Source: Phytohabitans rumicis | Lineage (GTDB): Bacteria; Actinomycetota; Actinomycetes; Mycobacteriales; Micromonosporaceae | DNA length: 64,000 bases | NCBI RefSeq assembly: GCF_011764445.1 | Contig: NZ_BLPG01000001.1 | Location: 4,030,001-4,094,000, forward strand | Direction of reading: 5' to 3' | Shown: positions 1 to 64,000 of the stretch, piece after piece | Layout: the number at the start of each line of letters is the position of its first letter | How positions within the stretch are numbered: position 1 is the first letter of the stretch | The notes under the pieces: generated by a model | Told to the model about the DNA's origin: nothing | What the model saw: only the letters and a program-made list of their open reading frames with translations | The model's database searches: none | Program-made: the position numbers and the translations under genes

Positions 1-101
1 GGTTCGAGGATCCGCTTCCAACTCCGCTTCGGAAGTGACCGGAGTACCCGCTGAGCCAGTTCGCGCGGCGTCTGAAAATCGCCAAACTCATTATTTGGCA
101 C
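1..101 (-). CDS. N6-adenine DNA methyltransferase, N-terminal fragment (runs off window edge)
   Basis: Reading the minus strand from a GTG at 101 gives 33 open codons to the edge. The N-terminus contains NEFGDFQTPRELAQRV followed by WKRILEP. A 'DFQTP.ELA' opening followed by 'ILEP' (start of SAM-binding motif I) is characteristic of N6-adenine DNA methylases of type I/IIG-like families. A GGAGG sits six bases upstream of the GTG. The frame overlaps the 3' end of the endonuclease-like gene by 11 bases, so the two are translationally coupled. Only the first ~34 residues are visible, so the recognition domain and catalytic (N/D)PP(Y/F) motif cannot be checked. It would protect host DNA from the upstream nuclease. 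Confidence 0.7.
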   Translation of the reverse strand, partial: MPNNEFGDFQTPRELAQRVLRSLPKRSWKRILE

Positions 102-771
102 GCAGATCCTCCACTCCGGGCTGACCACCAAATTGCGCAGCCTTTATCGCGTGTCCGTATTGAAGCCGCCACTGCAAGGCGTTCGAGATAGTAATGTACC
201 CCAGCTCGGGTGGATCTTGCGAGATCCTGATGGCCAAACTCCGTCGACTCTCGGGGTCCAGGGGAATATTGCGATCCTCCAGGTAGGCGTCGATATCGTC
301 GACGACACCCTCTAGATCGAATAGCGCATTGTCGATCATATTCCGAATGCCACGCGTCAGCTGATAGTCCGCCGTACGTTCACGCTCGATAAAGATCACG
401 TTGCGTATGTCTAGCCGAGCGGTCGCCGTCGAGGGCGAGTCGACCTTGTCGTACACCATTACTAACAGGTGATAGCCCAGCCCGTACACCTTCTGCACCG
501 CATCCCGAAACGGGCAACTCGACTGCGGTTTGCTATACGACGTAACCTTTAGGTCCACGTCAAGATCTGGAAAATCGATCCCTTTTGCGGCATTGCCAGG
601 GATGTGGAGGAAATTGTTTGTGATGTAGGTGTTGAACCCGGCCTCAACGTATGTTCCTACCGCCTTTCCGTCGGTGACTCCGTATAGCTCTGGTATCTCT
701 CGCTTACTCAAGTCGTCCGCATAGGCGACCGCCGCGACCTTGAGAGCTTGAAGGTTGAGGGGTTCCTGCAT
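91..771 (-). CDS. Probable type II restriction endonuclease (PD-(D/E)xK fold)
   Basis: This 226-residue soluble protein carries a plausible PD-(D/E)xK active site: E43 in an early helix (GTYVEAGF), D66 in GIDFP and D73-L-K75 in VDLKV. A QSSCPF segment follows at about 83-88. The coupled downstream gene starts like an N6-adenine methylase, so a restriction-modification pair is the best reading. The start has a GGGAGGG ribosome site eight bases upstream. Base composition is clearly lower in GC than the rest of the window and includes AT-rich codons rare elsewhere here, suggesting horizontal acquisition. The recognition sequence and exact family were not identified; a nuclease with another role is possible but less likely. 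Confidence 0.65.
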   Translation of the reverse strand: MQEPLNLQALKVAAVAYADDLSKREIPELYGVTDGKAVGTYVEAGFNTYITNNFLHIPGNAAKGIDFPDLDVDLKVTSYSKPQSSCPFRDAVQKVYGLGYHLLVMVYDKVDSPSTATARLDIRNVIFIERERTADYQLTRGIRNMIDNALFDLEGVVDDIDAYLEDRNIPLDPESRRSLAIRISQDPPELGYITISNALQWRLQYGHAIKAAQFGGQPGVEDLRAK

Positions 772-998
772 GTAAGCATCCCTCCCAGGACCGGCCAGCT
801 AATGGTGGTCATACCCGGCGATCACCGTGGTGATGTTATCCCGCAGGCAGGCGATGATGTTGCACCGTCGCCCAGTAAATCGGTCGCGGGCGGGTACGAC
901 CGCGGGTAGCGTAGAACGCTCTCTCGGGCACAGCCGGCACCGCGTCGTACGGAGCGCCGGGCGGCCCATCCGACAACCACATGCGGAAGGTCCGCCGG

Positions 999-3029
999 AT
1001 GACCCTGCCTGCCCACGATCTCGAGACCGAACGCGCCCACCTCACCGCCTCCCGCACCGCGCTGCGGCGGATGCGGGAGCGCGCCGAGGCACTCTTCTCG
1101 ACCGGCGAGAACGTCGCCGGCGACGCGTACGCCGCCGAGACCCTCGGCCGTACGCTGTCCCGCCGGGTCGCCGAGCTGGCCGACGACCCCAACACCCCGC
1201 TCTTCTTCGGCCGTCTCCGGTTCGCCGACAGCGACCACCACATCGGGCGGCGGCACGTCGTCGACGCGGTGGGCGAGCCGATGGTGCTGGACTGGCGGGC
1301 GCCGATCTCGACCGCGTTCTACCGGGCGAGCGCGCGGGACCGGCGCGGGGTCAACACGCGGCGCCGGTTCGGGTTCTCCGGCGGCGTGCTGACCAGCTTC
1401 GAGGACGAGCACCTGGACCGCGGCGAGGAGTTGGGGACCGCGTCGCGGATCCTCACCGCCGAGATCGAGCGTCCCCGGGTGGGACCGATGCGCGACATCG
1501 TCGCCACCATCCAGCCCGAGCAGGACGAGCTGGTCCGGGCCGAGCTAGGCGACTCGATCTGCGTCCAGGGCGCCCCCGGCACCGGCAAGACGGCGGTCGG
1601 CCTGCACCGCGCGGCGTACCTCCTCTATGTGCACCGCGAACGCCTACGCCGCTCCGGCGTGCTCATCATCGGGCCCAACCGCGCGTTCCTGTCGTACATC
1701 TCGGCGGTGCTGCCCGCCCTCGGCGAGGTCGAAGTGGCCCAGACCACGGTGGACGAGCTGATCGCCGCTGTGGCCGTACGCGGCACCGACGCCCCGGAGG
1801 TCGCCGCCCTCAAGCACGACGGCCGGATGGCGACCGTGCTGCACCGGGCGCTGTGGGGCAATGTCCGCAAGCCGGACGCCCCGATCGTCGTGTCCGACGG
1901 GTCGTACCGGTGGCGGATCGCCGAGGAGCCGCTGCGCCGGGTGGTCGACGAGGCGCGCCGGGAGGGTCTGCCGTACGGCACCGGGCGGGAGCGGGTCCGG
2001 GCGCGCGTGGTCGGCCTGCTGCAACGCCAGAGCGAGGCGCGCCGCGGCGACTCACCCGGGGACCCTTGGCTACGCCGGATGGGGCGGGCGAAGCCGGTCA
2101 CCGACTTCCTCGACGCGGTCTGGCCGGCCGTCACGGCGGAAGGGCTCGTGTTCGGGCTGTTCTCCGGCGCGGACACGCTGGGTCGGGCGGCCGGCGACCT
2201 GCTCACCGAGGCGGAGCGGGAGCGCCTGCTCTGGACCAAGCCGGCGCGGTCGGCCAAGGCAACCCGGTGGAGCGCCGCCGACGCCGTACTCATCGACGAG
2301 GCGGCCGGGCTGATCGAGCGACCGTCCGGATTCGGTCACGTCGTGGTCGACGAGGCGCAGGACCTGTCCCCCATGCAGTGCCGCGCCATCGCACGGCGCA
2401 GCGAGCACGGCTCGATCACGCTCCTCGGCGACCTAGCGCAGGGCACCGCGCCCTGGGCCGCGACCGACTGGGCGGAGTCGCTGCGACACCTCGGCAAGCC
2501 GGACACACCCGTCGTACCGCTGACCATGGGCTTCCGGGTGCCCGCCGCCGTCGTCGAACTCGCCAACCGGCTGCTCCCGGCGCTCGCGGTCGACGTACCC
2601 GAGGCACGGTCGCTGCGCCACGACGGCGAACTCACCGTCCGCGAGGCGCCCGACGTGGACGCGGCGGCGGTGGGCGAGGTGCGCGCGGCGCTGGCACACG
2701 AGGGCTCGATCGCGGTGATCGCCGCGGACGCCGCGACCGAACGGCTGCACGCGGCGCTGGCCGCGGCGGGGGTGCCGGCCGCGGGCGTCGACGACCAGAC
2801 GGCCCGGGTCGCGGTGGTGCCCGCCAGCCTGGTCAAGGGCCTGGAGTACGACCACGTCGTGGTCGTCGAGCCGGCCCAGATCGTGGCCGCCGAACCCCGC
2901 GGCCTCCACCGCCTCTACGTGGTCCTGACGAGAGCCGTCTCCCGCCTAGCTATAGTCCACGCCACCCCCCTCCCCGCCCCTCTTTCCCCCTTTTCCCCCG
3001 TCGATCAAGGGCAAACGGTCGTGCTTTGA
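999..3029 (+). CDS. helR: HelR/HelD-like superfamily 1 ATPase (RNA polymerase recycling factor)
   Basis: The protein of about 676 residues is a UvrD/Rep-type ATPase of the HelD class, which displaces stalled or rifamycin-bound RNA polymerase from DNA. Visible motifs are Walker A GAPGTGKT near residue 191, the DEAQDLSP box near 450 and C-terminal helicase motifs ending in LTRAVSRL. The class II actinobacterial HelR proteins contribute to rifamycin tolerance; that role is inferred from family. ATG at 999 is preferred over 981 because GGAAGG lies eight bases upstream of it. No rifamycin-associated promoter element was recognised upstream. The last ~15 codons read through an intergenic palindromic repeat, so the natural C-terminus appears extended. 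Confidence 0.8.
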   Translation: MTLPAHDLETERAHLTASRTALRRMRERAEALFSTGENVAGDAYAAETLGRTLSRRVAELADDPNTPLFFGRLRFADSDHHIGRRHVVDAVGEPMVLDWRAPISTAFYRASARDRRGVNTRRRFGFSGGVLTSFEDEHLDRGEELGTASRILTAEIERPRVGPMRDIVATIQPEQDELVRAELGDSICVQGAPGTGKTAVGLHRAAYLLYVHRERLRRSGVLIIGPNRAFLSYISAVLPALGEVEVAQTTVDELIAAVAVRGTDAPEVAALKHDGRMATVLHRALWGNVRKPDAPIVVSDGSYRWRIAEEPLRRVVDEARREGLPYGTGRERVRARVVGLLQRQSEARRGDSPGDPWLRRMGRAKPVTDFLDAVWPAVTAEGLVFGLFSGADTLGRAAGDLLTEAERERLLWTKPARSAKATRWSAADAVLIDEAAGLIERPSGFGHVVVDEAQDLSPMQCRAIARRSEHGSITLLGDLAQGTAPWAATDWAESLRHLGKPDTPVVPLTMGFRVPAAVVELANRLLPALAVDVPEARSLRHDGELTVREAPDVDAAAVGEVRAALAHEGSIAVIAADAATERLHAALAAAGVPAAGVDDQTARVAVVPASLVKGLEYDHVVVVEPAQIVAAEPRGLHRLYVVLTRAVSRLAIVHATPLPAPLSPFSPVDQGQTVVL

Positions 3030-3082
3030 TCTCTTTTCCGCGGCCGTTTGCCCTTGATCGGCGCGGAAATCCTTGATCGACG
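3000..3082. repeat. Intergenic palindromic repeat, copy A
   Basis: First of four related elements in the window. The left arm CGATCAAGGGCAAACGG (3002-3018) is answered by CCGTTTGCCCTTGATCG (3044-3060), and a further CCTTGATCGACG lies outside the right arm at 3071-3082. It contains the stop codon of the preceding gene. Copies B, C and D share the arms and the GATCAAG core. The function is unknown; bidirectional terminator, REP-like element or nonautonomous mobile element are all possible. Confidence 0.85.
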
Positions 3083-3114
3083 TGGCTGGGCGGGTTGCCG
3101 GGGCGAGCTCTTGT

Positions 3115-3145
3115 GCAACGTACGCAACGGTGTAATCGTGTAATC
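3115..3145 (+). promoter_or_regulatory. Double tandem repeat directly before a start codon (possible operator)
   Basis: GCAACG occurs at 3115 and 3124, and GTGTAATC is perfectly duplicated at 3130-3137 and 3138-3145, ending immediately before the ATG at 3146. No Shine-Dalgarno sequence is present, so a leaderless transcript is plausible. The downstream protein has a C-terminal segment resembling a ribbon-helix-helix, so autoregulation through these repeats is a reasonable guess. Confidence 0.45.
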
Positions 3146-3703
3146 ATGCGTGACAGGACTTGGGCGGGAGCCCGAAACGAGCCGCCGCCGGCCGATGACG
3201 CGGCGGCGTGGGTCACCGGTGCCGTGCCGGAGGGGTGGTTCAGCGAGCCGCCCGAGGTCGTGGTGGACCGGGACGAGATTGTGATCTTCGGGCGACTGCC
3301 GGATCCGCAGCTCGCCGAGGGTGCCACCGAGGCGGATCGGGGCGCCGCCGAGGCGGGACGGATCGCGCAGCACCGCGAGGACACCCGCGACCGGCGGATC
3401 CGGATCGCTCAGCAGCTTGAGCACCGCTACCAGCGCAAGGTGGCGTGGGGCGCGGTGTGCGGCGGCACCCGGGTGCTCTTCACCAGCCTCTCCGCGCCGG
3501 TCATGACCCGGCTGCGCCAGCCCGAGCGGCAGGTGCTCGACACGCTGGTCGAGGCGGGCGTGGCCCGGTCACGGTCGGACGCGCTGGCCTGGTGCGTACG
3601 GCTGGTCGGCCAGAACGCCAACACCTGGCTGGACGACCTACGCAACGCCATGGGCACCGTCGCCGAGCTGCGTCGACAAGGACCTGACAGCACGCTCAGT
3701 TGA
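3146..3703 (+). CDS. Conserved actinobacterial hypothetical protein, possible C-terminal ribbon-helix-helix
   Basis: This is a 185-residue soluble protein. The first ~90 residues are acidic and proline-rich with a DRDEIVIFGRLPDP stretch. The middle is arginine-rich (residues ~85-105). The last ~70 residues (from APVMTRLRQPERQVLD through SRSDALAWCVRLVG) have the pattern of a CopG/Arc-like DNA-binding segment plus tail. I cannot name a family. ATG at 3146 was chosen over the upstream in-frame 3095 because the paired direct repeats end exactly before it and the extra residues look non-coding. It is flanked by helR and the convergent IclR gene and is probably monocistronic. Confidence 0.6.
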   Translation: MRDRTWAGARNEPPPADDAAAWVTGAVPEGWFSEPPEVVVDRDEIVIFGRLPDPQLAEGATEADRGAAEAGRIAQHREDTRDRRIRIAQQLEHRYQRKVAWGAVCGGTRVLFTSLSAPVMTRLRQPERQVLDTLVEAGVARSRSDALAWCVRLVGQNANTWLDDLRNAMGTVAELRRQGPDSTLS

Positions 3704-3752
3704 TCAGGGACGCTGTCCGGGGCACGCCGACGACACGCCAGACGCATTCCCT

Positions 3753-3812
3753 GATCACCGGGGAGAGGCGGGAGGGCGCCAGGATCACCGGGGAGAGGCG
3801 GGAGGGCGCCAG
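3753..3812. repeat. Perfect 30-bp tandem duplication
   Basis: The 30-base unit beginning GATCACCGGGGAG occupies 3753-3782 and is repeated exactly at 3783-3812. The stop codon of the IclR-type gene (3785-3787) falls in the second copy, so the last ten codons of that gene come from the repeat. Because the unit is a multiple of three, the gene reads the same whichever copy is used. Confidence 0.9.
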
Positions 3813-4537
3813 CCTAGGGAGCGGGAGGCTCCGCGGGAGGCGGTCAGGACGGCGGGGATGTAGGGGGCGGGCGACTCTGTCGAGGGGACTACCACGGAGA
3901 GGGCGGCGGCTACGCCGGCCGGGGTGAGGATTGGGGCCGCGATCGACAGGGCGAGGGGGTCTAGGAGGCGGTCGCTGATGGCTACGCCGGTGCGGCGTAC
4001 CTCGGCCAGGAGGCGGCGTAGCTCGCGGGGTGACGTCACGGTTTGCGGCGTGAAGCGCGTCAGCGGCTCCGCGAGCACCCGCTCCTGCAGGGCGGGATCG
4101 GAATGCGCCAGCAGCGCGAGCCCTACGCCGGTGGCGTGCAGGGGCAGCCGCCCGCCGACGCGCGACACCACGCCGACGGCGCCGCGGGCGGAGAGGCGTT
4201 CCAGGTAGAGCGCCTCGGTGCCGTCGAGCACGGCGAGCTGGACGTTCTGGTGGGTGGCCTCGTAGAGGTCCTCCAGGTACGGCATGGCGTGCTCGCGCAG
4301 GCCCAGGCCGCGCGGGGCGAGCGCGGCGACCTCCCACAGCCGCAGGCCGATCCGGTAACGCCCCTCGTCGTCCCGCTCCAGCGCACCCCAGGCGGCCAGC
4401 TCGTGCACCAGCCGGTGCGTGGTGGTCAGCGGCAGGCCGGCCCGGCGGCTGAGCTGGGAAAGCGTCAAGCGAGGCTGCTCAGCGGTGAACGCCTCGAAGA
4501 TCCGCAACGCCCGGGACAGGACCATGTGAGCCATCAT
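3785..4537 (-). CDS. IclR family transcriptional regulator
   Basis: The ~250-residue protein has an N-terminal winged helix (about residues 5-65, with LTLSQLSRRAGLPLTTTHRL as the HTH) and a C-terminal IclR effector domain (about 75-235, containing LHATGVGLALLA and the catabolic-regulator pattern VAISDR). It is divergent from pobA and separated by a short intergenic region with a perfect palindrome, so it most likely controls pobA-glcDEF in response to an aromatic acid such as 4-hydroxybenzoate, like PobR/PcaR-type IclR proteins. The start may be the internal ATG at 4525 (MVLSRALRIFEAF). The C-terminal tail is encoded by a 30-bp tandem duplication. The effector is inferred from context only. 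Confidence 0.88.
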   Translation of the reverse strand: MMAHMVLSRALRIFEAFTAEQPRLTLSQLSRRAGLPLTTTHRLVHELAAWGALERDDEGRYRIGLRLWEVAALAPRGLGLREHAMPYLEDLYEATHQNVQLAVLDGTEALYLERLSARGAVGVVSRVGGRLPLHATGVGLALLAHSDPALQERVLAEPLTRFTPQTVTSPRELRRLLAEVRRTGVAISDRLLDPLALSIAAPILTPAGVAAALSVVVPSTESPAPYIPAVLTASRGASRSLGWRPPASPR

Positions 4538-4539
4538 CC

Positions 4540-4556
4540 CTTCCGCAGAGCGGAAG
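4540..4556. promoter_or_regulatory. IclR-type operator palindrome
   Basis: CTTCCGC-AGA-GCGGAAG is a perfect inverted repeat between the divergent regulator and pobA, only three bases from the first regulator ATG. IclR proteins typically bind TTCCGC-like palindromes of this kind. It is well placed to control both directions. Confidence 0.7.
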
Positions 4557-4596
4557 ACAGCACCATCGCCAGGTCACGGCGATGCAGGCTGCTCTC

Positions 4597-5742
4597 ATGC
4601 GTACCCGGATAGCGATCGTCGGTGCTGGACCGGCGGGCCTGATGCTGGCCCACTTGCTGTATCTGCGCGGCATCGACGCCGTGGTGTTGGAACGGCGCAG
4701 CCAGGAGTACGTCGAGCGACGGGTGCGCGCCGGCGTGCTGGAGCACCCGACCGTCGAGCTGCTGCGCGAGGCGGGCGTCGCCGACCGCCTGGACCGCGAG
4801 GGCATGCCGCACCACGGCCTCTCGCTGCGCTTCGACGGCGAAGACCACCGCATCGCGCTCGCCGACCTCACCGGCCGGTCCATCACCGTGTACGGCCAGC
4901 AGGAGGTCGTCAAGGACCTCATCGCCGCGCGGCGCAAGACCGGGGAGCCGCTGCACTTCGAGGTGTCCGACGTGGCGATCGACGTCGACGCGCCGGCCGT
5001 CACCTTCACCGACGCGGAGGGAAAGCCGCAGCGGCTCGACTGCGACTTCGTCGTCGGCTGCGACGGCTCGCACGGGGTGAGCCGGGCGTCGATGCCGGCG
5101 GCGACGTACGCCCACGAGTATCCGTTCGCCTGGCTGGGCGTGCTGGCCAAGGCGCCGCCGTCGCACAGCGAGCTGATCTACACGTACCACGAGCGGGGGT
5201 TCGCGCTGCACAGCATGCGGTCGCCCGAGATCACCCGGCTCTACCTCCAGGTCCCGCCCGACGAACGGCTGGACGACTGGTCCGACGGCCGGATCTGGGA
5301 CGAGCTGGGCCGGCGGCTGGCGGCGAGCGGGTTCACGCTGTCGACCGGGCCGATCCTGGAGAAGAGCATCACCACCATGCGGAGCGTCGTCACCGAGCCG
5401 ATGCGCCACGGGCGGCTCTTCCTGGCCGGCGACGCGGCGCACATCGTGCCGCCCACCGGCGCCAAGGGCATGAACCTGGCGATCGCCGACGTACGGGTGC
5501 TCGCCGAGGCGCTGGAACGGTACTTCGCCAGCGGCAGCACCGACCTGCTCGACGCGTACAGCGACACATGCCTGCGGCGCGTCTGGCGGGCCGAGCACTT
5601 CTCCTGGTGGATGACCAGCATGCTGCACCAGGCCCCAGACGCCGACGCGTTCCAGCGCCGCCTCCAGCTCTCCCAACTCCGGTACGTCGCCACGTCCACC
5701 GCGGCCGCCACGAGCCTCGCCGAGAACTACGTGGGCCTGTAG
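4597..5742 (+). CDS. pobA: 4-hydroxybenzoate 3-monooxygenase
   Basis: This FAD-dependent monooxygenase converts 4-hydroxybenzoate to protocatechuate using NADPH and oxygen. The 381-residue product aligns along its length with Pseudomonas PHBH: the dinucleotide-binding GAGPAG (residues 9-14), RVRAGVLEHP near 40-50, the VVGCDGSHG FAD motif, the LFLAGDAAHIVPPTGAKG motif, and a C-terminus ending in AENYVGL as in PHBH. ATG at 4597 is preferred over 4582 because it gives the family-standard N-terminus MRTRIAIVG. It is divergent from the IclR gene and followed after 20 bases by glcD, probably as one transcript. Protocatechuate ring-cleavage genes are not in the window. Confidence 0.93.
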   Translation: MRTRIAIVGAGPAGLMLAHLLYLRGIDAVVLERRSQEYVERRVRAGVLEHPTVELLREAGVADRLDREGMPHHGLSLRFDGEDHRIALADLTGRSITVYGQQEVVKDLIAARRKTGEPLHFEVSDVAIDVDAPAVTFTDAEGKPQRLDCDFVVGCDGSHGVSRASMPAATYAHEYPFAWLGVLAKAPPSHSELIYTYHERGFALHSMRSPEITRLYLQVPPDERLDDWSDGRIWDELGRRLAASGFTLSTGPILEKSITTMRSVVTEPMRHGRLFLAGDAAHIVPPTGAKGMNLAIADVRVLAEALERYFASGSTDLLDAYSDTCLRRVWRAEHFSWWMTSMLHQAPDADAFQRRLQLSQLRYVATSTAAATSLAENYVGL

Positions 5743-5762
5743 CGTCGATCCAGGAGGCCAGC

Positions 5763-7205
5763 ATGAGCCTGGATGCCCTGCGTGACGAGCTGACCGAGGT
5801 GCTCAGGGACGGTGTGATCACCGACCCGGCCCACCTGCGGACGTACGAGTGTGACGCGTTGACCGGCTACCGCGTGGTGCCCGCCCTGGTCGCCCTCCCC
5901 CGCGACGCCGCACAGGTGGCCGCCGCCGTACGCGCTTGTGCCGCGCACGGCGTGCCGTTCGTGGCCCGCGGCGCCGGCACCGGGCTGTCCGGCGGCGCGC
6001 TGCCCACGGCCGACGGCATCGTCATCTCGCTGCAACGGCTGCGCCGGGTCGTCGACGTCGACCCCGTCGACCGGCGCGCCACGGTCGAGCCGGGGGTCAC
6101 CAACCTGGACATCAGCCTGGCCGCCGCCAGGTACGGGCTGTACTACTCGCCCGACCCGTCCAGCCAGCAGGTGTGCACGATCGGCGGCAACGTCGCGGAG
6201 AACTCCGGCGGGGCGCACTGTCTCAAGTACGGCTTCACCGCCAACCACATCCTGGCCATCGACGTCGTACTCCCGGATGGGACGCCGACCCGGCTCGGCG
6301 GCGACGCGCCCCACCAGGCCGGGTACGACCTGCTCGGCGCGTTCGTGGGCACGGAGGGGACGCTGGGCATCGTCACCGGGGTGGTGGTCCGGCTGCTGCA
6401 CACGCCGGCGACCGTGCGCACGCTGGTCGCCGACTTCGACTCCACGAAGGACGCCGGGGACGCGGTCACCGCCATCATCGCCGCGGGCATCCTGCCGGCC
6501 GCGATCGAGATGATGGACAACCTCGCGATCCAGGCGGTCAACGCGACGGTCGACGCCGGCTTCGACCCGGACACGGCCGCGCTGCTCATCGTCGAGCTGG
6601 ACGGGCCGGCCGACGAGGTGCAGGCGCGGTTCACCGAGCTTTTGGAAAAGTGCACGCGAGCCACCCGGGTCACCGTCGCCCGGGACGCCGCGCATCGGGC
6701 GCAGATCTGGCAGGGGCGCAAGGCGGCGTTCGCGGCGGTCGGCCGGCTCAGCCCCAACTACTTCGTGCAGGACGGGGTGGTGCCGCGCACCCGCCTGGGC
6801 GAGGCGCTCACCCGGATAGCGGCCATGGGCGACGCGGCGGGCATCCGGGTCGCCAACGTCTTTCACGCCGGCGACGGCAACCTGCACCCGCTGGTGCTCT
6901 ACAGCGAGGCGCGCGGCGAGCACGACCGCGCCGAGGCGCTGTCGACCGCGATCGCGGAGCTGTGCGTGGAGCTGGGTGGCTCGCTCTCCGGCGAGCACGG
7001 CATCGGCACCGACAAGGCATGCTCGATGCCGCGGATGTTCTCCGCGGACGACCTGGCCACCATGCAGCGCCTGCGGGCGGCCTTCGATCCGCGAGGGCTG
7101 TGCAACCCCGGCAAGGTCTTTCCCACGCCGCGGCTGTGCGGGGAGCGGCCCGGCCCGTACCGGCCGCATCCGCTGGAAGCGGCCGGCGTCATCGAGCGGC
7201 TATGA
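5763..7205 (+). CDS. glcD: FAD-linked oxidase, glycolate oxidase subunit GlcD
   Basis: The 480-residue cytosolic flavoprotein has a PCMH-type FAD domain (about residues 35-215, with GAGTGLSGGALP and CTIGGNVAENSGG) and a C-terminal FAD-oxidase domain ending in SGEHGIGTDKA and DPRGLCNPGKV. GlcD carries the flavin that oxidises glycolate or a related 2-hydroxyacid, passing electrons through GlcE/GlcF. The ATG at 5763 has AGGAGG seven bases upstream. Its stop overlaps the glcE start as ATGA. Close alternatives are D-lactate dehydrogenase or 2-hydroxyglutarate dehydrogenase; the full D-E-F arrangement favours glycolate oxidase. Confidence 0.9.
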   Translation: MSLDALRDELTEVLRDGVITDPAHLRTYECDALTGYRVVPALVALPRDAAQVAAAVRACAAHGVPFVARGAGTGLSGGALPTADGIVISLQRLRRVVDVDPVDRRATVEPGVTNLDISLAAARYGLYYSPDPSSQQVCTIGGNVAENSGGAHCLKYGFTANHILAIDVVLPDGTPTRLGGDAPHQAGYDLLGAFVGTEGTLGIVTGVVVRLLHTPATVRTLVADFDSTKDAGDAVTAIIAAGILPAAIEMMDNLAIQAVNATVDAGFDPDTAALLIVELDGPADEVQARFTELLEKCTRATRVTVARDAAHRAQIWQGRKAAFAAVGRLSPNYFVQDGVVPRTRLGEALTRIAAMGDAAGIRVANVFHAGDGNLHPLVLYSEARGEHDRAEALSTAIAELCVELGGSLSGEHGIGTDKACSMPRMFSADDLATMQRLRAAFDPRGLCNPGKVFPTPRLCGERPGPYRPHPLEAAGVIERL

Positions 7206-8224
7206 AGCCCACCTCGCTGGCCGAGTTGCGCGACGCGGTGCGGGACAGCACCGGGACGCTGCTGGTCAAGGGTGCCGGCACCGCAAGCGGCTGGGCCGGC
7301 ACGCCGACCGGCGTCGACCACGAGCTGGAGACGACCGGGCTGACCGGGATCGTCGCGTACAACCCGGCCGACATGACCGTCGCGGTGCGCGCCGGCACTC
7401 GTTTCAGCAAGCTCCAGGAGGAGCTGGCCGCGAACGGCCAGCGGATCGCACTCGACCCGGCTCGCGTGCAGGCCGGCGCCACCGTGGGCGGCCTGATCGC
7501 CACCGCCGACTCCGGCCCGCTCCGGCACGGGTACGGCGGCCCGCGCGACCTGCTCATCGGCGTGACCATGGTGCTCGCCGACGGCACGGTCGCCCGCTCC
7601 GGCGGCCACGTCATCAAGAACGTCGCCGGGTACGACCTCGGCAAGCTGCTGTGCGGCTCGTTCGGCACGCTCGGGGTCATCGCCGAGGCGGTGTTGCGGG
7701 TGCACCCGCTGCCGCCGGCCACCCGTACGGTGTCGATCCCGTGCGACGTCACCGAGGCGGTGGAGCTGACCGGCCGGATCCTGGAGGCTCGGCTGGAGCC
7801 GGCCGCGCTGGAGTGGTACGGCGGCGCCCTGCACGCCCGGTACGAAGGGCTGGAGTCCAGTGTGGAGCTTCGGGCGGCCGCCACGCCGGGCGGGACCGTC
7901 GACCATGAGGCGAGCCGGGTCTGGGACGGCGAGTTCGTGGTGCGCTGCGGCAGCCGGCCCAGCCAGCTCCCGGCCGTCGCCAAGCACGCCACCGCCATCA
8001 CCAGCAGCGTCGCCGTCGGCGTACACACGCTCGCCGTCGACAGTGCCACGGCGGTGGAACGGCTGCGGGACGAGTTCGAGCTCACGGTGTGCCGCCGCCC
8101 CGCCGGTTCGGACCTGCCGGCGTGGGGCCGCCCGCACCCCGCCGTACCGCTGATGCGGGCGGTCAAGCAGCGCTTCGATCCGGCCGGCCGGCTGGGTCCG
8201 GGCCGATTCGCCCCGTGGTTCTGA
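7202..8224 (+). CDS. glcE: Glycolate oxidase FAD-binding subunit GlcE
   Basis: The 340-residue paralogue of GlcD keeps the PCMH FAD-binding part (about residues 15-175, with ALDPARVQAGATVGGLIA and HVIKNVAGYDLGKL). It ends in RFDPAGRLGPGRF but lacks the long C-terminal oxidase domain. GlcE is the second flavin subunit of the three-part glycolate oxidase. Its ATG overlaps the stop of glcD by four bases, and glcF begins 20 bases downstream. Confidence 0.9.
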   Translation: MKPTSLAELRDAVRDSTGTLLVKGAGTASGWAGTPTGVDHELETTGLTGIVAYNPADMTVAVRAGTRFSKLQEELAANGQRIALDPARVQAGATVGGLIATADSGPLRHGYGGPRDLLIGVTMVLADGTVARSGGHVIKNVAGYDLGKLLCGSFGTLGVIAEAVLRVHPLPPATRTVSIPCDVTEAVELTGRILEARLEPAALEWYGGALHARYEGLESSVELRAAATPGGTVDHEASRVWDGEFVVRCGSRPSQLPAVAKHATAITSSVAVGVHTLAVDSATAVERLRDEFELTVCRRPAGSDLPAWGRPHPAVPLMRAVKQRFDPAGRLGPGRFAPWF

Positions 8225-8244
8225 AGCGAAAGGCAGGAGGCGCC

Positions 8245-9464
8245 GTGGCATTCGAGGTACGCCGGGAGCTGCTCGACGAGTGTGTCCACTGTGGCTTCTG
8301 CCTGCCGACCTGCCCGACGTACGTGCTCACCGGCGACGAGGCGGAGTCGCCGCGCGGGCGGATCTACCTCATGGACCTCGCGACGCGCGGCGAGGCACCG
8401 GTGGCCGGCCCCGTCACCCGGCACCTCGACTCGTGCCTGGGCTGCCTCGCCTGCGTGCCGGCCTGCCCGTCCGGGGTGCGCTACGACGCGCTGATCGAGG
8501 CGGCCCGCCCGCAGCTCAACCGCGAGGTGCCCCGCGACCGGCTGTTCCGCGCGCTCGTGTTCGGGCTCTTCCCGTACCCGCGCCGGCTGCGGGTCGCCGC
8601 CCTCCTCGGCGTGCTCTATCAGCGGCTGGGCCTGCGCCGGCTGGCACGCCGGCTGCCGCCGCGACTGCGCGCCCTGGACGGGCTCCTGCCGCCGGTGCGC
8701 GTGCGGGACCTGTTCCGGCGTACCCCGTCGACAGCCGGGGTAAGAGGCGGGTGGCGCTGTTGACCGGCTGCGCGCAGCGGGTGTTCTTCTCGCACGTGAA
8801 CGCGGCCACCGCGCGCGTCCTCGCGGCCGAGGGCTGCGAGGTCGCGGTCCCGCGCGGGCAGGGCTGTTGCGGCGCGCTCAGTCTGCACACCGGCCGCGAC
8901 GAGGAGGCGCGGCGGTTCGCGCGGCGCACGGTGGACGCCTTTTCCGGGTACGACACGGTCGTGGTCAACGTGGCCGGCTGCGGCTCGGTGCTGAAGGAGT
9001 ACGGCGAGCTGCTGCGCGACGATCCGGCGTACGCCGAGCGGGCCGCCGCGTTCGCGGCCCGCGTGCGGGACGTCACCGAGGTGCTCGCCGAGCTGCCTCC
9101 GCTGGCCCCGCGGCACCCGCTCGCCGCACGCGTCGCCTACCACGACGCCTGCCACCTGGCCAACGCCCAGCGCATCACCGAGCAGCCCCGCGACCTGCTG
9201 CGGAGCATCCCCGGCGTGGAGCTGGTCGAGGTGCCGGAGGCGAAGATCTGCTGCGGCTCGGCGGGCGTCTACAACCTGCTGGAGGCCGAGACCGCCGAGC
9301 AGCTCGGCCGGCGCAAGGCGGAAAACCTGGCGTCCGCGCGCCCCGACCTGATCGCGACCGGCAACGCCGGCTGCCTGCTACAGATCAGCCGGTACGCCCA
9401 GGGCGTCCCGATCAAGCATCCGATCGAACTGCTGGACGCGTCGATCCGGGGTGTGAACCCGTAG
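8245..9464 (+). CDS. glcF: Glycolate oxidase iron-sulfur subunit GlcF (one-base frameshift as sequenced)
   Basis: GlcF passes electrons from the flavin subunits to the quinone pool. The N-terminal part carries two 4Fe-4S motifs (CVHCGFCLPTCP and CLGCLACVPACP), and the C-terminal part carries two CCG domains (QGCCGALS and KICCGSAG). The two halves lie in different frames. Adding one C to the CCCC run at 8723-8726 joins them as ...RRTPVDSRGKRRVALL..., giving a normal ~406-residue GlcF. Start GTG 8245 has GGAGG six bases upstream. All catalytic motifs are intact on both sides, so a sequencing error is more likely than a pseudogene. The 3' end overlaps the convergent regulator by 53 bases. Confidence 0.85.
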
Positions 9465-10278
9465 CGGTCATGCTGCCCAGCAGGGCGAGCGCGTGCTCGG
9501 ACGGGCTGCCCGGCTCGGCGTGGTAGACGATGAGCAGCTGCCCGGCCGCGCCGTTGACCGTGAACGTCTCGTACGACAGCGTCATCTCGCCCACCATCGG
9601 GTGGATGAGGCGCTTCGTGCCCGCGGTCTTGGCCTTGACGTCGTGCCGCGCCCACAGCCGCCGGAAGTCCTCGCTCTTCAGCGACAGCTCGCCGACCAGC
9701 TCGGTCAGCCGCGGGTCGTCGAGGTCCGTGCCGGCGCTGGCGCGCAGGCTCGCCACCGTCTCGGCCGCCACGGTGGCCCAGTCGGCGTAGATGCAGCGCG
9801 CGTCGGGCTCCAGGAACGCCACCCGAAGCTGGTTCTGCCCCCGTACCGAGCAGTGGTTGACGGCGGCCGCGAGCGCGTTGTTGGCGAGCACGTCCAGGTA
9901 GCGGCCCAGCACCAGGGCCGGCGTGCCGGACCATGCCGCCAGCAGGCGCAGCAGGCTGGGGCTGACCCGTTCGGGCCGCCTGGGCTGGCGCCGCCGCCGG
10001 GTCACCGGCCGGGCCAGCTCGCGCAGGTGCGCCAGGCCCTCGTCGTCCAGCGAGAACACCCGCGCCAGCGCCTCGACCACCTGCTCGGACGGGTGCTTGT
10101 CGCGCCCCTGCTCCAGCCGTACGTAATAGTCGGCGCTCATCCCGGCGAGCAGCGCGACCTCCTCGCGGCGCAGGCCGGGCACCCGGCGCCGCCCCGGGTC
10201 GGGCAGCCCGAAATCGCCGGGGCGGGCCAGCTCCCGCCGTGCCCGCAGGAACTCGCCGAGCCGGTTCTCGCTGTCCAT
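9412..10278 (-). CDS. XRE-type regulator with MmyB-like ligand-binding domain
   Basis: The 288-residue protein has an N-terminal helix-turn-helix (about residues 8-75, with VPGLRREEVALLAGMSADYY) and a C-terminal MmyB/MLTR ligand-binding domain (about 100-270, PAS-like, thought to bind a fatty acid or similar ligand). Regulators of this class are often encoded divergently from a short-chain dehydrogenase, as here, and repress it. A CCTGGT/ACCAGG palindrome lies in the shared promoter. The 3' end runs 53 bases into glcF in antisense orientation. Confidence 0.88.
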   Translation of the reverse strand: MDSENRLGEFLRARRELARPGDFGLPDPGRRRVPGLRREEVALLAGMSADYYVRLEQGRDKHPSEQVVEALARVFSLDDEGLAHLRELARPVTRRRRQPRRPERVSPSLLRLLAAWSGTPALVLGRYLDVLANNALAAAVNHCSVRGQNQLRVAFLEPDARCIYADWATVAAETVASLRASAGTDLDDPRLTELVGELSLKSEDFRRLWARHDVKAKTAGTKRLIHPMVGEMTLSYETFTVNGAAGQLLIVYHAEPGSPSEHALALLGSMTATGSHPGSTRPAVRSDA

Positions 10279-10310
10279 CGTCCGAGCGTATGCGGGGTTC
10301 CGATGCGTTG

Positions 10311-10331
10311 CCTGGTCCCCGCACTACCAGG
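10311..10331. promoter_or_regulatory. Palindromic operator between regulator and SDR gene
   Basis: CCTGGT and ACCAGG flank a nine-base spacer in the 100-base gap between the divergent MmyB-type regulator and the SDR gene. Placement and symmetry fit a dimer-binding site for the adjacent regulator. Confidence 0.6.
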
Positions 10332-10378
10332 AAAAGGCCGTCCTGGAAGCCGGCGCGGGCCGGCGCCACGGTGGGGGC

Positions 10379-11128
10379 ATGACAAACACTCTTTCCGGCC
10401 GCGTGGCGGTCGTCACCGGAGCCACCAGCGGTATCGGCGCGGCCACGGCGAAGCGGCTGGCCGCCGAGGGCGCGGCGGTCGCCCTTGTCGGGCGGCGCGA
10501 GGACCGTCTCAAGGATCTAGCCACCGAGATTGGTACGAACGCGCTCCCGGTCGCCGCGGACGTAGGTGACCGGGACGCGGTCAACGCCGCCGCGGCGACC
10601 ATCCGCGCGACGCTGGGCCGGGTGGACCTGGTCGTGGCGAACGCGGGTGTGATGCTCGCCGCACCGTTCGAGGCGGCGCAGACCGTCGAGTGGGACCAGA
10701 TGATCAACACGAACGTCAACGGCCTGCTCTACACCGGCCGGGCCTTCATCGACGACCTGCTCGCGACCGCGGCGGACGGCAAGCCGGCGGACCTTGTACA
10801 CGTGGGCTCGATCGGTGGGCACACGGTCTTCCCGAACTACGGCGTCTACACCGCGACCAAGGCGGCCGTCGCGCACCTGACCCGCAACCTGCGGGCGGAG
10901 TTCGGCCCGCGCGGCGTACGGGTGAAGAACGTCGAGCCCGGGTTCGTCCACACCGAGTTGGGCGACGGCATGCGGGACGCCGGCCAGCGCGCCACCCTCA
11001 TCGAATGGCGGGACTCCCTGGAGGTGCTCGTCTCCGAGGACATCGCCGACGCCATCGCGTACGCCGTCGCGACGCCGACCCGGATGAACGTCGCCGAGCT
11101 GATCGTCGTGCCGACGCAGCAGGGCTAG
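10379..11128 (+). CDS. Short-chain dehydrogenase/reductase
   Basis: The 249-residue classical SDR has the cofactor motif TGATSGIG (residues 13-20), the ANAGVM motif near 88, and the catalytic Ser (VGSIGG) and YTATK near 158-162. An arginine after the second strand (GRRED) suggests NADPH preference. The substrate is unknown. The last codons overlap the convergent membrane protein by four bases. Divergent pairing with a MmyB-type regulator suggests induction by the SDR substrate or a related lipid-like ligand. Confidence 0.9.
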   Translation: MTNTLSGRVAVVTGATSGIGAATAKRLAAEGAAVALVGRREDRLKDLATEIGTNALPVAADVGDRDAVNAAAATIRATLGRVDLVVANAGVMLAAPFEAAQTVEWDQMINTNVNGLLYTGRAFIDDLLATAADGKPADLVHVGSIGGHTVFPNYGVYTATKAAVAHLTRNLRAEFGPRGVRVKNVEPGFVHTELGDGMRDAGQRATLIEWRDSLEVLVSEDIADAIAYAVATPTRMNVAELIVVPTQQG

Positions 11129-11818
11129 GACTTCGCTTTCTTGGGGGTCTTCGAGGGTGCCGGCGTACCCAGCAGGTTTTCGCAGTATGCCGGCACCTTC
11201 TTTCTGGTGCCCGCCGCCTCGATCAGCACCCGGAGCTCCGCCGCCGTCAATGCCTTCGCCGGCTTCTTCTTTCCGGACTCCAGCCAGGTCCGGCACAGTT
11301 CCGCCGCGGCCGACGACGCCGGAGGCGTCTCGGTGGATACGGGCTTCGCCGCGGTAGGGGACGGGGCCGGACGGGGCTTCTTGCGCGGCGGCGGCGCCCC
11401 CACACCTCGTGCGCGGTCTGCTGGGCACCGCTCGGCAGCACGCCCGTCTGAGCCGCCACCGCCGACCCGCCGACCATGATCACTGCCGTCCCGGCGGCCA
11501 CCCACAGGGCCGAGGAACGCCGCTGCCATGAGGGAGCCGGCCCGGCACCCGGCGCAACTGCCATGGGGGACCCCACTCGCGGCGCAGGGCGGACCACCAG
11601 CGCCGGCGCGGCCGAGCGGCGGCTCGATCGGCGGTCCGGACCGCCCGCTCGAATGCGGCCATCACCTCTTGCTGGCCGACCAGCTCATCCGGGTGCGGTG
11701 GAGCGGACGCGGCGGCGAGCAGCCTGCTCAACTCCGGGTGCTCGGGCCCGACCGGGTCACCCGCGAGCACCCGTTCGGCATCGCGCCGGCTGAGGCGGCG
11801 CCGCCAGTTCCACTGCAT
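11125..11818 (-). CDS. Membrane protein, likely sigma-factor partner (two one-base frameshifts as sequenced)
   Basis: Three frames are needed to read this gene. The N-terminal part opens MQWNWRRRLSRRDAERVLAG and is anti-sigma-like and cytoplasmic. The middle part has one membrane segment (ALWVAAGTAVIMVGGSAVAA). The C-terminal part is a Pro/Ser/Lys-rich extracytoplasmic tail with ELCRTWLESG and VPAYCENLLG cysteines. Adding one base to the GGGGG at 11565-11569 and one to the CCCCC at 11397-11401 gives a single protein of about 231 residues. It starts three bases after the stop of the ECF sigma gene, which supports a regulatory partnership. Both breaks sit in homopolymers, so assembly error is favoured over decay. 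Confidence 0.7.
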
Positions 11819-11821
11819 GCG

Positions 11822-12424
11822 CTACACCCCCTCCGGCGGCGCGGGCTTGAGCCCCAACGACGGCCCGGCCGCCCGCCGGCGGGCCTGCACCTCGGCGTTC
11901 CCGGCCAGGCGGCGCAGCCCGCGCATGGCGGCGATGCGCACCGCTCCCGGCCGCTTGCGCAACACCTGCGCGGTCTGGGCCACGTCCAGCCCGACGACCA
12001 CCCGCAAAGCTACGGCCTCGGCCTGATCCTTGGGGAGCGAGGCGATGACGTTCAGCGCCCAGGCCGTGTCGGACCGCTGGATCACCTGGTGGGACGCGTC
12101 CGGCGCGGTGGTCGGCATGTCCTGATCGGACAGTTCTCGGGGTTCCTCGCGACGGCGGCCCGCGCGCCGGTGCTCGTCGATCGCGCGGTGCCGGGCGATG
12201 CGAAAGAGCCACACCCGGAACGCGGGCGCGTCGCCGGCAAAGGCGGGCAGGTCACGGGCGGCCTGAAGCCAGGTCTCCGAGGCGACGTCTTCGGCCGCGT
12301 CCCGGACGATGACGCGAAGATATCTCAGGAGTGATGGTTGCAAGGAACGCCAGAGATGGGCGAAAGCCGCGGAATCCCCCCGTACGGCCGCGACCAGGGC
12401 CCCGGCTAGTTCCTCGTCGTTCAA
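11822..12424 (-). CDS. ECF-type RNA polymerase sigma factor
   Basis: The 200-residue protein has region 2 at about residues 20-95 (HLWRSLQPSLLRYLRV, then DVASETWLQAARDL and FRVWLFRIARHRAIDEHR). Region 4 lies at about 120-175 (VIASLPKDQAEAVALRVVVGLDVAQTAQVLRKRPGAVR). Region 3 is missing, as expected for the ECF group. The single-membrane-span gene right after it is the probable anti-sigma or regulatory partner. No promoter consensus could be assigned. Confidence 0.9.
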   Translation of the reverse strand: MNDEELAGALVAAVRGDSAAFAHLWRSLQPSLLRYLRVIVRDAAEDVASETWLQAARDLPAFAGDAPAFRVWLFRIARHRAIDEHRRAGRRREEPRELSDQDMPTTAPDASHQVIQRSDTAWALNVIASLPKDQAEAVALRVVVGLDVAQTAQVLRKRPGAVRIAAMRGLRRLAGNAEVQARRRAAGPSLGLKPAPPEGV

Positions 12425-12478
12425 GAGAACTGTTCCCGTCCCAGGCGTTGTCGATCTAGGAGGGTAACAGCAATCGGA

Positions 12479-12766
12479 TCATGGTGGGCCGACCCCTGAG
12501 GTCGGATCCGGCTGGTGGATGCGGGTGCGGTCGTCGAAAATGATCGGCGTCCGGTCCTGGGTCTGGTTCAGCGCCCACAGCCCGATGAGGTCGGCGACGG
12601 CGAACACGATCGCGATCAGCACCGCCAGGATCAGCCGGCGCCGCCGCTCCCGCCGCCGCCACTGCGCCCGCGCCGGCTCGTACGCGGGTGGCGCCGCGTC
12701 GACCTGAGCGGCCAGCGCGTCCAGCGTCTCGCGCAGGCGTTCTTCGGTGCTGCTGTCGCTCATCAT
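12479..12766 (-). CDS. Small single-span membrane protein, probable partner of the adjacent sigma factor
   Basis: The 95-residue protein has an acidic cytoplasmic N-terminus (EERLRETLDALAAQVDAAPP), a basic patch, one transmembrane helix (about residues 44-66, LILAVLIAIVFAVADLIGLW) and a short external tail. Its ATG overlaps the TGA of the upstream sigma gene as ATGA, indicating coupled translation. Topology and pairing suggest an anti-sigma-like role, but no zinc-binding ZAS motif is present, so this remains inference. Confidence 0.65.
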   Translation of the reverse strand: MMSDSSTEERLRETLDALAAQVDAAPPAYEPARAQWRRRERRRRLILAVLIAIVFAVADLIGLWALNQTQDRTPIIFDDRTRIHQPDPTSGVGPP

Positions 12767-13278
12767 CGCCGTTCCTCCAGCACGCGCGTGAGGGCGGCCA
12801 TCCCGCGCGAGGTGTGTGACTTCACCGCGCCGCAGGAGATGCCCATCGCGGCGGCGATCTCGGCTTCGCGCAGCCCGAGCCAGTGCCGCAGGACGAGCGC
12901 CTCCCGTTGCCGCGCGGGCAGTTCCTTGAGCGCCGCGACCAGCGCCCGCTGGTCATCCTGCAGCAGCGCCTCGGTCTCCGCGGAGCTGCCGGGCAGCATC
13001 CCGGCATCCGGCGTGGCGTGCCTGCGCACGACCTGGAGGTGGCGCAGGCGCATCCGGGTGAGGTTGCAGACCACCGACCGCAGGTACGCCACCGCCGCGC
13101 CCGCCTCGCGCAGCTTCTTCCAGCGCCGGTAGAGCTGGTAGAACGCCTCGGCCACGATGTCCTCCGCGTCGTCGGCGCCGAGGAGCACGGCGAGCCGCAG
13201 CATCGCCCCGTACTGGGAACCGAAGATTTCGGCGAGGGCCGCGTCCTGGTCGACGGCCACCTCGATCGGCGTGGTCAT
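12763..13278 (-). CDS. SigE-family ECF sigma factor
   Basis: The 171-residue protein matches actinobacterial SigE-family sigma-70 factors: region 2 with DAEDIVAEAFYQLYRRW and VAYLRSVVCNLTRMR, and region 4 with LPARQREALVLRHWLGLREAEIAAAMGISCGAVKSHTSRG. Start ATG 13278 overlaps the stop of the symporter gene by four bases, and its own stop overlaps the next gene by four. The three genes therefore look like one operon. The unusual linkage of a solute symporter with a sigma factor may only reflect shared transcription. Confidence 0.9.
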   Translation of the reverse strand: MTTPIEVAVDQDAALAEIFGSQYGAMLRLAVLLGADDAEDIVAEAFYQLYRRWKKLREAGAAVAYLRSVVCNLTRMRLRHLQVVRRHATPDAGMLPGSSAETEALLQDDQRALVAALKELPARQREALVLRHWLGLREAEIAAAMGISCGAVKSHTSRGMAALTRVLEERR

Positions 13279-14741
13279 GTGATCCGCACCGCCGTCCGGG
13301 TGCCGGCGAGGACCAGCGTGAGGCCCGCCGCCACGGCGAGGTTCAGGGCGAACGCGACCAGCGCGGCGTACACCGGGACGCCGGCCACGGACACCACCGC
13401 GGAGAAGCCGCCCCAGACCACCAGCAACGTGCCGGCGACCATGCCGACCGCCCAGCCCGCGAGGAGCGCGCGCCGGTCCAGCCAGGTCGTGAAGAGGCCG
13501 ATCGCGATCGCCGGGAACGTCTGCAGGATCCACACCCCGCCGAGCAGTTGGAGGTTGATGGCGTCCTGGTTGCGCAGGCCCAGGACGAAGGCGACCGCGC
13601 CCACCTTCGCGGTCAGCGACACCAGCTGCGCGATCCGGGTCTGGTGCTTGGGCGTCGCGGTCGGGTGAAAGTACTCGACGTAGATGTTCCGGACGAACGC
13701 GGTCGCCGCCGCGATCGACATCACCGCCGCCGGCACCAGCGCGCCGACTACAAAGGCACCGAAGAGTACGCCGGTGAGCGCGGCCGGCATGAGCTGCTTG
13801 ACCAGCAGCGGGACGGCCGATTCGGCGTTCCCCGGCGGGGCCTCGACACCGGCGGCGAGCGCCGCGATCCCGAGGACGCCGAAGAGCCCGAGCACCGCGG
13901 TCCAGGCCGGCAGCGCCACCGTGACCTTGCGCAGCGTCTGCGGGCTGGACGCGGCGAACGCGGCGGTCAGCACGTGCGGGTACATCAGCAGCGCCATGGC
14001 CGAGCCGAGCGCGAGCGTGGCGAACGCCGGGTACAGCTCGGGGTCGAGGGTGAGCGCGGTGTGCCGGGCCTCGGCGCTCTCGAACATCCGGCCCGGACCG
14101 CCCAGCTCGTCCAGGACCACCGCCACCACCGCGAGCGTCGCGCCGAAGATCGCCGCGCCCTTGACCATGGAGATCACCGCGGGCGCCCGGAGCCCGTGCC
14201 GGTACGTGGCCGCCGCCAGCACCGCGAACACCGCGATCAGGGCCAGGTCGCCGGCCAGCCCGCGCGGGTACAGGCCGCCCGCCGTGAGCACGGCCCGGAT
14301 GCCGAGCAACTGCAACGCGATGTACGGCATCGTGGCCAGGATCCCGGTCAGCGCGACGGCCAGGGCGAGCAGCGGCGAGTCGTACCGGCCCTTCACGTAG
14401 TCGGCCACGGTGATGTAGCCGTGCTCGCGCGCCACCGCCCACAGCCGCGGCAGCAGCACGAACGCCAGCGGATAAACGATCACCGTGTACGGCAGCGCGA
14501 AGAACCCGAGCGCCCCGGCGCCGTAAACGAGCCCGGGTACGGCGGCGAACGTGTACGCGGTGTAGATGGTCCCGCCGAGCAGGAACCAGGTGGTGGGTGC
14601 CCCGAAGCGCCGGTTGGCCAGCGCCCAGCCCTCCAGCGTCGGCAGCGAGTCGTCCCGCCGGAACCAGCGCGCGGCGACCGCGACCAGCGACGTACCGCCG
14701 ACAACGGCGAGAAACGCGCCGACGGTCAGAGGCTCGGGCAT
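13275..14741 (-). CDS. Sodium:solute symporter family permease
   Basis: The 488-residue protein has about 13 hydrophobic helices and SSS-family features, including an N-terminal GWALANRRFGAPTTWFLLGG, YTAYTFAAVPGLVYGAG and GYITVADYVKGRY. It resembles monocarboxylate (acetate/pyruvate/propionate) importers such as MctC, which would fit the nearby divergent CstA-type pyruvate transporter. ATG 14741 is chosen; a GTG at 14765 would add eight residues. SSS proteins of this type are usually co-transcribed with a DUF3311 protein. Here the DUF3311 gene is across the divergent promoter instead. The substrate is inferred. Confidence 0.85.
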   Translation of the reverse strand: MPEPLTVGAFLAVVGGTSLVAVAARWFRRDDSLPTLEGWALANRRFGAPTTWFLLGGTIYTAYTFAAVPGLVYGAGALGFFALPYTVIVYPLAFVLLPRLWAVAREHGYITVADYVKGRYDSPLLALAVALTGILATMPYIALQLLGIRAVLTAGGLYPRGLAGDLALIAVFAVLAAATYRHGLRAPAVISMVKGAAIFGATLAVVAVVLDELGGPGRMFESAEARHTALTLDPELYPAFATLALGSAMALLMYPHVLTAAFAASSPQTLRKVTVALPAWTAVLGLFGVLGIAALAAGVEAPPGNAESAVPLLVKQLMPAALTGVLFGAFVVGALVPAAVMSIAAATAFVRNIYVEYFHPTATPKHQTRIAQLVSLTAKVGAVAFVLGLRNQDAINLQLLGGVWILQTFPAIAIGLFTTWLDRRALLAGWAVGMVAGTLLVVWGGFSAVVSVAGVPVYAALVAFALNLAVAAGLTLVLAGTRTAVRIT

Positions 14742-14833
14742 GATCTTAGGTTGCGCACGGGCCACATCCGTTTACACGAAACATCGGCGAAATCTCCGGT
14801 AAACCAGTTCCACAGGTCCGGCAACTCTGCCAT

Positions 14834-15028
14834 GTGACGTCGAACACCGCACGACTGGTCGCCGCCGGATGCCTCGCCGCACCCTTCGTCGGCCTGCTCT
14901 GGGTGCCCTTGTACGGCAACGGTCCCAGTTGGGGCGGTGTGCCGTTCTTTTACTGGTATCAACTGGCTTGGGTGCCTTTGAGTGTTCTACTCATGTCTGT
15001 CGCGTACCTGCTGCTCCGCCGCCGCTAA
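14834..15028 (+). CDS. DUF3311 family small membrane protein
   Basis: The 64-residue protein has two transmembrane helices (about 8-26 and 40-60, WVPLYGNG and FFYWYQLAWVPLSVLLM) and ends in LLLRRR. This is the DUF3311 pattern, normally paired with sodium:solute symporters and possibly needed for their assembly. It starts with GTG at 14834. The symporter is encoded divergently 92 bases away, and cstA follows after 15 bases. Confidence 0.8.
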   Translation: MTSNTARLVAAGCLAAPFVGLLWVPLYGNGPSWGGVPFFYWYQLAWVPLSVLLMSVAYLLLRRR

Positions 15029-15043
15029 CCCCCGGAGGCCCCC

Positions 15044-17173
15044 ATGTCCCGCTTCAAACTCCGATCCGTACTCATCTGGTCCGCCGTGGCGATCGCCGGC
15101 GCGGTCGCCTGGGGAGTGCTCGCCCTCTCCCGTGGTGAAGAGATCTCCGCCATCTGGCTGGTCATCGCCGCCCTCGGCTCGTACGCCATCGCGTACCGCT
15201 TCTACGCCCGGTTCATCGTCCGCAAGGTCCTGCGCGTCGACGACACCCGCGCCACCCCGGCCGAACGGCTGGACAACGGCATGGACTACCAGCCGACCGA
15301 CCGGCGCATCCTGGTCGGCCACCACTTCGCCGCCATCGCCGGCGCCGGACCGCTGGTGGGCCCGGTGCTCGCGGCGCAGATGGGCTACCTGCCGGGGACG
15401 ATGTGGATCGTCTTCGGCGTGATCTTCGCGGGCGCGGTGCAGGACATGGTGATCCTGTTCTTCTCGATGCGCCGCAACGGGAAGAGCCTGGGGCAGATGG
15501 CCCGCGACGAGATCGGCGCGGTGGGCGGGGTGGCGGCCCTGCTGGCCGTGTTCTCCATCATGATCATCCTGCTCGCGGTGCTGGCGCTCGTGGTCGTCAA
15601 CGCTCTGGCGAAGTCGCCGTGGGGCACGTTCTCGATCGCGATGACCATCCCGATCGCCCTGCTGATGGGCTTCTACCTGCGCGTACTGCGGCCCGGCCGG
15701 GTCATCGAGACCACCGTGATCGGCGTCGGCCTGCTGCTGCTCGCGATCGCCGCGGGCGGCTGGGTGCAGGAGTCCAGCTGGGCCGACGCGTTCACGCTCA
15801 GCCCGAAGACGCTGGCCGTCTGCCTGGTGGTGTACGGCTTCTTCGCCTCCGTACTGCCGGTGTGGATGCTGCTGGCACCGCGGGACTACCTGTCCACGTT
15901 CATGAAGGTCGGCACGATCGGGCTGCTGGCGATCGGCGTGCTCATCGCCGCGCCGAACCTGCAGACCGAGGCGGTCACGAAGTTCGCCAGCAGCGGCACC
16001 GGCCCGGTCTTCTCCGGCAAGCTCTTCCCGTTCGTCTTCATCATCATCGCCTGCGGTGCGCTGTCCGGATTCCACTCGCTCATCGCGTCCGGCACCACGC
16101 CCAAGATGATCCAGAAGGAGTCGCAGGTCCGGCTCGTCGGCTACGGCGCGATGCTGATGGAGTCGTTCGTCGCCGTCATGGCGCTGATCGCGGCCTGCAT
16201 CCTCGAACCCGGCCTCTACTATGCGATGAACGCGCCGGCCGGCGTGCTCGGCTCCACAGTGGAGAGTGCCTCCGCCGCCGTCTCCAACCTCGGCTTCACC
16301 ATCTCCCCGCAGGACCTGAGCGCCGCCGCCGCGGCGGTCGACGAGCAGACCCTGGTCGCCCGTACGGGCGGCGCGCCCACCCTGGCCATCGGCATGTCGG
16401 AGATCTTCTCCAGCGTGCTGGGCGGGGCGTCACTGAAGGCGTTCTGGTACCACTTCGCCATCATGTTCGAGGCGCTCTTCATCCTGACCACGGTCGACGC
16501 CGGCACCCGCGTCGGGCGGTTCATGCTGCAGGACACGCTCGGCAACGTCTGGAAGCCGATCGGCCGGGTCAGCTGGCTGCCCGGGCTCTGGGCGACCAGC
16601 GCCGCCGTCGTACTGGCCTGGGGCTACTTCCTCTACACCGGCGTGACCAACCCGCTCGGCGGGATCAACCAGCTCTTCCCGCTCTTCGGCATCGCCAACC
16701 AACTGCTGGCGGCGGTCGCGCTCGCGGTGGCCACCACGATCCTGATCAAGAGCGGGCGGCTCAAGTGGGCCTGGGTCACCGCCGTACCGCTCGCCTGGGA
16801 CGCCACGGTCACGCTGACCGCGAGCTGGCAGAAGGTGTTCTCCGACGACCCGCGCATCGGCTTCTTCGCCCAGCGCGACCGCTACGCCAGCGCCCTCGAC
16901 CGCGGCGAGATCCTGGCGCCGGCCAAGAGCCTCGACGACATGCGGGCGGTGGTCACCAACTCCACCGTGGACGGTGTGCTGTCGGCGCTCTTCGCGATCC
17001 TGGTCATCCTCGTCATCGCCAACGCCATGCTGGTCTGGTGGCGCGCCATCCGCGCCCGCACACCGCTGCCCACGACCGAGACCCCGTACGTGGAGTCGAA
17101 GATCGTGGCCCCGTCCGGCCTCTTCCCGACCGCCGAGGAGAAGCAGCGCGAACTCGTGGGGACGGGCACTTGA
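15044..17173 (+). CDS. cstA: CstA-family carbon starvation protein / pyruvate transporter
   Basis: This 709-residue integral membrane protein has about 16-18 helices. It shows CstA-family sequence: KVLRVDDTRATPAERL and NGMDYQPTDRRILVGHHFAA, then AGAGPLVGPVLAAQMG, SGFHSLIASGTTPKMI and NQLFPLFGIANQLLAA. CstA/BtsT proteins import pyruvate and sometimes peptides during carbon limitation. ATG 15044 is preceded by CCCGGAGG. The gene ends TTGA with the start of the YbdD-like partner, the usual arrangement. Confidence 0.93.
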   Translation: MSRFKLRSVLIWSAVAIAGAVAWGVLALSRGEEISAIWLVIAALGSYAIAYRFYARFIVRKVLRVDDTRATPAERLDNGMDYQPTDRRILVGHHFAAIAGAGPLVGPVLAAQMGYLPGTMWIVFGVIFAGAVQDMVILFFSMRRNGKSLGQMARDEIGAVGGVAALLAVFSIMIILLAVLALVVVNALAKSPWGTFSIAMTIPIALLMGFYLRVLRPGRVIETTVIGVGLLLLAIAAGGWVQESSWADAFTLSPKTLAVCLVVYGFFASVLPVWMLLAPRDYLSTFMKVGTIGLLAIGVLIAAPNLQTEAVTKFASSGTGPVFSGKLFPFVFIIIACGALSGFHSLIASGTTPKMIQKESQVRLVGYGAMLMESFVAVMALIAACILEPGLYYAMNAPAGVLGSTVESASAAVSNLGFTISPQDLSAAAAAVDEQTLVARTGGAPTLAIGMSEIFSSVLGGASLKAFWYHFAIMFEALFILTTVDAGTRVGRFMLQDTLGNVWKPIGRVSWLPGLWATSAAVVLAWGYFLYTGVTNPLGGINQLFPLFGIANQLLAAVALAVATTILIKSGRLKWAWVTAVPLAWDATVTLTASWQKVFSDDPRIGFFAQRDRYASALDRGEILAPAKSLDDMRAVVTNSTVDGVLSALFAILVILVIANAMLVWWRAIRARTPLPTTETPYVESKIVAPSGLFPTAEEKQRELVGTGT

Positions 17174-17352
17174 GACGGTTCGTCGCGACCATCCGCTGGT
17201 ACCTGCGCGAGCTGACCGGCGAGGCGGCGTACGACCACTACGTCGAGCGGCACCGGCGCCTCCACCCGGAGGAGCCGCTGCTGTCCCGGCGCGACTTCGA
17301 ACACCAACGCTGCGACCGCCGCGACGACACCCCCACAGCCACCTGCTGCTAA
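17170..17352 (+). CDS. YbdD/YjiX-family small partner of CstA
   Basis: The 60-residue protein starts at TTG 17170, overlapping the cstA stop by four bases. It contains the family signature: WYLRELTGEAAYDHYVERH, then HPEEPLLSRRDFE and a terminal CC. YbdD/YjiX proteins are small subunits needed for full CstA/BtsT transport activity. Codon use and the overlap make it a real gene despite its size. Confidence 0.88.
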   Translation: MRRFVATIRWYLRELTGEAAYDHYVERHRRLHPEEPLLSRRDFEHQRCDRRDDTPTATCC

Positions 17353-17396
17353 CCCGCCCTCCCCGTGCCGCCGGCACGGCGCCGGCCCGGCTTTCC

Positions 17397-17480
17397 GTCG
17401 ATCAAGGGCATATGGTCGTGCTTTGATCTCCAATCCACGACCTTTTGCCCTTGATCGACGCGCAAAGCCTTGATCGACGC
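17397..17480. repeat. Intergenic palindromic repeat, copy B
   Basis: It lies 45 bases after the YbdD-like gene in the same orientation as copy A. GTCGATCAAGGGCATATGG is answered by CCTTTTGCCCTTGATCGAC, followed by an outer AAAGCCTTGATCGACG. Arms carry a few substitutions relative to copies A and D, so it is an older or diverging copy. Confidence 0.85.
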
Positions 17481-17539
17481 GGGGTCGGCGGGGAGATCAC
17501 GCGACCCTCATCCGTCCGGGCCGCGCGACCTACACACGC

Positions 17540-17598
17540 GTGACTGGAACACCAGTGCTGTTATCGCGGTCCGACAACAGCACTGGTGTTCCAGTCAC
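17540..17598. repeat. Perfect 23-bp inverted repeat with 13-base loop
   Basis: The arm GTGACTGGAACACCAGTGCT continues to 17562 and is matched exactly by the reverse complement at 17576-17598, with ATCGCGGTCCGAC as the loop. No T tract follows, so it is not a classic intrinsic terminator, although a long hairpin could still end the cstA transcript. Its composition differs from the surrounding GC-rich DNA. No coding sequence covers it. Confidence 0.85.
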
Positions 17599-17624
17599 AA
17601 GCTGCGCCGCTCCCCGGTGATCGC

Positions 17625-17753
17625 TACGCCCTAGTAGGGGGACGCCGGTTGTGGGACCACCACTGAAAAGGGCGCCCCTTTGGGCGCGTGGAGCGGTATA
17701 GGGGCGCCCTCCTCACGCGCGAGCCCACAAGAGGGGACCCCTACTGGGGCGTA
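17625..17753. other. Self-complementary intergenic segment with nested and crossing pairings
   Basis: Four complementary pairs are visible. TACGCCCTAGTAGGGG (17625) pairs with 17738-17753 (15 of 16). TTGTGGG (17649) pairs with CCCACAA (17724). AGGGCGCCCCT (17669) pairs with AGGGGCGCCCT (17700). GCGCGTG (17684) pairs with CACGCGC (17714). The last two pairs cross, which would make a pseudoknot in RNA. There is no credible ORF. It may be a structured RNA, a decayed mobile element or a repeat; only self-complementarity is established. Confidence 0.5.
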
Positions 17754-17812
17754 ACAGGGGCCTCGCCGCGAGACCACCCCTGGCGCTCCCCCACACGCCG
17801 CACCCATGGCCC

Positions 17813-17899
17813 GCCGATCAAGGAAAACGTCGCCGATCAAGGGCAAACGGTCGTGGATTGGAGATCAAAGCACGACCATTTGCCCTTGATCGACGCGCA
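17813..17899. repeat. Intergenic palindromic repeat, copy C
   Basis: Opposite orientation to copies A and B: the outer GCCGATCAAGG comes first, then CGATCAAGGGCAAACGGTCG, a central GATTGGAGATCAAAG, and the right arm CGACCATTTGCCCTTGATCG. It lies 65 bases beyond the 3' end of the FHA gene and, with copy B, brackets the gene-free stretch 17.4-17.9 kb. Confidence 0.85.
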
Positions 17900-17964
17900 A
17901 GGCGGGCGGGGCGGCCGGGGCGGGCGCGGACGGCGGGTGCGCACGGCGGGAGGGGCGGGAGGGG

Positions 17965-18657
17965 TTAGGGGGAGGAGATTGTTAGGGCGGTCCAGGCGCC
18001 TAGGTAGATGACTGAGCCGTCGCGCAGGGGTACGGGGACGTTGGGGTCGATGGGGTTTGCGGACGGGTCGTTGACGTACGTGCCGTTGGCGGAGTCGAGG
18101 TCGACCACCGCCCACCCGCCCTCGTGCGGCACCAGCAGCGCGTGCAGGTGGGAGACGCCCGGGTCTTCGGGCGGCCCGACGAGGTCGATGTCCGGGGTGA
18201 CGCCGCGGGACCGGCTGCGCCGCCCGACCACCATCTGCTGGCCGGCCAGCTCGAAGCGGCGTTCGGCCACGAAGCGGGGGAACGCGAGCGTGCCGGCGTC
18301 CTCCCCGCCCATGGCCTTGATCACCTCGAAGTACGTGGAGTCGGCCCGCACCACGACGTGCCAGGCGGCCACCGGGGCCACCACCGGCGCCACGACCGGC
18401 GACGGGGACGAAGTAGAAGACGGGGGCGCCGACGGGGTAACCGGCGGGGCGAGGAGGAAGTCGTACCCGTCCTCCTCGCAGAAGCGACCCGTCTTCGGAG
18501 TGCTACAGACGGGACAAAGCACAGCGGGCGAAGACGAAGGAGTGGCCGTAACAGGAGCAGGAGCGGCGGGAGCGGTAGGAGCACCGGTCATCAGCGAGCC
18601 GCAGGTGTCGCAGTAGTCCAGGGTCTCCGACTCGTGACCCTTGGGGCAGGTCGCCAT
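17965..18657 (-). CDS. FHA-domain protein with N-terminal zinc ribbons
   Basis: The 230-residue cytosolic protein begins with two cysteine pairs forming zinc ribbons (CPKGHESETLDYCDTC near 4-19 and CPVCSTPKTGRFCEEDG near 48-64). A Pro/Ser linker and a C-terminal FHA domain (about 115-228) follow, with VVGRRS, VSHLHALL and NGTYVND as phosphothreonine-binding features. It is the last gene of the PknG block, its ATG overlapping the VWA stop by one base. By analogy with PknG and the FHA protein GarA, it may be a PknG substrate or reader; this is inference. Its 3' end is followed by palindromic repeat C. Confidence 0.85.
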   Translation of the reverse strand: MATCPKGHESETLDYCDTCGSLMTGAPTAPAAPAPVTATPSSSPAVLCPVCSTPKTGRFCEEDGYDFLLAPPVTPSAPPSSTSSPSPVVAPVVAPVAAWHVVVRADSTYFEVIKAMGGEDAGTLAFPRFVAERRFELAGQQMVVGRRSRSRGVTPDIDLVGPPEDPGVSHLHALLVPHEGGWAVVDLDSANGTYVNDPSANPIDPNVPVPLRDGSVIYLGAWTALTISSP

Positions 18658-19952
18658 CAGCCCTCCTCGGCCGGCTTCTTCTTGACGCGCACCGTCTTGA
18701 CGGAACGCACGTCGGCCAGCTCCGCGTCCACGCTGGCGACCTGCTTCTTCAGCCGTACCGTGCCGGTGGGCGCGTCGATCACCTCGACGACGCGGTTGAG
18801 GAGTTTCGCCGTACCCTCGTGGCCGGACTCGTTGGCGAGCTGGACCGCGCGGCCGAGTTTCGCGGTGGCGGTTTCGACGTCGCCGTCGGCGTGGGCCTTG
18901 AGCCCGTCCTGGATGACCGCGGCCAGCTCGGCCTGGCCGGTGTAGTGGGCGACCTGCGGATTGATCCTCGTGGAGAGGGCCGTGTCGTCGGTCCAGCGGG
19001 CCAGCACCCGCTTTTCGGTGAGCACCTGGCCGCCGCTGACGAGGCTGATCCGGGCGGCCAGCACCTCCTCGCCGATCGCGTCGGGCTCGACCTCCACCGA
19101 GACGTGGTAGTCGCGGCTCTCCGCGCCCCAGGCGCCGGTCGGGTAGTCGCCGATCCGGGCGCTCACCTCGGTGCGGCGGCCGGTGAGGTCCTCCACCTGG
19201 GGGAAGACCTGCTTCACGAAGCGGAGCTTCGCGCCGGCGGGGGTCCACAGGCGCAGCGAAACGTCGGCCACCGACTTGCCCATGGCGGACTCGGTCATCG
19301 CCCGGAACGCGGCCGGCAGCTCGGCCGGGTCCTCCAGGCCGTCCGCCGTGCCGAGCAGCGTGGAGGCGACCTTGCGCAGCTCGGTGGCCACCCAGTCGGT
19401 GCCGATCCCCCGGCTGTCGCAGACGAACTTGCCCTCGCACGCGTCCAGTACGCGCTGGAAGTCCTGCGGGGTCTCGTGCTGGTTCTGCCCGTCGGTGAGC
19501 AGGATCGCGTGCTTCACCTCAGCCTGCTGGCCGGCGAAGAGGAAGTTGGCGAGGTCGAGCCAGCGGCCGATGGCCGTACCCCCGTCGGCCCGCAGGCGGG
19601 TGACGGCGGCCTTGGCCTCGGCCCTGGACTTCGCGTCGGCCGGGACCATCCGGTTGTCGCCCGGGTAGATCATGTGGGCGCCGGCGGTGCCGGCGATGAC
19701 GGCGAACGCCACCCCGTCGCGGAGCGTGTCGATGGCGACGGCGGTCGCCTTCTTGGCCTCGGCGATCTTGGTGCCGGGCATGGCCATGGAGCCGGACGTG
19801 TCGACCATGATGACCTGCGCGGCGGTGAGTGCTGTGGAGGTGTCGCGCAGGTCGCCGCCCTGCGCGGTCACCGTGACGATCGCGTCGACGACGCGGCCGC
19901 CCTCGGGCAGGAACTCGTTCTGGTCGATCTCGGCCGAGAACTGCGCGGTCAT
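18657..19952 (-). CDS. VWA-domain protein of the PknG/PP2C operon
   Basis: The 431-residue protein has a von Willebrand A domain (about residues 42-230) with an intact MIDAS: DTSGSM near 51-56, the threonine in DGGTAIG, and LLTDGQ. This is followed by a beta-rich domain and a C-terminal helical part ending in KKKPAEEG. VWA-MIDAS proteins act as metal-dependent protein-binding scaffolds. Its position between a PP2C phosphatase and an FHA protein suggests assembly of a phosphorylation-dependent complex. Its start overlaps the phosphatase stop by four bases. It has no signal peptide, so it is probably cytosolic. Confidence 0.85.
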   Translation of the reverse strand: MTAQFSAEIDQNEFLPEGGRVVDAIVTVTAQGGDLRDTSTALTAAQVIMVDTSGSMAMPGTKIAEAKKATAVAIDTLRDGVAFAVIAGTAGAHMIYPGDNRMVPADAKSRAEAKAAVTRLRADGGTAIGRWLDLANFLFAGQQAEVKHAILLTDGQNQHETPQDFQRVLDACEGKFVCDSRGIGTDWVATELRKVASTLLGTADGLEDPAELPAAFRAMTESAMGKSVADVSLRLWTPAGAKLRFVKQVFPQVEDLTGRRTEVSARIGDYPTGAWGAESRDYHVSVEVEPDAIGEEVLAARISLVSGGQVLTEKRVLARWTDDTALSTRINPQVAHYTGQAELAAVIQDGLKAHADGDVETATAKLGRAVQLANESGHEGTAKLLNRVVEVIDAPTGTVRLKKQVASVDAELADVRSVKTVRVKKKPAEEG

Positions 19953-20926
19953 GGGGCAGATCCTCCAGTAGCTGGGAAGGAGAGTACGGCGATCGCGATG
20001 TTGTCGTGCCCTCCGCCGTCGAGGGCGACCTTGGTGAGGTGCCGGGCCACGTCGATGGGGGTGCCGGTGGCGGCGGCGGTGAGTTCGGCTGGGTCGGACA
20101 GGTAGTGGTGCAGGCCGTCCGAGCACACCAGCAGCTGGCCGGGTCCCGCCGGCCGGAGCGTGGTGACCTGCGGTTCGGCGTCGGTGGAGTCGGCGCCCAG
20201 CCAGCGGATGAGCGCCCGGGAGGAGGCGTCACTGTCCACGGTGGCCGGTGCCGGACGCCCGGCGGCGAGCTGTCCGGCGATCGAGTCGTCGATGGTCAGG
20301 CACGCCGGCTCGGGCCCCAGCCAGTACGCCCGGCTGTCGCCGATCCAGCCCACCGTCACGGCATCCCCGCACGCGATCGCGGAGACGTACGTGCAGCTGG
20401 GCGGGGCGTCGCTGTCGTCCGGGCCGGCCGCCGAGCGGGCCGCCTTGGCCGCGGCCTGGGCGCCCTGGTGGGTCGCCTCGGTGGGATCGGCGCCCGCGGA
20501 CAGGGCGGCGAGCAGCGTCGTCATGCCGGCCTCGGCCGCGCCGTGCGATGCCGCGTCCGCGCGGGTGGACGTCGACACGCCGTCACACACCACCGCCACA
20601 AGGCCGCCGTCGAGCCGGCCGATCACGACCGCGTCCTCGTTGCGGGGGCGCCGCCGGCCCTTGTCGGTGACCGCGGCGACCGTGTCCAGGTCCAGCTCGG
20701 CATGGCCGCGCCCGATCGCCCGCCGCCGTCCACAGTGGTCGCAGTAGGAGGTCGACGCGTCGACGAAGGACGCACCGCAGCCCGCACACTCGGCGCCCGC
20801 CGCCCGGGAGGAAAGCCAGACGGTGGGCACCGGCGGTGCGCCGCCGGTCTCCAGGTTGCGCCCGCAGATCTCGCAGAACCGGTGGTCCGGCTCGCTCGGC
20901 GGCCCGTGCTCGGGACATGCCCTCAT
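19949..20926 (-). CDS. PP2C-family serine/threonine phosphatase with N-terminal zinc ribbons
   Basis: The 325-residue protein has two N-terminal zinc ribbons (CPEHGPP...FCEICG and CAGCG...CDHCG). A PPM/PP2C domain from about residue 80 shows the metal-binding motifs RPRNEDAV, VCDGVS, GDSRAYW, CSDGLHHYL and GGHDNIAIAV. No transmembrane helix is seen, unlike PstP. It sits directly after pknG with a four-base overlap and is the obvious candidate to reverse PknG phosphorylation. The zinc ribbons are shared in style with the PknG and FHA proteins of the same operon, hinting at a common interaction module. Confidence 0.92.
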   Translation of the reverse strand: MRACPEHGPPSEPDHRFCEICGRNLETGGAPPVPTVWLSSRAAGAECAGCGASFVDASTSYCDHCGRRRAIGRGHAELDLDTVAAVTDKGRRRPRNEDAVVIGRLDGGLVAVVCDGVSTSTRADAASHGAAEAGMTTLLAALSAGADPTEATHQGAQAAAKAARSAAGPDDSDAPPSCTYVSAIACGDAVTVGWIGDSRAYWLGPEPACLTIDDSIAGQLAAGRPAPATVDSDASSRALIRWLGADSTDAEPQVTTLRPAGPGQLLVCSDGLHHYLSDPAELTAAATGTPIDVARHLTKVALDGGGHDNIAIAVLSFPATGGSAP

Positions 20927-23154
20927 GTGAGCGTCCGGGGGCGAACAGCGTTCGCCTGGTCCACCAGCGCGATCTTGTGGTCCGGGTCGCGGGCGAACTG
21001 GGCCATCGTCCGGTACGCCCGTTCCAGCCCGAACCGCAGGCCGCGCTCGGTCAGCGGGTGGCCGAGCACCTGCACCCCGTCCGGCAACCGGTGCGCCGGC
21101 AGGTGCGTGCCGGTGATCCAGTCCAGGGCGGCCTTGAGCATCTCGACGGTGAGCAGCGCCTGCCGTTCGACGTCGAGGACGAGGCGCTCCAGCCGGCCGG
21201 CCGCCGCCAGCAGGGAGTGCTGATCAGCGACGAGGCTGGCGCGTACGGCGGCCACCTGCGCGGTGATGTGGTGACTGGAGCTGTCCGGCACCTGGTCCAG
21301 GACGGCCAGCGTGCCGTCCCGGTCGCCGGCCGCCAGCCGGATCCGGGCCAGCCCGAACGCCGCGCTGATGAACCCGCGGTCGACCCGCCAGACCCGGTCG
21401 TACAGCTTCTCGGCCGCGGCCGTGTCGCCGGTGCACTCGATGGCCGCGGCGAGCGCCAGCCGGGCGGCCGGCTCACCGGGCAGCTCGCCGTAGACCGCGT
21501 CGAATGCCACCCGGGCGTCCCCCGGCCTGCCGGCGGCGAGCGCCGCGATGCCGCGGTACCAGTCAACGCGCCAGTCGAACGGGTCCGCCACCGTGAGCGC
21601 GTCCAGGTCGGTGCCGGCCGCGTCCAGGTCACCGGCCTCGATGCGGGCCCGGACCAGGCGCAGCGACACCTCCGTGCTCCGCACCGGCGGCGCCTCCAGC
21701 TGGCGGACCAGCTCGGCCGGGTCGGTGCTGCTCAGCGTGGCGAGGAAGCCGGCGCCCGGGTCGAGCACGTCCACCTGCGGCAGCGGCAGCGCACCGGCCA
21801 CGTCCGCCGGCCGCAGGTCGGCCGCGACGGCGGCCGCGCCCACCTCGCCGGCCCCGGTGCCGAACGCCCGCCGCTCCGGCGTGAACTGCCGGGACAGCGC
21901 CGCCCGGGGCGCACCGTCCACAGCGGACAGCACCTCCCGGAGTACGCCGAGCAACTGCTCGCTCATCTCGGAGGCGGACTGGAACCGGCGGGCCGGGTCG
22001 CGATGGATGGACCGCCGCAGCAGCCGGTAGTACGACTCCTCCTGGGCCAGCAGCGGGATGTCGGCGCGCTCCGGCAGCGACGACGCGTACGTCGTGGAGA
22101 AGCCGCGGAACTCGAAGCTGAGCACCGCCAACGACCGCCCGACCGTGTAGATGTCGGACGCGATCGACGGGCCCACCTCGGCGACGTCCGGCGCCTGGTA
22201 GCCGGGCGTGCCGTAGACCGCGCTGACGTCGTCGTCGATCCGGCGTACGGCACCGAGGTCGATGAGCTTGAGCTGCTCCTCGGCGTGGATCACGTTGTCC
22301 GGCTTGAAGTCGCAGTAGAGCAGGTCGCGCCCGTGCAGGTAGCCGAGCGCGGGCAGCACCTCGGCGCCGTACGCGAGCACCTCGGCCAGCGGCATCACCC
22401 GTGCGCCCTCGGCGCGCCGGGCCATCAGCATGTCCCGCAGCGACTGGCCGCCGACGTACTCCATGACGATGTAGCCCACCGGCACGCCGGTCTTCGGGTC
22501 GGGGTGCTGCACGAAGTCGTGGATCTTCACGATGCTGGGGTGGTCGATCTCGACCAGGTACCGGCGCTCGGTCACGGCGGCCGCCATCGCGTCCGCGTCA
22601 CCAGTGTTGATCAGTCCCTTGAGGACGACCCAGCGGTCGCTCACCGAGTCGGCGAGGTTGCGGTCCCGGGCTAGGTAGATCCAGCCCAACCCGCCGTACG
22701 CCAGCGCGCCGAGCACCTCGTACCGGTCGTTGACGACGTCGCCCGACCCCAGCCGGGGCACGAACGAGAAGGCGTGGCCGCAGTTCGGGCAGAACCCCTC
22801 CACCCGGCCCGGCTTGCCGTCCTTGCCGCGCCCCACCGGCTCCTCGCACTTGACGCAGAAGCGCCGCGACTCGGACACCTTCGGGTCGGTCATGACGGCG
22901 GTGGCCGGGTCGCGCAGCGGCACCCGGGGCAGGTCGATCAGCCCGGCGCCCAGCCCGCCGCGCGACGAGCCGCGGCTGCGCCCGGACGACGGCGTCGTAC
23001 GCCCGGACGCGCTCACCGTGGCCACCGACGGGGTGGTGGCCGTCGACGCCTGCTTGGGCACCGCCGTGGCGGACGCCGGTGCCTTGCGGCCGCACTCGTC
23101 GCAGTAACCGTCGGCGCCGTACGAGCCGGGGCAGCCGGGCCGGACACACCTCAT
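20923..23154 (-). CDS. pknG: Serine/threonine protein kinase PknG
   Basis: The 743-residue protein follows the PknG plan: an N-terminal zinc ribbon, a rubredoxin-like module (FCVKC near 99 and FCPNCGHAF near 120), a kinase domain, and a long TPR-rich C-terminus. Kinase features are the AYGGLGWIYLA glycine loop and VVLKGL lysine. The atypical YCDFKPDNVI and LIDLGAV replace HRD and DFG, as in mycobacterial PknG. Known PknG phosphorylates FHA proteins and controls 2-oxoglutarate/glutamate metabolism. Upstream glnX-glnH and downstream phosphatase and FHA genes, all overlapping, fit an amino-acid-responsive phosphorylation circuit. Confidence 0.95.
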   Translation of the reverse strand: MRCVRPGCPGSYGADGYCDECGRKAPASATAVPKQASTATTPSVATVSASGRTTPSSGRSRGSSRGGLGAGLIDLPRVPLRDPATAVMTDPKVSESRRFCVKCEEPVGRGKDGKPGRVEGFCPNCGHAFSFVPRLGSGDVVNDRYEVLGALAYGGLGWIYLARDRNLADSVSDRWVVLKGLINTGDADAMAAAVTERRYLVEIDHPSIVKIHDFVQHPDPKTGVPVGYIVMEYVGGQSLRDMLMARRAEGARVMPLAEVLAYGAEVLPALGYLHGRDLLYCDFKPDNVIHAEEQLKLIDLGAVRRIDDDVSAVYGTPGYQAPDVAEVGPSIASDIYTVGRSLAVLSFEFRGFSTTYASSLPERADIPLLAQEESYYRLLRRSIHRDPARRFQSASEMSEQLLGVLREVLSAVDGAPRAALSRQFTPERRAFGTGAGEVGAAAVAADLRPADVAGALPLPQVDVLDPGAGFLATLSSTDPAELVRQLEAPPVRSTEVSLRLVRARIEAGDLDAAGTDLDALTVADPFDWRVDWYRGIAALAAGRPGDARVAFDAVYGELPGEPAARLALAAAIECTGDTAAAEKLYDRVWRVDRGFISAAFGLARIRLAAGDRDGTLAVLDQVPDSSSHHITAQVAAVRASLVADQHSLLAAAGRLERLVLDVERQALLTVEMLKAALDWITGTHLPAHRLPDGVQVLGHPLTERGLRFGLERAYRTMAQFARDPDHKIALVDQANAVRPRTLT

Positions 23155-24353
23155 GGGTGTCCCCTCTCCGTGAGGTCGTTGAGGTAACGCTGGTAGGCGA
23201 CCACCGCGCGGGTGGCCGCCGGAAGGTCACACGGGCTCGTGTAGAGCAGGTCCTGCGCGGCCCGGTGCCGGGCGGACAGCTCGTCGTGCTCGACCAGGCC
23301 CATCCGGCCGGCCCGGGAGCGATAGGCGTCGAGCCGGCCACGCAGCTCGGCCCGGCGCTGCAGCAGCCCGTCGGCCGCCTCGTACACGTGCGCGGCCCGC
23401 TCCCGCGCCTGCGCCACCGAACGCTCCACAATAGACAGCTCGTCGGCCAGCCGGGCCCAGCGCCGCTCCCGCTCCAACTGCCCGAGCTGCGCCAGGTGCG
23501 CGCGCAGCGCGGGCACCGCGTCCGGCACCGGCGGCAGGCCCGCATGCGCGATCTTCGCCTCCGCGAGGGCATGCACGCGCCGCGCCTCACTCTCGGCCGC
23601 GGCCACCTTGTCCACCGCCGCGATCAGCCTTCGGACCATTTCCGGGTACGCCGTGCGCAGTCCCGCCAGCCCGGCGATCCGTTTGGTCAGCGCGTCGATC
23701 TCGGCGAGCAACCCGGCCGGCGGCCCGCTCGCGCCGAAGGGGTCCCGCAGCGCCTCCGCCTGTGCCTCGCCCAGCCGCGCCGCGATGCCGTCCACATCGG
23801 ACCGGGCGAGGGCGTCGCCGCCGAGGTCGACCGCTTCCGACCGGGCCCGCGCCAGCGCGTCCATGGGCACCACGTACCAGGCCGCGACCCGGCTGCTGGA
23901 CGCCTCGACCTCGCCGAGCGCCCGTACCACCTCGGCGGCCACGGTCTCCAGGTCGCCGGCCAACCCCGGCAGTGTCTGCCATGTGGTGGGCGCGCCCGCG
24001 CTCGGATCGTCGACCACGATCCCGTCCGAGGTCAGCCCGATCACCGCGCCGCGCAGCACGGAGGTGAGGACGCGCAGTTCGCCCTCGCCCGGCCGGGACC
24101 GCTCGGCGCGTACCGTCTTGGCCCGGTCGAGCTGGGCGCCCAGCGCGGCGAACTGCGACCACAGCACGTCCACCGCGGCCAACACCTCGACCGCCACCTG
24201 CTGGGTCTTGCCACGCAGGCCGCCGCTGCGCAGCAGCACGAGGGCGGGGTGACCGTCCATTTCGTACATGGCCGCCGAGATCCGGTCGTACGCGGCCACC
24301 AGCCCGACGATGGCCCGGTCGACCTCGTCGCGGCTCATCGGCGGCGTCGTCAC
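23151..24353 (-). CDS. Coiled-coil protein between glnH and pknG
   Basis: This ~400-residue cytosolic, mostly helical protein is rich in Ala, Arg, Glu and Leu. Long heptad-like stretches run from about residue 215 to 385 (for example AAVDKVAAAESEARRVHALA and DELSIVERSVAQARERAA). No catalytic motif was recognised. GTG 24353 was chosen because it starts two bases after the glnH stop and gives MTTPPMSRDEVDRAI; the stop overlaps pknG by four bases. Such a gene is not part of the minimal mycobacterial glnX-glnH-pknG set. A scaffold or adaptor linking sensor and kinase is possible, but no function is established. Confidence 0.7.
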   Translation of the reverse strand: MTTPPMSRDEVDRAIVGLVAAYDRISAAMYEMDGHPALVLLRSGGLRGKTQQVAVEVLAAVDVLWSQFAALGAQLDRAKTVRAERSRPGEGELRVLTSVLRGAVIGLTSDGIVVDDPSAGAPTTWQTLPGLAGDLETVAAEVVRALGEVEASSSRVAAWYVVPMDALARARSEAVDLGGDALARSDVDGIAARLGEAQAEALRDPFGASGPPAGLLAEIDALTKRIAGLAGLRTAYPEMVRRLIAAVDKVAAAESEARRVHALAEAKIAHAGLPPVPDAVPALRAHLAQLGQLERERRWARLADELSIVERSVAQARERAAHVYEAADGLLQRRAELRGRLDAYRSRAGRMGLVEHDELSARHRAAQDLLYTSPCDLPAATRAVVAYQRYLNDLTERGHP

Positions 24354-24355
24354 AG

Positions 24356-25333
24356 TCAATCCCGGTACCGGGCGACGGGCGGGGCCGGGGTCGCGCCGAG
24401 CGACGACAGCCACTGGTTGTAGAGGCGGGTCCAGGTGCCGTCCGCGCGCAGCTTCTCCAGCACCGCGTTGACGAAGCGCACCAGGTCGGGCGACTCCTTC
24501 TTCATCGCCATGCCGTACGGCTCCTCGGTGAACCTCTCCGGCAGCACCCGCGTGCCCCGGTCCTGCGCGGCGAAACCGGCGAGGATCGCGTCGTCCGTGG
24601 AGACCGCGGCCACCTGGCCCTGCTGCAGCAGCACGAGGCAGTCGAGGGCGTCATTGGCCGACACCGGCAGGGCCTGCGGCGCCTTCGCGGCGATGTTGCG
24701 GATCGACGTGCTGCCGGTCGCCGCGCACACCTTCTGGCCGGCCAGGTCCTTGAGTCCAGTGATCTTCGAGTCGCGGGTGACCAGGATCGCCTGGCCCGCG
24801 CTGAAGTACTCGGTGGAGAACGACACCCGCTGCCACCGGTCGCAGTTCATCGTCATGCTGCGGATGACGATGTCGACGCGGCCCTCCTGGACGGCCTTCT
24901 CCCGGTCGGCCGTGGTGATCGTACGGAACAGCACCTTGTTGGGGTCGCCGAAGATGGCCCGCGCCAGCTCCTTGGCCAGGTCGATCTCGAAACCGACGAG
25001 GTCGCCGCTGCGCGCGTCGCGGTAGCCGAAGCGGTAGTTGTTCTGGTCGACGCCGACGACGAGGCGCCCGGCCTTCTGGATGCGCGCCATCGTCGTACCG
25101 GCCGGCATCTGGCGGGGTGCCGGCAGCGCACCGGACGGGCGCAGGCTGGCCCGCGGGTCGCAGGAGCCGGACGGCGCCGCGCTGGTGGTCGGCAACACCG
25201 CCGGGTCGTGTACGCCGACCGGCAGCGGTGGGTCCACAATGGTCTGTCCACTGGAGCCGGAGCCGTTCGACGAGCACCCGGCGACGGCGAGCACCGCCAA
25301 GGCGACGGCCACGACGCGGGCCCGGGCACTCAT
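24356..25333 (-). CDS. glnH: GlnH-like amino-acid-binding lipoprotein
   Basis: This 325-residue solute-binding protein has a lipoprotein signal (LAVLAVAGCSS, Cys at about 20) and an SBP_bac_3 fold from about residue 80. Typical stretches are VGVDQNNYRFGYRD, GFEIDLAKELARAIFG and a late MAMKKESPDLVRFVN. No ABC permease lies beside it. Instead it is coupled to a GlnX homologue, as in mycobacteria, where GlnH binds aspartate/glutamate and signals through GlnX to PknG. The start overlaps the glnX stop by four bases. Ligand identity is inferred from that precedent. Confidence 0.9.
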   Translation of the reverse strand: MSARARVVAVALAVLAVAGCSSNGSGSSGQTIVDPPLPVGVHDPAVLPTTSAAPSGSCDPRASLRPSGALPAPRQMPAGTTMARIQKAGRLVVGVDQNNYRFGYRDARSGDLVGFEIDLAKELARAIFGDPNKVLFRTITTADREKAVQEGRVDIVIRSMTMNCDRWQRVSFSTEYFSAGQAILVTRDSKITGLKDLAGQKVCAATGSTSIRNIAAKAPQALPVSANDALDCLVLLQQGQVAAVSTDDAILAGFAAQDRGTRVLPERFTEEPYGMAMKKESPDLVRFVNAVLEKLRADGTWTRLYNQWLSSLGATPAPPVARYRD

Positions 25334-26669
25334 CGGTACTCCGCCACCCGCCGCTGGATCCCGGCCGCGGCGCCGATCACCAGCAGCGCGGCGAGGAGCC
25401 CGACGCCGATGTCGGCCCCGGCGAGGGAGCCGGACGCGCTGTCCACCTTCTCCCGGAAGATCTCACCGTTGTGGTCGATCGCCTTGGCCAGGCTCTCGTC
25501 CAACCGGCTGGAGATGCTGGCCGTACTGCCCGGCTCGGTGCCCACGGCCGCGGTGACCGCCTGGGCGTACTGGCCGTTGTTGTCCAGGTCGCGCAGCTTC
25601 TGGTGGGCGGTGAGCCAGTTGCGGGCCTCGGTCGTGGCGGCCGCCAGCGCGGCCTGGGTGGTCGGGTCGGCATCGCCCGGGCCCAGCAGCCCGCCGCGGT
25701 CGTCCTTGCCGACGAGCTCCTCCATCACCTTCGTGTAGTCGTCGTCGAACACCTTGCCGTTGCCCCGGGCGACCAGCGTCAGCGACTCGTCGGTGCGGGC
25801 CTGCAGGGCGGTGATGCGCGCGTCGGCGAGCCGGGCCACCTCTTCGGAACCCTCGTCGTGGCTGGCGTCCAGGCGCCCCGCGGTCAGCACCGCGGACACC
25901 GCCAGCCACAGCACCAGCAGGACCGCGGCTCCGGTCGCCACGAGCAACCCGACGTTGAAGACCCGGTTGGTGCGCCGGGTGAGGTAGCGCTGCACCAGCA
26001 CGAGCGCGACGATCGTCAGCAGGCCGAGCGCCACCGCGAACCACGGGAAGCCGCCGGCGTCACCGCGCGCCTCGTCCAGCTCGGCGGAGACCGCGTCGTA
26101 CAACTCCTGAGCGGCCGGCAACAGGCGCTCGCGCATCACCCCGGACGCCTCGCGCAGGTACGCGCCGCCCACCGGCACGCCCTGGCGGTTGTAGACCCGG
26201 GCGGTCTCCACGAGTCCCGTGTAAACCGGGAGCTGGGACGCGATCCGGGCGACCGCGGCGTCACCGCGGCCCGCACCGGCGCCGCCCCGGAGACGATGGC
26301 CAGCGCGGCTGCCGCGTCCGCGATGTCGACCTGGTACCGGTCGCGCAGGGCGGCCGGCTCCACGCCACCGGTCAGGAACGCGCTCGCCGCGGTGGCGTCC
26401 GCATCGGAGAGCGCCCGGTAGAGCCGCTGCGCCGCGACGGTCAGCTCACCGCTGCGCGCCGTGGCACCGCTGACGAGGTCGGCCCGCTGGCGTACGCCGA
26501 GCGCCCCGGCGATCCCGGTGGCCAGACCCAGCACGACGAGCACCGCCGTTGCAAGGGAAAGCCGCCCCGGCGTCTGCCGAAGCCGCCGCTGGATCGCTGG
26601 GACGGCGGCCTGCCGCTGCCTCGTGAGAGTCCCTGTCACCACAGGGATCAAGGTAGCCAAGAGGTTCAA
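25330..26669 (-). CDS. glnX: GlnX-like membrane sensor (one-base frameshift as sequenced)
   Basis: Two frames combine into a membrane protein of about 446 residues. The N-terminal part has one helix (LATAVLVVLGLATGIAGAL) and an external helical domain. The C-terminal part has VETARVYNRQGVPVG, two central helices (WFAVALGLLTIVALVLVQ and VGLLVATGAAVLLVLWLA), a second external domain and a final helix. Adding one base to the CCCC at 26285-26288 restores a continuous frame with SQLPVYTGLVE before the join. Size, topology and position next to glnH and pknG match mycobacterial GlnX, which relays GlnH ligand binding to PknG. The TTG start overlaps the btuD stop by three bases. Confidence 0.8.
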
Positions 26670-27439
26670 CCCCGAACAGGCACCACCAGAGGTCCGTGGT
26701 CACCCTCGATGACCCGTACGCGTGCGTTGTAGTGCTCCGCTAGGAGATTTTCGGTGAGGACTTCACGGGGTGTACCCGTCGCGGCTACCCGGCCGGCGGA
26801 CAGGAGCACCATGCGGTCGGCGTACTCGCCGGCGATGGACAGGTCGTGCATGGTGGCCAGCACGGTGAGGCCACGGTCCCGGCGCAGCTCGTCGACCAGG
26901 TCGAGCACCTCCTGCTGGTGCCCGATGTCCAGGGCGCTGGTCGGCTCGTCCAGCAGGAGCAGCGGGGCACCCTGGGCCAGCGCGCGGGCCAGGAAGACCC
27001 GCTGCCGCTCCCCGCCGGACAGGGTGGTGAGGTGGCGGGCGGCGAAGCGTTCGAGGTCGAGGCGGTGCAGTACCTCGGTGGTGGCGGCCAGGTCGGCGGC
27101 GGACTCGCGGCCCAGCGGCGGCACGTACGGGGTGCGGCCGAGCAGCACGTAATCGAAGACGGCCATGCCGGCCGGCACGACGGGCGACTGCGCCACCGTC
27201 GCCACGATCCGGGCGCGCTGTCGCCTCGGGAGCCGGTCGCTGGGCGTACCAAAGAGGGAGATGGACCCGGTCGCGGGCAGGAGGCCGCCGACGGCGCGCA
27301 AGAGGGTCGACTTGCCGGCGCCGTTGGGTCCGATGACGGTGACCCATTCGCCGGTGTCGACCGCGAGGTCGACGCCGGCGAGGATGGGCGCGCCGCCGAG
27401 CGTGACGCGGACGTCCTGGGCGTCGACGGCGGTGGTCAT
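26666..27439 (-). CDS. btuD: ABC transporter ATPase of a cobalamin/iron-chelate importer
   Basis: The 257-residue ATPase carries Walker A GPNGAGKS near 38-45, the signature LSGGERQRVFLARAL near 140, Walker B LLLLDEPTSALD and the H-loop TMHDLS. It belongs to the FepC/HmuV/BtuD group. Its start overlaps btuC by four bases. The cobalamin riboswitch ahead of the binding protein makes vitamin B12 or a corrinoid the likely cargo. Unusually, its stop codon overlaps the start of glnX. Confidence 0.9.
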   Translation of the reverse strand: MTTAVDAQDVRVTLGGAPILAGVDLAVDTGEWVTVIGPNGAGKSTLLRAVGGLLPATGSISLFGTPSDRLPRRQRARIVATVAQSPVVPAGMAVFDYVLLGRTPYVPPLGRESAADLAATTEVLHRLDLERFAARHLTTLSGGERQRVFLARALAQGAPLLLLDEPTSALDIGHQQEVLDLVDELRRDRGLTVLATMHDLSIAGEYADRMVLLSAGRVAATGTPREVLTENLLAEHYNARVRVIEGDHGPLVVPVRG

Positions 27440-28479
27440 AGCGTGACCCGCTTCGTGGTGCGCAGGACGAGCACGAAGAACGGCGCGCCGAAGAACGCGG
27501 TGACCACGCCGATGGGGATCTCGGCGGGGCTGGCCACGGTGCGCGCGACCAGGTCGGTGAGGGTGAGGAACGCGCCGCCGAAGAGCACCGACAGCGGCAG
27601 GATCACCCGGTAGCTGGCGCCGGCGAGCAGGCGCACGGTGTGCGGGACGATGATGCCGACAAACCCGATCAGGCCGGACACCGACACGGCCGCCGCGGTG
27701 CCGAGGCTGGCGGCGGCGAGCATGATGTAGCGCGAGCGCTGCGGGTGCAGGCCGAGGCTGGTCGCCTCCTCATCGCCCACCGAGAGCACGTCCAGCTCGC
27801 GCCGGAAGAGCAGGAGCACCGCGCCGGTGACGACCGCGTACGGCAGGATCACCAGCACGTCGTGCCAGCCGGCCGTCGCGAGCCGCCCGAGCAGCCACGA
27901 GTAGACCTCGCGGATGGCGTCGACGTTGCGCTGCATGAGGTACGTCTGCCCGGCGGCGAGGAACGCGGAGACGGCCACGCCGGCGAGGATCAGCGTCGCC
28001 GGCGAGCGGTCGCGGCCACCGCCGACCCCGAGGAGGTACGTCAGCAGCACCGCCCCGACCGCGCCGAGGAACGCGGCAACGGGGGTGGTGAGCGGCAGCC
28101 CGGACGTCACGTCGCCGCCCGAGCTGCCGGTGCTGACCCGGTACGCGATGACGGCGGTCACCGCGAGGCCGGCGCCGGCCGCCACGCCCAGCAGGTGCGG
28201 GTCGGCCAGCGGGTTGCGAAAGACGCCCTGGTAGCAGCCGCCGGCGAGGGCCAGCATGGCGCCGACCAGGAGGGCGAGCACCACGCGCGGCAGCCGGATC
28301 TGGGTGACGATCGCGATCTCCCGCTCGTCCAGGCCGCTGTGCAGGTGGACACCGGGGATGAGGTTGAGCAGTTCGGCGGCGACGCTCCCCGGCGGCAGGC
28401 TGACCGGCCCGAACGCCACCCCCGCGAGCACGCTAACGACGACCGCCGCAATGCCCGCCGCCACCCACCCTTTGTGCAA
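27436..28479 (-). CDS. btuC: FecCD/BtuC-family permease
   Basis: The 347-residue protein has about ten membrane helices and FecCD-family landmarks, including RLPRVVLALLVGAMLALAG, GVFRNPLADPHLLGV and GFVGIIVPHTVRLL. It forms the membrane channel for the BtuF-delivered ligand. The annotated start is TTG 28479 with a poor ribosome site. An ATG at 28508 in another frame has a strong AGGAGGGG, and one extra base in the GGG/CCC run near 28470 would join it, so the N-terminus is uncertain. A GC-rich palindrome overlaps this start region. Confidence 0.9.
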   Translation of the reverse strand: MHKGWVAAGIAAVVVSVLAGVAFGPVSLPPGSVAAELLNLIPGVHLHSGLDEREIAIVTQIRLPRVVLALLVGAMLALAGGCYQGVFRNPLADPHLLGVAAGAGLAVTAVIAYRVSTGSSGGDVTSGLPLTTPVAAFLGAVGAVLLTYLLGVGGGRDRSPATLILAGVAVSAFLAAGQTYLMQRNVDAIREVYSWLLGRLATAGWHDVLVILPYAVVTGAVLLLFRRELDVLSVGDEEATSLGLHPQRSRYIMLAAASLGTAAAVSVSGLIGFVGIIVPHTVRLLAGASYRVILPLSVLFGGAFLTLTDLVARTVASPAEIPIGVVTAFFGAPFFVLVLRTTKRVTL

Positions 28480-28525
28480 GGAAGGGCCCCTGTTAGCGCT
28501 TTTTGCATAGCAGGGGTCCCCTCCT
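28479..28525. repeat. GC-rich imperfect palindrome at the btuC start
   Basis: AGGAAGGGCCCCTGTTA (28479-28495) and the reverse complement of AGCAGGGGTCCCCTCCT (28509-28525) are near matches around a loop containing GCGCTTTTTGC. The element fills most of the 58-base gap between btuF and btuC and supplies the strongest Shine-Dalgarno-like sequence there. It resembles small dispersed palindromes I recall from Micromonospora genomes; that comparison is from memory. It could be a repeat or an RNA processing site. Confidence 0.6.
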
Positions 28526-28537
28526 AACCACTGACAC

Positions 28538-29457
28538 TCACGCGGGGACCGCGGCGACGATGGCGCGGACCAGGTCGACCACGCGGGGGCCCCAGCGGGA
28601 GGCGATGTCGTCGTCTAGCGCCACCACCTGGTTGGCCTTCACCGCGGTGATCGCCGCCCAGCCGGTACGGGCCTTGACCGTCTCGGCGGACTGCTGGCAG
28701 CACTTGGTGTCGGCCAAGAAGATCAGGTCGGGGTCCGACTTGATCAGTGCCTCGGGCGACAGCTGCGGGTAGCCGCCCTTCTTGCCGTCCGCGTCGGACG
28801 GGTCGGCGACGTTTTCCAGCCCGACGAGCGAGAAGAGCGAGCCGATGAACGTCTTGCTCGTCACCGAGTACAGGGTCGGGTCCAGCTCGTAGTAGTAGGT
28901 GAGCTTCGCGGACCGCTGCGGCACGTCCTTGACGAGCTTGGCGATGTCGTCCTTCATGCGCTGCACGAGGTCACCCGCCTCGGCCGGGTGGCCGGTGAGC
29001 GTGCCCAGTTCGGAGAGCTGCTTGTACGTGTCGTCGAGCGTGACCGCGGCCGGGGCCAGGTACACCGGGATCTTCAGCTTGGTGAGCTGATCCACGACCT
29101 TGTTGCTGTCGTTGGACAGCACCACCAGGTCGGGGTCTTGGCGGCGATCGCCTCGGCGTTCGGCTGGAACCCGGACAGGTCCGACTTGGGTGCCTCGGGC
29201 GGATAGTTGGAGTTGTCGTCGGCGGCCGTCACCTGGCCGCCCGCGCCGATCGCGAAGAGCATCTCGGTCGCGCTCGGTGACAGCGAGACAATCTTCTCGG
29301 GGCGCTTGGCGAGGGTGAGGCTGCCGACCGTCGCGGGGTAGCTCGCGGCCGCGCTGGTCGCCCCGGCGGCGGCCGGCTCGTCGGAGTCGTCGGCGCACCC
29401 ACCCAGGGCGGCGGTCAGAGCGGCGATCGCTGCTAGAGCGATCAGGGGTTTCTTCAT
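28538..29457 (-). CDS. btuF: BtuF-like cobalamin-binding lipoprotein (one-base frameshift as sequenced)
   Basis: The protein has a lipobox (ALGGCADD, Cys near 21) and a periplasmic-binding fold of the helical-backbone class. Features include LTLAKRPEKIVSLSPSATEM, then GAGGQVTAADD and NYPPEA, and after the break DLVVLSND through the C-terminal lobe. Adding one base to the GGGG at 29133-29136 merges the frames into about 306 residues (AKTPDLVVLSND). The start ATG has GGGAGGACC just upstream. The upstream B12 riboswitch identifies the ligand as cobalamin or a precursor corrinoid with good likelihood. Confidence 0.87.
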
Positions 29458-29539
29458 TGGTCCTCCCGTCGGTCGAGGATCCGGTGCTTCGCCGACAGGA
29501 GACCCGCTCCGCCCGCGAGGCGCCCCTCCTCGAGAGCGC

Positions 29540-29665
29540 TGTTCGCGACCGCGCCGCAGGCGACCTGGCTAGTCCATCCGGACATCCCGGACGGCATCAC
29601 AGTTGCGGGACAGCGCCGGTGTCGCACCGGCTTCGCTACGGGCAGTCGCTAGCACGGTAGCGCAC
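29540..29665 (-). promoter_or_regulatory. Cobalamin (B12) riboswitch
   Basis: On the minus strand the leader of btuF contains GAAGCCGGTGCGACACCGGC, then GCTGTCCCGCAACTGTGA, and downstream AGCCAGG. These are the conserved core elements of adenosylcobalamin riboswitches, in the correct order. The conserved core spans about 29563-29635. About 80 bases of leader lie between it and the btuF ATG. Binding of B12 is expected to switch off expression of the transporter genes, probably by masking the GGGAGG ribosome site or by termination. Confidence 0.92.
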
Positions 29666-29685
29666 CGCTGAGCAGCCCTCCCGCG

Positions 29686-29767
29686 CCGATCAAGGGATTC
29701 CGCGTCGATCAAGGGCAAACGGTCGTGGATTGGAGATCAAACCACGACCGTTTGCCCTTGATCGACG
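29686..29767. repeat. Intergenic palindromic repeat, copy D
   Basis: The best-preserved copy: CGTCGATCAAGGGCAAACGG is answered by CCGTTTGCCCTTGATCGACG around GATTGGAGATCAAACC, with an outer GCCGATCAAGGGATT. It has the same orientation as copy C. It lies between the upstream edge of the riboswitch leader and the 3' end of the M14 peptidase gene. Confidence 0.88.
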
Positions 29768-29787
29768 GAAAGAGAGAGCGGCGGGCG

Positions 29788-31647
29788 CTAGGAGGAGGTG
29801 ATGGTTAGGTTGTCTACGCCGGCCTCTACCAAGGAGGCGGTGCTCGCGTCCGTGGTTTCGATCAGGATGCGGATGGACTGGCCGGCGTACGGGGTGAGGC
29901 TGACGGTTTGGGTGGCCCAGGCGCCGTTGCGGTTGCTCGCCGCGCCCGCCTGGGTGAAGAGCGCCGTCGTGCCGCCCGAGTGCACCACGCTGACCCGGAA
30001 GAAGTCGGCGGATGACGAGTTCGAGCCGTGCGCCAGGTACCAGGCGAACGACAGTGACAGCGTCCCGCTGGATGGCAGGGTCACCGCGCCCGACCGCACG
30101 CTGGTCAGGCCGCCGTCGACGTCGTGGTCGCCGGCCGCCGCGCCCGCGAGCGGGCCGGTGACGAGGTCGTTGCTGCCGGCGAACGGGGTCAGTTGCTTGG
30201 CGCCGCTGGACGTGGTCGCCTGGGCGGCGCCCCGGGCCCACTGCCCGAGCGTGGCGGTGTCCGTGCTGGAGGCGTTCGTCGTCCAGCCGCCGGCCGCGGT
30301 CTCCAGGTTGTCGGACCACACGGTCGTGCCGCCACCGCCGCAGTAGGTGGCCTGCATGCCGGTCGCGCGGTACGGGCAGTCGGCGTACTCGGAGAGGATG
30401 AGCACGGCCTCGCGGTTGCGCGAGGTCTGCGCCGGGATGACCTCATCGGGCGGGTAGAAGCCGCCGCCGGAGGCCGAGCCGGGGTACATCTCGAAGGTGT
30501 ACGCCCAGATGCCGTGCTGGCCCCACATCCAGTCGATGGAGTCGCCGTCGGTGATGTAGAGGTCGGAGGACTGCTCGGGCGTGTAGCCGTTGGTGGCGGC
30601 CATCTGCTGCCCGATCGTCTGGAAGACCGCCTGCTGGTCGACGCCCAGGCCGGGGGCCGTGTTGGCGGTGGTGTAGCCGTACGGCCACAGGATCAGCTGG
30701 GAGTACGTGTGGAAGTCGATGTTCACCTTGATCTGCTGGACGCCGCCGACCACCCGGCTGTTGACGAAGTCGCGCACCCGCTGGGTCTCCGGCGCGGAGA
30801 ACGCGGACGGGCCGCGGTACGTCTCGGATCCCGTCGAGCCGGACGAGCCGCCGCAGCAGCCCCAGTTGTACGACCAGTTGCGGTTGAGGTCGGTGCCCAC
30901 GTTGGCGGAGCCGGAGTTGGGTTGCCGGTTCTTGCGCCATGAGCGGTACGAGCCGGTGGCGACATCGTATTCGCTGCCGTCCGGGTTGACCGTCGGGATG
31001 ATCCAGATCTCTCGGGTGTTGACGACGTTGGTGACCCGCGAGTCGGAGCCGTAGTTGTCGGTGAAGAGGTCCAACAGGTAGATCGCCATCTCGACGGTCA
31101 GGTGCTCGCGCGCGTGCTGCTGCGCATTGAAAAGGATCTCCGGTTCGGCCTCGTCGGTGGCCACATTGTCGGAGATCTTGATGGCCATGATGTCCCGGCC
31201 CTCGTACGAGTTGCCGAGACTGATCTTGCGGGCGATCGACGAGTGGTCGGCCACCACCTGGTTGACCTTCGTCGTCAACTCCGCGTAGTTGTGGTACGCC
31301 GAGTCGGCCGGCGGGAAGTCCAGCGCGTTGACGGCGTCCGGCGCCGCTACCGGTACGGGTACCACCTGGAAGCCGAGCCTGCCGATGGCCTGGACCTCGG
31401 CCTTGGTGGCGGAGATGTAGAGCTTCCCGTGCTCGATGTAGTCGATCGCCGCACCGGTACGGGCCACCGCGTCACGGTCAGCGAAGGTCCGCGGACCGAC
31501 CACTGTGTACTGTGCGGCGACCTCGGCGGCCTTCCCGCCGGGTTCCGGTTTGGCGTTACCCGGACTGCTCATGATGAGGAGCAATCCGGCCGCCATGGTG
31601 GCCGCGAGGACGATAATCCTGCGGGTTCTGGGTATGCGGATAGGCAT
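29788..31647 (-). CDS. Secreted M14-family zinc carboxypeptidase
   Basis: The 619-residue exported protein has an N-terminal signal segment ([20 protein letters not shown]), a propeptide-like region, and an M14 domain at about residues 120-420. It then has a beta-sandwich C-terminal domain (about 450-619). Zinc ligands and catalytic residues are visible: [10 protein letters not shown] (HxxE), NIDFHTYSQ and the catalytic glutamate in YTFEMYP. ATG 31647 was preferred over the upstream 31695 because AGGAGG lies seven bases before it and it starts the signal peptide. The tail probably binds substrate or cell surface. Confidence 0.92.
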
Positions 31648-31793
31648 CAGTGACCTCCTGGGGGTGGGGAGATGACCCACTGCACCACCTGTCACATGGT
31701 CATATCAATATGTCATTGTGGTCGTCTTTTCGGCAAAGATTTTCTACTCAGAAGCCTCTGGCGAAAGTTCTCTCCAAACGACATAGTGGCGGC
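31648..31793. promoter_or_regulatory. AT-richer divergent promoter region of two exported peptidases
   Basis: The segment between the M14 and C39-like genes is distinctly richer in A and T than its surroundings. It contains the short palindrome CATAT-CA-ATATG at 31701-31712, midway between the two starts. The palindrome could be a shared operator. Promoter hexamers could not be assigned with confidence. Confidence 0.4.
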
Positions 31794-33107
31794 ATGGTCA
31801 GAACCACCGCCGCCGCGGTAACGGCCCTCGCCTTGCTTGGCCCCGCGGCACCGGCCGTCGCCGGAGGAGCCATCACTCACGACGAACAGATCACCTTCCA
31901 GCGCTGGTCCAGCTATCAGGACTGGCGCGGCGGCACGCATCAGGGCACCGTGGCCCTGCCGGGCGTGCGCACCGGCATCACGATCAGCCGGCCAACCGGC
32001 ACTGTGGACTACCCCGACCCGCATACCGGCATAACGAAGACATGGGCCTATTCGACTTGGACCTCGCCGGTCCGGGAGGTCGGCTTCGACGCCAGCGAGC
32101 TGGTCGCCTCCTGGAACGCGGAGACGCCCGCCGGCACCTGGATCCAGATCGAGCTGCAGGGCACCTACAACACCGGCACCCAGACACCCTGGTACGTCAT
32201 GGGCCGCTGGGCCTCGGGCGACGCCGACATCAAGCGCACCAGCGTCAACCGCCAGGGCGACCCGTGGTCGACGATCTGGACGGACACGTTCTCCATCGAC
32301 GACGTCGCCAACGGGGTCATGCTCAGCGCGTACCAGTTGCGCCTGACCCTCTACCGGGCGCCGGACCAGCGGCGCTCGCCGCGCGTCTGGATGCTCGGCG
32401 CGATGAGCTCGTACGTCCCGGACCGCTTCACGGTCACGCCCAGCGCCGGCGGCATCGCCTGGGGCCGCGAGCTGCCCGTGCCGCGCTACTCGCAGAACAT
32501 CCACGAGGGCCACTACCCCGAGTACGACGGCGGCGGCGAAGCCTGGTGCTCACCGACCTCCACCGAGATGGTGATCGAGTACTGGGGCCGGGGGCCGTCC
32601 GAGGAGGACACCGCGTGGGTGGACCCGACGTACCCGGATCCCTCGGTCAACCACGCCGCCCGGATGGTCTACGACTACCGGTACGACGGCGCCGGCAACT
32701 GGCCGTTCAACACCGCGTACGCCGCGTCCTACCCGGGGCTGGACGCGCTCGTCACCCGGCTGCACTCGCTGGACGACGTGGAGCGCTTCATCCGGGCCGG
32801 CATCCCGGTGATCACCAGCCAGTCGTTCCTGGCCAGTGAGCTGGACGGGGCGAACTACGGCACGGCCGGGCACCTGTTCGTCGTGGTCGGATTCACACCG
32901 GACGGGGACGTGGTCGTCAACGACCCGGCCTCCTCGTCCAACGACGCCGTCCGCAACGTCTACCAACGCGAGCAGTTCGAGCAGGTGTGGCTGCGTACCA
33001 AGCGAATCAACGCGAGTGGCGGCGTGTCCGGCGGTTCCGGTGGCATCGCGTACCTCATCAAGCCCTGGTGGAAGCCCTGGCCGCGGGTGGCGGGCCTGCC
33101 GCTGTAG
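31794..33107 (+). CDS. Secreted C39-like cysteine peptidase
   Basis: The 437-residue protein has a signal peptide (TTAAAVTALALLGPAAPAVA), an N-terminal beta domain of about 180 residues, and a C-terminal peptidase_C39-like domain. Its likely catalytic set is Cys in GEAWCSPTSTEM, His in GTAGHLFVVVGF and Asp in VVVNDPASSS. Members act on peptides or as adhesion-linked proteases in the actinobacterial cell wall. ATG 31794 gives a clean signal peptide; upstream in-frame codons would bury it. It is divergent from the M14 carboxypeptidase, and a strong hairpin follows its stop. Confidence 0.85.
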   Translation: MVRTTAAAVTALALLGPAAPAVAGGAITHDEQITFQRWSSYQDWRGGTHQGTVALPGVRTGITISRPTGTVDYPDPHTGITKTWAYSTWTSPVREVGFDASELVASWNAETPAGTWIQIELQGTYNTGTQTPWYVMGRWASGDADIKRTSVNRQGDPWSTIWTDTFSIDDVANGVMLSAYQLRLTLYRAPDQRRSPRVWMLGAMSSYVPDRFTVTPSAGGIAWGRELPVPRYSQNIHEGHYPEYDGGGEAWCSPTSTEMVIEYWGRGPSEEDTAWVDPTYPDPSVNHAARMVYDYRYDGAGNWPFNTAYAASYPGLDALVTRLHSLDDVERFIRAGIPVITSQSFLASELDGANYGTAGHLFVVVGFTPDGDVVVNDPASSSNDAVRNVYQREQFEQVWLRTKRINASGGVSGGSGGIAYLIKPWWKPWPRVAGLPL

Positions 33108-33116
33108 CGCATGAGT

Positions 33117-33145
33117 CGGGCCCGTCGCCGCTGGCGGCGGGCCCG
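33117..33145 (+). terminator. GC-rich terminator-like hairpin
   Basis: CGGGCCCG at 33117-33124 pairs with CGGGCCCG at 33138-33145, and an inner CGCC/GGCG extends the stem. It begins ten bases after the C39-like stop. There is no T tract, as is common for actinobacterial terminators. Its presence argues that the following gene starts after it. Confidence 0.65.
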
Positions 33146-33161
33146 CGTCCGGGTGTATCGC

Positions 33162-33551
33162 TTGACCAATGACTCCCCCGAGAGCCACGCCGACCTCCTG
33201 AAGCGACCTACGTTCGCCCACCTCGCCACCACCAGACCCGACGGCGCACCGCAGACCAACGTGATGTGGTTCGACTGGGACGGCGAGCGGATCCGGATGA
33301 CCCACACCAAGACCCGGCAGAAGTTCCGGAACCTGCAGCGCGACCCGCGGGTGGCGCTGTCGATCGCCGACCCGGACGATCCGTACCGCTACATCGAGGT
33401 GCGCGGCGTGCTGGAGACCATCGAGGACGACGACGCGCAGGCGTCGTTCTACCAGTCGCTCCAGCGCCGCTACGGCAAGTCGTACCCGATCCCGGACGCG
33501 GCCGTCCGGGTCATTCTGACGATCCGGCCGGAGGCTTTCGTCCCTCACTAG
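33162..33551 (+). CDS. PPOX-class F420-dependent oxidoreductase
   Basis: This ~129-residue split-barrel flavin/F420-type protein shows ADLLKRPTFAHLATTRPDGA, then PQTNVMWFDWDGERIRM and HTKTRQKFRNLQRDPRVAL. These are typical of pyridoxamine-phosphate-oxidase-like proteins that bind F420 in actinobacteria. TTG 33162 is chosen. An ATG at 33111 would add a basic 17-residue segment encoded through a terminator hairpin, which is implausible. The substrate is unknown. It converges with the DUF4229 gene, overlapping by 41 bases. Confidence 0.82.
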   Translation: MTNDSPESHADLLKRPTFAHLATTRPDGAPQTNVMWFDWDGERIRMTHTKTRQKFRNLQRDPRVALSIADPDDPYRYIEVRGVLETIEDDDAQASFYQSLQRRYGKSYPIPDAAVRVILTIRPEAFVPH

Positions 33552-33798
33552 CGGCGTCTTCCCCCGCCAGGGCGGCGCGCAGGCGTTCCTTCTCCGCCTT
33601 GCGCCGCTCGGCGGCGGCCGACATCTGGTTGGCCATCTGGTCGCGCCACCCGCGCAGCAGGAAGTACGAGAACCCCGCGGACGCGAGCAGGGCGATCATC
33701 AGCTTGATGAAGATGTCGATCTCAAGGGGCCAGAGAGCCGCCAGTACCACGACAAACAGCCCGATACGGCCCAATGTGTACTTAATCGTGGGGCTCAT
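33511..33798 (-). CDS. DUF4229 family membrane protein
   Basis: The 95-residue protein has two transmembrane helices (about residues 10-25 and 30-50: GLFVVVLAALWPL and LMIALLASAGFSYFLL). A basic cytoplasmic tail follows (RRKAEKERLRAALAG). This matches DUF4229, an uncharacterised actinobacterial family commonly found near menaquinone genes. It follows the neighbouring membrane gene by nine bases and overlaps the convergent F420-type gene. Confidence 0.75.
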   Translation of the reverse strand: MSPTIKYTLGRIGLFVVVLAALWPLEIDIFIKLMIALLASAGFSYFLLRGWRDQMANQMSAAAERRKAEKERLRAALAGEDAASEGRKPPAGSSE

Positions 33799-33807
33799 GC
33801 CTATCCC

Positions 33808-34230
33808 TCACCCGGTCCGCTGGGCCAGCCATCGGATGCCGTAAAACCAGACCAACGCGTACGCCAGCGCGAACGCCGTGGCGGCGGCCGCGCCGCTCCA
33901 GAGCGGTCCGAGACCGTTGAGGATGCCCGCGATCAGTAGCCCCAGCGTCCCGGACACCGCGACGCCGACCAGCGCGACGACGATCCGTGCGGGCCCGGTG
34001 CCCCACGCCCGGAACTCCTCGACGAAGATCCAGGCCGGGAGGATCACCGCCAGCCAGCCGGTCGCCCGGCCGAAGTCGCCGAGGCCCAGCAGCGAGAACC
34101 CGCCGTCGAAGACGACCAGCGCGAGGACACCGATCACCAGGCCGGCCAGCGTCAGCCCGAGCAGGTCGGTCACGGTGAGTATCCGCCCCTCGGCGTCCCG
34201 CCGCGGAAATCCACTCTGCGCCTCAGTCAT
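33808..34230 (-). CDS. Conserved membrane protein of unknown function
   Basis: The 140-residue protein has about four hydrophobic helices (LLGLTLAGLVIGVLALVVF, WLAVILPAWIFVEEF, ARIVVALVGVAVSGTLGLLIA and ATAFALAYALVWFYGI). ATG 34230 (MTEAQSGFPRRDAEG) is preferred to an upstream start at 34278. No family was recognised. It lies in a minus-strand run with the DUF4229 gene and the futalosine-cyclase-like fragment, so a link to respiratory quinone metabolism is possible but unproven. Confidence 0.6.
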   Translation of the reverse strand: MTEAQSGFPRRDAEGRILTVTDLLGLTLAGLVIGVLALVVFDGGFSLLGLGDFGRATGWLAVILPAWIFVEEFRAWGTGPARIVVALVGVAVSGTLGLLIAGILNGLGPLWSGAAAATAFALAYALVWFYGIRWLAQRTG

Positions 34231-34249
34231 AACCCACTGAGCGTACGCG

Positions 34250-34747
34250 TTAGGCCCAGACGCGCTGGGGCTCGGCACGGCGTTCGGCGAGCGGGACCGG
34301 CGGGTCGTACTCGCGTACCACGTTGTGCTCGGCGTCCCGTTCCACCGGGCGGAGGCCGGCGTCCCAGATCAGGTGCACCACCTCGTCCCGGTCCGTGTCC
34401 GCGGGCACGAGCAGGTCGTCGGCGCCGAAGTTGAGCGCGAGCTGGGCCAGCGGGGCGCCGTGGACCGCGGTCGAGCCGGTCACGTGGGCGTTGTCGGGTG
34501 CCGCCAGGCGGGCCAGGGCGAACGCCCGGAGCGTCTCGGCCGGCGACGCCCCGACGGGCACCGAGACGGCGTCCGGCCCGTGCTCGCCGACCAGGAAAGT
34601 GACCCGCTCACCGTGCGCGGCGACCCGGCGGCCGTGCGCGAGCCGGCCCAACCAGGCCAGGTCGTCGGCGTCGGCCAGCGCCTCGACGTCCTCGGCGGTC
34701 AGCCGTTCACCTGCCGCCACTTTTACTTCCAGTTCCCGTTTGCCCAC
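34250..34747 (-). CDS. Stand-alone protein resembling the C-terminus of MqnC/MqnE-type radical SAM enzymes
   Basis: The 165-residue protein matches only the C-terminal part of futalosine-pathway radical SAM enzymes. It has an opening AGERLTAEDVEALADADDLAWLG-like segment and then PAETLRAFALARLAAPDN and LAQLALNFGADDLLVP. The central CxxxCxxC radical SAM core is absent, so it cannot be a catalytic MqnC or MqnE. It may be a regulatory or structural paralogue. The nearby UbiX, UbiA and UbiD genes make a quinone-related role plausible. Confidence 0.6.
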   Translation of the reverse strand: MGKRELEVKVAAGERLTAEDVEALADADDLAWLGRLAHGRRVAAHGERVTFLVGEHGPDAVSVPVGASPAETLRAFALARLAAPDNAHVTGSTAVHGAPLAQLALNFGADDLLVPADTDRDEVVHLIWDAGLRPVERDAEHNVVREYDPPVPLAERRAEPQRVWA

Positions 34748-34856
34748 CTGAGCCAGTATGTCAGCGAGCTCTCAGGTACCCGTTACCTGTCCTCTAATCG
34801 ACATCGGTGCCCCGGTGCGGTAGGACAGAATGGGACGAGCGGCGGGGAGACGGGGT

Positions 34857-36455
34857 ATGGCGAAGCGGGCTGGCGGACACAAGGCACGGCGAGACGGGCA
34901 CATCGGGCCCGTCCTTCGGCCGTTGGCCTGGTCAGCCATGCTCGGCGCCGCGGCGGCCGTCGCGTTCGCCGCCCCGGTGTACGCGGACCCCACGCCCAAC
35001 ACGATCCCCGACGCCGGCAGCCGGCCCGCACCGGCCGGCGCACTCCAGCTTCCCGGTGCCACCCCGCCGCCCAACTCCGGCGGGGTCAACTATCCGCCGC
35101 CCTCGACCGTCACGGGGCCGCTGGCCACCCAGATCTACAACGCCGAGATCGAGATCGGCCTGCTCGGCGACCAGCTCCTCGGGGTGCGGGAAAGCCAGGC
35201 GACGGCGCGTACCGACCTGGCCATCGCGCACCGCAAGCTCGAAGAGGCACGCGCCGCGGTGGCCAAGGCCGAGTCCGCGGCGGAAGGCGCCGCCGCGCAG
35301 GCGCTCAAGGAGGCCGCCGAGCTGCCTCCGGGGGCGTTCGGCTCCGACCTGCACGGGCTGAGCGAGCTATCCCGGCTACAGCGCGGCGAGCGGTCCACGG
35401 CCGAGAGCGACGCCGCCGAGCACGAAATGGCGCGGGCCAAGGACGCCGAGCGGGTGGCGCAGGAGGAATACAACGCGGCGCTCGCCAAGGAGCAGTCGCT
35501 GGCCGGCCAGTTCACCACGCTCGAAGCGACGTTCAAGACCAAGGAAGCCGCGCTCGTCGAGGTCAAGGACCGCAACGCGGCCCAGCTCGCCGTCATCGAG
35601 CGGCAGCGCGAGGCCGAGGAGGCCCGGCTCGGCGCCGGGTTCCTGGACGACGAGGCCATCGCCGGCAAGGCGGCCCACCCGCTGGCGATCAAGGCCGTCG
35701 AGTTCGCCCTCGACCAGCTCGGCAAGCGGTACGTCTGGGGCACCGAGGGCCCGAACACGTACGACTGCTCCGGGCTGACCTGGGCCTCGTACCGGCACGC
35801 CGACTACCAGTTGCCCCGGGTCTCCCGCGACCAGTTCGCGGGCACCCGCAGCAAGTTGGTCTCCCAGTACGCGCTGCTCCCCGGCGACCTGGTCTTCTTC
35901 AGCTCCAACGGCACGGCGAGCGGCATCCATCACGTCGGCATGTACATCGGCGACGGCAAGATGGTCCACGCGCCGAACAGCCGCGAACGGGTCAAGGTAT
36001 CGACGGTCTGGTGGTCCCGCTTCTTCGCGGCCACGCGGGTCTACGGCGCGGTCGACGCGCCCACGACGACCCCGCCCGCCACCACTCCGCCACCCACGAC
36101 GCCGCCGGCCACCACGCCGCCGCCGACGACCAAGCCGCCAGCGACGACGCCGCCGCCCACGACGACCCCACCAACCACGCCGCCGACCACCCCGCCCACG
36201 ACGCCACCGACGACTCCACCCACGACGCCGCCGAGCACTCCGACGCCGACGCCCACTCCGACCACGCCGTCCCCGACGCCGTCGCCGGCTGACAGCCCGA
36301 GCTCCAACCCGTCGGCGACCAGCGCCGTGCCCACGTCGAGCAGCGCGAAGCCGAGTTCGAGCAGCGCGCCACCGGCGACCACCGCGGCGACCTCGGCCTC
36401 ACCCAGCCCGTCCGCAACGCCGAGTTCGTCCGCTTCCGCGAGCACCGGGAAGTGA
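34857..36455 (+). CDS. NlpC/P60 cell-wall endopeptidase with coiled coil and threonine-proline tail
   Basis: The 532-residue exported protein has a signal segment (AMLGAAAAVAFAAPVYA) and a long coiled coil (about residues 90-275). An NlpC/P60 (C40) domain follows at about 280-400. The catalytic Cys is in TYDCSGLTWAS, and the His residues are in HHVGMYIG and MVHAPN. A ~130-residue tail of TTPP and Ser/Pro repeats ends the protein. It should cleave D-Glu-meso-DAP bonds in peptidoglycan, like RipA or CwlO, with the coiled coil controlling activity. ATG 34857 was chosen over 34830 by the preceding purine-rich site. Confidence 0.92.
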   Translation: MAKRAGGHKARRDGHIGPVLRPLAWSAMLGAAAAVAFAAPVYADPTPNTIPDAGSRPAPAGALQLPGATPPPNSGGVNYPPPSTVTGPLATQIYNAEIEIGLLGDQLLGVRESQATARTDLAIAHRKLEEARAAVAKAESAAEGAAAQALKEAAELPPGAFGSDLHGLSELSRLQRGERSTAESDAAEHEMARAKDAERVAQEEYNAALAKEQSLAGQFTTLEATFKTKEAALVEVKDRNAAQLAVIERQREAEEARLGAGFLDDEAIAGKAAHPLAIKAVEFALDQLGKRYVWGTEGPNTYDCSGLTWASYRHADYQLPRVSRDQFAGTRSKLVSQYALLPGDLVFFSSNGTASGIHHVGMYIGDGKMVHAPNSRERVKVSTVWWSRFFAATRVYGAVDAPTTTPPATTPPPTTPPATTPPPTTKPPATTPPPTTTPPTTPPTTPPTTPPTTPPTTPPSTPTPTPTPTTPSPTPSPADSPSSNPSATSAVPTSSSAKPSSSSAPPATTAATSASPSPSATPSSSASASTGK

Positions 36456-36568
36456 AGACCGGCGATCCGACTCCGGGTGGGCCAGCGGGCGTCGATGTGG
36501 CACGGTAAAACTGGAGGACGCTCCGATCTAGCGCGCACCGGTTTGGGGCGGCGGGGGAGCGGGAGGCG

Positions 36569-38340
36569 ATGATGGACGAGCGACAGGATCCGCCGTACGC
36601 AGGCGACGCGGCGGTGCCCCGGCCGGGCACCGCGACAGAGCTGTCGCCGCTGCCGCCACCACCACCGATCGGCACCGCCCTGCCCGCCGCGCCGGCCGAG
36701 GACCTCCCGGACGCGTACGAGCTGCCGCCGCCACCGCCGGCCGGCGCCCTGTGGCCGGGCTTCGCACCGTCGGCTCCGTCGAGTGCGCCGCCCGCCCCGT
36801 CGAGTGCGCCGCCCGTGCAAGTGAGCGGGCCGCCCGTGCCCACCAGCGCGCCGCCGGTCTCGCCCGCGCCCGCCTGGACGTCGCCGACCCGAACGACCCG
36901 CCCGAGGTGCTGGCCCCACGCCCCGGTGTGGTCGGGCGGGCCAGTGTGTCGGCCGCCGCGCCGCTCAGCCCGGCCGACGTCGCCGGGCTGCCGCCCGCCC
37001 CCGCGAAGGGCGGCACCACGTACGGCACCACGTACCGGGCCGGCGAGTTCACGCCGCCCGAGGTGGAGCCCGCGCCCCCAGCGCCGGCCGCACCACCAGC
37101 TGCTCCGCCTGGGCTGCCCGTGCCCAAGCTGGCGCCCACGCCCGGCCCGCCCCTGGAGCGGCGGCAGCCGAAGGTCCCGGTCACCGACTCGCCCTGGTCG
37201 GCGTTCGAGGTGCCCTGGCGCGACCCCGCGGCGCCACCGCAGCCGGCCGCCCAAGCGCCGCCGCCCGCGGCCCCACCAGCTCCGCCACCGCCACCGCCGC
37301 CGGTCGCTCCCCCGGCGCCCGAGCCGACCGCCCCCGCGCCGCCGCAGTACGTACTGCCGGCGCAGCGGGCCGGCGCGCCCGACGTACCCGCTGTGTCCGC
37401 TGTGTCCGCTGCGGAAGCGGGGCAGAGGCCGGAAGCAGGGCAGAGGCCGGAAGCAGGGCAGCGGCCGGAAGCTGAGCAACGGCGGGAGCACGCCGCCCCG
37501 GCGCCGGCCGCGGCCCGGGCGCGGGCGGTCGTGCCCGGCGCGCAGGTGCCGCCCGGCCAGTTCAACGCCGCGGTCCCGGCGCCGGCCGCCCGGGCGCGGG
37601 TGTACCGGGCCGGCGCGCCCGAGCTCGCCGAGCCGAGCGAGCCGCCGGAGCCCATCCAGCCGCCCCGCCCCGAGCCGCCCGGTCCGGGGCCGGCGCCCAA
37701 CCCGTTCCCGCCGCCGGAGCCGGTGCCCCCGGTGCCGATCCCGCCGGGTCCGGTCCCGGTGCCGCCCGGCCCGCCCCAGCCACCCGAGCCGCCGTCCCCG
37801 CCGTTCCCGCCACCGCCGCCCGTGATGGCGGTGCCCGGTACGCCGGCCCCGGCCCGGCCCGTCGCCGTGGCCCCGCCACCCACCTCGGCTCCGCCCTTCG
37901 TGCCGGCCCCCGCGCTGCCGACCTGGCCGCCGGCCGGCAACCCGACCGCGCCGCCCGGCTGGGGTGCCAGCCCGGCCGAGGTGGCGCCACCGGTGTCCCC
38001 GGCGCCCGCTCCCCCCGCCGTGTCGACCTCGCCCGAGTACGGGCAGTGGGCGCGCGAGCAGCGTCTACAGGGGACCGTCTACGGCGGACAGGAGGGTCCC
38101 GGCGCCGGCCCGATGACGACGGCCATGCCGGCCGGCCTGTCGGTGGAGAATTCCGGCTCGCTGACCGGTCACATCCTGGCTCAGGGGCGGATGGACGAGC
38201 CGACGCCGGCGCGCAACACCGCCAAGGTGCTGCTCATCATGGCGCTCGTGCTGGGCGTGCTGGTGGCCGTCGGCGTGCTCGCGGTGCTGGCCGCGGGCGA
38301 CACGTTCACCAACCTTTTCGACGGATTTCTGAACAGTTGA
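36569..38340 (+). CDS. Proline-rich C-terminally anchored membrane protein (one-base frameshift as sequenced)
   Basis: About 590 residues are extremely Pro/Ala-rich. The only hydrophobic segment is a C-terminal helix (VLLIMALVLGVLVAVGVLAVL) followed by 18 residues. The N-terminal frame (MMDERQDPPYAGDAAVPRPG) and the rest (DVADPNDPPEVLAPRPG onward) join if one C is added to the run at 36869-36871. A GQRPEA repeat (18-bp unit) recurs about four times at 37410-37480. No domain was recognised. Large cytoplasmic proline-rich regions with a single tail anchor suggest a scaffold at the membrane. Pro-rich coding makes start and frame calls less certain. Confidence 0.6.
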
Positions 38341-38495
38341 GGTGAGCCTGCCCACTGCCCGGCGGCATAAATGTGTCACCGGGGGCGGTTCCCCGTACAC
38401 TTGTCGAGATCACTGACTCGGCGCGCGAATCGAGCGCGCCCATGGGCGTTCTGGCGGGGTACACGCGCAGAGACGCCCCCCGCTGAGAGGTTTAC

Positions 38496-39946
38496 TTGAG
38501 CACCTTCGCTGATCCCAGCACGTTTCCGTCCGTTTTCGACGCCCCAGCCACTTTCGCCGATCTCGGCCTGCCCGCTCCCCTCGTCCGCGAACTGGACCGG
38601 GAGGGCATCACCACGCCGTTCGAGATCCAGGCCGCGACCGTGCCTGACGCGCTCGCCGGCCGGGACGTGCTCGGCCGGGGCCAGACCGGCTCCGGCAAGA
38701 CGCTGGCCTTCGGCCTGCCGCTGCTGACCAGGCTGTCCCAGGGCGAGCGCGCCCGTTCGCGCCACCCGCGCGCGCTGATCCTGGTGCCCACACGCGAGCT
38801 GGCGATGCAGGTCGCCGACGCACTGCGGCCGCTGGGCCGGGCGGTCGGGGTCTTCCTGACCACGGCCGTCGGCGGTGTGCCGTACGACCGGCAGATCGAC
38901 TCGCTGCGCCGCGGCGTGGAGATCATGGTGGCCACCCCGGGTCGGCTCAAGGACCTCATCGAGCGGGGCTCCTGCTCGCTCGACGACATCGCGATCACCG
39001 TGCTCGACGAGGCCGACCAGATGGCCGACATGGGCTTCCTGCCCGAGGTGACCGAGCTGCTGGACAAGACGCCGAAGGTGGGCCAGCGGATGCTCTTCTC
39101 CGCCACCCTGGACGGCGACGTGGACGCGCTGGTCAAGCGGTTCATGACGGACCCGGTGACGCACTCGACCGCGCCGCCGGTGGCGACCGTCACCACCATG
39201 GATCACCACCTGCTGCTGATCCCCCGCACGACAAGCTCGCGGTGACCGCCGCCATCGCCGCCCGCGACGGCCGGACGATCATGTTCGCCCGTACCCAGAT
39301 GGGCGTGGACCGGCTGGTCGGTCAGCTCGCGGCGGTCGGCGTACGGGCCGGTGCGCTGCACGGGGGCAAGACCCAGCGGGCGCGCACCCGCACGCTCGCC
39401 GAGTTCCGCGAGGGCCGGGTGAACGTGCTGGTCGCCACCGACGTGGCCGCCCGCGGCATCCACGTCGACGGGGTCTCGCTGGTCGTGCACATCGACCCGC
39501 CAAAGGACTCCAAGGACTACCTGCACCGGGCCGGCCGTACGGCGCGCGCGGGTGAGTCCGGCGCGGTCGCCACCCTGGTGCTGCCCAAGCAGCGCAAGTC
39601 CACCCTGGCCATGCTGCAGCGGGCCGGCGTCGATCCGGCGCAGACCCGGGTACGCCCCGGCGACGCCGCCCTGGCCGAGCTGACCGGCGCCCGGGAGCCC
39701 AGCGGCGTACCCGTGGTGGACGAGCCGACCCCGCCGCCCGCGAAGCGCGTCCCCCGCGCCCCCACGGTCACCGCCCGCCGCGCGCGCCGCACCACGGCGC
39801 ACCGCGCCGCCGCGGCGATCACGAGGGTTTCCGCGGGAAAGACCGCTCGGGACGCGGATAACTTCATGATCAACGGGCAAGATGGCAACCATGGCCACCT
39901 TGCCGAGAGTGTTGATGTGGGAGCGGACCGACACCAGCGGGACTGA
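38496..39946 (+). CDS. DEAD-box RNA helicase (one-base frameshift as sequenced)
   Basis: The N-terminal half carries the Q motif (ITTPFEIQAATVPDAL), GQTGSGKT, PTRELA, TPGRL, DEADQM and SAT. The C-terminal half carries FARTQMGVD, the ATDVAARGIHV motif and HRAGRTARAG. Adding one C to CCCCC at 39221-39225 joins them as LIPPHDKLAV, giving a normal ~484-residue helicase. All motifs are intact, so this is probably an assembly error. The TTG start (38496) follows a 150-base leader with hairpins, as is common for cold-inducible helicase genes. The basic C-terminus is typical of RNA-binding tails. Confidence 0.88.
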
Positions 39947-40511
39947 CCTCGCGGTCCTGGACGATCGGCGGGGGTTGTACGCGCGCGGGTACGCCACCGC
40001 GCGCGACCCCATCCCGTACGTCTGCCGGTACGAGCTGGTCGCCGACGAGAGCTGGGCGACGGCGCACCTGGACGTAAGCGTCGAGGGCGCCGGCTGGCTG
40101 CGTACCCTCCGGCTCGAACGGGCGGTTGGCCGCTGGCGGGTCACCACCGGCGAGCAGGGCGACCTCGATCGCGCCCTGGTCGACGGTGGGCACGGGCCGG
40201 CCGGCCTGCCGGGCACCGAGGAGCCGGAGCGCCTGCACGACGCGATCGACATCGACCTGGCCGGCGCCCCGCTGCCCAACACGCTGCCGATCCGGCGGCT
40301 GGGCCTGCTCGGCGCGCCGCCGGGCACGGCGCACCGCCTCACCATGGCGTGGGTGCTGGTGCCGAGCCTGATCGTCATGCCGAGCGAGCAGGTCTACACG
40401 GTCGTCGACGAGCAGACGGTGCGCTTCGCGATCGACGACTTCCGCGCCGACCTGACCGTGGACAAGGAGGGGTACGTCGTCACGTACCCCGGGCTGGCCA
40501 AGCGCCGGTAG
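39882..40511 (+). CDS. Putative glycolipid-binding protein (DUF1089 type)
   Basis: The ~209-residue protein has the features of the glycolipid-binding family PF06475: an early [17 protein letters not shown], then [30 protein letters not shown] and [11 protein letters not shown], and a late [12 protein letters not shown]. The family is thought to bind glycolipids through a double beta-barrel; the biological role is unclear. Its start overlaps the helicase tail by about 65 bases, so the true start may be the ATG at 39891. The 3' end overlaps the convergent desulfhydrase-like gene by 32 bases. Confidence 0.78.
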
Positions 40512-41580
40512 CCAGGAAGCTCTCGGCCACCCGAAGGTACGGCGACAGGTCGAGGCCCTGCGCGGCGACCCACTCGTCCGAGTAGTACGTGTCGGCGTAC
40601 CGCTCGCCGCCGTCGCAGATCAGGGTCACCACGGAACCCCGTACGCCGGCCGCCAGCATCTCCGAGATCAGCGCGAAGGCGCCCCACACGTTCGTACCCG
40701 TGGAGCCTCCGACGCGGCGGCCGAGCACGGCGGAGGCCGCGCGCATCGCGGCGAGCGAGGCGGCGTCCGGCACCCGGACCATGCGGTCGACGACGGTCGG
40801 CTGGAACGACGGCTCCACCCGCGGCCGGCCGATGCCCTCGATGCGGGAGCCGCGCCCGGTCTCCACCGCCCAGTCGGCGGCTTCCCACGCCGGGTAGAAC
40901 GCGGAGTTCTCCGGGTCGACGACGCACACCTTGGTCGGGTGGCGCAGGTAGCGGACGTACCGGCCGATGGTGGCGCTGGTGCCGCCGGTGCCCGCGCCGA
41001 CGACGACCCAGGCCGGTACGGGGTGCCGCTCCAGCGCCAGCTGGGCGTAGATCGACTCGGCGATGTTGTTGTTGCCGCGCCAGTCGGTGGCCCGCTCGGC
41101 GTACGTGAACTGGTCCATGAAGTGCCCACCGGTGTCCTCGGCGAGCCAGCGGGCCTCGACCACGACGGCGGCCGGGTCCTGCACGAGGTGACATTTGCCG
41201 CCCTGGAACTCGATGAGCAGCACCTTCTCCGGCGACGTGGAGGCGGGCATCACGGCGATGAACGGCAGGCCGAGCATGCGCGCGAAGTACGCCTCGGAGA
41301 CCGCGGTGGAGCCGGACGACGCCTCGACGATCGTGGTCCGCGGGCCGATCCAGCCGTTGCAGAGCCCGTAGAGGAAGAGCGAGCGGGCCAGCCGGTGCTT
41401 GAGCGAGCCGGTGGGGTGGACCGACTCGTCCTTGAGGTAGAGGTCGATCCCCCAGCCGTCCGGGAGGGGAAACGGCAGCAGGTGGGTGTCGGCGGAGCGG
41501 TTGGCGTCGGCCTCGACCTTGGCGATCGCGTCGGTCACCCAGGCGCGGTCGGCGTCGTTACACCGGTCGAGCTGTTCCAT
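40480..41580 (-). CDS. cds1: PLP-dependent cysteine synthase-fold enzyme, Cds1-like L-cysteine desulfhydrase
   Basis: The 366-residue fold-type II PLP enzyme has the catalytic lysine in TGSLKHRLA (about residue 61), the phosphate-binding [14 protein letters not shown] and SGSTAVSEA. It is longer than CysK/CysM and resembles mycobacterial Cds1 (Rv3684), which degrades cysteine to pyruvate, ammonia and sulfide. The overlapping Lrp-type gene immediately upstream fits cysteine-responsive control. It could still be a different beta-replacing enzyme, so the activity is a family-level inference. Confidence 0.78.
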
Positions 41581-42034
41581 CCTCGGACCGTAACAGGGGC
41601 TGCGGCCGGTCCTCCCACTTGGTGGACAGCGCGATCGCGGTACGGGTGGACGCCACGCCCGGGGTGCGGTTGAGCCGCACGATCAGGTGCTCCAGCTCGG
41701 CGATCGTGGCCACCCTCGCCTTGAGCAGGAACGACTCGACGCCGGCCATGAAGTAGCAGGACTCGATCTCCGGCATGTCGTGGAGCGCGGCCAGCACCTC
41801 GTCGGTGTCGCCGCCGGAGTCCTGCACCAGCCCGATCAGCGCGGTGACCCCGAGCCCGATCGCCTCCGGGTCGGCATCCGCCCGGTAACCGCGGAGCACC
41901 CCGGTGCTCTCCAGCTTGCCGACCCGATCGTGCACCGCCGGCGCGGAGAGTCCGACCTGGCGGGCGAGTTCGGCATACGATAGTCGGGCATTCGCCCGCA
42001 ATAGCTCCACAAGCCTCAGATCGATGTCGTCCAC
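41558..42034 (-). CDS. Lrp/AsnC family regulator
   Basis: The 158-residue protein has an N-terminal HTH (about residues 5-50, [20 protein letters not shown]) and a C-terminal RAM/AsnC ligand domain (about 60-145, including [21 protein letters not shown]). It overlaps the start of the cysteine-desulfhydrase-like gene by 23 bases, so the two are almost certainly co-transcribed. Lrp-type regulators commonly sense an amino acid handled by a neighbouring enzyme, which points to cysteine. That ligand assignment is inferred. Confidence 0.9.
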
Positions 42035-42202
42035 GGTGCGTAAACAGTAACAGGGCTCGCGATCCTAGCGCCTAACTTCCCAGACAGTGCGTTTTCCCTG
42101 TTTCCCGGACACGACACGCTCACGGTGCTGTAATGACCGTACGTCCCTATCGAGGCTGTCGGGCATCCCACCCGTCACTTCGTTCGACGCGAAGGAGGGG
42201 CT

Positions 42203-42499
42203 GTGGACACTGGAGATCGTCTGCTGACGCCAGGCGAGGTGGCTGCGTTGTTCCGCGTCGATCCTAAGACCGTGACCCGATGGGCGGCCGCGGGCCGGAT
42301 CGGCAGCATCCGGACGCCGGGTGGCCACCGGCGCTTCCGTGAATCAGAGGTACGAGCGCTACTCGAGGGCGAAGGCGAGCTTGAGGAGCTGAGCGACGAA
42401 ACGCCGCCACCGTCCAACCGCCCACGCAACGACGGACCGACAACGCAGCACCCAGGCGCGGTGCGTCCGAGCCACCACTCGTCGACCAACATGCGCTAA
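42203..42499 (+). CDS. bldC: BldC-like MerR-type developmental regulator with extended C-terminus
   Basis: The first ~65 residues match BldC: LLTPGEVAALFRVDPKTVT, then RWAAAGRIGSIRTPGGHRR and FRESEVRALL. BldC is a small DNA-binding protein that holds back sporulation genes in Streptomyces and binds DNA as head-to-tail oligomers. The Streptomyces protein is about 68 residues. This one has ~30 extra residues, polar and proline-rich (PPPSNRPRNDG), at the C-terminus. GTG 42203 has GAAGGAGG upstream. The stop overlaps the convergent ubiX by four bases. Confidence 0.9.
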   Translation: MDTGDRLLTPGEVAALFRVDPKTVTRWAAAGRIGSIRTPGGHRRFRESEVRALLEGEGELEELSDETPPPSNRPRNDGPTTQHPGAVRPSHHSSTNMR

Positions 42500-43128
42500 G
42501 GCTTGCCTGGCGCGTTCAGCTCGCCACTCCAGCGGCGAAAGAGCGCATGGGGTACGCCCAGCGCGTCCAGCACCTTGCCGGCTACGAAGTCGATGAGCTG
42601 CTGCGCGGATGCGGACGCCCCGGCGCCGTAAAAGCCGGGGCTGGCCGGCAGGACGACCGCGCCCGCGTCGTGCAGGTCGATGAGGTGCGCCAGGTGGCTG
42701 CGCGTGACCGGGGTCTCGCGCGGCACCACCACGACCCGCCGCCGCTCCTTGAGGTTGACCTCCGCGGCGCGCTGGAGCAGGTCCTTCGAGAGCCCGATCG
42801 CGATGCCGGCACACGCCGCCGTGCTCGCCGGCACCACCACCATGCCGCGCGCCGGGTACGACCCGCTGCTGGGCCCGGCCGCGAGGTCGCCGGCCGGCCA
42901 GTGCACGACGTCCGCGCCGGCCAGGTCGCGCCCGAGCCACCGGGCCAGGTCGTCCTTCCAGTGCGCGTCCCGAAAGGGTGACCCGGTCTCGTCGAGGATG
43001 GTCAATCGAGCCGCCCGAGACACGACGAGATCGACCGATTCGCCGGCGTCGAAGAGTGCACGCAGCACCGCCGCGGGGTACGGAGTCCCGGATGCACCAG
43101 AAACACCGACGATCCACGGATTCCGCAT
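42496..43128 (-). CDS. ubiX: UbiX-family flavin prenyltransferase of the menaquinone locus
   Basis: The 210-residue protein carries UbiX features: GVSGASGTPYPAAVL at the N-terminus, MVVVPASTAACAGIA in the middle and GLSKDLLQRAAEVNLKE with RRVVVVPRETP. UbiX makes the prenylated FMN cofactor used by UbiD decarboxylases, and a UbiD gene lies two genes downstream. In futalosine-pathway organisms these encode late steps of menaquinone synthesis. The class is sometimes named MqnM there. It converges with bldC. Confidence 0.9.
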   Translation of the reverse strand: MRNPWIVGVSGASGTPYPAAVLRALFDAGESVDLVVSRAARLTILDETGSPFRDAHWKDDLARWLGRDLAGADVVHWPAGDLAAGPSSGSYPARGMVVVPASTAACAGIAIGLSKDLLQRAAEVNLKERRRVVVVPRETPVTRSHLAHLIDLHDAGAVVLPASPGFYGAGASASAQQLIDFVAGKVLDALGVPHALFRRWSGELNAPGKP

Positions 43129-43189
43129 AGATCCAGCGTAGGGCTACCGTCGGCCCCAACTGATGTTGGCCGGACAGCAGGAGGCGGCA

Positions 43190-44104
43190 ATGACGCCGAC
43201 GATTTCACTCGACCTCGAATGCCCGATTAATCCGGTTTTCTCACCGTACGCGGAGGCTGCGGAGGAATGGCTCGGTGGTTGGATTCGCCGGCACGGCCTC
43301 CCACCGCTGTACGCCGATCGCCTCGCCGAGGGTGGCATCGCCCGGTACGCCGCCCGTCTCTACCCCGACGCGACCCTCGCCGACCTGCGGGTGGTCGCCG
43401 CCCTGTTCACCTGGTTCTTCCTGGCTGACGACGAGTGCGACCGGGCGAGCGTCCCATCACCAGAGCACGTAGGGGAGCTTGTCACCGGCGCGCTCGCCAC
43501 CTTCCGTACCGGACGTTCCACCCTTGCCGGGCCGCTGGGCTCGATGCTCACCGACGCCTGGCGCGAGCCGTTCCGGCGGATGCCGATCCGGTGGTGCACC
43601 CGGTTCATCGGCGCGGTCGAGCACCACCTGAAGGGCGTGGTCGTCGAGGCCCGCAACAAGGCGACCGGCCACCGGCCCGGCGTCGAGGAGTACGTCGAGT
43701 TGCGCCGGGCCACGTCGGCGGCGTACGTGGCGCACACGCTCATCGACTTCGCCGACCGGGTGCCGGTGCCCGGCCGGTTCTACGCCCACCCGGCCGTACG
43801 CGCGTTCAGCGCCGCCGGCAACGACCTGCTCTCCTGGTTCAACGACCTGCTGTCGCTGGAACGGGACACGGCGACGTCGGGCGGGCACAACCTCGTGCTG
43901 GCCCTGGCCCGGCAGCACCGCCTCCCGATCGCCGACGCGGCCGACGTGGCGCGGGGTCGCTGGCACCGGACGATGGCGCGCCTCCCCGCGCTGCGCGCCG
44001 CCGTACCCACGACGTCGCGGGCTGAGCGGCGCTTCCTCGACGGCGTGGAGTACGCCGTGCGGGGCACCATGGACTGGTCCTTCGAGAGCGCCCGCTACCG
44101 GTAG
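43190..44104 (+). CDS. Class I terpene synthase
   Basis: The 304-residue protein fits the bacterial terpene cyclase family. The aspartate-rich motif is DDECD near residue 81, and the NSE-type metal motif is NDLLSLERD near 218. A terminal SFESARYR gives the conserved Arg-Tyr pair. It should ionise a prenyl diphosphate, probably farnesyl or geranyl, using Mg2+. ATG 43190 is preceded by AGGAGGCGGCA. It sits in opposite orientation between ubiX and the UbiA gene, with no P450 or methyltransferase beside it. The product cannot be predicted. Confidence 0.9.
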   Translation: MTPTISLDLECPINPVFSPYAEAAEEWLGGWIRRHGLPPLYADRLAEGGIARYAARLYPDATLADLRVVAALFTWFFLADDECDRASVPSPEHVGELVTGALATFRTGRSTLAGPLGSMLTDAWREPFRRMPIRWCTRFIGAVEHHLKGVVVEARNKATGHRPGVEEYVELRRATSAAYVAHTLIDFADRVPVPGRFYAHPAVRAFSAAGNDLLSWFNDLLSLERDTATSGGHNLVLALARQHRLPIADAADVARGRWHRTMARLPALRAAVPTTSRAERRFLDGVEYAVRGTMDWSFESARYR

Positions 44105-44126
44105 CGGCGCCCTTTCGCTAGCGGCG

Positions 44127-44978
44127 CTAAAGGAGGTCGAGGAGCGCGAACGCGAACAGGGCGATGCCCACGAAGCCGTTCGCGGTGAAGAACGCGCGGT
44201 TCACCCGGGTCAGGTCGCTCGGGCGCACGACCACGTGCTGGTAGCCGAACGCGACCGCGGTCAGGGCCAGGCCCACCCACCACAGCCAGCCGAAACCGAC
44301 CAGCTCGCCGTACCAGACGAACAGGGCGAACGTCACCAGGTGCACGACCGTCGACAGGCCGAGCGCGAACGGCACGCCGTACCGCGCGGGCACGCTGCGC
44401 ACGCCGATCTCGCGGTCCACCTCGGCGTCCTGGCACGCATAGATCAGGTCGAACCCGCCGATCCACAGCCCCACCGCGGCGGCCAGCACCCACGCCGGCC
44501 CGGACCCGGCGAACGTCCCGGTCACCGCCAGCCACGCGCCGACCGGCCCGACCATCTGCGCGATCGCCAGGATCGCATGTGGCCAGTCGGTGAACCGCTT
44601 GCCGTACGGGTACACCACCAGCGGCACCACGGCGAGCGGCGAGAGCACCAGGCACAGCGGGTTGAGCAGCGCCGCCGCGCCGAGGAACACCACCAGCGCG
44701 ATGCCCGCGCCGGTCCAGGCCGTCCGCACGCGGACGGCACCGGTGACCAGCTCTCTATTCGCGGTACGCGGATTGCGGGCGTCGATGCGCCGGTCGATGA
44801 TCCGATTGGCGGCCATCGCGAACGTCCGTGCGCCCACCATCGCGACTGTGATGAGCACCAGGTCGCCCCAGCGCACCCCGCCGCCCTCCTGCCGCATCGC
44901 GGTAAGCGCGGACAGGTACGCGAACGGCAGCGCGAAGACCGAGTGCTCGATGGCGACCAGCCGTAGGAACGCCTTCAT
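44127..44978 (-). CDS. mqnP: UbiA-family prenyltransferase of menaquinone synthesis
   Basis: The 283-residue protein has about eight membrane helices and the two Asp-rich Mg2+-prenyl-diphosphate motifs, NRIIDRRID near 59-67 and DAEVDREIG near 184-192. It attaches the isoprenoid tail to the naphthoate precursor. With UbiD and UbiX alongside, it is most likely the futalosine-pathway prenyltransferase (MqnP). Its start overlaps the UbiD-like stop by four bases. Confidence 0.9.
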   Translation of the reverse strand: MKAFLRLVAIEHSVFALPFAYLSALTAMRQEGGGVRWGDLVLITVAMVGARTFAMAANRIIDRRIDARNPRTANRELVTGAVRVRTAWTGAGIALVVFLGAAALLNPLCLVLSPLAVVPLVVYPYGKRFTDWPHAILAIAQMVGPVGAWLAVTGTFAGSGPAWVLAAAVGLWIGGFDLIYACQDAEVDREIGVRSVPARYGVPFALGLSTVVHLVTFALFVWYGELVGFGWLWWVGLALTAVAFGYQHVVVRPSDLTRVNRAFFTANGFVGIALFAFALLDLL

Positions 44979-46438
44979 GAAATTCCGTACTCTCGCCAGC
45001 GCTTGTCGACCAGCGCCTTGACCTCCGGCGACATGACCGCCTCGGGCGGCCAGCCCCGGGTGTAGCCCTCGGTCGGCAGCTTGCGGGTCGCGTCGATGCC
45101 CGCCTTGCCGCCCCAGAACTGCTGGTACGACGAGTGGTCGAGGTGGTCGACAGGGCCCTCGGTGAGCAGCAGGTCGTGCTTGTAGTCGACGTTGCTGAAC
45201 GCCCGGAACGCCACCTCGCTGTAGTCCTGCACGTCGCAGTCCTCGTCGACGACCACGATCAGCTTGGCGAGCGAGAGCAGGTGCGCGCCCCAAATCGAGG
45301 ACATCACCTTCTGGGCGTGCTTGGGGTACCGCTTGCGGATCGAGACGATCACGCAGTTGTGGAAGACCCCGGCCTCCGGCATGGAGTAGTCGACGATGTC
45401 CGGGATCAGCAGCTTGAGCAGCGGCAGGAAGATCCGCTCGGTGGCGTGCCCGATCGGCCCGTCCTCCTGCGGAGGCTTCGACGTCACGATCGAGTGGTAG
45501 ACCGGGTCGCGCTGCGTCGTCATGCACTCGACGTGGAGCACGGGGAACGGCTCGACCGGCGTGTAGAAGCCGGTGTGGTCGCCGAACGGGCCCTCGGGCA
45601 GGCGCTCGCCCGGCTCGACGTACCCCTCCAGCACGATCTGCGCGTGCGCCGGCACCTGGAGCGGAACGGTGAGGCAGTCGACCATCTCGACGCGTTCGCC
45701 GCGCAGGAATCCGGCGAAGAGGTACTCGTCGATGTCGCTCGGCAGCGGCGCGGACGCGCTGTACGAGACCACCGGGTCGCAGCCGAACGCGATCGCGACC
45801 GGCAGCCGCTCGCCCCGCCGTTCGGCCACCGCGTGGTGCGCCGTCGAGTCCTTGTGGATCTGCCAGTGCATGCCGACCGTGGTGGGCGAGTGCTGCTGCA
45901 GGCGGTACAGGCCGAGGTTGCGCTTGCCGGTCTCGGGGTGCTTGGTGTGGGTCAGCCCGTAGTTGTGGAAGATGCCGCCGTCGTCAGGCCAGGTCTGCAA
46001 CCCGGGCAGCCGGCCCAGGTCGACCTCGCCGTCGCGGTAGATCACCTGCTGGCAGGGCGCGGTCTTGACCTTCTTCGGGGGTACGGACTTGAGCTGCATG
46101 ACCTTGCCCAGGCCCTCGCGGATGCCCGACCAGCCGACCGGCAGCTCCGGGCGGACCAGCTCGCCGATCCGGGCGCCGATCTCGTCCACGCTCTCCACGC
46201 CCAGCGCCATGGCCATGCGCCGGTGGGTGCCGAAGAGGTTGATCGCCAGGGGCATCTCGCCCCGGGTGGGCCGCTCGAAGAGCAGCGCCGGGCCCTTCGC
46301 GGCGACCGTACGGGTGACCACCTCGCTGATCTCCAGCGTCGGATCCACCGGCACGGACACCCGGCGCAGCTCGCCGGCCTTCTCCAGCGCCGCGAGAAAG
46401 TCCTTCAGCCCCGTGTACGGGAAGCCACGTACCGCCAT
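44975..46438 (-). CDS. mqnL: UbiD-family decarboxylase of menaquinone synthesis
   Basis: The 487-residue protein has UbiD features: VPVDPTLEISEVVTR, DLGRLPGLQTWPDDGG, QIHKDSTAHHA, VSYSASAPLPSDIDEYL and the EGPFGDHTGFYTP motif with catalytic acidic residues. It uses prenylated FMN made by UbiX to decarboxylate an aromatic intermediate. Its stop overlaps the start of the UbiA-type gene. The upstream gap also holds the terminator of the convergently placed subtilase. Confidence 0.92.
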   Translation of the reverse strand: MAVRGFPYTGLKDFLAALEKAGELRRVSVPVDPTLEISEVVTRTVAAKGPALLFERPTRGEMPLAINLFGTHRRMAMALGVESVDEIGARIGELVRPELPVGWSGIREGLGKVMQLKSVPPKKVKTAPCQQVIYRDGEVDLGRLPGLQTWPDDGGIFHNYGLTHTKHPETGKRNLGLYRLQQHSPTTVGMHWQIHKDSTAHHAVAERRGERLPVAIAFGCDPVVSYSASAPLPSDIDEYLFAGFLRGERVEMVDCLTVPLQVPAHAQIVLEGYVEPGERLPEGPFGDHTGFYTPVEPFPVLHVECMTTQRDPVYHSIVTSKPPQEDGPIGHATERIFLPLLKLLIPDIVDYSMPEAGVFHNCVIVSIRKRYPKHAQKVMSSIWGAHLLSLAKLIVVVDEDCDVQDYSEVAFRAFSNVDYKHDLLLTEGPVDHLDHSSYQQFWGGKAGIDATRKLPTEGYTRGWPPEAVMSPEVKALVDKRWREYGIS

Positions 46439-46480
46439 GGCAGCCAGTCTGTCCTACCGGTTGGTACCGGCAATGACGCG

Positions 46481-46516
46481 GGTGGGCCGCCGAGACGCGT
46501 GTCTCGACGGCCCACC
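46481..46516 (-). terminator. Strong terminator hairpin after the subtilase gene
   Basis: GGTGGGCCG and CGGCCCACC flank an inner CGAGAC/GTCTCG stem with a GCGT loop, making a nearly perfect 16-bp hairpin. It lies 27 bases downstream of the subtilase stop on the minus strand, and also separates that gene from the ubiD-type gene. Confidence 0.75.
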
Positions 46517-46542
46517 TCTTCGCTTTCGCTCTCAGGTCGCGC

Positions 46543-48585
<2,043 letters not shown>

Positions 48586-48754
48586 TTCAGACTCCCCGTT
48601 TGAGATCAGCGTCCACTGTGGATGAGGGGTGGACGGCATTGCCTCTCGATAAAGACGCTGACCATCTTCGTTGATTTACGCCTTTCGGGGGTCACCCGTT
48701 CGGACCAATTGCATTGAGTGAGTCACCGCTGGATCGATTTCTGGTTTGTCAAAT

Positions 48755-49438
48755 GTGAGACTTCGCAGGCGGCTCGCGGCCACCGCGTTCTGCGCCGTGT
48801 TACTCGTTGCCGGCGAACCGGCCATGTCTATGGCAAGCGGCGTTTACCACCACTTGGGCGCCGGTACGACCGGGGAATGGTCCGGGGTGCTCGCCCGACT
48901 GACCGTGCGCGATCCGGGCGTACGGACCGGCACGCACGACTTTGTGGCGACCCGGCTCATGGCAAAACGTGAGTCGGATGGCCGACTCACGTGGCTGGAG
49001 GCCGGGTGGGCGGAGACCGGGTGGGCGGGTGGCGACAAGCAACGCGTCTACACGTACGACACCAACCGGCAGGCGTGGACCTTCTACGACCAATACGCCC
49101 TCGCGCCCGGCGACCAGATCTGGATCTCCATTCAGGCGGCGCGGGACGGCGTGTGGGAGGCATGGCTGTGGTGGCGGGAACGCTGGCAACTGCTCACCAG
49201 CCAACGCCTGCCGATGGGCGCCCGCGCCCAGGTCGAGCAGTACGTCGAGGTGCACACCGACGGCGCCGGGGCCATCGACGTACCGCGGATCGCCGTGGAC
49301 AACGTCCAGGTCAAGGACGGCGACGCGCTGCGCTACTGGCGGCAGGACGACGTGCCCACCGCGTCCGGCGGCGGCTCCGGCGCGTACTGCCTGGACTGGG
49401 CCACCCGCTTCGACACCTGGACGGCCGGCACCTGCTAA
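48755..49438 (+). CDS. Secreted protein of unknown function
   Basis: The ~227-residue protein has a clear signal peptide (RRRLAATAFCAVLLVAGEPA) and a Trp-rich body (AWTFYDQYALAPGDQIWISI, then WEAWLWWRERWQLL). Two cysteines stand near the C-terminus (AYCLDWATRFDTWTAGTC). No family was recognised; the pattern suggests a compact secreted beta-domain. GTG 48755 is used; a TTG nine bases earlier is the alternative. It is divergent from the subtilase across an AT-richer 170-base gap and ends before the convergent ccsB gene. Confidence 0.65.
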   Translation: MRLRRRLAATAFCAVLLVAGEPAMSMASGVYHHLGAGTTGEWSGVLARLTVRDPGVRTGTHDFVATRLMAKRESDGRLTWLEAGWAETGWAGGDKQRVYTYDTNRQAWTFYDQYALAPGDQIWISIQAARDGVWEAWLWWRERWQLLTSQRLPMGARAQVEQYVEVHTDGAGAIDVPRIAVDNVQVKDGDALRYWRQDDVPTASGGGSGAYCLDWATRFDTWTAGTC

Positions 49439-49469
49439 CGCCCCTGGCCATCCACGGTGATGAGGAGAG

Positions 49470-50423
49470 CTATAGGCCGCCGTAGGAGTGTAGGCCGGTG
49501 AAGAAGATGTTGACGCCGAAGAGGTTCATCAGCATGGTGAGCCAGCCGATCACGGCGATCCACGTCGCGGTGGTGCGCTTGACGCTCGGGGTCGCGCGGG
49601 CGTGCAGGTAGCCGGCGTACACGATCCAGGAGATGAACGCCCAGACCTCCTTGGGATCCCAGCCCCAGTAGCGGCCCCAGGCCGCCTCGGCCCAGATCGG
49701 CCCGGCGATCAGCGCGCCGAACGTCCAGATCGGAAACGCGAACGCGTGCAGGCGGAAGGTCAGCCGGTCGAGCGCGGCCGCCTCGGGGACCCGCCGCCCC
49801 AGCGTGTACGGGAAGCTGCGCTTGCCGCGGTCGTACCCGCTGCGGATCAGGAACATCGCGGCGGGCACGAAGCCGAGCAGGAAGATGCCGGACGAGGTGA
49901 CCGCGGCGGACACGTGCACGACGAACCAGCTCGACTTCAGGGCCGGCACGAGCGGCGCTACGTCGGTGTAGAGCACCATGCCGGCGACGCCGAGCAGAAT
50001 CACCATCACGGTGGCGACGAAGAGGCCGAGGTGCCGGATCGCCGGTCGCTTGGCGAGCACGACAAGCCAGGCGGCGCTGCCGACGAACGTCACCGAGAGC
50101 ACGAACTCGTACATGTTGCCCCACGGCATGCGCTCGGCCGCGATGCCGCGGGTCACGAGCGTGCCGAGGTGGGCCAGCGCCGCGATCAAGGTGACGGCGA
50201 CGGCGGCCCGGCCGGCGAAGGCAGCACGGTCGGGCCGGGCCGGAGGCGCGTCCACAACCTCCACAACGGGTGGCCCCCCGGCGCCGACGGCCACCAGCTC
50301 ACGCGCGGCAGCCCGGCCCACGTGACTGGCGTTGCCGAACGCGTACTCGGCCGCATGGCAGACCATCGCCGCGACGTACGACATGATCGCGATGACCAGG
50401 AGCTGATCGGACAGTGCGGACAT
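49470..50423 (-). CDS. ccsB: Cytochrome c biogenesis protein CcsB (CcsA family)
   Basis: The 317-residue protein has about eight helices and the haem-handling tryptophan-rich motif WGRYWGWDPKEVWAFISW near 250. Conserved histidines are present (for example HVSAAVTSS and HARATPS). With ResB it forms the system II cytochrome c synthase that carries haem across the membrane and attaches it to apocytochrome c. Its start overlaps the resB stop by one base. Confidence 0.93.
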   Translation of the reverse strand: MSALSDQLLVIAIMSYVAAMVCHAAEYAFGNASHVGRAAARELVAVGAGGPPVVEVVDAPPARPDRAAFAGRAAVAVTLIAALAHLGTLVTRGIAAERMPWGNMYEFVLSVTFVGSAAWLVVLAKRPAIRHLGLFVATVMVILLGVAGMVLYTDVAPLVPALKSSWFVVHVSAAVTSSGIFLLGFVPAAMFLIRSGYDRGKRSFPYTLGRRVPEAAALDRLTFRLHAFAFPIWTFGALIAGPIWAEAAWGRYWGWDPKEVWAFISWIVYAGYLHARATPSVKRTTATWIAVIGWLTMLMNLFGVNIFFTGLHSYGGL

Positions 50424-51958
50424 CAGCGTTTCTCCACAACGGTCACGGCCTTGACGGTCTCTTGGAACTCCTCGGCGAACCCGGAGTAGTCGGTGCGCGG
50501 CAGCCCACCGGCCTCGACCAATCTACTACTGCCGGTAGTGACGCGGAAGAAGACCCGGCGCCGCCGTCCGGTCAGCGACAGCATCAGCCCGGCCAGGCCG
50601 GTCGCGGCCCCGCCGAGCGCGACGAACTCGCCCGGGTCGTACCGCACCGACAGGGTGGCGTACTGCCGGGTACCGAGGAACTCCGCGGTCGTCCCGTCGT
50701 CGAGCGTCATCTTCTCGCCGACCCGCAGCAGCTTCGCCTCGCCGACCGGCTTCAACCGCCCCGAGTTCACCTGCCGCTGGTCGAGCGTGTAGACCGACTG
50801 GGGCAGGCCGACGTCCAGCCCGAGGTTGCCCCGGTACGCCCACAGCATCAGCGCCGGCGAGCGCTCCGCCGGATAGACCGACCGGGTGTACGGCGCCGCG
50901 TCCGGCGCGGTCGGCAGGTAGAGCCCCTCGAACGCGACCTGGAGGTTGGGGTCCCGGGCGCCGCCGCGCGGGTCCACATTGGCGTCCGGGAACGCGGCCA
51001 CGCCCTCGCTGGTCAGCATCCCGTCGACGGTCAGGAACGGGGCGACCGTGGTCTGCGACTGGCCGTACCGGTCGGTGTAGCGAATGATCGGCGCGTAGCC
51101 GTGCCCGAGCAGGTAGACGTTCGCGTCGCCGAGCCGCAGCGGCGAGTTGACCGAAAAGCGCTGCGGGGGCCCGTCGTCCACCCGCGCGGTCGCCTGGTAG
51201 GACGACGGCTGGCCGCTGGGCAGGAACTCGGCCTTGAAGTCGGTCAGCTCCAGGCAGAAGCGCGGCAGGTCGGCCGCCTTGATGCGCGCGCCGAGGCCGT
51301 ACTCGTCGTACTGCTGGAGGTTGTTGCAGAACGCGGTGTCCGAGCCGACGACCAGCAGGCGGTTGCCGTGCCAGCCGTACCAGGATCCGAAGCCCACGCC
51401 CGCCAGGACGGCGAGCAGCGCGAAGTGGAAGATCAGGTTGCCGGTCTCCTTGAGGTACCCCTTCTCGGCGGAGACCGTGTCGTCGCGGACCGCGACGCGC
51501 CAGCGGCGCTTGCGCAGCGCGGCGGCGATGTCGTCGATGCCCGCCGCGCCTTCGAGGACCGCATGCTGCGGCAGGCGGTCCAGCCGGGCCGGCACATTCG
51601 GGGGTACGGAGCGCAGCGCGCGGTAGTGGTCGCGAAGGCGCGGCAGGACGCAGCCGACCAGCGAGGTGAACAGCAGGACGTAGATCGCCGAGAACCACAC
51701 CGAGGCGAACACCTCGAACATGCCCAGCCGATTGAGCCACGGCGCCAGCGAGGGGTGCTCGACGTAGTACTGGTTGACCTTCTCGATGTTGACGCTGCGC
51801 TGCGGGAGCACCGAGCCGGGGATGGCCGCGATGGCCAGCAGGAAGAGCAGGATCAGCGCCGTACGCATGCTGGTGAGCTGGCGCCACGAGTTGCGCAGAA
51901 ACGCAAGAACGGGGTTCGGCCGCGCGTTCGTGGGCGGCCGCTCCTGCACCGCGACCAT
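50423..51958 (-). CDS. resB: Cytochrome c biogenesis protein ResB
   Basis: The 511-residue protein has three N-terminal and one C-terminal membrane helices and a large outer domain. Family stretches include RTALILLFLLAIAAIPGSVLPQ, then VFASVWFSAIYVLLFTSL, EKGYLKETGNLIFHFALL and PSVYTLDQRQVN-like DVGLPQSVYTLD. ATG 51958 (MVAVQERPPTNARP) overlaps the ccdA stop as ATGA. It works with CcsB in haem attachment. Confidence 0.93.
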   Translation of the reverse strand: MVAVQERPPTNARPNPVLAFLRNSWRQLTSMRTALILLFLLAIAAIPGSVLPQRSVNIEKVNQYYVEHPSLAPWLNRLGMFEVFASVWFSAIYVLLFTSLVGCVLPRLRDHYRALRSVPPNVPARLDRLPQHAVLEGAAGIDDIAAALRKRRWRVAVRDDTVSAEKGYLKETGNLIFHFALLAVLAGVGFGSWYGWHGNRLLVVGSDTAFCNNLQQYDEYGLGARIKAADLPRFCLELTDFKAEFLPSGQPSSYQATARVDDGPPQRFSVNSPLRLGDANVYLLGHGYAPIIRYTDRYGQSQTTVAPFLTVDGMLTSEGVAAFPDANVDPRGGARDPNLQVAFEGLYLPTAPDAAPYTRSVYPAERSPALMLWAYRGNLGLDVGLPQSVYTLDQRQVNSGRLKPVGEAKLLRVGEKMTLDDGTTAEFLGTRQYATLSVRYDPGEFVALGGAATGLAGLMLSLTGRRRRVFFRVTTGSSRLVEAGGLPRTDYSGFAEEFQETVKAVTVVEKR

Positions 51959-52782
51959 CAGATGCCCACCTTGCCGACCCCGACCGTGGTCTGCAACCAG
52001 ATGAGGAAGCTGTTCCACCCGCCGGTGACCAGCGCGATCCCCACCACGATCAGCAGCGCGCCACCGGCCCGGGTGACCCAGCGGCTGTTGCGCCGGATCG
52101 CCTTGAAGACGCCGAGGAACCGGCGAAAGCCCAGCCCGAACGCGATGAACGGTAGTCCGAGCCCGAGGCAGTATGCGACCGCCAGCACTACGGCCCGATC
52201 GGTCTTGCCGCTGACCGTGGCCATGGTCAGCACGGCGCCGAGGGTGGGCCCGACGCAGGGCACCCAGGACAGTGCGAACACCGCGCCGAAGACGGGAGCG
52301 CCGAGCAGCCCGGCGTTGGGCAGCTTGTGGATCCGAAATTCGCGCTGCATCCCCGGCACCAGCCCGACGAACGCCAGCCCCAGCACGATGATCAGGATGC
52401 CGCCGCCGATCTCCAGCGCCCGCCGGTTGTCCAGCAGCACGCTGCTGACGCTGGTGAAGAGCACCGCGGTCAACGTAAAGACCACGGTGAACCCACTGAT
52501 GAACAGCGCGGTCCCGGCGAGCACCCGGCCCGCGCCCCCAAAGGGCTGCCCTGTTGGGGATGAATTCTGAGAAGGGCTCCCCTGTACCCGTCCAGCCGGT
52601 GATAGGGCTGCCCTTTTGGCGTCAAGCTCCACCCCCGACAAGCCCGTCACGTACGACAGGTAGCCGGGCACGAGCGGCAGCACGCACGGGGAGAGGAAGC
52701 TGACCAGGCCGGCGAGGGCGGCGGCTCCGATCGCCAGCGCGATCGGTCCTCCGTTGGCGAGCTCACGGAACGTGTCGCCCAC
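51958..52782 (-). CDS. ccdA: Thiol-disulfide transporter CcdA with an inserted loop
   Basis: The 274-residue membrane protein has six helices and the two redox motifs SFLSPCVLPLVPGYLSYVTG and SWVPCVGPTLGAVL. CcdA passes reducing power to ResA so that apocytochrome c cysteines stay reduced. Between helix 1 and helix 2, residues ~56-83 form a Ser/Pro/Gln/Gly-rich loop. It is encoded by a palindromic segment (52536-52619) that looks like an inserted repeat kept in frame. The rest is normal. The gene is coupled to resB. Confidence 0.93.
   Translation of the reverse strand: MGDTFRELANGGPIALAIGAAALAGLVSFLSPCVLPLVPGYLSYVTGLSGVELDAKRAALSPAGRVQGSPSQNSSPTGQPFGGAGRVLAGTALFISGFTVVFTLTAVLFTSVSSVLLDNRRALEIGGGILIIVLGLAFVGLVPGMQREFRIHKLPNAGLLGAPVFGAVFALSWVPCVGPTLGAVLTMATVSGKTDRAVVLAVAYCLGLGLPFIAFGLGFRRFLGVFKAIRRNSRWVTRAGGALLIVVGIALVTGGWNSFLIWLQTTVGVGKVGI
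52536..52619. repeat. Palindromic element inside the ccdA coding region
   Basis: CCCCAAAGGGCTGCCCTGTT at its left and ATAGGGCTGCCCTTTTGGCG at its right are inverted copies with few mismatches. Each contains the palindrome AGGGC-T-GCCCT. A third related AGGGCTCCCCT lies between them. Local composition, including GAATTCT, is unlike ccdA. The insert keeps the frame and codes for an extramembrane loop. Confidence 0.7.
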
Positions 52783-52783
52783 G

Positions 52784-53332
52784 TCAGCTCGCCTCCGCCG
52801 CGACCCGGGCGACGAGCGGCTGCAACTGGTCCTGCTTGACGGCGTCCCGGATCACCACGGCGATCCGGCCCTCCCGGTCCAGGATGATCGTGGCCGGGAT
52901 CGTGTTGGGCGGAACGTCGAAGTTGAGGGCCAGCTTGCTGCCCGGGTCGACGATGCTCGGGTAGCCGACCCGGCCCTGCTGGAACGCCTTGGCCTTGTCC
53001 CGGTCGTCCCGCACGTTGATGCCCAGGAAGGTGACGCCCTGCCCCTTCGTCGCCTGGTACGTCTGCTCCAGGTCGTCGATCTCGGCCCGGCACGGCGAGC
53101 ACCACGAACCCCAGAAGTTGACCACGACGACCGTGCCACGGTCCTGGGTGAGGTTGTAGCTGCCGCCCTCCAGCAGCTCGCCGGACAGGTCGGGTGCGGG
53201 CGGCCGCTTGTCCGGCGCGCACTCGATGACGCCAGCGGTGGTCTCGCAGTCGTCCTCCCACTTCCCGCCACCGTCACAGGCGGCGAGCGCGGTGCTGAGG
53301 AGGAGCAGGACTAGCGAGAGGCGCCGCAGCAT
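52784..53332 (-). CDS. resA: ResA/TlpA-like thioredoxin lipoprotein
   Basis: The 182-residue protein has a lipobox (LLSTALAACDG, Cys near 19) and a thioredoxin fold with the active site WCSPCRAEI near 78-83. The cis-Pro segment is NTIPATIILD. It reduces apocytochrome c cysteines before haem attachment and is recharged by CcdA. The start overlaps the stop of the histidine phosphatase gene by three bases and ccdA begins two bases after its stop. Confidence 0.92.
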   Translation of the reverse strand: MLRRLSLVLLLLSTALAACDGGGKWEDDCETTAGVIECAPDKRPPAPDLSGELLEGGSYNLTQDRGTVVVVNFWGSWCSPCRAEIDDLEQTYQATKGQGVTFLGINVRDDRDKAKAFQQGRVGYPSIVDPGSKLALNFDVPPNTIPATIILDREGRIAVVIRDAVKQDQLQPLVARVAAEAS

Positions 53333-53982
53333 CAGGCCCCCTTGGCCGTCCGGGCACCCGGTGACATCGCGACGAGATGGGCGGCCGGCTCGGAGTACCC
53401 GATGCCGACCAGCTTGGCGCCTTCGAAGTGAAACGACGTGAGGCTGGCCAGCCCGCACTGGCGCTTGCGGGGGTCGTGCCACAGCCGCTTGCGCTCGACG
53501 TACCGGCGCAGGGTCCAGATGGGCAGCTGGTGCGAGACGCAGACCGCCTCGCGCCCCTCGGCGGCGACCCGGGCGGCGTGCAGCGCGCCGAACATCCGCT
53601 CGGCGATCTGCTTGTACGGCTCGCCCCAGGACGGGGTGACCGGGTCGCGCAGCACCCACCAGTTGCGCGGGTCGCGAAACGAGCCGTCGCCGGGCGAGAC
53701 CCGCTTGCCCTCGAACCAGTTGGCGCTCTCGATCAGCCGCTCGTCGACCGCCACCGGCAGCCCGAACTGCGCGGCGATCGGGTCGGCGGTCTCCTGGGCG
53801 CGCTCCAGCGGGCTGGCCACCACGTACGCGATGTCGCGGTCGGCCAGCGCCTGCGCCGCCGCCTTGGCCATCTGCCCGCCCAGTTCGGAGAGGCGGAAGC
53901 CGGGCAACCGGCCGTACAGGATCTTGTCCGGGTTGTGTACTTCCCCGTGCCGAAGCACGTGCACGACGGTGCTGCTCGTCAT
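53332..53982 (-). CDS. Histidine phosphatase (phosphoglycerate mutase superfamily)
   Basis: The 216-residue protein has the RHG motif ([10 protein letters not shown], His near 11), the [11 protein letters not shown] block and the second catalytic His in CVSHQLPIW. It is a branch-2-type phosphatase commonly encoded between hemL and the cytochrome c maturation genes in actinobacteria. The natural substrate is not known. ATG 53982 overlaps the hemL stop by four bases; an upstream in-frame start would run into hemL. Confidence 0.88.
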
Positions 53983-55277
53983 GTATTGCTCCCCGCTGCC
54001 GCCGCGGCCGCCGCTCCCGGCAGGGCCGCCGATATCTGCTCCAACGCCTCGTCGTCGAGCGCGGTGGATACGAACCACGATTCGAACGCGCTCGGCGGCA
54101 GGTAGACCCCGCCGTCCAGCATCGCGTGGAAGAACGCCTTGAACGCGGCCACGTCCTGGGTCTTGGCGCTGTCGTAGTCGACCACGTCGGCGTCGGTGAA
54201 GAAGATCGAGAACATGCTCCCGGCGTACGAGAGCCGATGCGGGACCCCGGCGGCGCTCAGCGCCTCGCTCGCGAGCTTGCCCACGGCGGCGGCCGTTTCG
54301 TCGAGGCGGCGGTAGACCGCGTCGTCGGCCAGGCGCAGGCTGGCCAGCCCGGCGGCGCAGGCGAGCGGGTTTCCGGAGAGCGTGCCGGCCTGGTAGACCG
54401 GCCCGGCGGGGGCGAGGCGGCCCATGATCTCCGTCCGCCCACCGAAGGCGGCCGCGGGAAGGCCGCCGCCCATGACCTTGCCGAACGTGAAGAGGTCGGC
54501 GTCGACCGGGTCGAGAGCGGCCCAGCCGCCGCGGGCGACCCGGAACCCGGTCATCACCTCGTCGAGGACCAGCAGCGCGCCGTGCCGGTGCGCGATCGCG
54601 GCCAGCGCCTGGTTGAAACCGTCGCGCGGGGCGACCACGCCCATGTTGCCCGGCGCGGCCTCGGTGATGACGGCCGCGATGTGGTCACCGTCCGCGGCGA
54701 AGGCAGCCTCCACGGCGGCCACGTCGTTGTACGGCAGCACGATCGTCTCGCTCGCCGCCGCCCCGGTGACCCCGGGCGAGTCGGGCAGCCCGAGGGTCGC
54801 CACCCCGGACCCGGCCGCGGCCAGCAGCGCGTCGACGTGGCCGTGGTAGCAGCCGGCGAACTTCACCACCTTCGAGCGGCCGGTGAAGCCGCGCGCGAGC
54901 CGGATCGCCGACATCGTCGCCTCGGTACCCGAGTTGACCAGGCGCACCTGGTCGATCGGCGTACGGGCGACCATCTCCTCGGCGAGCTCCACCTCACCCG
55001 GCGTGGGCGTGCCGAAGCTGGTGCCCTTGGCGGCGGCAGCCTGCACGGCGGCGACCACCTCGGGGTGGGCGTGGCCGTGGATCAGCGGGCCCCACGAGCA
55101 CACGAGGTCGGCGTACCGGTTGCCGTCCGCGTCGAACAACCACGGACCGTTACCCCTAACCATGAAGCGGGGAGTTCCCCCTACCGCCTGGAAGGCGCGC
55201 ACGGGAGAATTGACCCCGCCCGGCACGATGGCCCGGGCTCGGGTGAAGAGGGCGTCGGAAGCAGGTGTCTTGGTCAC
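53979..55277 (-). CDS. hemL: Glutamate-1-semialdehyde 2,1-aminomutase
   Basis: The 432-residue PLP enzyme makes 5-aminolevulinate for haem, corrin and other tetrapyrroles. Its features are [45 protein letters not shown] and the catalytic lysine in [11 protein letters not shown]. Haem supply next to cytochrome c maturation genes is a common actinobacterial layout. The C-terminus is alanine-rich ([12 protein letters not shown]). Confidence 0.96.
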
Positions 55278-55372
55278 GGTGCAGCCATTCTGTCAGCGCA
55301 AGCTGAGAGCCTGTCACGGCCCCCGACCTGCGATGCCTCGCCGGGCATGTCCAGCTAGATCACGATAGGCTG

Positions 55373-55696
55373 ATGGATGTGGAACGTCCGGAGTTGTCCA
55401 TCGCGGTGCAACGGGCTCCCGGCGAGACGGTACTCAAGCTCGCCGGCGAGATCGACATGCTCACGGCCGCCCGGCTTTCCAACGCTGTCAGCGACGTCCT
55501 GACCGAGCCGCCCACGCGCATCGTGCTCGACATGGCGGGCGTCACGTTCTGTGACTCTCAAGGGCTGGGCACCCTCGTCGTCCTCAGCCGCAAGGCCAGC
55601 CGCGCGCAGAGCGTGTTGATGCTGACCAACGTCGGCGACTTCCTGCAGCGTGTGCTGGATATCACGGGCCTGCGGTCCGCGCTGATGGTGCGCTGA
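55373..55696 (+). CDS. STAS-domain anti-anti-sigma factor
   Basis: The 107-residue protein is a SpoIIAA/RsbV-like STAS domain: LKLAGEIDMLTAARL, then IVLDMAGVTFCDSQGLGTLV, with the likely phosphorylated serine in CDSQGL near 62. It would release a sigma factor by binding an RsbW-type kinase when dephosphorylated. The RsbW-GAF protein at 63.2 kb is a candidate partner but is not adjacent. The 3' end overlaps the convergent SARP-like gene by 35 bases. Confidence 0.9.
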   Translation: MDVERPELSIAVQRAPGETVLKLAGEIDMLTAARLSNAVSDVLTEPPTRIVLDMAGVTFCDSQGLGTLVVLSRKASRAQSVLMLTNVGDFLQRVLDITGLRSALMVR

Positions 55697-57227
55697 CACC
55701 CCCGTCCCGCGACGCCGTCAGTGGCACGACGATCAATGTGTCGCGCAGCTCCTGCACGACCGGCGCGGGCAGCAAGCCCCGCGCGATGAGGTCTTCCACC
55801 GAGGCGAACTCGCCCCGGAGGCTTCGGTCCGCGACGATGATCTGCGCGGTCTGCACCGGGATACCGGGCAGGGCCCCGAGAACGTGCACCGGTGCGCCGT
55901 TGATATCGACGAGACCGCCGTCGTCGAAGGACCCCGGCAGGTCGGGCCGCCCGATGAGCAGCTCACGGGCGATCCCGGGGTGCGACCAGAGCAGTTCGCG
56001 GGCCTGTTGGCGGCGTACCCGCTGCTCGACCGTGCGGACGGCGTCCGGGTCGAGGCGTGTCCGCCGCGGCATGACCTGGAGTATCGCCGCGTGCACGGCA
56101 CCGCCGAGCGACACCACGATGAGCATCAACATCCCGATGTCGGACCGGAGCGTGAACGCATCCTCGTCCGCGCCGAAGAGCAGGCAGCCCGCGACGGCTA
56201 GTACCAGGTAGCCGGCGGCCAGCACGCCGAGCACGCGGCTGCGGCGGTGCACCGCGAACGCGGCCATCAGCATCCAGGTCAGCGAGCCGGCGCTGAACAC
56301 CGGCACGAGCACCGCACCGAACCGGGCCCACGCCGGCAGCTCCTTGGCGGCGGGTAGCTGCGGAGACGGCGGGCCCGGGGCGTACGGCATGTACGGCATA
56401 TGTGGCATGTATGGCGGCAACGGTGGCGGTGCCGGCGACCCGGGCGGTGCCGGGCTCATCGGCATGGACAGCCCTGGATCGCTCCGGAGGATCTGCTGGT
56501 GCAGATCCTGTAGCTGTTCGCCCGGCTCGACCCCGTACTCGTCCGCCAGGAAGTCCCGGGCCTCCCGGTACGCGGCGAGCGCCTCGGCCTGCCGGCCGCA
56601 CCGGTACAGGGCGAGCATCAGCAGGTAGCGCAGCTGCTCGCGAAGCGGGTACTCGGCCACGAGCCGGCGCAGCTCTGGCACGAGCGCGGCGTGGCGACCG
56701 AGCCCGATGTCGATCTCCGCCAGCGCCTCCAGGGCGCCCGCCCGGCTGTCCCCCAGCCGCTCGCGCGCAGCCTCGAAGACCCGCCCGGTGAGCCCCGCAA
56801 GCGGCTCGCCCCGCCACAGGGCGAGCGCGGCCTGCAGCTCCGGGCCGGCCGTCGTGAGCTGACCGGCGGCCCAGGCGCCTCGGGCCCGGCGTACCCGCCG
56901 GTCGAAGACGTCGGCGTCGAGGCCGCCGTCCGGGACGTTCAGCACATATCCGGCGCCGGTGAGCGACAGCGTCTGGCCGGGGGTACGGGGTGAGCGGTCC
57001 GGCTCCAGCACCCGGCGCAGCCCGGCGACGTACTTCTGGACGACGTTCGCGCCGTTCTCCGGCGGGTCGTCCGCCCACACCGCATCGACGATCTGGGTGG
57101 TCTGTACCGGCCGGTTGGCGTTCAGCAGCAGCACGGCGAGCACGGCACGCTGCTTCACCGGACCGAGCGGCAGCTCCTCTTCGCTGTCGAAGGCCCGGAC
57201 CGGTCCGAGGATCTCGAAGCGTTTCAG
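55662..57227 (-). CDS. Membrane-anchored SARP/BTAD regulator with C-terminal helix-hairpin-helix
   Basis: The protein of about 521 residues has a winged-helix DNA-binding domain and a BTAD helical domain (to ~275). A Pro/Met/Tyr-rich linker (PYMPHMPYMPYAPGPP) follows, then three membrane helices (VLVPVFSAGSLTWMLMAAF, VLAAGYLVLAVAGCLLF and IGMLMLIVVSLGGAVHA). It ends in a ComEA-like helix-hairpin-helix (LVDINGAPVHVLGALPGI). The winged helix needs residues before GTG 57158, and the frame opens after a TAA at 57231-57233. The only codon fitting KRFEILGPVRAFD is CTG 57227, suggesting a CTG start. Repeats in the divergent promoter may be its operator. Confidence 0.82.
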   Translation of the reverse strand: MKRFEILGPVRAFDSEEELPLGPVKQRAVLAVLLLNANRPVQTTQIVDAVWADDPPENGANVVQKYVAGLRRVLEPDRSPRTPGQTLSLTGAGYVLNVPDGGLDADVFDRRVRRARGAWAAGQLTTAGPELQAALALWRGEPLAGLTGRVFEAARERLGDSRAGALEALAEIDIGLGRHAALVPELRRLVAEYPLREQLRYLLMLALYRCGRQAEALAAYREARDFLADEYGVEPGEQLQDLHQQILRSDPGLSMPMSPAPPGSPAPPPLPPYMPHMPYMPYAPGPPSPQLPAAKELPAWARFGAVLVPVFSAGSLTWMLMAAFAVHRRSRVLGVLAAGYLVLAVAGCLLFGADEDAFTLRSDIGMLMLIVVSLGGAVHAAILQVMPRRTRLDPDAVRTVEQRVRRQQARELLWSHPGIARELLIGRPDLPGSFDDGGLVDINGAPVHVLGALPGIPVQTAQIIVADRSLRGEFASVEDLIARGLLPAPVVQELRDTLIVVPLTASRDGGVSAPSARTAGP

Positions 57228-57264
57228 CTCTTACTCACCCCGTTGACCAGGACATACAGCCAAA

Positions 57265-57323
57265 CCGCAGTCGGCCGCAGCGAGGCCGCAGCCATCAGCA
57301 GCATAGCCGCATCGATACCGCAG
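57265..57323. promoter_or_regulatory. Phased CCGCAG direct repeats (candidate SARP operator)
   Basis: CCGCAG occurs at 57265, 57275, 57286 and 57318, with CCGCAT at 57306. Spacings of 10, 11, 20 and 12 bases place them on one face of the helix. SARP-family regulators bind direct repeats about one helical turn apart. The set lies between the SARP-like gene and the divergent lipoprotein gene. Confidence 0.55.
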
Positions 57324-57373
57324 CCCGCCTCCTCACGATCTGGGCATACCTCCACTCACACCAAAGGAAAGCC

Positions 57374-58171
57374 ATGAAACGACGGATCGCCCTGACCCTG
57401 GCGGCGAGCGTGCTGCTCGCGGGCGGCTGCGCCGAGAAGGCAGCGCAGACGCCAGCCACGACACCTTCCGCGACGCCTTCCGCGGCACCGCCCGCGTCTG
57501 CCAAGGACAAGCTCCTCGCAGCCGCTCCGGACGAGTCGTCCGAGCGCTTCCGGTTCACCCAGAAGGTCGCGGGGACCACCGGCACCGGTGTGGTGGACGT
57601 CGCGGGCAAGCGGCTCCACTACACCACCGAGTACAAGGATCCGAGCGTCGGATTCACGATGACGATGGCCTTCCTGGTCATCGACCAGGAAGCCTGGGTC
57701 AAGATCACCTTCAGTAACACCCAGAGCGTCAGGGGCCTACCCAAGCTGCCGAAGGCGTGGCTCCACGTGGACCGGTCAAAGGTCCCCGACCTGAAAAACC
57801 TGACCTCCGACGACCTCGACCCGGGAAGCGCCGCAGCCCTCTTCGGCTCCATTGTGGACGTCACCGAGTCCACCGCCGGCTCGTACGCCGGCACTCTCGA
57901 CCTCACCAAGACGGCCGAGGCCGAGGTGGTCGAACCCGACGCTCTCACCGAGCTCGGCGACAAGGCGAAGGCCCTGCCATTCCGAGCGACCGTCGATTCC
58001 GCCGGACGGTTGACCGCGGTCAGCTTCGACGTGCCCGCGCTCGGGAAGGAGCCGGCCTTCACCTACGAGACGAAGTACAGCGACTACGGCACCGCGCCCG
58101 CCGTTGAAGAACCGCCGGCGGATCAGGTCCAGGAGGCGCCGGCCGAGGCGTACGAGTTCCTGAACGGCTGA
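57374..58171 (+). CDS. LppX/LprG-like lipoprotein
   Basis: The 265-residue lipoprotein has a lipobox (SVLLAGGCAEK, Cys near 19), a Thr/Pro/Ala linker, and a beta-rich domain. That domain resembles the LppX/LprAFG family, with VVDVAGKRLHYTTEYKD, AFLVIDQEAWVKI and AVSFDVPALGKEP. Family members carry lipids or act as surface sensors. It is divergent from the SARP-like gene and shares a promoter region with phased repeats, so it may be its target. ATG 57374 has AAAGGAAAG upstream. Confidence 0.75.
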   Translation: MKRRIALTLAASVLLAGGCAEKAAQTPATTPSATPSAAPPASAKDKLLAAAPDESSERFRFTQKVAGTTGTGVVDVAGKRLHYTTEYKDPSVGFTMTMAFLVIDQEAWVKITFSNTQSVRGLPKLPKAWLHVDRSKVPDLKNLTSDDLDPGSAAALFGSIVDVTESTAGSYAGTLDLTKTAEAEVVEPDALTELGDKAKALPFRATVDSAGRLTAVSFDVPALGKEPAFTYETKYSDYGTAPAVEEPPADQVQEAPAEAYEFLNG

Positions 58172-58229
58172 GGCGACAGACGGCCGCACCGCCTTTCATA
58201 CGGGGGAAGGCGGCGCGGTCGACTGTCGC

Positions 58230-58775
58230 TTAAGAGCCCCAGCGGGCCTGCTCCAGCAGGGCCACCGCCCGGTCCCGGCTGTCCGGATCGGCCGACCGCA
58301 GCAGCGCGGTGGCCTCCTCCACGGCCTCGATGAGCGCCCGCCACTGCGTCTCCCGCTCCCGTACGACCTCGGACTGGGCGTTGAGCTGCTGCGTCTTGAT
58401 CCACAGGTCGACGAAGACGGAGACCTTGGCACGCAGCACCCACGGGTCGAACGGCTTCGTCAGGTAGTCGACCGCTCCCACGGAGTAGCCGCGCAGGGCG
58501 AGCTGCGCGTCCCGGTCGGCGGCGGTCAGGAAGATGATCGGTACGTGGCGCGTACGCTCCCGCCGCTTGATGTGGCTCGCCGTCTCGAAGCCGTCCATGT
58601 CGGGCATCTGCGCGTCAAGCAGGATCACCGCGAAGTCGTCGACGAGGAGCTGCTTGAGCGCCGCCTCGCCGCTCTCCACCGCCACGGCGTGCACCGGCAG
58701 GCCCTGCAGGATGGCCTCCAGCGCGACGAGGTTGTCGCGCCGGTCGTCCACCAGAAGCGCCTTTGCGACACCCAT
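58230..58775 (-). CDS. Response regulator with receiver domain and coiled tail
   Basis: The 181-residue protein has a receiver domain (about 4-120): acidic pair D10-D11, phosphorylation site D54 in LLDAQMPDMDG, the Thr in FLTAADRD and the Lys in YLTKPFD. The remaining ~60 residues form a helical segment (WIKTQQLNAQSEVVRERETQ) without a DNA-binding or enzymatic domain. It follows the hybrid kinase with a one-base overlap and is its likely partner. It may act by protein contact. Confidence 0.92.
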   Translation of the reverse strand: MGVAKALLVDDRRDNLVALEAILQGLPVHAVAVESGEAALKQLLVDDFAVILLDAQMPDMDGFETASHIKRRERTRHVPIIFLTAADRDAQLALRGYSVGAVDYLTKPFDPWVLRAKVSVFVDLWIKTQQLNAQSEVVRERETQWRALIEAVEEATALLRSADPDSRDRAVALLEQARWGS

Positions 58776-61700
58776 CAGTTGACAACCTCCCTGCCGCCAC
58801 CGTTCACCCAGGCGGCCATCAGCTCGATCAGCTCGTCCAGGTCGACGGGCTTGGTGATGTAGTCACTGGCCCCCGCACCCAGCGCCGAGTCCTGGTCCCC
58901 GGCATCGCCTTGGCGGTCAGGAACACCACCGGCAGATCGGCGAAGCGGTGGTTGCGGCGGATGGCGCGGGTCGTCTCGTAGCCGTCCTGGTCCGGCATCA
59001 TCGCGTCCATCAAGACGATGTCCACCTCCGGATGCTCTGCCAGCAACCGTACGCCGTCCACCCCGTTGTCCGAATACAAAACCGTCATTCCGTGCAGCTC
59101 CAACGCGCTGGTCAAGGCGAAGACGTTGCGCACGTCGTCGTCGATGATGAGCACGGTGGCGCCGTCCAGCTTGCGCGTCGAGGGCGACGGCGGCCGCTCG
59201 GCTTCGAGGCCCTGCCGCAACAGCGGCAGATCCGCCAGGTTGGGCAGGTCGGGCAGGCTGGCCCTGCTCACGGGCAGCGGGATCGGCAGCGTCGCCTGCA
59301 ACGCATCCGGCACGAGTACGTCCGGCACCAGCAGCGTGAACGTGGAACCCTGGCCGGGCGTCGACGCCACCGTGATCGTGCCGCCGAGGAGTCGGGCCAG
59401 GTCGCGACTGATCGACAGGCCCAGGCCGGTGCCGCCGTACCGCCGGCTCGTGGTGCCGTCGGCCTGCTGGAACGCCTCGAAGATGATGTCCAGCTTCTCG
59501 TCCGAGATGCCGATGCCGGTGTCCACGACGGTGAACGCGATCACCGGCCGGGTGGCCGTGCCACGCTCTTCGGGCGGCGCCGGCGCGATGCGCAGCGTCA
59601 CCGAGCCGCTGTCGGTGAACTTGACCGCGTTGGACAGCAGGTTGCGCAGGATCTGCTGGAGCCGCTGGGCGTCGGTGACCACCGCCGCCGGCAGCCCGCG
59701 CCCGAGGGTGACGCTGAAGTCCAGGCCCTTCTCCTCGGCCTGCGGCGCGAACGCCTGCTCCACGTACGCCTGGATGTCCTGGAAGCCCACCTCGGTTGGC
59801 TCGACGTCCATCCGGCCCGCTTCGATCTTCGACAGGTCGAGGATGTCGTCGATCAAGGAGAGCAGGTCGGAGCCGGCGCTGTGGATCGTGCGGGCGAACT
59901 CGATCTGCTTGTCGGTCAGGTTGTGCTCGGGGTTGTCGGCCAGCAGCCGGGCCAGCAGGAGCAGCGAGTTCAGCGGCGTACGCAGCTCGTGGCTCATGTT
60001 GGCGAGGAACTCGGACTTGTACGCCGACGCCCGGGACAGCTGCTGTGCCTTCTCCTCCAGGCCGATCCGGGCCATCTCGATCTCGCGGTTCTTGGTCTCG
60101 ATGTTGCCCTTCTGCTCGGACAGGAGCTGCGCCTTGTCCTCCAGCTCGGCGTTGGTGCGCTGCAGCTCCGCCGACTGCTCCTGCAGCTCGTGCGCCAGCC
60201 GCTGGGACTGGGAGAGCAGTTCCTCGGTACGCCGGTTGGCCTGGATCGTGTTGAGCGCGATGCCGATGGTCGACACGAGCCGCTCCAGGAACGAGATGTG
60301 CAGCTCGGAGAACGCGTTGACCGACGCGAACTCGATCACGCCGAGCATCTCGCCCTCGAAGAGGATCGGCAGGACGACGATGTCCTTCGGCTTCGCGGTG
60401 AGCAGGCCGGACCGCAGGGTCAGGGCGCCGCCGGGGTCGGTGCCGACCCGGATCATGCGCCGCGACACCGCGGCCTGCCCGATCAGTCCCTCCCCGGTCC
60501 AAACACCACCTCATTGGTACGCGCGACGTAGCCGTACGACGCGGTGAGCCGCAGCCGGGTGATCGCCTCGTCGTTGTCGATCAGGAAGAACGCGCCGAGC
60601 TGGCCCTCGACGAGCGGGGTCACCTCGCCCATGATCATGCGGCAGACCTCGCCGAGGTCGCGCTGGCCCTGCAGCAGACCGCCGATGCGGGCCAGGTTCG
60701 AGTCGAGCCAGCCCTGCTCGGCGTTCTTCCTGGTGGTCTCGCGCAGGGTGACGATCATCTGGTTGATGTTGTCCTTCAGCTCGGCGACCTCGCCCTGCGC
60801 CTCGACGGTGATCCGCTGGGTCAGGTCGCCCTTGGTCACCGACGTGGACACCTGGGCGATCGCGCGCAACTGCGTGGTCAGCGTCGCGGCGAGCTGGTTG
60901 ACGTTTTCGGTGAGGTCGCGCCACGTACCCGAAACGCCCTTGACCCTGGCCAGACCGCCCAGCTTGCCCTCGATGCCGACCTCGCGGCCGACCCGGGTGA
61001 TCTCCTCGGCGAACGACGAGAGCTGGTCGACCATCGTGTTGACGGTGTTCTTCAGCTCCAGGATCTCGCCCTCGGCGTCGACGGTGATCTTCTGGGACAG
61101 GTCGCCCTTCGCCACCGCCGTGGTGACCGAGGCGATGTTGCGGACCTGAGAGGTGAGGTTGGACGCCATGAAGTTCACGTTCTCGGTGAGGTCGCGCCAG
61201 GTGCCCGAGACGCCGCGCACCTGCGCCTGACCGCCGAGCTTGCCCTCCGTACCCACCTCGCGGGCCACCCGGGTGACCTCCTCGGCGAACGACGAGAGCT
61301 GATCCACCATCGTGTTCATGGTGTTCTTCAGCTCCAGGATCTCGCCCTGCGCGTCCACCGTGATCTTCTGGGAGAGGTCGCCGCGGGCCACGGCGGTGGA
61401 CACCTGGGCGATGTTGCGCACCTGGGCGGTGAGGTTGGAGGCCATGAAGTTGACGTTGTCGGTGAGGTCGCGCCAGGTGCCGGCCACGCCGCGCACCTGG
61501 GCCTGGCCGCCGAGCTTGCCCTCCGTACCCACCTCGCGCGCCACCCGCGTCACCTCGTCGGCGAACGACGAGAGCTGATCCACCATCGTGTTCACGGTCG
61601 ACTTCAGCTCCAGGATCTCCCCGCGCGCATCCACCGTGATCTTCTGCGACAGGTCACCCTTGGCCACCGCCGTGGTGACGGACGCGATGTTGCGGACCTG

Positions 61701-63140
61701 AGAGGTCAGGTTGGACGCCATCGAGTTGACGTTGTCGGTCAGGTCGCGCCACGTACCGAGCACGCCCTTCACCTGGGCCTGGCCGCCGAGCTTGCCCTCC
61801 GTACCCACCTCGCGCGCCACCCGCGTCACCTCGTCGGCGAACGACGAGAGCTGATCCACCATCGTGTTCACGGTCGACTTCAGCTCCAGGATCTCCCCGC
61901 GCGCATCCACCGTGATCTTCTGCGACAGGTCACCCTTGGCCACCGCCGTGGACACCTGGGCGATGTTGCGGACCTGGGCGGTGAGGTTGCCGGCGAGCTG
62001 GTTGACGCTCTCGGTGAGGTCGCGCCAGGTGCCGGACACGCCGCGCACCTGCGCCTGACCGCCGAGCTTGCCCTCCGTACCCACCTCGCGGGCCACCCGG
62101 GTGACCTCCTCGGCGAACGACGAGAGCTGATCCACCATCGTGTTCATGGTGTTCTTCAGCTCCAGGATCTCGCCCTGCGCGGCGACCGTGATCTTCTGGG
62201 AGAGGTCGCCCTTCGCCACCGCGGTCGACACCTGGGCGATGTTGCGGACCTGGGCGGTGAGGTTGGACGCCATCGAGTTGACGTTGTCGGTGAGGTCCTT
62301 CCAGATGCCGGCCACGTTGGGCACCTCGGCCTGACCGCCGAGCTTGCCCTCCGTACCCACCTCGCGAGCCACCCGCGTCACCTGCTCGGCGAAGGTCCGC
62401 AGCGTGTCCGTGAGCGAGTTGATCGTGTACGCCAACTCGGCGACCTCGCCCTTCGCCGAGACGGTGATCTTCTGCGACAGGTCGCCGCGGGCGATCGCCG
62501 TGGTCACCTGCGAGATCGAGCGCACCTGGCTGGTCAGGTTCGAGGCCATCGTGTTCACCGAGTCGGTGAGGTCGCGCCAGGTGCCGGCCACGCCGCGCAC
62601 GTCGGCCTGGCCGCCCAGCGCGCCCTCGGTGCCCACGTCACGGGCCACCCGGGTCACCTCGTCCGCGAACGAGGAGAGCTGGTCCACCATCGTGTTGACC
62701 GTCCGGCCGATGCGCAGGAACTCGCCGCGCAGCGGACGCCCATCGATCTCCAGCGCCATGTGCTGGGTCAGGTCGCCGTCGGCCACCGCCACGATGACCC
62801 GGGAGATCTCCGTGGTCGGGCGGCCCAGGTCGTCGATGAGCGAGTTGATGGCGCGGGCATGGTCGGCCCAGGCGCCGTCGACGCCCTCCTCGTCCAGGCG
62901 CTCGGTGAGCCGGCCGTCCCGTCCGACGATCCGGCTGATCTTCCGGACCTCGAGGTTCTGCCGCTCCTGCAGCGACACCACGTCGTTGAACGCGTCCGCC
63001 ACCTCGCCGCCGACTCCAGCGCGCCGGGGCAGCCGTACCTTCAAGTCACCGCGGCCCACCCGACGTAGCGCGTCCGCCAGCTCACGAAGAACGGCGGCCT
63101 CGTCGGTCATCTGCTTCGCCGTGGTCATGCGATTCCTCAC
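58775..63140 (-). CDS. Soluble hybrid histidine kinase with about nine HAMP units (two one-base frameshifts as sequenced)
   Basis: The repaired product is about 1455 residues. It contains about nine HAMP-like units (residues ~25-800, GDLSQKITV and [12 protein letters not shown] recurring), a GAF domain, and a coiled coil. HisKA ([15 protein letters not shown]), HATPase ([18 protein letters not shown]) and receiver ([11 protein letters not shown]) domains follow. No membrane segment exists. Adding one base to CCCC at 60492-60495 and one to CCCC at 58897-58900 merges three frames across conserved sequence ([10 protein letters not shown] and [12 protein letters not shown]). Repeated-HAMP kinases resemble fungal group III osmosensors in layout. 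It is divergent from the RsbW-GAF gene. Confidence 0.88.
60790..62720. repeat. Seven in-frame tandem repeats of about 276 bp encoding HAMP units
   Basis: Each unit codes for about 92 residues with a recurring [18 protein letters not shown], and GDLSQKITV. Neighbouring units are nearly identical over long stretches of DNA, for example around 61560-61640 and 61800-61900. Such repeats are prone to copy-number change by recombination and to collapse during assembly. Confidence 0.9.
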
Positions 63141-63234
63141 TCACCCTCGGTGTCCACTCATCATTGCGCCTAGGCAGTGACAGATGCGAGCGTCCGGCTT
63201 GGATGAACCCGGTCGCGCGGTAGAGGATGCAAAC

Positions 63235-64000
63235 GTGTCAGCGGAGGTCAGCGGTGCGGTGGTGCCCCCCTCGGTCGAGGAGCACACCCGCCACGTACGC
63301 CTACCCGCCGACCGCCGTACGCCCGCGGCCGCCCGGGCGGTCGTCCGCACCGTGCTCGCCGAGGCACACCTCGACGAGCTGCTCAACGAGGCCCTGCTGC
63401 TCACCACCGAGCTGACCACCAACGCGGTCGTGCACGCCGGCACCGAACTCGACATCGAGGTCGTCGCCGGCCCGACCGGCCTCACGGTGACGGTGACGGA
63501 CTTCGAGGCCACCCCGGTGGAAAGCCTCACCGCCGGCCCGCGTAACGACAACATAGACATCTCTGATGTATCGGAACGCGGTCGCGGATTGTTACTGGTC
63601 GACCATTTCGCCAGCCGCTGGGGCACCACCCACATGCCCACCGGCAAGGGCGTCTGGTTCCGGCTGGACCGCAAGGAGCCCGTTCATCCGGCGGCGCCCG
63701 CGGACGGGCCGGCGCCCACCGCCGGTGCGCTCACCGCGCTGCTGCAGATCATGCCGGAGCCGCACGCCGAAGACGCGCTCGGCGACTTCGCCAGCCACCT
63801 GCTCGTACGGGTCGCCGAGCTGGTCGGCGCCGCCGGCGGTGCGGTACGCCTCGACCGCGGCGACGGCGCCGGCGCGCAACTCCTCGCCCGGTACGGCCGC
63901 CCGTCCGGCCCCGGCGCCGACCTGCTCCGCGTGCCGCTGGCCGTCAACCGCCCGTACGCCGGCGAGCTGGAACTCGACGTGGCACCGTCCGGATACGCCA
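63235..64000 (+). CDS. RsbW-like ATPase domain fused to GAF (runs off window edge)
   Basis: An open frame from GTG 63235 to the end gives 255 residues. Residues ~18-145 form an RsbW/SpoIIAB-type HATPase with LLLTTELTTNAVVHAG (N box), VTDFEATP and ERGRGLLLVDHFASRWG followed by GKGVWFRL. After a Pro/Ala linker, residues ~160 onward look like a GAF domain (AEDALGDFASHLLVRVAELV). A PP2C/SpoIIE domain often follows in such proteins and may lie beyond the window. It could act on STAS proteins such as the one at 55.4 kb. AGAGG lies eight bases before the start. It is divergent from the hybrid kinase. Confidence 0.82.
   Translation, partial: MSAEVSGAVVPPSVEEHTRHVRLPADRRTPAAARAVVRTVLAEAHLDELLNEALLLTTELTTNAVVHAGTELDIEVVAGPTGLTVTVTDFEATPVESLTAGPRNDNIDISDVSERGRGLLLVDHFASRWGTTHMPTGKGVWFRLDRKEPVHPAAPADGPAPTAGALTALLQIMPEPHAEDALGDFASHLLVRVAELVGAAGGAVRLDRGDGAGAQLLARYGRPSGPGADLLRVPLAVNRPYAGELELDVAPSGYA

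Follow-up and report, generated by a model that had tools for sequence, protein, structure and literature searches.

The kinase gene pknG of the soil actinomycete Phytohabitans rumicis lies in a run of seven genes, in the order glnX, glnH, a gene for an all-helical protein (HEL), pknG, PP2C, VWA and FHA, and these seven genes stay together across distant Actinomycetota lineages. The set is not peculiar to the P. rumicis locus; it is the commonest architecture in the sampled loci, the sampling of which follows the sequenced genera. We judge it probable (roughly 60%) that the products form a conserved seven-protein module of Actinomycetota, in which an amino-acid-gated kinase complex is built on a HEL-VWA scaffold, with the PP2C as eraser and the FHA protein as reader.

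Organization of the operon

The window, a 64,000-nucleotide stretch of the P. rumicis genome, carries the seven genes on the minus strand from 26669 to 17965:

25330..26669, minus strand: glnX, transmembrane transducer, frame-split in the assembly (N part from 26669 to about 26280, C part from about 26268 to 25330); NF058618 on both halves
24356..25333, minus strand: glnH, lipoprotein-like solute-binding sensor; PF00497 (E 2.5e-31), PDB 6h2t/6h1u
23151..24353, minus strand: HEL, all-helical protein with a C-terminal ELRGRLDAY...PCDL motif; AF2 model with pLDDT 95.4
20923..23154, minus strand: pknG, with an extra N-terminal zinc ribbon, a Ser/Thr/Arg-rich linker, rubredoxin, kinase and TPR; PF16919, PF00069, PF16918, PDB 2pzi
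19949..20926, minus strand: PP2C phosphatase with an N-terminal double zinc ribbon and metal motifs; PF13672, PF12773, motif regex
18657..19952, minus strand: VWA protein (VWA_3 + VWA_3_C) with MIDAS DTSGS/GGT/TDG; PF18571, PF13768, PDB 4fx5, motif regex
17965..18657, minus strand: FHA protein with two N-terminal zinc-ribbon-like stretches; PF00498, sequence and relatives

Order, strand and junctions bear out the sequence-only reading, which had described seven genes overlapping or at most two bases apart. The glnX stop and glnH start overlap by 4 nt, as do HEL/pknG, pknG/PP2C and PP2C/VWA; the VWA and FHA genes share 1 nt, and a 2-nt gap separates the glnH stop from the likely GTG start of HEL at 24353 (an alternative TTG start lies at 24359). 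The families recognized by hidden Markov models were PknG_rubred, Pkinase and PknG_TPR; PP2C_2; VWA_3 and VWA_3_C; FHA; SBP_bac_3; and the NCBIfam GlnX.

The same reading overlooked that the N and C parts of glnX lie in different frames of the assembly. NF058618 (GlnX) matches residues 31-130 of the N part (P0008) with model positions 1-100 and residues 4-312 of the C part (P0007) with positions 108-413, scoring 93.4 and 328.1 bits, respectively, against a curated cut-off of 250 bits. The 780-bit cut-off of NF041460, the PknG-activating GlnX equivalog, was not reached by the halves scored separately (160.3 and 53 bits). Sequencing error is likely behind the split, because glnX is a single frame in all 29 relatives in which both halves matched and because other window genes are split as well; on the same two observations we rejected a programmed frameshift. 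By coordinates, two alignment points are 36 nt apart in four same-genus loci and 35 nt apart in the window. A script flagged 5 of 38 window genes, glnX not being among the 38, as frame-split relative to P. suffuscus; probably four are real, since in one flagged case (55561-58775) the joined pieces are separated by 2.5 kb, which is unlikely to be a split.

Just upstream, on the same strand, we also noticed a BtuFCD-like importer and a cobalamin riboswitch that had escaped the earlier description:

26666..28479, minus strand: BtuC- and BtuD-like importer genes, directly upstream of glnX
28538..29457, minus strand: importer solute-binding protein gene, BtuF-like by position, frame-split near 29130
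29564..29631, minus strand: cobalamin riboswitch upstream of the importer genes (RF00174, 35.6 bits; gathering score 31.5)

Among the loci compared, the BtuC- and BtuD-like genes stand beside glnX only in the same genus.

Domains and motifs of the encoded proteins

All three PknG domains score above cut-off (PF16919, 93.9 bits; PF00069, 86.5 bits; PF16918, 292.3 bits), the protein matches PDB 2pzi with E 2.8e-158, and regular expressions located its catalytic motifs VVLK, CDFKPDN and LIDLGA. The PP2C has RPRNED, CDGV, GDSR, SDGL and GHDN, a set which we take to contain the metal-binding Asp residues. The VWA protein aligns over residues 6-427 of 433 with PDB 4fx5 ('von Willebrand factor type A'; E 1.4e-130), a solved relative presumably from Catenulispora, and its MIDAS, claimed to be intact, was indeed matched in the window protein as DTSGS/GGT/TDG. 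In the FHA protein, GR, SxxH and NGT were matched, which by motif makes it a candidate reader of phosphothreonine. Such expressions are not universal in the families: DxKPxN was found in 121 of 162 PknG, R..[NE]..D in 40 of 101 PP2C, the MIDAS in 113 of 127 VWA and NGT in 87 of 101 FHA proteins. The zinc ribbons reported at the start of PknG, PP2C and FHA can be seen in the sequence; that of the PP2C is matched by Pfam DZR, and those of PknG and FHA also occur in relatives.

HEL has no Pfam or NCBIfam match at E 0.1, and comparing its confident AF2 model with PDB folds returned nothing at E<=0.001 (best 0.063). When PDB sequences were searched with a profile, 44 matched at E<=1, the best a viral coiled coil (7.7e-4) and the remainder mostly coiled coils and helical bundles. 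We took these as chance matches and rejected a known fold for HEL. Searching the genome for its C-terminal motif returned nothing below E 0.6 besides HEL itself.

Conservation of the gene set

The association of the genes is beyond chance, because 57 of the 80 loci retrieved through HEL hold all seven families; in 15 of the 23 others, the contig breaks off within the cluster or close to it. The earlier proposal that the kinase, its linked phosphatase, the FHA protein and the SBP/GlnX sensor are one functional unit is supported, and their linkage extends across Actinomycetota. Of 396 genomes from the phylum, 13 have an above-cut-off match to PF18571, the C-terminal domain of the VWA protein, and in each of them it lies no more than about 3 kb from pknG. 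These 13 are all of the genomes outside family f8 with a strong PF16918 match; none of the 14 f8 genomes with PknG among the 396 has PF18571. The 92 complete loci retrieved through PknG comprise 54 with HEL and VWA, 10 with VWA only, none with HEL only and 28 with neither. In open-licence PMC full text we found no paper on pknG with VWA, PP2C, FHA or helical neighbours, and the linkage may have been drawn elsewhere, for example in STRING neighbourhoods.

The N-terminal zinc ribbon of PknG is present where VWA is present and mostly absent elsewhere. Among 149 complete loci, 108 have VWA and the ribbon, 11 have VWA and no ribbon by regular expression, 4 have the ribbon without VWA and 26 have neither; in the PknG-retrieved subset, the ribbon occurs in 56 of 64 loci with VWA and 2 of 28 without. 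Exceptions come from Nocardiopsis terrae and from Glycomyces fuscus (L112 and L142), where PknG and FHA ribbons occur without VWA, and from two further loci (L257 and L296) that have the PknG ribbon but neither VWA nor HEL. With these exceptions kept, a phylogeny-aware comparison gave six independent pairs, in which the ribbon went with VWA in 3.5, against it in 0.0 and made no difference in 2.5, not significant by sign test. Leaving out L112 and L142 gave five pairs (3.5 with, 0.1 against, 1.4 no difference).

Comparison with known systems

The glnX-glnH-pknG operon of Mycobacterium and Corynebacterium, as treated in passages of PMC6069109, PMC9769921 and PMC8546545, has a homologous SBP sensor, GlnX and a PknG with rubredoxin, kinase and TPR, in an order identical apart from the inserted HEL gene. 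P. rumicis differs from it in adding HEL, PP2C, VWA, FHA and the zinc ribbon of PknG, in a GarA without the acceptor Thr, and in Ala for Trp232 of GlnH. Excerpts of PMC7159879 describe actinobacterial neighbourhoods with a zinc-ribbon kinase beside PP2C and stand-alone vWA; those belong to GAP1-N2 GTPase systems, whereas the P. rumicis kinase is a TPR-bearing PknG paired with an SBP sensor. The Streptomyces kinase cluster SCO4775-4779 was rejected as the same locus, being in the relevant part of PMC4416010 five separately transcribed kinase genes.

The closest PDB chains to the window GlnH are those of GlnH itself (6h2t/6h1u, E 5e-74). A glutamate or aspartate ligand had been anticipated, and the conservation of Arg147, Arg169 and Asp250 (M. 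tuberculosis GlnH numbering) agrees with it, while the replacement by Ala of Trp232, which contacts the ligand side chain, speaks against it; all 18 three-gene loci compared have Trp at position 232.

Like the GarA/OdhI inhibitors (NF041660), the FHA protein of the operon carries an FHA domain and is associated with PknG signalling, but it has two zinc-ribbon-like stretches and scores 25.5 bits against the 200-bit cut-off. A GarA/OdhI orthologue above that cut-off lies elsewhere in the genome (G000:C2:187651-188034; 207 bits). According to passages of PMC8546545, PknG phosphorylates GarA Thr21/OdhI Thr14 within ETTS. Aligned by eye, the P. rumicis GarA has DVTST there, with Val at the acceptor site and a neighbouring Thr still present. 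All 19 genomes compared from the same family have Val or Ala at the acceptor position, and 5 of them have no PknG. The seven-gene set does not go with loss of this Thr, as Streptomyces-like genomes have the set together with ETTS.

Proposed mechanism and alternatives

The linkage is observed; for the biochemical steps, including the 'complete write-erase-read' cycle proposed earlier, we infer the following. By analogy with what is reported for mycobacteria and Corynebacterium, an amino acid outside the cell, probably an acidic one, would bind to the lipoprotein GlnH, and the signal would pass via GlnX to PknG in the cytoplasm. Zinc ribbons and flexible Ser/Thr-rich linkers may anchor both PknG and the FHA protein to a scaffold made of HEL and VWA. 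The kinase would phosphorylate threonines in its own linker, in partner proteins or in both; the FHA protein would read these threonines, acting as an adaptor or as a local output, and the system would be reset by the linked PP2C. Since GarA Thr21/OdhI Thr14 is unavailable in P. rumicis, the main output there would more likely run through the FHA protein of the operon or some other substrate.

The four additional proteins could instead be accessories that tune the mycobacterial pathway, in which GlnH-GlnX-PknG senses Asp/Glu and phosphorylates GarA/OdhI, freeing 2-oxoglutarate dehydrogenase. The kept Arg147, Arg169 and Asp250, the GarA/OdhI orthologue above its curated cut-off and the ETTS of Streptomyces-like genomes are consistent with this, yet we consider it rather unlikely: a GarA without the acceptor Thr and a differing GlnH specificity residue mean that the mycobacterial wiring should not be assumed. 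Still less probable to us is that a general kinase-PP2C-VWA(-FHA) triad, of a kind known from other gene neighbourhoods in bacteria, was captured beside the GlnX-GlnH sensor, with VWA as a scaffold that binds peptides and serves the regulated assembly of complexes, a role unrelated to metabolism. PknG-VWA loci without GlnH, PP2C and FHA do exist, some with GlnX-like and HEL-like genes; on the other hand, GlnH is on the same strand in 126 of the 149 complete loci (architecture list), and inspection of the window ORFs beside the operon recognized no MoxR or GTPase gene. That the signalling genes are simply clustered and translationally coupled, with no joint pathway, is highly improbable. Both the retention of the set across families, even in loci where GlnX-GlnH has moved to the other end of the cluster, and the joint absence of HEL, VWA and ribbons in several lineages argue against it. 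A promoter scan was uninformative on this point (0 found against 0.3 expected). The amino-acid-gated complex on a HEL-VWA scaffold remains the reading that we prefer.

Evolution of the PknG system

The operon had been presented as an extension of a minimal mycobacterial set. This appears to be the wrong way round: the three-gene mycobacterial set is probably a reduced form of the larger one. In the PknG tree, VWA-less PknGs are scattered among VWA-linked ones. By the AU test, neither the three-gene PknGs (p 8e-4) nor the VWA-less PknGs as a whole (p = 3.5e-8), which include those of the mycobacterial set, form one clade. As the three-gene PknGs are not one clade, repeated reduction from a larger set would be the simplest history, in trees that were quick ones with a root that depends on a long outgroup branch. 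Nor is the three-gene set only mycobacterial: family f88 has it, and two f8 genomes (L298 and L299) carry the seven-gene set.

It is conceivable, although we lean against it, that the ancestral PknG system was an amino-acid-gated complex with zinc ribbons docked on a VWA-helical scaffold and with its own phosphatase and FHA effector. The textbook function, control of 2-oxoglutarate dehydrogenase through GarA Thr21/OdhI Thr14, would then be a later or parallel wiring limited to some lineages. The results caution against assuming the GarA/OdhI output in every actinomycete. PknG has been studied intensively and interpreted through the three-gene operon of mycobacteria. Should that operon be a remnant, the four proteins it lacks would suggest binding targets for the flexible N-terminus and TPR of PknG, and the linked phosphatase, reader and scaffold would become named candidates, testable in harmless Streptomyces and Micromonosporaceae.

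Gene organization

The genome of Phytohabitans rumicis is 10.7 Mb in size, and its PknG shares 84% identity with the Phytohabitans suffuscus protein. The operon and its upstream neighbors are, in window coordinates:

26669 to 17965, minus strand: glnX, glnH, HEL (an all-helical protein), pknG, PP2C, VWA and FHA, in that order
26666-29457, minus strand: BtuFCD-like importer directly upstream of glnX; SBP gene frame-split near 29130
29564-29631, minus strand: cobalamin riboswitch (RF00174), upstream of glnX on the same strand

The sequence-only reading of seven genes joined by overlaps or gaps of at most two bases was borne out. The junctions are 4-nt overlaps, except for VWA/FHA (1-nt overlap) and glnH/HEL (2-nt gap, provided that HEL starts at the GTG at 24353). 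The encoded proteins show kinase, phosphatase, MIDAS and FHA motifs, and the VWA protein carries the MIDAS claimed for it. Downstream of the operon, a nearly perfect inverted repeat of 27 nt around a 5-nt loop (17540-17598) is terminator-like or repeat-like. A palindromic interspersed repeat of ~65 nt has copies at 3002-3060, 17396-17460, 17831-17895 and 29706-29764, two of them directly behind the operon and one directly before the riboswitch; its 21-base core gave 316 genome-wide matches, versus 0 for a reversed control.

The N-terminal part of glnX (GlnX model 1-100) and the C-terminal part (model 108-413) lie in different frames. The gene is in a single frame in all 29 relatives with both halves matched, and two reference points are 35 nt apart in the window versus 36 nt in four same-genus loci. 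Comparison of 38 window genes, glnX not included, with P. suffuscus flagged five as frame-split, four convincingly, including the importer SBP gene. Apparently split genes lie at:

58778-63128
38583-39757
8245-9461
28571-29640

That several window genes appear split points to indel errors in the assembly. Given this, the single-frame relatives and the 1-nt difference in spacing, a sequencing or assembly fault in glnX is likelier than loss of the sensor.

Four same-genus loci have BtuC and BtuD beside glnX, and no other compared locus does; weak BtuD matches elsewhere are different ABC ATPases at different places. The importer genes in the same-genus loci end 42-57 nt before glnX (script-placed starts). 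Because, among the loci compared, it adjoins glnX only within the genus, the importer is considered a local neighbor outside the module. A transcript under B12 control could possibly read through into the operon.

Distribution of the seven-gene set

A search of 84,980 genomes with a HEL alignment located relatives at 526 or more places, of which the best 80 were retained and annotated with HMMs. All seven families were found in 57 of these best 80 loci: 30 in the window order, 26 in the order HEL-pknG-PP2C-VWA-FHA-glnX-glnH (mostly from Actinomadura and its relatives, their GlnX and GlnH being divergent) and one with an additional GlnH. Among the other 23, 15 are on contigs ending in or near the cluster, and eight (L097, L111, L112, L113, L133, L142, L151 and L152) lack some component though the contig continues. 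HEL is present in 80/80 by construction, and PknG exceeded threshold in 75 of the 80.

An independent draw of 396 genomes from the phylum gave PF16918 (PknG_TPR) over cut-off in 31: 14 from family f8, 11 from f15, the window's genome, G218 from another class, and four weak matches of just 27-34 bits with a generic-TPR look. PF18571 (VWA_3_C, the C-terminal domain of the VWA protein) exceeded cut-off in 13 (11 from f15, the window's genome and G218), each time within ~3 kb of a PF16918 match, and was sub-threshold in a 14th; it was absent from all 14 f8 genomes with PF16918. Wider draws gave PF16918 in 106/200 genomes of the window's family and 116/298 of its order, and PknG is therefore wholly absent from many relatives. 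No description of the seven-gene set was found in the literature searched.

Judging from named Phytohabitans kin, f1 is probably Micromonosporaceae. Family f8 is probably Mycobacteriaceae, its GarA N-terminus resembling the mycobacterial peptide in PMC8546545; f15 appears Streptomyces-like, grouping with named Streptomyces, and f88 is presumably Pseudonocardiaceae, one row grouping with named Amycolatopsis. L103, titled Rhodococcus rhodnii NRRL B-16535, has a PknG that falls within Pseudonocardiaceae, beside Kibdelosporangium, and its strain label may be wrong.

Seven loci (L055, L073, L075, L077, L256, L276 and L304) encode a PknG-like kinase and a VWA protein without PP2C, FHA or GlnH matches, some also with GlnX-like and HEL-like genes; they represent a second, reduced VWA-kinase system. 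In a Streptacidiphilus locus (L151:11278-13446), pknG is largely missing and VWA almost entirely so, with HEL, PP2C and FHA still present.

Zinc ribbons, VWA and HEL

In most displayed seven-gene loci PknG opens with a C-x4-C...C-x2-C ribbon, behind which lies a Ser/Thr/Arg-rich linker. The ribbon is absent from the five displayed f8 rows and from L062 and L064, two loci without HEL and VWA whose FHA proteins are likewise ribbonless. By regex over 149 complete non-duplicate loci, the PknG ribbon was present in 108 and missed in 11 loci with VWA, and present in four and absent from 26 without. By eye, eight of the 11 (L262 among them) are ribbon-like with a changed ligand and three are frame-split or masked. 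Both HEL and VWA were encoded in 109 of the 149 loci, VWA only in 10, HEL only in two and neither in 28, a table biased by 63 loci fetched through HEL. The corresponding numbers for 92 complete loci retrieved with PknG (partly from the same genomes) were 54, 10, 0 and 28, with PknG ribbons in 56/64 with VWA and 2/28 without. Ribbons were found in 106/110 FHA proteins beside VWA and 2/6 without, duplicates and incomplete loci counted. Six phylogenetically independent pairs gave on average 3.5 along the association, 0.0 against and 2.5 without difference, which was not significant in a sign test. VWA is missing from L112 (Nocardiopsis terrae) and L142 (Glycomyces fuscus), where HEL, FHA and the PknG ribbon are retained. 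The co-variation supports, short of proof, ribbons that would dock on VWA/HEL.

The AlphaFold2 model of HEL (58 sequences; mean pLDDT 95.4, pTM 0.78) is almost wholly helical and matched no PDB fold at E≤0.001. Conservation peaks in a C-terminal ELRGRLDAY...PCDL motif. At L172:9873-11666, elsewhere in the same genome, a HEL-N-like domain forms the C-terminus of a membrane protein labeled acyltransferase-like by eye.

Origin of the reduced forms

In a PknG tree of 94 rows, VWA-less PknGs were placed in several spots amid VWA-linked ones. The f8 three-gene (glnX-glnH-pknG) PknGs sit beside two seven-gene f8 loci (support 99); other positions are held by f88 three-gene sets, f88 glnX-glnH-pknG-PP2C sets and Micromonosporaceae glnX-glnH-pknG-PP2C-FHA sets. 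This and an earlier, smaller tree were quick, with SH-aLRT support and an outgroup on a long branch. AU tests on 49 hand-picked rows, with groups defined after seeing the earlier tree, rejected a single clade for the three-gene PknGs (p 0.0008) and for all VWA-less PknGs (p 3.5e-8). Repeated loss appears a simpler origin of the reduced sets than several separate gains of one gene set with an identical order.

GarA and the GlnH ligand

PknG phosphorylates GarA/OdhI at Thr21/Thr14 in an ETTS motif, called conserved among OdhI/GarA homologues in PMC8546545. The window organism encodes its GarA orthologue outside the operon, with DVTST instead of ETTS. The acceptor position was read by eye in 67 orthologues. 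It is Val or Ala in 19/19 genomes from the family of the window organism (14 with PknG, 5 without) and Thr in f8 (14/14), f15 (11/11), Tsukamurella and two Streptosporangiaceae. Three named Pseudonocardiaceae have Arg, Thermomonospora and Actinomadura have Ser, and Nocardiopsis, Glycomyces and G030 have Val; the remaining 12 rows vary among Thr, Ser and Ala or are unclear. The seven-gene set as the explanation of the Thr loss is ruled out by Thr in 11/11 f15 genomes. The next Thr of the motif is still present in the window organism and could be a site for PknG or another kinase.

Window GlnH was aligned to M. tuberculosis GlnH, with ligand contacts from PMC6069109. Arg147, Arg169 and Asp250 (M. 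tuberculosis numbering) are kept, in line with the glutamate/aspartate ligand proposed earlier; Ala in place of Trp232 speaks against it. Lys161 is replaced by Arg. Ser/Thr at 162/164 match the C. glutamicum GlnH pattern (PMC9769921). Trp232 is invariant in 18/18 three-gene loci. Among 69 loci starting glnX-glnH-HEL, position 232 is Trp in 28, Gln in 26, Ala in seven and Thr in five, and Asp250 is retained in 36. The leading candidate for the ligand remains an acidic amino acid, with moderate confidence.

A working model

GlnH-GlnX-PknG signaling is already established (PMC6069109 and PMC9769921). Our analysis showed gene linkage and co-variation; it also showed that the reduced forms are not one clade and that the acceptor Thr of GarA is missing. 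HEL and VWA may form a scaffold on which the zinc ribbons would dock, with the FHA protein as putative reader and PP2C as putative eraser. The set, apparently undescribed in the literature searched, is a variant of the PknG kind that is common in Actinomycetota.
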